Program-made: the position numbers and the translations under genes | Part shown: positions 1-32,659 of the stretch, one piece after another | How positions within the stretch are numbered: the stretch's first letter is position 1 | Layout of the letters: every line of letters starts with the position of its first letter | DNA from: Saccoglossus kowalevskii | Taxonomy: Eukaryota > Hemichordata > Enteropneusta > Harrimaniidae | Assembly (NCBI RefSeq): GCF_000003605.2 | Contig: NW_003119186.1 | Span: forward strand, 1-32,659 | Length of the DNA: 32,659 nucleotides | Direction of reading: 5' to 3' | Notes under the pieces: generated by a model | Told to the model about the DNA's origin: nothing | Databases searched by the model: none | Seen by the model: only the letters and a program-made list of their open reading frames with translations

Positions 1-26
1 CATAGGATCGCCTTCCAATGTCATCG

Positions 27-98
27 TCCCATATGGTCTAGTGGTTAGGATTCGGCGCTTTCACCGCCAAGGCCCGGGTTCAATTCCCGGTGTGAGAA
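27..98 (+). tRNA. tRNA-Glu (UUC), acceptor mismatch
   Basis: Anticodon TTC. Differences: T27C (C27·A43 mismatch) and G70A (C3·A70 mismatch). A and B boxes are intact. The unit has a 226-bp long spacer and a near-identical twin at 11307. The acceptor defect makes function doubtful. Confidence 0.85.
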
Positions 99-324
99 CA
101 CCTGTTTTAGATTCCTGGTCAGTTGAACATCGCAGCTTGTACAAAATTCTCATAGACAATTTAATTAAAAGATATAAATTGGCCTCTCGTATTTGTCGGC
201 TTGCTAACAAGAGAATATATATAATTCACGACATTCAGTTCATGTCACGTCACGTCACAAGTATACGATTATATGCCTTACTTATGTGTTCCCGATAAAT
301 AGGAAACGACTTCATACGTCAACG
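99..324 (+). other. Long (L) spacer, example
   Basis: 226 bp between tRNAs. It starts with a T4 terminator at 105-108, then a shared AT-rich core with palindrome TTTAATTAAA, an alternating AT run (GAATATATATAATTC) and two copies of CACGT before CACAAGTATACG. It ends ACGTCAACG directly before the next tRNA. No gene or known element is recognised. L spacers mostly follow UUC copies. Confidence 0.8.
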
Positions 325-396
325 TCCCATATGGTCTAGTGGTTAGGATTTGGCGCTTTCACCGCTAAGGCCCGGGTTCAATTCCCGGTGTGGGAA
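325..396 (+). tRNA. tRNA-Glu (UUC), near consensus
   Basis: Anticodon TTC. The only change is C42T, which leaves a G28-T42 wobble, so every stem pairs. Promoter boxes match consensus. Twin at 11605. Likely a functional-type gene. Confidence 0.93.
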
Positions 397-620
397 CATC
401 TGTTTTAGATTCCTGGTCAGTTGAACATCGCAGCTTGTACAAAATTCTCATAGACAATTTAATTAAAAGATATAAATTGGCCTCTCGTATTTGTTGGCTT
501 GATTACAAGAGAATATATAATACTCGACATTCAGTTCATGTCACGTCACGTCACAAGTATCAGATTATATGCCTTACTTATGTGTTCCCGATAAATAGGA
601 AACGCCTTCATACGTCAACG

Positions 621-692
621 TCCCATATGATCTAGTGGTTAGGATTTGGCGCTCTCACCGCCATGGCCCGGGTTCATTTCCCGGTGTGAGAA
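621..692 (+). tRNA. tRNA-Glu (CUC), type P, divergent
   Basis: Anticodon CTC with the four linked type P changes: G10A in the A box, A44T, A58T in the T loop and B box, and G70A giving C3·A70. The spacer lacks two A's in ACAGAGAATAT. It may be a pseudogene. Confidence 0.8.
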
Positions 693-910
693 CACCAGTT
701 TTATATTCCTGGTCAGTTGAACATCGCAGCTTGTGCAACATTCTCATAGACAATTTAATTAAAAGATATAAATTGGCCTCTCGTATTTGTTGGCTTGATT
801 ACAGAGAATATATAATACTCGACATTCAGTTCATGTCACGTCACAAGTATCAGATTATATGCCTTACTTATGTGTTCCCGATAAATAGGAAACGCCTTCA
901 TACGTCAACG

Positions 911-982
911 TCCCATATGGTCTAGTGGTTAGGATTCGGCGCTTTCACCGCGAAGGCCCGGGTTCAATTCCCGGTGTGGGAA
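911..982 (+). tRNA. tRNA-Glu (UUC), type B weak anticodon stem
   Basis: Anticodon TTC. T27C with C42G removes the two outer anticodon-stem pairs (C27·A43, G28·G42), leaving three. Acceptor, D and T arms are intact, and both promoter boxes match. Confidence 0.87.
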
Positions 983-1208
983 CACCAGTTTTAGATTCCT
1001 GGTCAGTTGAACATCGCAGCTTGTACAAAATTCTCATAGACAATTTAATTAAAAGATATAAATTGGCCTCTCGTATTTGTTGGCTTGATTACAAGAGAAT
1101 ATATATAATTCATGACATTCAGTTCATGTCACGTCACGTCACAAGTATACGATTATATGCCTTACTTATGTGTTCCCGATAAATAGGAAACGCCTTCATA
1201 CGTCAACG

Positions 1209-1280
1209 TCCCATATGATCTAGTGGTTAGGATTTGGCGCTCTCACCGCCATGGCCCGGGTTCGTTTCCCGGTGTGAAAA
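1209..1280 (+). pseudogene. tRNA-Glu (CUC) pseudogene, type P2
   Basis: Type P changes plus A57G and G71A. The 3' strand TGTGAAA cannot pair with C2 or C3. The B box reads GGTTCGTTTCC, without A58. Same form as 9268, 23386 and 25640. Confidence 0.75.
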
Positions 1281-1499
1281 CACCAGTTTTATATTCCTGG
1301 TCAGGTGAACATCGCAGCTTGTACAACATTCTCATAGACAATTTAATTAAAAGATATAAATTGGCCTCTCGTATTTGTTGGCTTGATTACAAGAGAATAT
1401 ATAATACTCGACATTCAGTTCATGTCACGTCACAAGTATCAGATTATATGCCTTACTTATGTGTTCCCGATAAATAGGAAACGCCTTCATACGTCAACG

Positions 1500-1571
1500 T
1501 CCCATATGATCTAGTGGTTAGGATTTGGCGCTCTCACCGCCATGGCCCGGGTTCATTTCCCGGTGTGAGAA
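1500..1571 (+). tRNA. tRNA-Glu (CUC), type P, divergent
   Basis: Plain type P body. Its spacer carries the marker TTGAGTACAAG with TATTATCCTCG, shared with the spacers after 6653, 13962 and 23386, which marks a common ancestor unit. Confidence 0.8.
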
Positions 1572-1790
1572 CACCAGTTTTATATTCCTGGTCAGTTGAA
1601 CATCGCAGCTTGTACAACATTCTCATAGACAATTTAATTAAAAGATATAAATTGGCCTCTCGTATTTGTTGGCTTGAGTACAAGAGAATATATTATCCTC
1701 GACATTCAGTTCATGTCACGTCACAAGTATCAGATTATATGCCTTACTTATGTGTTCCCAATAAATAGGAAACGCCTTCATACGTCAACC

Positions 1791-1862
1791 TCCCATATGA
1801 TCTAGTGGTTAGGATTTGGCGCTCTCACCGCCATGGCCCGGGTTCATTTCCCGGTGTGAGAA
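1791..1862 (+). tRNA. tRNA-Glu (CUC), type P, divergent
   Basis: Plain type P body, followed by TATTGCTGG (C to G) as at 9850, 19685 and 23677. The rest of the spacer (AAAAAATATAAATT, CACATCAGAAG) matches that after 3828, so the unit is a recombinant. Confidence 0.8.
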
Positions 1863-2080
1863 CACCAGTTTTATATTGCTGGTCAGTTGAACATCGCAGC
1901 TTGTACAAAATTCTCAGAGACAATTTAATTAAAAAATATAAATTGGCCTCTCGTATTTGTTGTCACATCAGAAGAGAATATATAATACTCGACATTCAGT
2001 TCATGTCACGTCACAAGTATCAGATTATATGCTTTACTTATGTGTTCCCGATAAATAGGAAACGCCTTCATACGTCAACA

Positions 2081-2152
2081 TCCCATATGGTCTAGTGGTT
2101 AGGATTTGGTGCTCTCACCGCCAAGGCCCGGTTTCAATTCCCGGTGTGGGAA
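2081..2152 (+). pseudogene. tRNA-Glu (CUC), B-box defect
   Basis: C30T gives a T30-G40 wobble. G53T breaks the G53-C61 pair and turns B-box GGTTC into GTTTC. The acceptor is intact. A short (S) spacer follows. Identical tRNA at 4118. Confidence 0.72.
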
Positions 2153-2366
2153 CACCAGTTTTATATTCCTTGTCAGTTGAACATCGCAGCTTGTACAACA
2201 TTCTCATAGACAATTTAATTAAATGATATAAATTGGCCTCTCGTATTTGTTGGCTTGATTACAAGAGAATATGTAATACACGACGTGCAGTTCATGTCAG
2301 AAGTATCCGATTGCATGCTATACTTGTGTTTTCCCGATAAATAGGAAACGCCTACAAATGTCATCG

Positions 2367-2438
2367 TCCCATATGGTCTAGTGGTTAGGATTTGGCGCTT
2401 TCACCGCCAAGGCCCGGGTTCAATTCCCGGTGTGTGAA
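2367..2438 (+). tRNA. tRNA-Glu (UUC), acceptor mismatch
   Basis: Anticodon TTC. The only change is G70T, which leaves C3·T70. Promoter boxes are intact. The same tRNA occurs at 4404 and 31928. Confidence 0.85.
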
Positions 2439-2664
2439 CACCTGTTTTAGATTCCTGGTCAGTTGAACATCGCAGCTTGTACAACATTCTCATAGACAAT
2501 TTAATTAAATGATATAAATTGGCCTCTCGTATATGTTGGCTTGATTACAAGAGAATATATATAATTCACGACATTCAGTTCATGTCACGTCACGTCACAA
2601 GTAATCGATTATATGCCTTACTTATGTGTTCCCGATAAATAGGAAACACCTTCATATGTCAACG

Positions 2665-2736
2665 TCCCATATGATATAGTGGTTAGGATTTGGCCCTCTC
2701 ACCGCCATGGCCCGGGTTCATTTCCCGGTGTGAGAA
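2665..2736 (+). pseudogene. tRNA-Glu (CUC) pseudogene, type P with extra stem breaks
   Basis: Type P plus C12A (D stem A12·G23, A box TGATATAGTGG) and G31C (C31·C39 closing the anticodon loop). Four arms are damaged. Copy at 32226. Confidence 0.75.
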
Positions 2737-2955
2737 CACCAGTTTTATATTCCTGGTCAGTTGAACATCGCAGCTTGTACAACATTCCCATAGACAATTT
2801 AATTAAAAGATATAAATTGGCCTCTCATATTTGTTGGATTGATTACAAGACAATATATAATACTCGACATTCAGTTCATGTCACGTCACAAGTATCAGAT
2901 TATATGCCTTACTTATGTGTTCCCGATAAATAGGAAACGCCTTCAGACGACAACG

Positions 2956-3027
2956 TCCCATATGGTCTAGTGGTCATGATTTTGCGCTCTCACCGCCATG
3001 ACCCGGGTTCATTTCCCGGTGTGAGAA
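2956..3027 (+). pseudogene. tRNA-Glu (CUC) pseudogene, type T
   Basis: T20aC, G22T, G28T, A44T, G46A, A58T and G70A. Mismatches fall in the D, anticodon and acceptor stems. G10 is retained. Copies at 30760 and 32517. Confidence 0.75.
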
Positions 3028-3245
3028 CACCTGTTTTAGATTCCTGGTCAGTTGAACATCGCAGCTGGTACAACATTCTCATAGGCAATTTAATTAAAAG
3101 ATATAAATTGGCCTCTCGTATTTGTTGTCTCATCAGAAGAGAATATATAATACTCGGCATTCAGTTCATGTCACGTCACAAGTATCAGATTATATGCCTT
3201 ACTTATGTGTTCCCGATAAATAGGAAACGCCTTCATACGTCAACG

Positions 3246-3317
3246 TCCCATATGATCTAGTGGTTAGGATTTGGCGCTCTCACCGCCAAGGCCCGGGTTC
3301 AATTCCCGGTGTGGGAA
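3246..3317 (+). tRNA. tRNA-Glu (CUC), type C10
   Basis: Anticodon CTC. The only change is G10A, giving an A10-T25 Watson-Crick pair but altering the A box to TGATCTAGTGG. All stems pair and A58 is present. The spacer is a hybrid: M-like 5' part with S-like 3' end. Confidence 0.91.
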
Positions 3318-3536
3318 CACCTGTTTTATATTCCTGGTCAGTTGAACATCGCAGCTTGTACAACATTCTCATAGAAAATTTAATTAAATGATATAAATTG
3401 GCCTCTCGTATTTATTGGGTCGATCACAAGAGAATATATAATACTCGACATTCAGTTCATGTCACGTCACAAGTATCTGATTATATGCCTTACTTATGTT
3501 TTCCCGATAAATAGGAAACGCCTTCAAATGTTATCG

Positions 3537-3608
3537 TCCCATATGGTCTAGTGGTTAGGATTTGGCGCTCTCACCGCGAAGGTCCGGGTTCAATTCCCGG
3601 TGTGGGAA
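3537..3608 (+). tRNA. tRNA-Glu (CUC), one anticodon-stem mismatch
   Basis: C42G (G28·G42) and C48T in the variable region. Acceptor, T arm and both boxes are intact. The hybrid spacer contains AAGGGAATATAGAATAC and CACATCAC, as after 7526 and 13373. Confidence 0.86.
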
Positions 3609-3827
3609 CACCAGTTTTATATTCCTGGTCAGTTGAACATCGCAGCTTGTACAACATTCTCATAGAAAATTTAATTAAATGATATAAATTGGCCTCTCGT
3701 ATTTGTTGGCTCGATCACAAGGGAATATAGAATACTCGACATTCAGTTCATGTCACATCACAAGTATCCGATTGCATGCCATACTTGTGTTTTCCCGATA
3801 AATAGGAAACGCCTTCAAATGTCATCG

Positions 3828-3899
3828 TCCCATATGGTCTAGTGGTTAGGATTTGGCGCTCTCACCGCCAAGGCCCGGGTTCAATTCCCGGTGTGGGAA
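3828..3899 (+). tRNA. tRNA-Glu (CUC), type C intact
   Basis: Differs from the UUC consensus only at base 34 (T to C). All stems pair and both promoter boxes are consensus. One of the best CUC genes in the window. Confidence 0.95.
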
Positions 3900-4117
3900 C
3901 ACCTGTTTTAGATTCCTGGTCAGTTGAACATCGCAGCTTGTACAAAATTCTCAGAGACAATTTAATTAAAAAATATAAATTGGCCTCTCGTATTTGTTGT
4001 CACATCAGAAGAGAATATATAATACTCGACATTCAGTTCATGTCACGTCACAAGTATCAGATTATATGCTTTACTTATGTGTTCCCGATAAATAGGAAAC
4101 GCCTTCATACGTCAACA

Positions 4118-4189
4118 TCCCATATGGTCTAGTGGTTAGGATTTGGTGCTCTCACCGCCAAGGCCCGGTTTCAATTCCCGGTGTGGGAA
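4118..4189 (+). pseudogene. tRNA-Glu (CUC), B-box defect
   Basis: Identical to the copy at 2081: C30T wobble and G53T, which destroys the first B-box G pair. It lies in a segment duplicated with a 2037-bp offset. Confidence 0.72.
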
Positions 4190-4403
4190 CACCAGTTTTA
4201 TATTCCTTGTCAGTTGAACATCGCAGCTTGTACAACATTCTCATAGACAATTTAATTAAATGATATAAATTGGCCTCTCGTATTTGTTGGCTTGATTACA
4301 AGAGAATATGTAATACACGACGTGCAGTTCATGTCAGAAGTATCCGATTGCATGCTATACTTGTGTTTTCCCGATAAATAGGAAACGCCTACAAATGTCA
4401 TCG

Positions 4404-4475
4404 TCCCATATGGTCTAGTGGTTAGGATTTGGCGCTTTCACCGCCAAGGCCCGGGTTCAATTCCCGGTGTGTGAA
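4404..4475 (+). tRNA. tRNA-Glu (UUC), acceptor mismatch
   Basis: G70T only (C3·T70), as at 2367. Long spacer with two CACGT motifs. Confidence 0.85.
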
Positions 4476-4701
4476 CACCTGTTTTAGATTCCTGGTCAGT
4501 TGAACATCGCAGCTTGTACAACATTCTCATAGACAATTTAATTAAATGATATAAATTGGCCTCTCGTATATGTTGGCTTGATTACAAGAGAATATATATA
4601 ATTCACGACATTCAGTTCATGTCACGTCACGTCACAAGTATCCGATTATATGCCTTACTTATGTGTTCCCGATAAATAGGAAACGCCTTCATAGGACAAC
4701 G

Positions 4702-4773
4702 TCCCATATGGCCTAGTGGTCATGATTTCGCGCTCTCACCGCCATGACCAAGGTTCATTTCCCGGTGTGGGAA
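4702..4773 (+). pseudogene. tRNA-Glu (CUC) pseudogene, type T
   Basis: T11C, T20aC, G22T, G28C, A44T, G46A, C50A, G51A and A58T. Two T-stem pairs are lost (CAAGG against CCCGG), plus D-stem and anticodon-stem breaks. The acceptor is intact. Followed directly by an identical copy. Confidence 0.75.
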
Positions 4774-4991
4774 CACCTGTTTTAGATTCCTGGTCAGTTG
4801 AACATCGCAGCTTGTACAAAATTCTCATAGACAATTTAATTAAAAGATATAAATTGGCCTCTCGTATTTGTTGTCTCATCAGAAGAGAATATATAATACT
4901 CGACATTCAGTTCATGTCACGTCACAAGTATACGATTATATGCCTTACTTATGTGTTCCCGATACATATGAAACGCCTTCATAGGACAACG

Positions 4992-5063
4992 TCCCATATG
5001 GCCTAGTGGTCATGATTTCGCGCTCTCACCGCCATGACCAAGGTTCATTTCCCGGTGTGGGAA
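4992..5063 (+). pseudogene. tRNA-Glu (CUC) pseudogene, type T
   Basis: Identical in sequence to the tRNA at 4702, the adjacent unit 290 bp upstream, so the pair is a recent local duplication. The spacer leads into the first truncated unit. Confidence 0.75.
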
Positions 5064-5252
5064 CACCAGTTTTATATTCCTGGTCAGTTGAACATTGCAG
5101 CTTGTACAAAATTCTCATAGACAATTTAATTAAAAGATATAAATTGGCCTCTCGTATTTGTTGGCTCGATCACAAGAGAATATAGAATACTCGACATTCA
5201 GTTCATGTCACGTCACAAGTATCCGATTATATGCCTTAATATCCGATTATAT

Positions 5253-5273
5253 GTTCAGTTCCCGGTGTGGGAA
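5253..5273 (+). pseudogene. Truncated tRNA-Glu, 3' 21 nt only
   Basis: Only G53 to A73 remains, with A58G (TTCAGTT). The A box, anticodon arm and half of the B box are gone. TATCCGATTATATG occurs at 5220-5233 and again at 5240-5253, ending at the junction. A copy of this segment is at 29932. Confidence 0.88.
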
Positions 5274-5497
5274 CATCTGTTTTAGATTCCTGGTCAGTTC
5301 AACATCGCAGCTTGTACAAAATTCTCATAAACAATTTAATTAAAAGATATAAATTGGCCCCTCGTATTTGTTGGCTTGATTACAAGAGAATATATAATAC
5401 TGGACATTCAGTTCATGTCACGTCATGTCACAAGTATCAGATTATATGCCTTACTTATGTGTTCCCGATAAATAGGAAACGCCTTCATACGTCAACG

Positions 5498-5569
5498 TCC
5501 CATATTGTCTAGTGGTTAGGATTTGGCGCTTTCACCGCCAAGGCCCGGGTTCAATTCTCGGTGTGGGAA
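5498..5569 (+). tRNA. tRNA-Glu (UUC), minor changes
   Basis: G9T beside the A box (TTGTCTAGTGG) and C62T (G52-T62 wobble). All stems pair. Copy at 30177 within a duplicated block. Confidence 0.87.
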
Positions 5570-5790
5570 CATCTGTTTTAGATTCCTGGTCAGTTCAACA
5601 TCGCAGCTTGTACAAAATTCTCATAGACAATTTAATTAAAAGATATAAATTGGCCTCTCGTATTTGTTGGCTTGATTACAAGAGAATATATATAGTACTC
5701 GACATTCAGTTCATGTCACGTCACAAGTATCAGATTATATGCCTTACTTATGTGTTCCTGATAAATAGGAAACGCCTTCATACGTCAACG

Positions 5791-5862
5791 TCCCATATGG
5801 TCTAGTGGATAGGATTTGGCGCTCTCACTGCCAAGGCCCGGGTTCAATTCCCGGTGTGGGAA
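5791..5862 (+). tRNA. tRNA-Glu (CUC), minor changes
   Basis: T20A in the D loop and C39T (G31-T39 wobble). Otherwise consensus. Its spacer has the unusual GCAGATTGTATGACATTC. Copy at 30470. Confidence 0.89.
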
Positions 5863-6082
5863 CACCTGTTTTAGATTCCTGGTCAGTTGAACATCGCAGA
5901 TTGTATGACATTCTCATAGACAATTTAATTAAAAGATATAAATTGTGCCTCTCGTATTTGTTGGCTCGATCACAAGAGAATATAGAATACTCGACATTCA
6001 GTTCATGTCACGTCACAAGTATCCGATTAAATGCCTTACTTATGTGTTCCCGATAAATAGGAAACGCCTTCATACGTCAACA

Positions 6083-6154
6083 TCCTATATGGTCTAGTGG
6101 TTAGGATTTGGCGCTCTCACCGCCAAGGCCCGGGTTAAATTCTCGGTGTGGGAA
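6083..6154 (+). pseudogene. tRNA-Glu (CUC), T-loop defect
   Basis: C4T (wobble with G69), C56A and C62T. C56 is nearly invariant and pairs with G19 in tertiary structure, and it lies in the B box (GGTTAAATTCT). An S spacer follows. Confidence 0.72.
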
Positions 6155-6366
6155 CACCTGTTTTAGATTCCTGGTCAGTTGAACATCGCAGCTTTACAAA
6201 ATTCTCAGAGACAATTTAATTAAAAAATATAAATTGGCCTCTCGTATTTGTTGTCTCATCAGAAGAGAATATATAATACACGACGTGCAGTTCATGTCAG
6301 AAGTAGCCGATTGCATGCCATACTTGTGTTTTCCCGATAAATAGGAAATGCCTTCATACGTCAACA

Positions 6367-6438
6367 TCCCATATGGTCTAGTGGTTAGGATTTGGCGCTC
6401 TCACCGCCGAGGCCCGGGTTCAATTCCCGGTGTGGGAA
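6367..6438 (+). tRNA. tRNA-Glu (CUC), intact
   Basis: CUC on the consensus body with A43G, a T27-G43 wobble. Promoter boxes are consensus. S spacer. Confidence 0.94.
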
Positions 6439-6652
6439 CACCAGTTTTATGTTCCTGGTCAGTTGAACATCGCAGCTTGTATACAATTCTCAGAGACAAT
6501 TTAATTAAATGATATAAATTGGCCTCTCGTATTTGTTGGCTTGATTACAAGAGAATATGTAATACACGACGTGCAGTTCATGTCAGAAGTATCCGATTGC
6601 ATGCCATACTTGTGTTTTCCCGATAAATAGGAATCGCCTTCCAATGTCATCG
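6439..6652 (+). other. Short (S) spacer, example
   Basis: 214 bp. The region from AGAATATGTAATACACGACG on differs from other spacers: CACGT repeats are absent, replaced by ATGTCAGAAGTATCCG, ATTGCATGCC and a second TTTT in GTGTTTTCCCG just before the AAATAGGAA box. S spacers mostly follow CUC copies. No gene seen. Confidence 0.8.
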
Positions 6653-6724
6653 TCCCATATGGTCTAGTGGTTAGGATTCGGCGCTTTCACCGCGAAGGCC
6701 CGGGTTCAATTCCCGGTGTGGGAA
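6653..6724 (+). tRNA. tRNA-Glu (UUC), type B
   Basis: T27C and C42G as at 911. Unusually for type B it is followed by a medium spacer with the GAGTACAAG/TATTATCC marker normally linked to type P, so the unit is a likely recombinant. Confidence 0.87.
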
Positions 6725-6950
6725 CACCTGTTTTAGATTCCTGGTCAGTTGAACATCGCAGCTTGTACAACATTCTCATAGACAATTTAATTAAAAGATA
6801 TAAATTGGCCTCTCGTATTTGTTGGCTTGAGTACAAGAGAATATATTATCCTCGACATTCAGTTCATGTCACGTCACAAGTATCAGATTATATGCCTTAC
6901 TTATGTGTTCCCGATAAATAGGAAACGCCTTCATACGTCAACGTCCCATA

Positions 6951-6961
6951 TGGTCTAGTGG
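6951..6961 (+). promoter_or_regulatory. RNA polymerase III A box (reference copy)
   Basis: TGGTCTAGTGG fits the general A-box pattern TRGYNNARNGG. Types C10, D and P carry A at the third base (G10A). Confidence 0.88.
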
Positions 6962-6993
6962 TTAGGATTTGGCGCTTTCACCGCCAAGGCCCG

Positions 6994-7004
6994 GGTTCAA
7001 TTCC
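6994..7004 (+). promoter_or_regulatory. RNA polymerase III B box (reference copy)
   Basis: GGTTCAATTCC fits the general B-box pattern GGTTCRANNCC. Type P carries GGTTCATTTCC, losing the conserved A58. Confidence 0.88.
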
Positions 7005-7015
7005 CGGTGTGGGAA

Positions 7016-7234
7016 CATCTGTTTTAGATTCCTGGTCAGTTGAACATCGCAGCTTGTACAAAATTATCATAGACAATTTAATTAAAAGATATAAATTGGC
7101 CTCAAGTATTTGTTGGCTTGATTACAAGAGAATATATAATACTCGACTTTCAGTTCATGTCACGTCACAAGTATCAGATTATATGCCTTACTTATGTGTT
7201 CCCGATAAATAGGAAACGCCTTCATACGTCAACG
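7016..7234 (+). other. Medium (M) spacer, example
   Basis: 219 bp giving the 291-bp period. It has AATATATAATACTCGACATT and a single extra-less CACGT run (ATGTCACGTCACAAGTATC), with no internal TTTT after the terminator. Most M spacers follow type P copies. Confidence 0.78.
7022..7025 (+). terminator. RNA polymerase III T4 terminator (reference copy)
   Basis: TTTT begins 7 nt after A73. The same spacing holds in nearly all units. Exceptions: lost after 12270 and 14610; 8 nt after 26589. Confidence 0.85.
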
Positions 7235-7306
7235 TCCCATATGATCTAGTGGTTAGGATTTGGCGCTCTCACCGCCATGGCCCGGGTTCATTTCCCGGTG
7301 TGAGAA
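7235..7306 (+). tRNA. tRNA-Glu (CUC), type P, divergent
   Basis: Plain type P with the commonest M spacer; this unit is close to the majority sequence of the whole array. Confidence 0.8.
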
Positions 7307-7525
7307 CACCAGTTTTATATTCCTGGTCAGTTGAACATCGCAGCTTGTACAACATTCTCATAGACAATTTAATTAAAAGATATAAATTGGCCTCTCGTAT
7401 TTGTTGGCTTGATTACAAGAGAATATATAATACTCGACATTCAGTTCATGTCACGTCACAAGTATCAGATTATATGCCTTACTTATGTGTTCCCGATAAA
7501 TAGGAAACGCCTTCATACGTCAACG

Positions 7526-7597
7526 TCCCATATGATCTAGTGGTTAGGATTTGGCGCTCTCACCGCCAAGGCCCGGGTTCAATTCCCGGTGTGGGAA
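7526..7597 (+). tRNA. tRNA-Glu (CUC), type C10
   Basis: G10A only, all stems paired. Hybrid spacer as after 3537. Matches 13373 at a 5847-bp offset, including the next unit's G9A. Confidence 0.91.
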
Positions 7598-7816
7598 CAC
7601 CTGTTTTATATTCCTGGTCAGTTGAACATCGCAGCTTGTACAACATTCTCATAGAAAATTTAATTAAATGATATAAATTGGCCTCTCGTATTTGTTGGCT
7701 CGATCACAAGGGAATATAGAATACTCGACATTCAGTTCATGTCACATCACAAGTATCCGATTGCATGCCATACTTGTGTTTTCCCGATAAATAGGAAACG
7801 CCTTCAAATGTCATCG

Positions 7817-7888
7817 TCCCATATAGTCTAGTGGTTAGGATTTGGCGCTCTCACCGCCAAGGCCCGGGTTCAATTCCCGGTGTGGGAA
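7817..7888 (+). tRNA. tRNA-Glu (CUC), G9A
   Basis: CUC on the consensus body with G9A beside the A box. All stems pair. Confidence 0.91.
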
Positions 7889-8107
7889 CATCTGTTTTAG
7901 ATTCCTGGTCAGTTGAACATCGCAGCTTGTACAAAATTATCATAGACAATTTAATTAAAAGATATAAATTGGCCTCAAGTATTTGTTGGCTTGATTACAA
8001 GAGAATATATAATACTCGACATTCAGTTCATGTCACGTCACAAGTATCAGATTATATGCCTTACTTATGTGTTCCCCATAAATAGGAAACGCCTTCATAC
8101 GTCAACG

Positions 8108-8179
8108 TCCCATATGATCTAGTGGTTAGGATTTGGCGCTCTCACTGCCATGGCCCGGGTTCATTTCCCGGTGTGAGAA
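8108..8179 (+). tRNA. tRNA-Glu (CUC), type P, divergent
   Basis: Type P plus C39T (G31-T39 wobble). Confidence 0.78.
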
Positions 8180-8398
8180 CACCAGTTTTATATTCCTGGT
8201 CAGTTGAACATCGCAGCTTGTACAACATTCTCATAGACAATTTAATTAAAAGATATAAATTGGCCTCTCGTATTTGTTGGCTTGATTACAAGAGAATATA
8301 TAATACTCGACATTCAGTTCATGTCACGTCACAAGTATCAGATTATATGCCTTACTTATGTGTTCCCGATAAATAGGAAACGCCTTCATACGTCAACG

Positions 8399-8470
8399 TC
8401 CCATATGATCTAGTGGTTAGGATTTGGCGCTCTCACCGCCATGGCCCGGGTTCAATTCCCGGTGTGGGAA
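8399..8470 (+). tRNA. tRNA-Glu (CUC), type D
   Basis: G10A and A44T without the A58T and G70A seen in type P. All stems pair and the B box is intact. S spacer with AGTAGCCGATTG. Confidence 0.91.
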
Positions 8471-8684
8471 CACCAGTTTTATATTCCTGGTCAGTTGAAC
8501 ATCGCAGCTTGTATACAATTCTCAGAGACAATTTAATTAAAAGATATAAATTGGCCTCTCGTATTTGTTGGCTTGATTACAAGAGAATATGTAATACACG
8601 ACGTGCAGTTCATGTCAGAAGTAGCCGATTGCATGCCATACTTGTGTTTTCCCGATAAATAGGAAATGCCTTCATACGTCAACA

Positions 8685-8756
8685 TCCCATATGGTCTAGT
8701 GGTTAGGATTTGGCGCTCTCACCGCCAAGGCCCGGGTTCAATTCCCGGTGTGGGAA
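8685..8756 (+). tRNA. tRNA-Glu (CUC), type C intact
   Basis: Only base 34 differs from the UUC consensus. S spacer leading to a type B unit. Same arrangement at 14539. Confidence 0.95.
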
Positions 8757-8969
8757 CACCAGTTTTATATTCCTGGTCAGTTGAACATCGCAGCTTGTAT
8801 ACAATTCTCAGAGACAATTTAATTAAAAGATATAAATTGGCCTCTCGTATTTGTTGCCTTATTACAAGAGAATATGTAATACACGACGTGCAGTTCATGT
8901 CAGAAGTATCCGATTGCATGCCATACTTGTGTTTTCCCGATAAATAGGAATCGCCTTCCAATGTCATCG

Positions 8970-9041
8970 TCCCACATGGTCTAGTGGTTAGGATTCGGCG
9001 CTTTCACCGCGAAGGCCCGGGTTCAATTCCCGGTGTGGGAA
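8970..9041 (+). tRNA. tRNA-Glu (UUC), type B with T6C
   Basis: Type B anticodon stem. T6C converts the acceptor T6-G67 wobble into C6-G67, the only copy with this change. Confidence 0.87.
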
Positions 9042-9267
9042 CACCAGTTTTAGATTCCTGGTCAGTTGAACATCGCAGCTTGTACAAAATTCTCATAGAC
9101 AATTTAATTAAAAGATATAAATTGGCCTCTCGTATTTGTTGGCTTGATTACAAGAGAATATATATAATTCACGACATTCAGTTCATGTCACGTCACGTCA
9201 CAAGTATACGATTATATGCCTTACTTATGTGTTCCCGATAAATAGGAAACGCCTTCATACTTCAACG

Positions 9268-9339
9268 TCCCATATGATCTAGTGGTTAGGATTTGGCGCT
9301 CTCACCGCCATGGCCCGGGTTCGTTTCCCGGTGTGAAAA
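9268..9339 (+). pseudogene. tRNA-Glu (CUC) pseudogene, type P2
   Basis: P2 with A57G. C2 and C3 are unpaired. Follows a type B unit, as at 1209, 23386 and 25640. Confidence 0.75.
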
Positions 9340-9558
9340 CACCAGTTTTATATTCCTGGTCAGTTGAACATCGCAGCTTGTACAACATTCTCATAGACAA
9401 TTTAATTAAAAGATATAAATTGGCCTCTCGTATTTGTTGGCTTGATTACAAGAGAATATATAATACTCGACATTCAGTTCATGTCACGTCACAAGTATCA
9501 GATTATATGCCTTACTTATGTGTTCCCGATAAATAGGAAACGCCTTCATACGTCAACG

Positions 9559-9630
9559 TCCCATATGATCTAGTGGTTAGGATTTGGCGCTCTCACCGCC
9601 ATGGCCCGGGTTCATTTCCCGGTGTGAGAA
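9559..9630 (+). tRNA. tRNA-Glu (CUC), type P, divergent
   Basis: Plain type P. The spacer carries GAGTACAAG and the private variant ATCATCCTCG. Confidence 0.8.
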
Positions 9631-9849
9631 CACCAGTTTTATATTCCTGGTCAGTTGAACATCGCAGCTTGTACAACATTCTCATAGACAATTTAATTAA
9701 AAGATATAAATTGGCCTCTCGTATTTGTTGGCTTGAGTACAAGAGAATATATCATCCTCGACATTCAGTTCATGTCACGTCACAAGTATCAGATTATATG
9801 CCTTACTTATGTGTTCCCGATAAATAGGAAACGCCTTCATACGTCAACG

Positions 9850-9921
9850 TCCCATATGATCTAGTGGTTAGGATTTGGCGCTCTCACCGCCATGGCCCGG
9901 GTTCATTTCCCGGTGTGAGAA
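9850..9921 (+). tRNA. tRNA-Glu (CUC), type P, divergent
   Basis: Plain type P, followed by TATTGCTGG. Private spacer changes CGTAATTGTTGG and CACGTCTCAAG. Confidence 0.8.
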
Positions 9922-10140
9922 CACCAGTTTTATATTGCTGGTCAGTTGAACATCGCAGCTTGTACAACATTCTCATAGACAATTTAATTAAAAGATATAA
10001 ATTGGCCTCTCGTAATTGTTGGCTTGATTACAAGAGAATATATAATACTCGACATTCAGTTCATGTCACGTCTCAAGTATCAGATTATATGCCTTACTTA
10101 TGTGTTCCCGATAAATAGGAAACCCCTTCATACGTCAACG

Positions 10141-10212
10141 TCCCATATGGTCTAGTGGTTAGGATTTGGCGCTTTCACCGCCAAGGCCGGGGTTCAATTC
10201 CCGGTGTGGGAA
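10141..10212 (+). tRNA. tRNA-Glu (UUC), T-stem mismatch
   Basis: C50G leaves G50·G64. Otherwise consensus. The L spacer has an extra A in GAATATAATATAATTC, giving a 299-bp unit. Confidence 0.85.
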
Positions 10213-10439
10213 CACCTGTTTTAGATTCCTGGTCAGTTGAACATCGCAGCTTGTACAAAATTCTCATAGACAATTTAATTAAAAGATATAAATTGGCCTC
10301 TCGTATTTGTTGGCTTGATTACAAGAGAATATAATATAATTCACGACATTCAGTTCATGTCACGTCACGTCACAAGTATACGATTATATGCCTTACTTAT
10401 GTGTTCCCGATAAATAGGAAACGCCTTCATACGTCAACG

Positions 10440-10511
10440 TCCCATATGATCTAGTGGTTAGGATTTGGCGCTCTCACCGCCATGGCCCGGGTTCATTTCC
10501 CGGTGTGAGAA
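10440..10511 (+). tRNA. tRNA-Glu (CUC), type P, divergent
   Basis: Plain type P. The spacer marker GACACTCAGTTCAAGTCACG is shared only with the unit at 25051, and the preceding unit also matches at the same offset. Confidence 0.8.
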
Positions 10512-10730
10512 CACCAGTTTTATATTCCTGGTCAGTTGAACATCGCAGCTTGTACAACATTCTCATAGACAATTTAATTAAAAGATATAAATTGGCCTCT
10601 CGTATTTGTTGGCTTGATTACAAGAGAATATATAATACTCGACACTCAGTTCAAGTCACGTCACAAGTATCAGATTATATGCCTTACTTATGTGTTCCCG
10701 ATAAATAGGAAACGCCTTCATACGTCAACG

Positions 10731-10802
10731 TCCCATATGATCTAGTGGTTAGGATTTGGCGCTCTCACCGCCATGGCCCGGGTTCATTTCCCGGTGTGAG
10801 AA
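10731..10802 (+). tRNA. tRNA-Glu (CUC), type P, divergent
   Basis: Plain type P. The spacer has CTTGTGCAACATT, shared with the unit at 621. Confidence 0.8.
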
Positions 10803-11021
10803 CACCAGTTTTATATTCCTGGTCAGTTGAACATCGCAGCTTGTGCAACATTCTCATAGACAATTTAATTAAAAGATATAAATTGGCCTCTCGTATTTGT
10901 TGGCTTGATTACAAGAGAATATATAATACTCGACATTCAGTTCATGTCACGTCACAAGTATCAGATTATATGCCTTACTTATGTGTTCCCGATAAATAGG
11001 AAACGCCTTCATACGTCAACG

Positions 11022-11093
11022 TCCCATATGATCTAGTGGTTATCATTTGGCGCTTTCAACGCCAAGGCCTGGGTTCAATTCCAGGTGTGGGAA
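11022..11093 (+). tRNA. tRNA-Glu (UUC), rearranged D stem, compensated T stem
   Basis: G10A, G22T, G23C (two D-stem mismatches), C38A, and paired changes C50T with G64A that keep a T50-A64 pair. The B box is intact. Sister copy at 29386 has A50·A64. Confidence 0.78.
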
Positions 11094-11306
11094 CACCTGT
11101 TTTAGATTCCTGGTCAGTCGAACATCGCAGCTTGTATACAATTCTCAGAGACAATTTAATTAAAAGATATAAATTGGCCTCTCGTATTTGTTGCCTTATT
11201 ACAAGAGAATATGAAATACACGACGTGCAGTTCATGTCAGAAGTATCCGATTGCCTGCCATACTTGTGTTTTCCCGATAAATAGGAATCGCCTTCCAATG
11301 TCATCG

Positions 11307-11378
11307 TCCCATATGGTCTAGTGGTTAGGATTCGGCGCTTTCACCGCCAAGGCCCGGGTTCAATTCCCGGTGTGAGAA
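11307..11378 (+). tRNA. tRNA-Glu (UUC), acceptor mismatch
   Basis: Same tRNA as at 27: T27C and G70A. Its spacer shares the private TTGTCGGCTTGCTAACAAG. Confidence 0.85.
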
Positions 11379-11604
11379 CACCTGTTTTAGATTCCTGGTC
11401 AGTTGAACATCGCAGCTTGTACAAAATTCTCATAGACAATTTAATTAAAAGATATAAATTGGCCTCTCGTATTTGTCGGCTTGCTAACAAGAGAATATAT
11501 ATAATTCACGACATTCAGTTCATGTCACGTCACGTCACAAGTATACGATTATATGCCTTACTTATGTGTTCCCGATAAATAGGAAACGACTTCATACGTC
11601 AACG

Positions 11605-11676
11605 TCCCATATGGTCTAGTGGTTAGGATTTGGCGCTTTCACCGCTAAGGCCCGGGTTCAATTCCCGGTGTGGGAA
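11605..11676 (+). tRNA. tRNA-Glu (UUC), near consensus
   Basis: C42T wobble only, identical to 325. The spacer differs by one base (GAATATTTAATAC). Confidence 0.93.
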
Positions 11677-11900
11677 CATCTGTTTTAGATTCCTGGTCAG
11701 TTGAACATCGCAGCTTGTACAAAATTCTCATAGACAATTTAATTAAAAGATATAAATTGGCCTCTCGTATTTGTTGGCTTGATTACAAGAGAATATTTAA
11801 TACTCGACATTCAGTTCATGTCACGTCACGTCACAAGTATCAGATTATATGCCTTACTTATGTGTTCCCGATAAATAGGAAACGCCTTCATACGTCAACG

Positions 11901-11972
11901 TCCCATATGATCTAGTGGTTAGGATTTGGCGCTCTCACCGCCATGGCCCGGGTTCATTTCCCGGTGTGAGAA
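11901..11972 (+). tRNA. tRNA-Glu (CUC), type P, divergent
   Basis: Type P tRNA followed by an L spacer (ATATATATAATTCACG, two CACGT), an unusual pairing suggesting exchange inside the unit. Confidence 0.8.
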
Positions 11973-12198
11973 CACCAGTTTTATATTCCTGGTCAGTTGA
12001 ACATCGCAGCTTGTACAACATTCTCATAGACAATTTAATTAAAAGATATAAATTGGCCTCTCGTATTTGTTGGCTTGATTACAAGAGAATATATATAATT
12101 CACGACATTCAGTTCATGTCACGTCACGTCACAAGTATACGATTATATGCCTTACTTATGTGTTCCCGATAAATAGGAAACGCCTTCATACGTCAACG

Positions 12199-12270
12199 TC
12201 CCATATGATCTAGTGGTTAGGATTTGGCGCTTTCACCGCCAAGGCCCGGGTTCAATTCCCGGTGTGAGAA
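12199..12270 (+). tRNA. tRNA-Glu (UUC), terminator lost
   Basis: G10A and G70A (C3·A70). Downstream reads CACCAGATTTATATT, so the T4 run is broken to three T's. No other TTTT lies before the next tRNA at 12495. A dicistronic transcript is possible. Confidence 0.82.
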
Positions 12271-12494
12271 CACCAGATTTATATTCCTGGTCAGTTGATC
12301 ATCGCAGCTTGTACAACATTCTCATAGACAATTTAATTAAAAGATATAAATTGGCCTCTCGTATTTGTTGGCTTGATTACAAGAGAATATATAATACTCG
12401 ACATTCAGTTCATGTCACGTCACGTCACAAGTATCAGATTATATGCCTTACTTATGTGTTCCCGATAAATAGGAAACGCCTTCATACGTCAACG

Positions 12495-12566
12495 TCCCAT
12501 ATGGTCTAGTGGTTAGGATTTGGCGCTTTCAACGCCAAGGCCCGGGTTCAATTCCCGGTGTGGGAA
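12495..12566 (+). tRNA. tRNA-Glu (UUC), C38A
   Basis: The only change is C38A in the anticodon loop (CTTTCAA). Stems and boxes are intact. The downstream spacer has GTTCCTGTTAAAT. Confidence 0.9.
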
Positions 12567-12785
12567 CACCAGTTTTATATTCCTGGTCAGTTGAACATCG
12601 CAGCTTGTACAACATTCTCATAGACAATTTAATTAAAAGATATAGATTGGCCTCTCGTATTTGTTGGCTTGATTACAAGAGAATATATAATACTCGACAT
12701 TCAGTTCATGTCACGTCACAAGTATCAGATTATATGCCTTACTTATGTGTTCCTGTTAAATAGGAAACGCCTTCATACTTCAACG

Positions 12786-12857
12786 TCCCATATGGTCTAG
12801 TGGTTAGGATTTGGCGCTTTCACCGCCAAGGCCCGGGTTCAATTCCCGTTGTGGGAA
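12786..12857 (+). tRNA. tRNA-Glu (UUC), T-stem end mismatch
   Basis: G65T leaves C49·T65. Otherwise consensus. Same as 22512. Confidence 0.86.
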
Positions 12858-13083
12858 CACCTGTTTTAGATTCCTGGTCAGTTGAACATCGCAGCTTGTA
12901 CAAAATTCTCATAGACAATTTAATTAAAAGATATAAATTGGCCTCTCGTATTTGTTGGCTTGATTACAAGAGAATATATATAATTCACGACATTCAGTTC
13001 ATGTCACGTCACGTCACAAGTATACGATTATATGCCTTACTTATGTGTTCCCGATAAATAGGAAACGCCTTCATACGTCAACG

Positions 13084-13155
13084 TCCGATATGATCTAGTG
13101 GTTAGGATTTGGCGCACTCACCGCCATGGCCCGGGTGCATTTCCCGGTGTGAAAA
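13084..13155 (+). pseudogene. tRNA-Glu (CUC) pseudogene, type P2, heavily decayed
   Basis: P2 plus C4G (G4·G69), T33A and T55G. Three consecutive acceptor mismatches, loss of the invariant U33 and a broken B box (GGTGCATTTCC). Confidence 0.78.
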
Positions 13156-13372
13156 CACCAGTTTTATATTCCTGGTCAGTTGAACATCGCAGCTTGTACA
13201 AAATTCTCATAGACAATTTAATTAAAAGATATAAATTGGCCTCTCGTATTTGTTGGCTCATCAGAGAGAATATATCATACTCGACATTCAGTTCATGTCA
13301 CGTCACAAGTATCCGATTATATGCCTTACTTATGTGTTCCCGATAAATAGGAAACGCCTTCATACGTCAACG

Positions 13373-13444
13373 TCCCATATGATCTAGTGGTTAGGATTTG
13401 GCGCTCTCACCGCCAAGGCCCGGGTTCAATTCCCGGTGTGGGAA
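13373..13444 (+). tRNA. tRNA-Glu (CUC), type C10
   Basis: G10A only. Duplicate of the 7526 unit with its hybrid spacer. Confidence 0.91.
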
Positions 13445-13663
13445 CACCTGTTTTATATTCCTGGTCAGTTGAACATCGCAGCTTGTACAACATTCTCATA
13501 GAAAATTTAATTAAATGATATAAATTGGCCTCTCGTATTTGTTGGCTCGATCACAAGGGAATATAGAATACTCGACATTCAGTTCATGTCACATCACAAG
13601 TATCCGATTGCATGCCATACTTGTGTTTTCCCGATAAATAGGAAACGCCTTCAAATGTCATCG

Positions 13664-13735
13664 TCCCATATAGTCTAGTGGTTAGGATTTGGCGCTCTCA
13701 CCGCTAAGGCCCGGGTTCAATTCCCGGTGTGGGAA
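13664..13735 (+). tRNA. tRNA-Glu (CUC), G9A
   Basis: G9A and C42T (wobble). All stems pair. Unlike 7817 it has an L spacer, with AATTTATTTAAAAG disrupting the AT palindrome. Confidence 0.89.
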
Positions 13736-13961
13736 CACCTGTTTTAGATTCCTGGTCAGTTGAACATCGCAGCTTGTACAATATTCTCATAGACAATTTA
13801 TTTAAAAGATATAAATTGGCCTCTCGTATTTGTTGGCTTGATTACAAGAGAATATATATAATTCACGACATTCAGTTCATGTCACGTCACGTCACAAGTA
13901 TACGATTATATGCCTTACTTATGTGTTCCCGATAAATAGGAAACGTCTTCATACGTCAACG

Positions 13962-14033
13962 TCCCATATGATCTAGTGGTTAGGATTTGGCGCTCTCACC
14001 GCCATGGCCCGGGTTCATTTCCCGGTGTGAGAA
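13962..14033 (+). tRNA. tRNA-Glu (CUC), type P, divergent
   Basis: Plain type P with the GAGTACAAG/TATTATCC spacer marker. Confidence 0.8.
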
Positions 14034-14252
14034 CACCAGTTTTATATTCCTGGTCAGTTGAACATCGCAGCTTGTACAACATTCTCATAGACAATTTAAT
14101 TAAAAGATATAAATTGGCCTCTCGTATTTGTTGGCTTGAGTACAAGAGAATATATTATCCTCGACATTCAGTTCATGTCACGTCACAAGTATCAGATTAT
14201 ATGCCTTACTTATGTGTTCCCGATAAATAGGAAACGCCTTCATACGTCAACA

Positions 14253-14324
14253 TTCCATATGGTCTAGTGGTTAGGATTTGGCGCTCTCACCGCCAAGGCC
14301 CGGGTTCAATTCCCGGTGTTTGAA
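14253..14324 (+). pseudogene. tRNA-Glu (CUC), acceptor stem broken
   Basis: C2T (wobble), G69T and G70T leave C3 and C4 unpaired. A and B boxes are intact. S spacer with ACACGTCGTGCAG. Confidence 0.74.
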
Positions 14325-14538
14325 CACCAGTTTTATATTCCTGGTCAGTTGAACATCGCAGCTTGTACAACATTCTCATAGACAATTTAATTAAATGATA
14401 TAAATTGGCCTCTCGTATTTGTTGGCTTGATTACAAGAGAATATGTAATACACGTCGTGCAGTTCATGTCAGAAGTAGCCGATTGCATGCCATACTTGTG
14501 TTTTCCCGATAAATAGGAAATGCCTTCATACGTCAACA

Positions 14539-14610
14539 TCCCATATGGTCTAGTGGTTAGGATTTGGCGCTCTCACCGCCAAGGCCCGGGTTCAATTCCC
14601 GGTGTGGGAA
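14539..14610 (+). tRNA. tRNA-Glu (CUC), type C intact, terminator lost
   Basis: The tRNA is perfect, but the flank CACCAGTTTAATATT has only three T's. The next TTTT is at 14786-14789, late in the S spacer, predicting a 3' trailer of about 175 nt if transcribed. Confidence 0.92.
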
Positions 14611-14823
14611 CACCAGTTTAATATTCCTGGTCAGTTGAACATCGCAGCTTGTATACAATTCTCAGAGACAATTTAATTAAAAGATATAAATTGGCCTCTC
14701 GTATTTGTTGCCTTATTACAAGAGAATATGTAATACACGACGTGCAGTTCATGTCAGAAGTATCCGATTGCATGCCATACTTGTGTTTTCCCGATAAATA
14801 GGAATCGCCTTCCAATGTCATCG

Positions 14824-14895
14824 TCCCATATGGTCTAGTGGTTAGGATTCGGCGCTTTCACCGCGAAGGCCCGGGTTCAATTCCCGGTGTGGGAA
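14824..14895 (+). tRNA. tRNA-Glu (UUC), type B
   Basis: T27C and C42G. L spacer with the private GAATATATTTAATTC and GATAAACAGG. Confidence 0.87.
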
Positions 14896-15121
14896 CACCA
14901 GTTTTAGATTCCTGGTCAGTTGAACATCGCAGCTTGTACAAAATTCTCATAGACAATTTAATTAAAAGATATAAATTGGCCTCTCGTATTTGTTGGCTTG
15001 ATTACAAGAGAATATATTTAATTCACGACATTCAGTTCATGTCACGTCACGTCACAAGTATACGATTATATGCCTTACTTATGTGTTCCCGATAAACAGG
15101 AAACGCCTTCATACGTCAACG

Positions 15122-15192
15122 TCCCATATGATCTAGTGGTTAGGATTTGGCGCTCTCACCGCCATGGCCCGGGTTCATTTCCCGGTGTGAAA
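15122..15192 (+). pseudogene. tRNA-Glu (CUC) pseudogene with 1-nt deletion
   Basis: P-family body whose 3' acceptor strand is one base short (GTGTGAAACACC), so the acceptor stem cannot form fully. 71 nt long. Confidence 0.74.
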
Positions 15193-15411
15193 CACCAGTT
15201 TTATATTCCTGGTCAGTTGAACATCGCAGCTTGTACAACATTCTCATAGACAATTTAATTAAAAGATATAAATTGGCCTCTCGTATTTGTTGGCTTGATT
15301 ACAAGAGAATATATAATACTCGACATTCAGTTCATGTCACGTCACAAGTATCAGATTATATGCCTTACTTATGTGTTCCCGATAAATAGGAAACGCCTTC
15401 ATACGTCAACG

Positions 15412-15483
15412 TCCCATATGGTCTAGTGGTTAGGATTTGGCGCTTTCACCGCCAAGGCCCGGGTTCAATTCCCGGTGTGGGAA
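15412..15483 (+). tRNA. tRNA-Glu (UUC), type U consensus
   Basis: Exact consensus tRNA with an L spacer and intact T4 terminator. Confidence 0.97.
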
Positions 15484-15709
15484 CACCTGTTTTAGATTCC
15501 TGGTCAGTTGAACATCGCAGCTTGTACAAAATTCTCATAGACAATTTAATTAAAAGATATAAATTGGCCTCTCGTATTTGTTGGCTTGATTACAAGAGAA
15601 TATATATAATTCACGACATTCAGTTCATGTCACGTCACGTCACAAGTATACGATTATATGCCTTACTTATGTGTTCCCGATAAATAGGAAACGCCTTCAT
15701 ATGTCAACG

Positions 15710-15781
15710 TCCCATATGATCTAGTGGTTAGGATTTGGCGCACTCACCGCCATGGCCCGGGTTCATTTCCCGGTGTGAAAA
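15710..15781 (+). pseudogene. tRNA-Glu (CUC) pseudogene, type P2 with T33A
   Basis: P2 acceptor (C2, C3 unpaired) and loop CACTCAC, lacking U33. Its spacer (GGCTCATCAGAAG) runs into a truncated unit, as at 17388 and 28879. Confidence 0.77.
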
Positions 15782-15969
15782 CACCAGTTTTATATTCCTG
15801 GTCAGTTGAACATCGCAGCTTGTACAAAATTCTCATAGACAATTTAATTAAAAGATATAAATTGGCCTCTCGTATTTGTTGGCTCATCAGAAGAGAATAT
15901 ATAATACTCGACATTCAGTTCATGTCACGTCACAAGTATCAGATTATATGCCTTAATATCCGATTATAT

Positions 15970-15990
15970 GTTCAGTTCCCGGTGTGGGAA
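15970..15990 (+). pseudogene. Truncated tRNA-Glu, 3' 21 nt only
   Basis: Same junction as at 5253. The first repeat reads TATCAGATTATATG, the second TATCCGATTATATG. Confidence 0.88.
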
Positions 15991-16209
15991 CACCTGTTTT
16001 ATATTCCTGGTCAGTTGAACATCGCAGCTTGTACAACATTCTCATAGACAATTTAATTAAAAGATATAAATTGGCCTCTCGTATTTGTTGGCTTGATTAC
16101 AAGAGAATATATAATACTCGACATTCAGTTCATGTCACGTCACAAGTATCAGATTATATGCCTTACTTATGTGTTCCCGATAAATAGGAAACGCCTTCAT
16201 ACGTCAACG

Positions 16210-16281
16210 TCCCATATGGTCTAGTGGTTAGGATTCGGCGCTTTCACCGCGAAGGCCCGGGTTCAATTCCCGGTGTGGGAA
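16210..16281 (+). tRNA. tRNA-Glu (UUC), type B
   Basis: T27C and C42G, followed by an L spacer and then a P2 copy, the recurrent B-P2 order. Confidence 0.87.
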
Positions 16282-16507
16282 CACCAGTTTTAGATTCCTG
16301 GTCAGTTGAACATCGCAGCTTGTACAAAATTCTCATAGACAATTTAATTAAAAGATATAAATTGGCCTCTCGTATTTGTTGGCTTGATTACAAGAGAATA
16401 TATATAATTCACGACATTCAGTTCATGTCACGTCACGTCACAAGTATACGATTATATGCCTTACTTATGTGTTCCCGATAAATAGGAAACGCCTTCATAC
16501 GTCAACG

Positions 16508-16579
16508 TCCCATATGATCTAGTGGTTAGGATTTGGCGCTCTCACCGCCATGGCCCGGGTTCATTTCCCGGTGTGAAAA
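16508..16579 (+). pseudogene. tRNA-Glu (CUC) pseudogene, type P2
   Basis: P2 that keeps A57 (TTCATTT). C2 and C3 are unpaired. Confidence 0.75.
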
Positions 16580-16798
16580 CACCAGTTTTATATTCCTGGT
16601 CAGTTGAACATCGCAGCTTGTACAACATTTTCATAGACAATTTAATTAAAAGATATAAATTGGCCTCTCGTATTTGTTGGCTTGATTACAAGAGAATATA
16701 TAATACTCGACATTCAGTTCATGTCACGTCACAAGTATCAGATTATATGCCTTACTTATGTGTTCCCGATAAATAGGAAACGCCTTCATACGTCAACG

Positions 16799-16870
16799 TC
16801 CCATATGATCTAGTGGTTAGGATTTGGCGCTCTCACCGCCATGGCCCGGGTTCATTTCCCGGTGTGAGAA
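16799..16870 (+). tRNA. tRNA-Glu (CUC), type P, divergent
   Basis: Plain type P. The spacer ends GTTCCCGTTAAATAGG with CATACTTCAACG, features shared with the spacer after 12495. Confidence 0.8.
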
Positions 16871-17089
16871 CACCAGTTTTATATTCCTGGTCAGTTGAAC
16901 ATCGCAGCTTGTACAACATTCTCATAGACAATTTAATTAAAAGATATAAATTGGCCTCTCGTATTTGTTGGCTTGATTACAAGAGAATATATAATACTCG
17001 ACATTCAGTTCATGTCACGTCACAAGTATCAGATTATATGCCTTACTTATGTGTTCCCGTTAAATAGGAAACGCCTTCATACTTCAACG

Positions 17090-17161
17090 TCCCATGTGGT
17101 CTAGTGATTAGGATTTGGCGCTTTCACCGCCAAGGCTCGGGTTCAATTCCCGGTGTAGGAA
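17090..17161 (+). pseudogene. tRNA-Glu (UUC), decayed
   Basis: A7G (wobble), G19A (loss of a conserved D-loop G and A-box end), C49T (wobble) and G69A (C4·A69). L spacer. Confidence 0.75.
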
Positions 17162-17387
17162 CACCTGTTTTAAATTCCTGGTCAGTTGAACATCGCAGCT
17201 TGTACAACATTCTCATAGACAATTTAATTAAAAGATATAAATTGGCCTCTTGTATTTGTTGGCTTGATTACAAGAGAATATATATAATTCACGACATTCA
17301 GTTCATGTCACGTCACGTCACAAGTATACGATTATATGCCTTACTTATGTGTTCCCGATAAATAGGAAACGCCTTCATACGTCAACG

Positions 17388-17459
17388 TCCCATATGATCT
17401 AGTGGTTAGGATTTGGCGCACTCACCGCCATGGCCCGGGTTCATTTCCCGGTGTGAAAA
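17388..17459 (+). pseudogene. tRNA-Glu (CUC) pseudogene, type P2 with T33A
   Basis: P2 acceptor and loop CACTCAC. The spacer has CTCTAGTATTTG and AATTAAATTAAAAG. Confidence 0.77.
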
Positions 17460-17647
17460 CACCAGTTTTATATTCCTGGTCAGTTGAACATCGCAGCTTG
17501 TACAAAATTCTCATAGACAATTAAATTAAAAGATATAAATTGGCCTCTAGTATTTGTTGGCTCATCAGAAGAGAATATATAATACTCGACATTCAGTTCA
17601 TGTCACGTCACAAGTATCCGATTATATGCCTTAATATCCGAATATAT

Positions 17648-17668
17648 GTTCAGTTCCCGGTGTGGGAA
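17648..17668 (+). pseudogene. Truncated tRNA-Glu, 3' 21 nt only
   Basis: Same junction, with TATCCGAATATATG as the second repeat. The spacer has lost one A in GACATTTAATT. Confidence 0.88.
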
Positions 17669-17886
17669 CACCTGTTTTATATTCCTGGTCAGTTGAACAT
17701 CGCAGCTTGTACAAAATTCTCATAGACATTTAATTAAAAGATATAAATTGGCCTCTCGTATTTGTTGGCTTGATCACAAGAGAATATAGAATACTCGACA
17801 TTCAGTTCATGTCACGTCACAAGTATCCGATTAAATGCCTTACTTATGTGTTCCCGATAAATAGGAAACGCCTTCATACGTCAACA

Positions 17887-17958
17887 TCCTATATGGTCTA
17901 GTGGTTAGGATTTGGCGCTCTCACCGCCAAGGCCCGGATTCAATTCTCGGTGTGGGAA
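17887..17958 (+). pseudogene. tRNA-Glu (CUC), B-box defect
   Basis: C4T and C62T wobbles plus G53A (A53·C61; B box GATTCAATTCT). Related to 6083 by C4T and C62T. S spacer. Confidence 0.73.
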
Positions 17959-18172
17959 CACCAGTTTTACATTCCTGGTCAGTTGAACATCGCAGCTTGT
18001 ACAACATTCTCATAGACAATTTAATTAAATGATATAAATTGGCCTCTCGTATTTGTTGGCTTGATTACAAGAGAATATGTAATACACGACGTGCAGTTCA
18101 TGTCAGAAGAATCCGATTGCATGCCATACTTGTGTTTTCCCGATAAATAGGAAACGCCTTCAAATGTCATCG

Positions 18173-18244
18173 TCCCATATGGTCTAGTGGTTAGGATTTG
18201 GCGCTTTCACCGCCAAAGCTCGGGTTCAATTCCCGGTGTGGGAA
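18173..18244 (+). tRNA. tRNA-Glu (UUC), minor changes
   Basis: G45A in the variable region and C49T (T49-G65 wobble). All stems pair. The spacer leads to a truncated unit. Confidence 0.89.
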
Positions 18245-18432
18245 CACCTGTTTTAGATTCCTGGTCAGTTGAACATCGCAGCTTGTACAAAATTCTCATA
18301 GACAATTTAATTAAAAGATATAAATTGGCCTCTCGTATTTGTTGGCTCATCAGAAGAAAATATATAATACTCGACATTCAGTTCATGTCACGTCACAAGT
18401 ATCCGATTATATGCCTTAATATCCGATTATAT

Positions 18433-18453
18433 GTTCAGTTCCCGGTGTGGGAA
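18433..18453 (+). pseudogene. Truncated tRNA-Glu, 3' 21 nt only
   Basis: Same junction. The downstream spacer has GATTGCAAGGGAATATA and TTCAAGACATTC, repeated after 18961 and 29159. Confidence 0.88.
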
Positions 18454-18679
18454 CACCTGTTTTAGATTCCTGGTCAGTTGAACATCGCAGCTTGTAAAAA
18501 ATTCTCATAGACAATTTAATTAAAAGATATAAATTGGCCTCTCGTATTTGTTGGCTTGATTGCAAGGGAATATATATAATTCAAGACATTCAGTTCATGT
18601 CACGTCACGTCACAAGTATACGATTATATGCCTTACTTATGTGTTCCCGATAAATAGGAAACGCCTTCATATGACAACG

Positions 18680-18751
18680 TCCCATATAGTCTAGTGGTCA
18701 GGATTTGGCGCTCTCACCGCCATGACCCGGGTTAATTTCCCGGTGTGGGAA
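18680..18751 (+). pseudogene. tRNA-Glu (CUC) pseudogene, type T
   Basis: G9A, T20aC, A44T, G46A, C56A and A58T. T loop TTAATTT lacks both C56 and A58; stems including the acceptor pair. Same as 19188. Confidence 0.75.
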
Positions 18752-18940
18752 CACCAGTTTTATATTCCTGGTCAGTTGAACATTGCAGCTTGTACAAAAT
18801 TCTCATAGACAATTTAATTAAAAGATATAAATTGGCCTCTCGTATTTGTTGGCTCGATCACAAGAGAATATAGAATACTCGACATTCAGTTCATGTCACG
18901 TCACAAGTATCCGATTATATGCCTTAATATCCGATTATAT

Positions 18941-18961
18941 GTTCAGTTCCCGGTGTGGGAA
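18941..18961 (+). pseudogene. Truncated tRNA-Glu, 3' 21 nt only
   Basis: Same junction. Second member of a 508-bp direct duplication with 18433. Confidence 0.88.
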
Positions 18962-19187
18962 CACCTGTTTTAGATTCCTGGTCAGTTGAACATCGCAGCT
19001 TGTACAAAATTCTCATAGACAATTTAATTAAAAGATATAAATTGGCCTCTCGTATTTGTTGGCTTGATTGCAAGGGAATATATATAATTCAAGACATTCA
19101 GTTCATGTCACGTCACGTCACAAGTATACGATTATATGCCTTACTTATGTGTTCCCGATAAATAGGAAACGCCTTCATATGACAACG

Positions 19188-19259
19188 TCCCATATAGTCT
19201 AGTGGTCAGGATTTGGCGCTCTCACCGCCATGACCCGGGTTAATTTCCCGGTGTGGGAA
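19188..19259 (+). pseudogene. tRNA-Glu (CUC) pseudogene, type T
   Basis: Identical to 18680, 508 bp upstream. The spacer has single-base losses (GTCAGTGAACATTG, GACATTTAATTAAAG). Confidence 0.75.
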
Positions 19260-19444
19260 CACCAGTTTTATATTCCTGGTCAGTGAACATTGCAGCTTGT
19301 ACAAAATTCTCATAGACATTTAATTAAAGATATAAATTGGCCTCTCGTATTTGTTGGCTCATCAGAAGAGAATATATAATACTCGACATTCAGTTCATGT
19401 CACGTCACAAGTATCAGATTATATGCCTTAATATCCGATTATAT

Positions 19445-19465
19445 GTTCAGTTCCCGGTGTGGGAA
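19445..19465 (+). pseudogene. Truncated tRNA-Glu, 3' 21 nt only
   Basis: Same junction. The following spacer has GAATAAATAATAATCG, shared only with that after 20541. Confidence 0.88.
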
Positions 19466-19684
19466 CACCTGTTTTATATTCCTGGTCAGTTGAACATCGC
19501 AGCATGTACAACATTCTCATAGACAATTTAATTAAAAGATATAAATTGGCCTCTCGTATTTGTTGGCTTGATTACAAGAGAATAAATAATAATCGACATT
19601 CAGTTCATGTCACGTCACAAGTATCAGATTATATGCCTTACTTATGTGTTCCCGATAAATAGGAAACGCCTTCATACGTCAACG

Positions 19685-19756
19685 TCCCATATGATCTAGT
19701 GGTTAGGATTTGGCGCTCTCACCGCCATGGCCCGGGTTCATTTCCCGGTGTGAGAA
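19685..19756 (+). tRNA. tRNA-Glu (CUC), type P, divergent
   Basis: Plain type P with TATTGCTGG downstream and spacer end GGAATCGCCTTCATACATC. First unit of a block repeated at 23677. Confidence 0.8.
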
Positions 19757-19975
19757 CACCAGTTTTATATTGCTGGTCAGTTGAACATCGCAGCTTGTAC
19801 AACATTCTCATAGACAATTTAATTAAAAGATATAAATTGGCCTCTCGTATTTGTTGGCTTGATTACAAGAGAATATATAATACTCGACATTCAGTTCATG
19901 TCACGTCACAAGTATCAGATTATATGCCTTACTTATGTGTTCCCGATAAATAGGAATCGCCTTCATACATCAACG

Positions 19976-20047
19976 TCCCATATGATCTAGTGGTTAGGAT
20001 TTGGCGCTCTCACCGCCATGGCCCGGGTTCAATTCCCGGTGTGGGAA
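19976..20047 (+). tRNA. tRNA-Glu (CUC), type D
   Basis: G10A and A44T, with stems and B box intact. S spacer ending CCAATTCCATCG. Confidence 0.91.
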
Positions 20048-20260
20048 CACCAGTTTTATATTCCTGGTCAGTTGAACATCGCAGCTTGTATACAATTCTC
20101 AGAGACAATTTAATTAAAAGATATAAATTGGCCTCTCGTATTTGTTGCCTTATTACAAGAGAATATGTAATACACGACGTGCAGTTCATGTCAGAAGTAT
20201 CCGATTGCATGCCATACTTGTGTTTTCCCGATAAATAGGAATCGCCTTCCAATTCCATCG

Positions 20261-20332
20261 TCCCATATGGTCTAGTGGTTAGGATTCGGCGCTTTTACCG
20301 CGAAGGCCCGGGTTCAATTCCCGGTGTGGGAA
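20261..20332 (+). tRNA. tRNA-Glu body with UUU (Lys) anticodon, type B
   Basis: The loop reads CTTTTAC: C36T changes anticodon UUC to UUU. The body is type B (C27·A43, G28·G42). Acceptor, D and T arms are intact. Copy at 24253. Charging specificity cannot be told from sequence. Confidence 0.88.
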
Positions 20333-20520
20333 CACCAGTTTTAGATTCCTGGTCAGTTGAACATCGCAGCTTGTACAAAATTCTCATAGACAATTTAATT
20401 AAAAGATATAAATTGGCCTCTCGTATTTGTTGGCTCATCAGAAGAGAATATATAATACTCGACATTCAGTTCATGTCACGTCACAAGTATCAGATTATAT
20501 GCCTTAATATCCGATTATAT

Positions 20521-20541
20521 GTTCAGTTCCCGGTGTGGGAA
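20521..20541 (+). pseudogene. Truncated tRNA-Glu, 3' 21 nt only
   Basis: Same junction, directly after the UUU-anticodon unit. Repeated at 24513. Confidence 0.88.
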
Positions 20542-20760
20542 CACCTGTTTTATATTCCTGGTCAGTTGAACATCGCAGCTTGTACAACATTCTCATAGAC
20601 AATTTAATTAAAAGATATAAATTGGCCTCTCGTATTTGTTGGCTTGATTACAAGAGAATAAATAATAATCGACATTCAGTTCATGTCACGTCACAAGTAT
20701 CAGATTATATGCCTTACTTATGTGTTCCCGATAAATAGGAAACGCCTTCATACGTCAACG

Positions 20761-20832
20761 TCCCATATGATCTAGTGGTTAGGATTTGGCGCTCTCACCG
20801 CCATGGCCCGGGTTCATTTCCCGGTGTGAGAA
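20761..20832 (+). tRNA. tRNA-Glu (CUC), type P, divergent
   Basis: Plain type P with majority M spacer (GGAAACACC near its end). Confidence 0.8.
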
Positions 20833-21051
20833 CACCAGTTTTATATTCCTGGTCAGTTGAACATCGCAGCTTGTACAACATTCTCATAGACAATTTAATT
20901 AAAAGATATAAATTGGCCTCTCGTATTTGTTGGCTTGATTACAAGAGAATATATAATACTCGACATTCAGTTCATGTCACGTCACAAGTATCAGATTATA
21001 TGCCTTACTTATGTGTTCCCGATAAATAGGAAACACCTTCATACGTCAACG

Positions 21052-21123
21052 TCCCATATGATCTAGTGGTTAGGATTTGGCGCTCTCACCGCCATGGCCC
21101 GGGTTCATTTCCCGGTGTGAGAA
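21052..21123 (+). tRNA. tRNA-Glu (CUC), type P, divergent
   Basis: Plain type P. The spacer combines GATTACAAG with TATTATCCTCG. Confidence 0.8.
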
Positions 21124-21342
21124 CACCAGTTTTATATTCCTGGTCAGTTGAACATCGCAGCTTGTACAACATTCTCATAGACAATTTAATTAAAAGATAT
21201 AAATTGGCCTCTCGTATTTGTTGGCTTGATTACAAGAGAATATATTATCCTCGACATTCAGTTCATGTCACGTCACAAGTATCAGATTATATGCCTTACT
21301 TATGTGTTCCCGATAAATAGGAAACGCCTTCATACGTCAACG

Positions 21343-21414
21343 TCCCATATGGTCTAGTGGTTAGGATTTGGCGCTTTCACCGCCAAGGCCCGGGTTCATT
21401 TCCCGGTGTGGGAA
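21343..21414 (+). tRNA. tRNA-Glu (UUC) with A58T
   Basis: UUC consensus body carrying only the A58T of type P (TTCATTT). Likely a conversion product. Same form at 27697. Confidence 0.84.
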
Positions 21415-21633
21415 CATCTGTTTTAGATTCCTGGTCAGTTGAACATCGCAGCTTGTACAACATTCTCATAGACAATTTAATTAAAAGATATAAATTGGCA
21501 TCTCGTATTTGTTGGCTTGATTACAAGAGAATATATAATACTCGACATTCAGTTCATGTCACGTCACAAGTATCAGATTATATGCCTTACTTATGTGTTC
21601 CCGATAAATAGGAAACGCCTTCATACGTCAACG

Positions 21634-21705
21634 TCCCATATGGTCTAGTGGTTAGGATTTGGCGCTTTCACCGCCAAGGCCCGGGTTCAATTCCCGGTGT
21701 GGGAA
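21634..21705 (+). tRNA. tRNA-Glu (UUC), type U consensus
   Basis: Exact consensus. The spacer belongs to the GTTCAACATCG subfamily with GGCCCCTCG and CACATCAC. Confidence 0.97.
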
Positions 21706-21929
21706 CATCTGTTTTAGATTCCTGGTCAGTTCAACATCGCAGCTTGTACAAAATTCTCATAGACAATTTAATTAAAAGATATAAATTGGCCCCTCGTATT
21801 TGTTGGCTTGATTACAAGAGAATATATAATACTCGACATTCAGTTCATGTCACGTCACATCACAAGTATCAGATTATATGCCTTACTTATGTGTTCCCGA
21901 TAAATAGGAAACGCCTTCATACGTCAACG

Positions 21930-22001
21930 TCCCATATGGTCTAGTGGTTAGGATTTGGCGCTTTCACCGCCAAGGCCCGGGTTCAATTCCCGGTGTGGGA
22001 A
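21930..22001 (+). tRNA. tRNA-Glu (UUC), type U consensus
   Basis: Exact consensus, immediately following another type U unit: a UUC doublet also seen at 27697-27993. Confidence 0.97.
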
Positions 22002-22220
22002 CATCTGTTTTAGATTCCTGGTCAGTTCAACATCGCAGCTTGTACAAAATTCTCATAGACAATTTAATTAAAAGATATAAATTGGCCTCTCGTATTTGTT
22101 GGCTTGATTACAAGAGAATATATAATACTCGACATTCAGTTCATGTCACATCACAAGTATCAGATTATATGCCTTACTTATGTGTTCCCGATAAATAGGA
22201 AACGCCTTCATACGTCAACG

Positions 22221-22292
22221 TCTCATATGGTCTAGTGGTTAGGATTTGGCGCTTTCACCGCCAAGGCACGGGTTCAATTCCCCGTGAGGGAA
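22221..22292 (+). pseudogene. tRNA-Glu (UUC), decayed
   Basis: C3T (wobble), C49A, G64C and T68A give mismatches A49·G65, C50·C64 and A5·A68. The B box is intact. Confidence 0.74.
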
Positions 22293-22511
22293 CATCTGTT
22301 TTAGATTCCTGGTCAGTTGAACATCGCAGCTTGTACAAAATTCTCATAGACAATTTAATTAAAAGATATAAATTGGCCTCTCGTATTTTTTGGCTTGATT
22401 ACAAGAGAATATATTATCCTCGACATTCAGTTCATGTCACGTCACAAGTATCAGATTATATGCCTTACTTATGTGTTCCCGTTAAATAGGAAACGACTTC
22501 ATACGTCAACG

Positions 22512-22583
22512 TCCCATATGGTCTAGTGGTTAGGATTTGGCGCTTTCACCGCCAAGGCCCGGGTTCAATTCCCGTTGTGGGAA
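22512..22583 (+). tRNA. tRNA-Glu (UUC), T-stem end mismatch
   Basis: G65T only (C49·T65), as at 12786, and preceded likewise by a GTTCCCGTTAAATAGG-type spacer end, so the two share ancestry. Confidence 0.86.
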
Positions 22584-22802
22584 CACCTGTTTTAGATTCC
22601 TGGTCAGTTGAACATCGCAGCTTGTACAACATTCTCATAGACAATTTAATTAAAAGATATAAATTGGCCTCTCGTATTTGTTGGCTTGATTACAAGAGAA
22701 TATATAATACTCGACATTCAGTTCATGTCACGTCACAAGTATCAGATTATATGCCTTACTTATGTGTTCCCGATAAATAGGAAACGCCTTCATACATCAA
22801 CG

Positions 22803-22874
22803 TCCCATATGATCTAGTGGTTAGGATTTGGCGCTCTCACCGCCATGGCCCGGGTTCAATTCCCGGTGTGGGAA
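22803..22874 (+). tRNA. tRNA-Glu (CUC), type D
   Basis: G10A and A44T, otherwise intact. S spacer, then type B: the D-B pair recurs at 19976 and 23968. Confidence 0.91.
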
Positions 22875-23087
22875 CACCAGTTTTATATTCCTGGTCAGTT
22901 GAACATCGCAGCTTGTATACAATTCTCAGAGACAATTTAATTAAAAGATATAAATTGGCCTCTCGTATTTGTTGCCTTATTACAAGAGAATATGTAATAC
23001 ACGACGTGCAGTTCATGTCAGAAGTATCCGATTGCATGCCATACTTGTGTTTTCCCGATAAATAGGAATCGCCTTCCAATGCCATCG

Positions 23088-23159
23088 TCCCATATGGTCT
23101 AGTGGTTAGGATTCGGCGCTTTCACCGCGAAGGCCCGGGTTCAATTCCCGGTGTGGGAA
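23088..23159 (+). tRNA. tRNA-Glu (UUC), type B
   Basis: T27C and C42G. Unlike its D-B counterparts at 20261 and 24253 it keeps C36, so the UUC anticodon is retained. Confidence 0.87.
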
Positions 23160-23385
23160 CACCAGTTTTAGATTCCTGGTCAGTTGAACATCGCAGCTTG
23201 TACAAAATTCTCATAGACAATTTAATTAAAAGATATAAATTGGCCTCTCGTATTTGTTGGCTTGATTACAAGAGAATATATATAATTCACGACATTCAGT
23301 TCATGTCACGTCACGTCACAAATATACGATTATATGCCTTACTTATGTGTTCCCGATAAATAGGAAACGCCTACATACGTCAACG

Positions 23386-23457
23386 TCCCATATGATCTAG
23401 TGGTTAGGATTTGGCGCTCTCACCGCCATGGCCCGGGTTCGTTTCCCGGTGTGAAAA
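23386..23457 (+). pseudogene. tRNA-Glu (CUC) pseudogene, type P2
   Basis: P2 with A57G. The spacer has the GAGTACAAG/TATTATCC marker. Confidence 0.75.
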
Positions 23458-23676
23458 CACCAGTTTTATATTCCTGGTCAGTTGAACATCGCAGCTTGTA
23501 CAACATTCTCATAGACAATTTAATTAAAAGATATAAATTGGCCTCTCGTATTTGTTGGCTTGAGTACAAGAGAATATATTATCCTCGACATTCAGTTCAT
23601 GTCACGTCACAAGTATCAGATTATATGCCTTACTTATGTGTTCCCGATAAATAGGAAACGCCTTCATACGTCAACG

Positions 23677-23748
23677 TCCCATATGATCTAGTGGTTAGGA
23701 TTTGGCGCTCTCACCGCCATGGCCCGGGTTCATTTCCCGGTGTGAGAA
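23677..23748 (+). tRNA. tRNA-Glu (CUC), type P, divergent
   Basis: Plain type P with TATTGCTGG. Duplicate of 19685 at +3992. Confidence 0.8.
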
Positions 23749-23967
23749 CACCAGTTTTATATTGCTGGTCAGTTGAACATCGCAGCTTGTACAACATTCT
23801 CATAGACAATTTAATTAAAAGATATAAATTGGCCTCTCGTATTTGTTGGCTTGATTACAAGAGAATATATAATACTCGACATTCAGTTCATGTCACGTCA
23901 CAAGTATCAGATTATATGCCTTACTTATGTGTTCCCGATAAATAGGAATCGCCTTCATACATCAACG

Positions 23968-24039
23968 TCCCATATGATCTAGTGGTTAGGATTTGGCGCT
24001 CTCACCGCCATGGCCCGGGTTCAATTCCCGGTGTGGGAA
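23968..24039 (+). tRNA. tRNA-Glu (CUC), type D
   Basis: Duplicate of 19976 at +3992: G10A and A44T, S spacer ending CCAATTCCATCG. Confidence 0.91.
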
Positions 24040-24252
24040 CACCAGTTTTATATTCCTGGTCAGTTGAACATCGCAGCTTGTATACAATTCTCAGAGACAA
24101 TTTAATTAAAAGATATAAATTGGCCTCTCGTATTTGTTGCCTTATTACAAGAGAATATGTAATACACGACGTGCAGTTCATGTCAGAAGTATCCGATTGC
24201 ATGCCATACTTGTGTTTTCCCGATAAATAGGAATCGCCTTCCAATTCCATCG

Positions 24253-24324
24253 TCCCATATGGTCTAGTGGTTAGGATTCGGCGCTTTTACCGCGAAGGCC
24301 CGGGTTCAATTCCCGGTGTGGGAA
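24253..24324 (+). tRNA. tRNA-Glu body with UUU (Lys) anticodon, type B
   Basis: C36T with T27C and C42G, identical to 20261 at +3992, so not an independent mutation. Confidence 0.88.
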
Positions 24325-24512
24325 CACCAGTTTTAGATTCCTGGTCAGTTGAACATCGCAGCTTGTACAAAATTCTCATAGACAATTTAATTAAAAGATA
24401 TAAATTGGCCTCTCGTATTTGTTGGCTCATCAGAAGAGAATATATAATACTCGACATTCAGTTCATGTCACGTCACAAGTATCAGATTATATGCCTTAAT
24501 ATCCGATTATAT

Positions 24513-24533
24513 GTTCAGTTCCCGGTGTGGGAA
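24513..24533 (+). pseudogene. Truncated tRNA-Glu, 3' 21 nt only
   Basis: Same junction. Duplicate of 20521. The block identity ends in the following spacer, where AATATATAATACTCG replaces AATAAATAATAATCG. Confidence 0.88.
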
Positions 24534-24752
24534 CACCTGTTTTATATTCCTGGTCAGTTGAACATCGCAGCTTGTACAACATTCTCATAGACAATTTAAT
24601 TAAAAGATATAAATTGGCCTCTCGTATTTGTTGGCTTGATTACAAGAGAATATATAATACTCGACATTCAGTTCATGTCACGTCACAAGTATCAGATTAT
24701 ATGCCTTACTTATGTGTTCCCGATAAATAGGAAACGCCTTCATACGTCAACG

Positions 24753-24824
24753 TCCCATATGGTCTAGTGGTTAGGATTTGGCGCTTTCACCGCCAAGGCC
24801 CGGGTTCAATTCCCGGTGTGGGAA
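24753..24824 (+). tRNA. tRNA-Glu (UUC), type U consensus
   Basis: Exact consensus with L spacer and intact terminator. Confidence 0.97.
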
Positions 24825-25050
24825 CACCTGTTTTAGATTCCTGGTCAGTTGAACATCGCAGCTTGTACAAAATTCTCATAGACAATTTAATTAAAAGATA
24901 TAAATTGGCCTCTCGTATTTGTTGGCTTGATTACAAGAGAATATATATAATTCACGACATTCAGTTCATGTCACGTCACGTCACAAGTATACGATTATAT
25001 GCCTTACTTATGTGTTCCCGATAAATAGGAAACGCCTTCATACGTCAACG

Positions 25051-25122
25051 TCCCATATGATCTAGTGGTTAGGATTTGGCGCTCTCACCGCCATGGCCCG
25101 GGTTCATTTCCCGGTGTGAGAA
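25051..25122 (+). tRNA. tRNA-Glu (CUC), type P, divergent
   Basis: Plain type P with the CACTCAGTTCAAGTCACG marker of 10440. Confidence 0.8.
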
Positions 25123-25341
25123 CACCAGTTTTATATTCCTGGTCAGTTGAACATCGCAGCTTGTACAACATTCTCATAGACAATTTAATTAAAAGATATA
25201 AATTGGCCTCTCGTATTTGTTGGCTTGATTACAAGAGAATATATAATACTCGACACTCAGTTCAAGTCACGTCACAAGTATCAGATTATATGCCTTACTT
25301 ATGTGTTCCCGATAAATAGGAAACGCCTTCATACGTCAACG

Positions 25342-25413
25342 TCCCATATGGTCTAGTGGTTAGGATTCGGCGCTTTCACCGCGAAGGCCCGGGTTCAATT
25401 CCCGGTGTGGGAA
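25342..25413 (+). tRNA. tRNA-Glu (UUC), type B
   Basis: T27C and C42G, L spacer, then P2. Confidence 0.87.
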
Positions 25414-25639
25414 CACCAGTTTTAGATTCCTGGTCAGTTGAACATCGCAGCTTGTACAAAATTCTCATAGACAATTTAATTAAAAGATATAAATTGGCCT
25501 CTCGTATTTGTTGGCTTGATTACAAGAGAATATATATAATTCACGACATTCAGTTCATGTCACGTCACGTCACAAGTATACGATTATATGCCTTACTTAT
25601 GTGTTCCCGATAAATAGGAAACGCCTTCATACGTCAACG

Positions 25640-25711
25640 TCCCATATGATCTAGTGGTTAGGATTTGGCGCTCTCACCGCCATGGCCCGGGTTCGTTTCC
25701 CGGTGTGAAAA
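25640..25711 (+). pseudogene. tRNA-Glu (CUC) pseudogene, type P2
   Basis: P2 with A57G. Private spacer change GGCCTCGCGTATT. Confidence 0.75.
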
Positions 25712-25930
25712 CACCAGTTTTATATTCCTGGTCAGTTGAACATCGCAGCTTGTACAACATTCTCATAGACAATTTAATTAAAAGATATAAATTGGCCTCG
25801 CGTATTTGTTGGCTTGATTACAAGAGAATATATAATACTCGACATTCAGTTCATGTCACGTCACAAGTATCAGATTATATGCCTTACTTATGTGTTCCCG
25901 ATAAATAGGAAACGCCTTCATACGTCAACG

Positions 25931-26002
25931 TCCCATATGATCTAGTGGTTAGGATTTGGCGCTCTCACCGCCATGGCCCGGGTTCATTTCCCGGTGTGAG
26001 AA
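25931..26002 (+). tRNA. tRNA-Glu (CUC), type P, divergent
   Basis: Plain type P, but the spacer has two CACGT copies with TATCAGATT (296-bp unit), mixing M and L features. Confidence 0.8.
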
Positions 26003-26226
26003 CACCAGTTTTATATTCCTGGTCAGTTGAACATCGCAGCTTGTACAACATTCTCATAGACAATTTAATTAAAAGATATAAATTGGCCTCTCGTATTTGT
26101 TGGCTTGATTACAAGAGAATATATAATACTCGACATTCAGTTCATGTCACGTCACGTCACAAGTATCAGATTATATGCCTTACTTATGTGTTCCCGATAA
26201 ATAGGAAACGCCTTCATACGTCAACG

Positions 26227-26298
26227 TCCCATATTGTCTAGTGGTTAGGATTTGGCGCTTTCACGGCCAAGGCCCGGGTTCAATTCCCGGTGTGGGAA
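26227..26298 (+). tRNA. tRNA-Glu (UUC), anticodon-stem mismatch
   Basis: G9T and C39G (G31·G39, next to the loop). The preceding CATATTGTC is shared with 5498 and 30177. Confidence 0.83.
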
Positions 26299-26517
26299 CA
26301 TCTGTTTTAGATTCCTGGTCAGTTCAACATCGCAGCTTGTACAAAATTCTCATAGACAATTTAATTAAAAGATATAAATTGGCCTCTCGTATTTGTTGGC
26401 TTGATTACAAGAGAATATATAATACTCGACATTCAGTTCATGTCACGTCACAAGTATCAGATTATATGCCTTACTTATGTGTTCCCGATAAATAGGAAAC
26501 GCCTTCATACGTCAACA

Positions 26518-26589
26518 TCCCATATGGTCTAGTGGTTAGGATTTGGCGCTTTCACCGCCAAGGCCCGGGTTCAATTCCCGGTGTGGGAA
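26518..26589 (+). tRNA. tRNA-Glu (UUC), type U consensus
   Basis: Exact consensus. One extra C after A73 (CACCCTG) moves the T4 run to 8 nt downstream. Confidence 0.97.
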
Positions 26590-26816
26590 CACCCTGTTTT
26601 AGATTCCTGGTCGGTTGAACATCGCAGCTTGTACAACATTCTCATAGACAATTTAATTAAAAGATATAAATTGGCCTCTCGTATTTGTTGGCTTGATTAC
26701 AAGAGAATATATATAATTCACGACATTCAGTTCATGTCACGTCACGTCACAAGTATACGATTATATGCCTTACTTATGTGTTCCCGATAAATAGGAAACG
26801 CCTTCATACGTCAAAG

Positions 26817-26888
26817 TACCATATGATCTAGTGGTTAGGATTTGGCGCTCTCACCGCCATGGCCCGGGTTCATTTCCCGGTGTGAGAA
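26817..26888 (+). pseudogene. tRNA-Glu (CUC), type P with C2A
   Basis: Type P plus C2A, so A2·G71 and C3·A70 are both unpaired. The upstream flank is also altered (TCAAAG). Confidence 0.74.
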
Positions 26889-27107
26889 CACCAGTTTTAT
26901 ATTCCTGGTCAGTTGAACATCGCAGCTTGTACAACATTCTCATAGACAATTTAATTAAAAGATATAAATTGGCCTCTCGTATTTGTTGGCTTGATTGCAA
27001 GAGAATATATAATACTCGACATTCAGTTCATGTCACGTCACAAGTATCAGATTATATGCCTTACTTATGTGTTCCCGATAAATAGGAAACGCCTTCATAC
27101 GTCAATG

Positions 27108-27179
27108 TCCCATATGGTCTAGTGGTTAGGATTTGGCGCTTTTACCGCCAAGGCCCGGGTTCAATTCCCGGTGTGGGAA
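27108..27179 (+). tRNA. tRNA-Glu body with UUU (Lys) anticodon, otherwise perfect
   Basis: The loop reads CTTTTAC. C36T is the only departure from the type U consensus: all stems, U33, A58, both promoter boxes and the T4 terminator are intact. Arose separately from the type B copies at 20261 and 24253. Discriminator A73 is unchanged. Confidence 0.93.
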
Positions 27180-27405
27180 CACCTGTTTTAGATTCCTGGT
27201 CAGTTGAACATCGCAGCTTGTACAAAATTCTCATAGACAATTTAATTAAAAGATATAAATTGGCCTCTCGTATTTGTTGGCTTGATTACAAGAGAATATA
27301 TATAATTCACGACATTCAGTTCATGTCACGTCACGTCACAAGTATACGATTATATGCCTTACTTATGTGTTCCCGATAAATAGGAAACGCCTTCATACGT
27401 CAACG

Positions 27406-27477
27406 TCCCATATGATCTAGTGGTTAGGATTTGGCGCTCTCACCGCCATGGCCCGGGTTCATTTCCCGGTGTGAGAA
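27406..27477 (+). tRNA. tRNA-Glu (CUC), type P, divergent
   Basis: Plain type P with the majority M spacer. Confidence 0.8.
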
Positions 27478-27696
27478 CACCAGTTTTATATTCCTGGTCA
27501 GTTGAACATCGCAGCTTGTACAACATTCTCATAGACAATTTAATTAAAAGATATAAATTGGCCTCTCGTATTTGTTGGCTTGATTACAAGAGAATATATA
27601 ATACTCGACATTCAGTTCATGTCACGTCACAAGTATCAGATTATATGCCTTACTTATGTGTTCCCGATAAATAGGAAACGCCTTCATACGTCAACG

Positions 27697-27768
27697 TCCC
27701 ATATGGTCTAGTGGTTAGGATTTGGCGCTTTCACCGCCAAGGCCCGGGTTCATTTCCCGGTGTGGGAA
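27697..27768 (+). tRNA. tRNA-Glu (UUC) with A58T
   Basis: Only A58T departs from consensus, as at 21343. Spacer of the GTTCAACATCG, GGCCCCTCG subfamily. Confidence 0.84.
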
Positions 27769-27992
27769 CATCTGTTTTAGATTCCTGGTCAGTTCAACAT
27801 CGCAGCTTGTACAAAATTCTCATAGACAATTTAATTAAAAGATATAAATTGGCCCCTCGTATTTGTTGGCTTGATTACAAGAGAATATATAATACTCGAC
27901 ATTCAGTTCATGTCACGTCACGTCACAAGTATCAGATTATATGCCTTACTTATGTGTTCCCGATAAATAGGAAACGCCTTCATACGTCAACG

Positions 27993-28064
27993 TCCCATAT
28001 GGTCTAGTGGTTAGGATTTGGCGCTTTCACCGCCAAGGCCCGGGTTCAATTCCCGGTGTGGGAA
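27993..28064 (+). tRNA. tRNA-Glu (UUC), type U consensus
   Basis: Exact consensus. GTTCAACATCG spacer with two CACGT copies. Confidence 0.97.
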
Positions 28065-28288
28065 CATCTGTTTTAGATTCCTGGTCAGTTCAACATCGCA
28101 GCTTGTACAAAATTCTCATAGACAATTTAATTAAAAGATATAAATTGGCCTCTCGTATTTGTTGGCTTGATTACAAGAGAATATATAATACTCGACATTC
28201 AGTTCATGTCACGTCACGTCACAAGTATCAGATTATATGCCTTACTTATGTGTTCCCGATAAATAGGAAACGCCTTCATACGTCAACG

Positions 28289-28360
28289 TCCCATATGATC
28301 TAGTGGTTAGGCTTTGGCGCTCTCACCGCCATGGCCCGGGTTCATTTCCCGGTGTGAGAA
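28289..28360 (+). pseudogene. tRNA-Glu (CUC), type P with A24C
   Basis: Type P plus A24C (T11·C24 in the D stem). The spacer has TATTTCTTGG and AATGCTCG. Confidence 0.72.
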
Positions 28361-28579
28361 CACCAGTTTTATATTCCTGGTCAGTTGAACATCGCAGCTT
28401 GTACAACATTCTCATAGGCAATTTAATTAAAAGATATAAATTGGCCTCTCGTATTTCTTGGCTTGATTACAAGAGAATATATAATGCTCGACATTCAGTT
28501 CATGTCACGTCACAAGTATCAGATTATATGCCTTACTTATGTGTTCCCGATAAATAGGAAACGCCTTCATACGTCAACA

Positions 28580-28652
28580 TCCCATATGGTCTAGTGGTTA
28601 GGATTTGGCGCTTTCACCGGCCAAGGCCCGGGTTCAATTCCCGGTGTGGGAA
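28580..28652 (+). pseudogene. tRNA-Glu (UUC) with 1-nt insertion
   Basis: An extra G in the 3' anticodon strand (CACCGGCCAAGG) makes 73 nt and shifts pairing with GGCG. Otherwise consensus. Confidence 0.78.
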
Positions 28653-28878
28653 CACCTGTTTTAGATTCCTGGTCAGTTGAACATCGCAGCTTGTACAAAA
28701 TTCTCATAGACAATTTAATTAAAAGATATAAATTGGCCTCTCGTATTTGTTGGCTTGATTACAAGAGAATATATATAATTCACGACATTCAGTTCATGTC
28801 ACGTCACGTCACAAGTATACGATTATATGCCTTACTTATGTGTTCCTGATAAATAGGAAACGCCTTCATACGTCAACG

Positions 28879-28950
28879 TCCCATATGATCTAGTGGTTAG
28901 GATTTGGCGCACTCACCGCCATGGCCCGGGTTCATTTCCCGGTGTGAAAA
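28879..28950 (+). pseudogene. tRNA-Glu (CUC) pseudogene, type P2 with T33A
   Basis: P2 acceptor and loop CACTCAC. Flank ACTCCAGTTTT. Leads into a truncated unit. Confidence 0.77.
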
Positions 28951-29138
28951 CTCCAGTTTTATATTCCTGGTCAGTTGAACATCGCAGCTTGTACAAAATT
29001 CTCATAGACAATTTAATTAAAAGATATAAATTGGCCTCTCGTATTTGTTGGCTCATCAGAAGAGAATATATAATACTCGACATTCAGTTCATGTCACGTC
29101 ACAAGTATCCGATTATATGCCTTAATATCCGATTATAT

Positions 29139-29159
29139 GTTCAGTTCCCGGTGTGGGAA
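29139..29159 (+). pseudogene. Truncated tRNA-Glu, 3' 21 nt only
   Basis: Same junction. The spacer has GATTGCAAGGG, as after 18453 and 18961. Confidence 0.88.
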
Positions 29160-29385
29160 CACCTGTTTTAGATTCCTGGTCAGTTGAACATCGCAGCTTG
29201 TACAAAATTCTCATAGACAATTTAATTAAAAGATATAAATTGGCCTCTCGTATTTGTTGGCTTGATTGCAAGGGAATATATATAATTCAAGACATTCAGT
29301 TCATGTCACGTCACGTCACAAGTATACGATTATATGCCTTACTTATGTGTTCCCGATAAATAGGAAACGCCTTCATACGTCAACG

Positions 29386-29457
29386 TCCCATATGATCTAG
29401 TGGTTATCATTTGGCGCTTTCAACGCCAAGGCCAGGGTTCAATTCCAGGTGTGGGAA
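29386..29457 (+). tRNA. tRNA-Glu (UUC), rearranged D stem
   Basis: G10A, G22T, G23C, C38A, C50A and G64A. Sister of 11022 but with A50·A64 unpaired. S spacer. Confidence 0.76.
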
Positions 29458-29670
29458 CACCTGTTTTAGATTCCTGGTCAGTCGAACATCGCAGCTTGTA
29501 TACAATTCTCAGTGACAATTTAATTAAAAGATATAAATTGGCCTCTCGTATTTGTTGCCTTATTACAAGAGAATATGTAATACACGACGTGCAGTTCATG
29601 TCAGAAGTATCCGATTGCATGCCATACTTGTGTTTTCCCGATAAATAGGAATTGCCTTCCAATGTCATCG

Positions 29671-29742
29671 TCCCATATGGTCTAGTGGTTAGGATTCGGC
29701 GCTTTCACCGCCAAGGCCCAGGTTCAATTCCCGGTGTGAGAA
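29671..29742 (+). tRNA. tRNA-Glu (UUC), two stem mismatches
   Basis: T27C, G51A (A51·C63) and G70A (C3·A70). Derived from the same ancestor as 27 and 11307. Confidence 0.8.
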
Positions 29743-29931
29743 CACCTGTTTTAGATTCCTGGTCAGTTGAACATCGCAGCTTGTACAAAATTCTCATAGA
29801 CAATTTAATTAAAATATATAATTTGGCCTCTCGTATTTGTTGGCTTGATTACAAGAGAATATAGAATACTCGACATTCAGTTCATGTCACGTCACAAGTA
29901 TCCGATTATATGCCTTAATATCCGATTATAT

Positions 29932-29952
29932 GTTCAGTTCCCGGTGTGGGAA
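29932..29952 (+). pseudogene. Truncated tRNA-Glu, 3' 21 nt only
   Basis: Same junction as 5253, at +24679, with the same downstream CATCTG flank and GTTCAACATCG spacer. Confidence 0.88.
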
Positions 29953-30176
29953 CATCTGTTTTAGATTCCTGGTCAGTTCAACATCGCAGCTTGTACAAAA
30001 TTCTCATAGACAATTTAATTAAAAGATATAAATTGGCCCCTCGTATTTGTTGGCTTGATTACAAGAGAATATATAATACTGGACATTCAGTTCATGTCAC
30101 GTCATGTCACAAGTATCAGATTATATGCCTTACTTATGTGTTCCCGATAAATAGGAAACGCCTTCATACGTCAACG

Positions 30177-30248
30177 TCCCATATTGTCTAGTGGTTAGGA
30201 TTTGGCGCTTTCACCGCCAAGGCCCGGGTTCAATTCTCGGTGTGGGAA
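30177..30248 (+). tRNA. tRNA-Glu (UUC), minor changes
   Basis: G9T and C62T, identical to 5498 at +24679. Confidence 0.87.
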
Positions 30249-30469
30249 CATCTGTTTTAGATTCCTGGTCAGTTCAACATCGCAGCTTGTACAAAATTCT
30301 CATAGACAATTTAATTAAAAGATATAAATTGGCCTCTCGTATTTGTTGGCTTGATTACAAGAGAATATATATAGTACTCGACATTCAGTTCATGTCACGT
30401 CACAAGTATCAGATTATATGCCTTACTTATGTGTTCCTGATAAATAGGAAACGCCTTCATACGTCAACG

Positions 30470-30541
30470 TCCCATATGGTCTAGTGGATAGGATTTGGCG
30501 CTCTCACTGCCAAGGCCCGGGTTCAATTCCCGGTGTGGGAA
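30470..30541 (+). tRNA. tRNA-Glu (CUC), minor changes
   Basis: T20A and C39T, identical to 5791. Its spacer diverges after GCAGATTGTATGACATTC (CACAGATAATTT, CAAGTGTATATA). Confidence 0.89.
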
Positions 30542-30759
30542 CACCTGTTTTAGATTCCTGGTCAGTTGAACATCGCAGATTGTATGACATTCTCACAGAT
30601 AATTTAATTAAAAGATATAAATTGGTCTCTCGCATTTGTTGCCTTATTACAAGTGTATATATAATACTCCACATTCAGTTCATGTCACGTCACAAGTATC
30701 AGATTATATGCCTTACTTATGTGTTCCCGATAAATAGGAAACGCCTTCAGACGACAACG

Positions 30760-30831
30760 TCCCATATGGTCTAGTGGTCATGATTTTGCGCTCTCACCGC
30801 CATGACCCGGGTTCATTTCCCGGTGTGAGAA
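30760..30831 (+). pseudogene. tRNA-Glu (CUC) pseudogene, type T
   Basis: Same tRNA as 2956, including T20aC, G22T, G28T, A58T and G70A. Confidence 0.75.
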
Positions 30832-31052
30832 CACCTGTTTTAGATTCCTGGTCAGTTGAACATCGCAGCTGGTACAACATTCTCATAGGCAATTTAATTA
30901 AAAGATATAAATTGGCCTCTCGTATTTGTTGGCTTGATTACAAGAGAATATATATAATTCACGACATTCAGTTCATGTCACGTCACAAGTATCCGATTAT
31001 ATGCCTTACTTATGTGTTCCCGATAAATAGGAAACGCCTTCATACGACAACG

Positions 31053-31124
31053 TCCCATATAGTCTAGTGGTCAGGATTTGGCGCTCTCACCGCCATGACC
31101 CGGCTTCATTTCCCGGTGTGGGAA
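31053..31124 (+). pseudogene. tRNA-Glu (CUC) pseudogene, type T
   Basis: G9A, T20aC, A44T, G46A, G53C (C53·C61) and A58T. B box GCTTCATTTCC is broken twice. Acceptor intact. L spacer. Confidence 0.75.
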
Positions 31125-31350
31125 CACTGGTTTTAGATTCCTGGTCAGTTGAACATCGCAGCTTGTACAAAATTCTCATAGACAATTTAATTAAAAGATA
31201 TAAATTGGCCTCTCGTATTTGTTGGCTGGATTACAAGAGAATATATATAATTCACGACATTCAGTTCATGTCACGTCACGTCACAAGTATACGATTATAT
31301 GCCTTACTTATGTGTTCCCGATAAATAGGAAACGCCTTCATACGTCAAAG

Positions 31351-31422
31351 TCCCATATGATCTAGTGGTTAGGATTTGGCGCTCTCACCGCCATGGCCCG
31401 GGTTCATTTCCCGGTGTGAGAA
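31351..31422 (+). tRNA. tRNA-Glu (CUC), type P, divergent
   Basis: Plain type P. The spacer end GTTCCCAATAAATAGG is shared with that after 1500. Confidence 0.8.
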
Positions 31423-31641
31423 CACCAGTTTTATATTCCTGGTCAGTTGAACATCGCAGCTTGTACAACATTCTCATAGACAATTTAATTAAAAGATATA
31501 AATTGGCCTCTCGTATTTGTTGGCTTGATTACAAGAGAATATATAATACTCGACATTCAGTTCATGTCACGTCACAAGTATCAGATTATATGCCTTACTT
31601 ATGTGTTCCCAATAAATAGGAAACGCCTTCATACGTCAACG

Positions 31642-31713
31642 TCCCATATGGTCTAGTGGTTAGGATTTGGCGCTTTCACCGCCAAGGCCTGGGTTCAATT
31701 CCCGGTGTGGGAA
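31642..31713 (+). tRNA. tRNA-Glu (UUC), near consensus
   Basis: C50T only, a T50-G64 wobble. Unusual for UUC, it has an S spacer. Confidence 0.9.
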
Positions 31714-31927
31714 CACCTGTTTTAGATTCCTGGTCAGTTGAACATCGCAGCTTGTACAACATTCTCATAGACAATTTAATTAAATGATATAAATTGGCCT
31801 CTCGTATATGTTGGCTTGATTACAAGAGAATATGTAATACACGACGTGCAGTTCATGTCAGAAGTATCCGATTGCATGCTATACTTGTGTTTTCCCGATA
31901 AATAGGAAACGCCTACAAATGTCATCG

Positions 31928-31999
31928 TCCCATATGGTCTAGTGGTTAGGATTTGGCGCTTTCACCGCCAAGGCCCGGGTTCAATTCCCGGTGTGTGAA
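31928..31999 (+). tRNA. tRNA-Glu (UUC), acceptor mismatch
   Basis: G70T only, identical to 2367 at +29561. Confidence 0.85.
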
Positions 32000-32225
32000 C
32001 ACCTGTTTTAGATTCCTGGTCAGTTGAACATTGCAGCTTGTACAACATTCTCATAGACAATTTAATTAAATGATATAAATTGGCCTCTCGTATATGTTGG
32101 CTTGATTACAAGAGAATATATATAATTCACGACATTCAGTTCATGTCACGTCACGTCACAAGTAATCGATTATATGCCTTACTTATGTGTTCCCGATAAA
32201 TAGGAAACACCTTCATACGTCAACG

Positions 32226-32297
32226 TCCCATATGATATAGTGGTTAGGATTTGGCCCTCTCACCGCCATGGCCCGGGTTCATTTCCCGGTGTGAGAA
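32226..32297 (+). pseudogene. tRNA-Glu (CUC) pseudogene, type P with extra stem breaks
   Basis: C12A and G31C on type P, identical to 2665 at +29561. Confidence 0.75.
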
Positions 32298-32516
32298 CAC
32301 CAGTTTTATATTCCTGGTCAGTTGAACATCGCAGCTTGTACAACATTCCCATAGACAATTTAATTAAAAGATATAAATTGGCCTCTCATATTTGTTGGAT
32401 TGATTACAAGACAATATATAATACTCGACATTCAGTTCATGTCACGTCACAAGTATCAGATTATATGCCTTACTTATGTGTTCCCGATAAATAGGAAACG
32501 CCTTCAGACGACAACG

Positions 32517-32588
32517 TCCCATATGGTCTAGTGGTCATGATTTTGCGCTCTCACCGCCATGACCCGGGTTCATTTCCCGGTGTGAGAA
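32517..32588 (+). pseudogene. tRNA-Glu (CUC) pseudogene, type T
   Basis: Same as 2956 at +29561. The unit is cut by the window end; its spacer has lost one A (GGTACACATTC). Confidence 0.75.
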
Positions 32589-32659
32589 CACCTGTTTTAG
32601 ATTCCTGGTCAGTTGAACATCGCAGCTGGTACACATTCTCATAGGCAATTTAATTAAAA

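Follow-up and report, generated by a model that had tools for sequence, protein, structure and literature searches.

The window analyzed here (the whole stretch of 32659 bp, corresponding to the whole of contig C1197 in a 572-Mb, 4830-contig assembly) contains a tRNA gene that combines the body of a tRNA-Glu with the anticodon of a tRNA-Lys, which raises the question of whether such a gene would be charged with glutamate or with lysine, and whether it serves decoding in any special way. The dilemma over charging had been set out in the initial annotation and is correct as posed. Our analysis indicates that the C36T change behind it is very probably a recurrent, partly duplicated and near-neutral alloacceptor anticodon shift within giant tRNA-Glu arrays; the TTT copies have the appearance of ordinary variants within a repeat array under loose constraint, not of a new decoding device.

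ARAGORN called a tRNA-Lys(ttt) at 27108-27180, and the Rfam model RF00005 matched 27108-27179 over its full length (63.5 bits against a gathering score of 29; model positions 1-71 of 71), the second-best of 101 gathering-score matches in the window. These results agree with the earlier description of an intact tRNA-Glu body with a lysine anticodon, as does the proposal that a single substitution separates it from Glu-TTC: C36T is the sole difference from the commonest TTC body, of which the window holds seven identical copies. No sign of structural decay was found at 27108 itself (no stem mispair, A58 present); T33 and discriminator A were also retained, and the promoter boxes and terminator claimed for the gene could be recovered as TGGTCTAGTGG and GGTTCAATTCC, which we take to be an A-box and a B-box, and as a TTTT run that neighboring units likewise possess (Table 1). 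A TATA-like GATAAATAGGAA upstream of the gene is a possible Pol III element. The same motif occurs at 95 other places in the window, lying 31 bases 5′ of a tRNA in the 81 cases measured, and its diversity is low (0.015 and 0.024), although equal or lower values were found in 23/280 and 11/274 of twelve-column stretches, counts that include the motif itself. The gene lacks the YUC anticodon of tRNA-Glu and has one of the two anticodons of tRNA-Lys (UUU/CUU), while its body is that of the local tRNA-Glu family; compared by eye with canonical tRNA-Lys bodies of the same genome (contig C874), it is Glu-like and ends in A, whereas those differ from it markedly and end in G. It is thus an alloacceptor shift in the sense of an isotype-changing anticodon substitution in an otherwise conserved body.

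Table 1. Coordinates of features in the window
Feature	Position	Strand	Basis or description
Tandem tRNA-Glu array	1..32659	+	ARAGORN; unit ~291 bp, 104 tRNA genes
TATA-like GATAAATAGGAA	27077..27088	+	31 bases 5′ of the 27108 gene
tRNA-Glu body with anticodon TTT (27141-27143)	27108..27179	+	ARAGORN, Rfam, body comparison
A-box-like TGGTCTAGTGG	27115..27125	+	within the 27108 gene
B-box-like GGTTCAATTCC	27158..27168	+	within the 27108 gene
TTTT run, terminator-like	27186..27189	+	3′ of the 27108 gene
Second TTT copy	20261..20332	+	anticodon-stem mispairs 27-43 C.A and 28-42 G.G
Third TTT copy	24253..24324	+	no difference from 20261 in the 290 bp compared

The gene is part of a tandem tRNA array (head-to-tail, with a regular period, on one strand) that fills the window from end to end, a context missing from the initial annotation. 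By ARAGORN, the anticodons of the 104 tRNAs were 62 CTC, 39 TTC and 3 TTT, all on the + strand. Where tRNA spacing widened to ∼500 bp, a shortened unit of ∼210 bp with approximately the last 22 tRNA bases was found in between. Ten such units were located using one pattern (5248, 15965, 17643, 18428, 18936, 19440, 20516, 24508, 29134 and 29927); all lack the 5′ part of the tRNA and share a near-identical junction, TATATGTTCA, before the last ∼22 bases, apparently one deletion that has spread through the array. In a 587-bp gap (12786-13373), a tRNA body at 13084 with altered acceptor and anticodon-loop bases was not called by ARAGORN. The commonest CTC body (19 copies; e.g., 621, 1500 and 1791) has a C3.A70 mismatch and T58, so that many CTC copies appear less fit than TTC copies.

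Comparable arrays occur elsewhere in the assembly. Contig C742 yielded 74 ARAGORN calls in 25.4 kb (69 Glu) and C2654 yielded 409 in 129 kb (402 Glu-TTC), while further Glu arrays were found in C103 and C983, of which the first 10 kb each were examined (C103, 14945; C983, 33814). A simple allelic relationship between C742 and the window was considered and rejected, as their longest shared exact segments differ in order. Among the first 100 of 483 places, array-type Glu-CTC copies were also seen in C166, C257 and C354, one or two per long contig, and these are apparently dispersed. Canonical tRNA-Lys arrays, both Lys-TTT and Lys-CTT, are present in the same genome: a genome search allowing up to one mismatch returned 90 places, and 13 Lys-TTT were counted in the 6 kb of C874 (10791) that were examined. 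The tRNA-Lys arrays are also tandem and of a single isotype (TTT in C874; CTT in C2779 and C4166), and several tRNA families of this genome may be arrayed in this form. In the mitochondrion, COX1, ND1 and COX2 have in-frame TGA, AAA at Lys sites that appear conserved by eye, and AGA inside ND1; under the code assignments that we assumed for echinoderm, flatworm and vertebrate mitochondria, these codons argue against all three codes, and they point to an animal that is probably an invertebrate but neither echinoderm nor flatworm. No report of these particular tRNA-Glu arrays was found in a literature search conducted without the species name, and the array system itself is a larger curiosity than the TTT copies within it.

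The initial annotation implied that the gene at 27108 was singular, and this did not hold. Of the hundreds of Glu units in the assembly, a 35-place pattern picked out six that pair a Glu body with TTT: three in the window (including 20261 and 24253, which had been overlooked), two in C742 and one in C2654. A 33-place pattern that left the anticodon stem mostly free and allowed CTT returned the same six TTT copies and no Glu-bodied CTT copy in the assembly, both patterns depending on intact sequence around the anticodon arm, such that copies damaged there may escape. The further copies in the window, C742 and C2654 rule out 27108 as a lone variant. Similarity over 290-bp units divided the six into four groups, three of them singletons. 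The fourth comprises 20261, 24253 and C742 5910, which show no difference across 290 bp; all three sit within longer stretches of exact identity (1068 bp and 877 bp), and the two window copies both fall within an exact 1068-bp duplicate (19593 and 23585). The nearest units to 27108 are TTC units at two mismatches; the C2654 copy (124284) is nearest to TTC units of its own contig at four mismatches; and the nearest unit to C742 17488 is a TTC unit of the window. However, the 492 bp directly 5′ of 27108 are identical to those 5′ of C742 17488, and so these two may have had one origin followed by conversion; a fair statement from these comparisons is three to four probable origins. Complete stem pairing together with A58 is seen in only two of the six (27108 and the C2654 copy). 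Stems are also paired in C742 17488, but A58 has been replaced by T58, and each member of the identical trio has two anticodon-stem mispairs that are also found in its TTC sister units.

Position 36 was not a favored site of change. Anticodons of the 680 Glu bodies examined were 532 TTC, 135 CTC, 6 TTT, 3 TAC, one each of TCC, TTG and TTA, and one deletion. Across the body's 18 C sites, C-to-T changes were found in 0 to 74 copies each (counting copies, not events), and there is no enrichment of C36T, because the six copies at position 36 rank fourth lowest. The single TTA copy (C742 1383-1455, − strand) has a Glu body with all stems paired and A58 kept; three adjacent bases of its anticodon loop are changed from CAC to AGT, and its anticodon is predicted to decode UAA, a stop codon. 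In C2654, five further Glu bodies (11077, 17057, 19330, 16772 and 94354) have the anticodons of Val (TAC, three copies), Gly (TCC, one) and Gln (TTG, one), and none of the five has every stem position paired in the unit alignment.

To evaluate constraint on single copies, units were grouped into sets of 166 (C1197 plus C742), 405 (C2654 plus C983) and 22 (C103). Diversity and pairing tests were restricted to units with 270 to 310 bp to the next body, and C103 entered mean diversity only. In neither large set did these tests reveal a measurable sign of constraint on single copies, with the proviso that array copies are related and that diversity, allele and pairing counts are consequently not independent. 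Mean diversity of the body was close to that of the spacer beyond +25 (0.066 versus 0.060 in 166 units; 0.072 versus 0.071 in 405 units), and most 73-column spacer stretches were less diverse than the body (91/129 and 104/123, respectively). Distinct rare alleles per non-CpG site were somewhat more frequent in body than in spacer (0.815 versus 0.599, Fisher P = 0.044; 1.708 versus 1.383, P = 0.010), and at CpG sites body and spacer rates did not differ clearly. Rare stem alleles kept pairing in 15/45 and 16/84 cases against a random expectation of 0.286, and every stem was paired in 63/166 and 59/405 units. Within the 166-unit set, A58 was present in 65/68 TTC and 36/95 CTC copies. A body no more conserved than its spacer, as found in both large sets, is in keeping with a decaying tRNA repeat; the C103 set alone gave the opposite result (body, 0.072; spacer, 0.095). 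Nonetheless, the consensus still forms a sound tRNA-Glu body, and the family must therefore be under selection at one level or another.

The change at position 36 therefore recurs, duplication has spread one version of it, and body and spacer are about equally diverse in both large sets. A plausible course of events is that the arrays grow and mix through duplication and unequal exchange or conversion, as suggested by the shared exact segments, and that single copies gather changes under little or no selection, some of which would strike the anticodon; duplication would then propagate a few of the anticodon-changed copies. No function need be invoked, because single copies show no measurable constraint. 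Against near-neutrality, it should be noted that two TTT copies are intact throughout (27108, with its high-ranking Rfam match, and that of C2654), and that the C103 body is less diverse than its spacer. On the evidence of their sequences, these two TTT copies could be functional.

That intactness, together with the duplication of one TTT version, would also be expected had the TTT copies been remolded for use, i.e., if they were expressed, charged with lysine, selected, and contributing to the tRNA-Lys(UUU) supply. The anticodon alone can confer Lys identity, according to the relevant passages of PMC3923123 (an Asn-to-Lys shift in Drosophila) and PMC9976931 (a UUU anticodon is enough for human LysRS to charge a tRNA with lysine), and from these precedents a TTT copy, if transcribed, is most likely a lysine tRNA. 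However, the genome already has canonical Lys-TTT arrays, the version that was duplicated is the one with two stem mispairs, C742 17488 is without A58, C36T is not enriched, and single copies are without visible constraint, leaving selected use unlikely. A broader proposal, which we regard as similarly improbable, is that the tRNA-Glu arrays are a standing reservoir of anticodon variants, arising repeatedly and in some cases spread by duplication, whose intact members are transcribed into functional lysine-charged tRNAs and possibly a UAA reader (C742 1383), with isotype switching ongoing within one genome.

Under the near-neutral explanation, a transcribed TTT copy would be charged by LysRS through its UUU anticodon and would read AAA/AAG as lysine; its share of the Lys tRNA pool would be small given the canonical tRNA-Lys arrays, and there would be little or no misreading of Lys codons as Glu. 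The converse, that the UUU copy stays charged with glutamate and inserts it at lysine codons as a stress or regulatory feature, draws on a body that is unchanged tRNA-Glu save for position 36. Yet C36 and the other anticodon bases are listed among the strong determinants for E. coli GluRS in the consulted part of PMC9976931 (where the eukaryotic Glu row is blank), which by analogy, and with the sufficiency of UUU for human LysRS, makes mistranslation the less likely branch; the TTT copies are moreover few, scattered and partly damaged, and a dedicated device of this kind is highly improbable. An error of sequencing or assembly at position 36 can be given scarcely any weight, even though tandem arrays are hard to assemble and the 27108 version is single-copy, because three contigs and two body types carry C36T and one TTT version is identical over 290 bp at three places.

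Taken as near-neutral variation, these arrays show how freely anticodon changes accumulate when hundreds of tRNA gene copies stand in tandem. Were these genes annotated from the anticodon only, six doubtful ones would be entered as Lys, and the variant copies, if transcribed, would be a natural test of which synthetase charges them.

Several known systems resemble parts of what is described here. In alloacceptor shifts as treated in the relevant passages of PMC3923123, an anticodon substitution likewise leaves body and anticodon belonging to different isotypes, the Drosophila case (GTT to TTT) being without any other change. Those shifts were between orthologues of related species, whereas here the shift separates copies within a single array of a single genome, and the pair is Glu-to-Lys. 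Homogeneous tRNA clusters, as well as clusters with fifty or more members, are reported from other eukaryotes in the corresponding part of PMC2888827, with tandem repeats first reported in Entamoeba, but the single-isotype arrays in this assembly reach 104 genes over 32.7 kb and 409 ARAGORN calls over 129 kb. Human anticodon variants (PMC6779403, PMC11415595) similarly include nonsynonymous changes in high-copy families; the mistranslation candidates in the sections consulted are Ala, Ser and Leu tRNAs, which their synthetases recognize with little or no reading of the anticodon, in contrast to Glu and Lys, where it is read. Switches between both Glu anticodons appear in the mouse data of PMC3868979, as excerpted. 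Finally, the account of tRNAscan-SE 2.0 (PMC8450103) treats, in its pertinent section, disagreement between anticodon and isotype as marking possible “genetic code-breakers” or, in other cases, slowly decaying tRNA repeats. As in those isotype-discordant (“hybrid”) or decaying genes, anticodon and body disagree here and many copies are mispaired; unlike the dispersed retroposed elements of that study, ours are tandem units of gene plus spacer, some of them intact. Of its two readings, that of slowly decaying repeats fits the TTT copies better than that of code-breakers.
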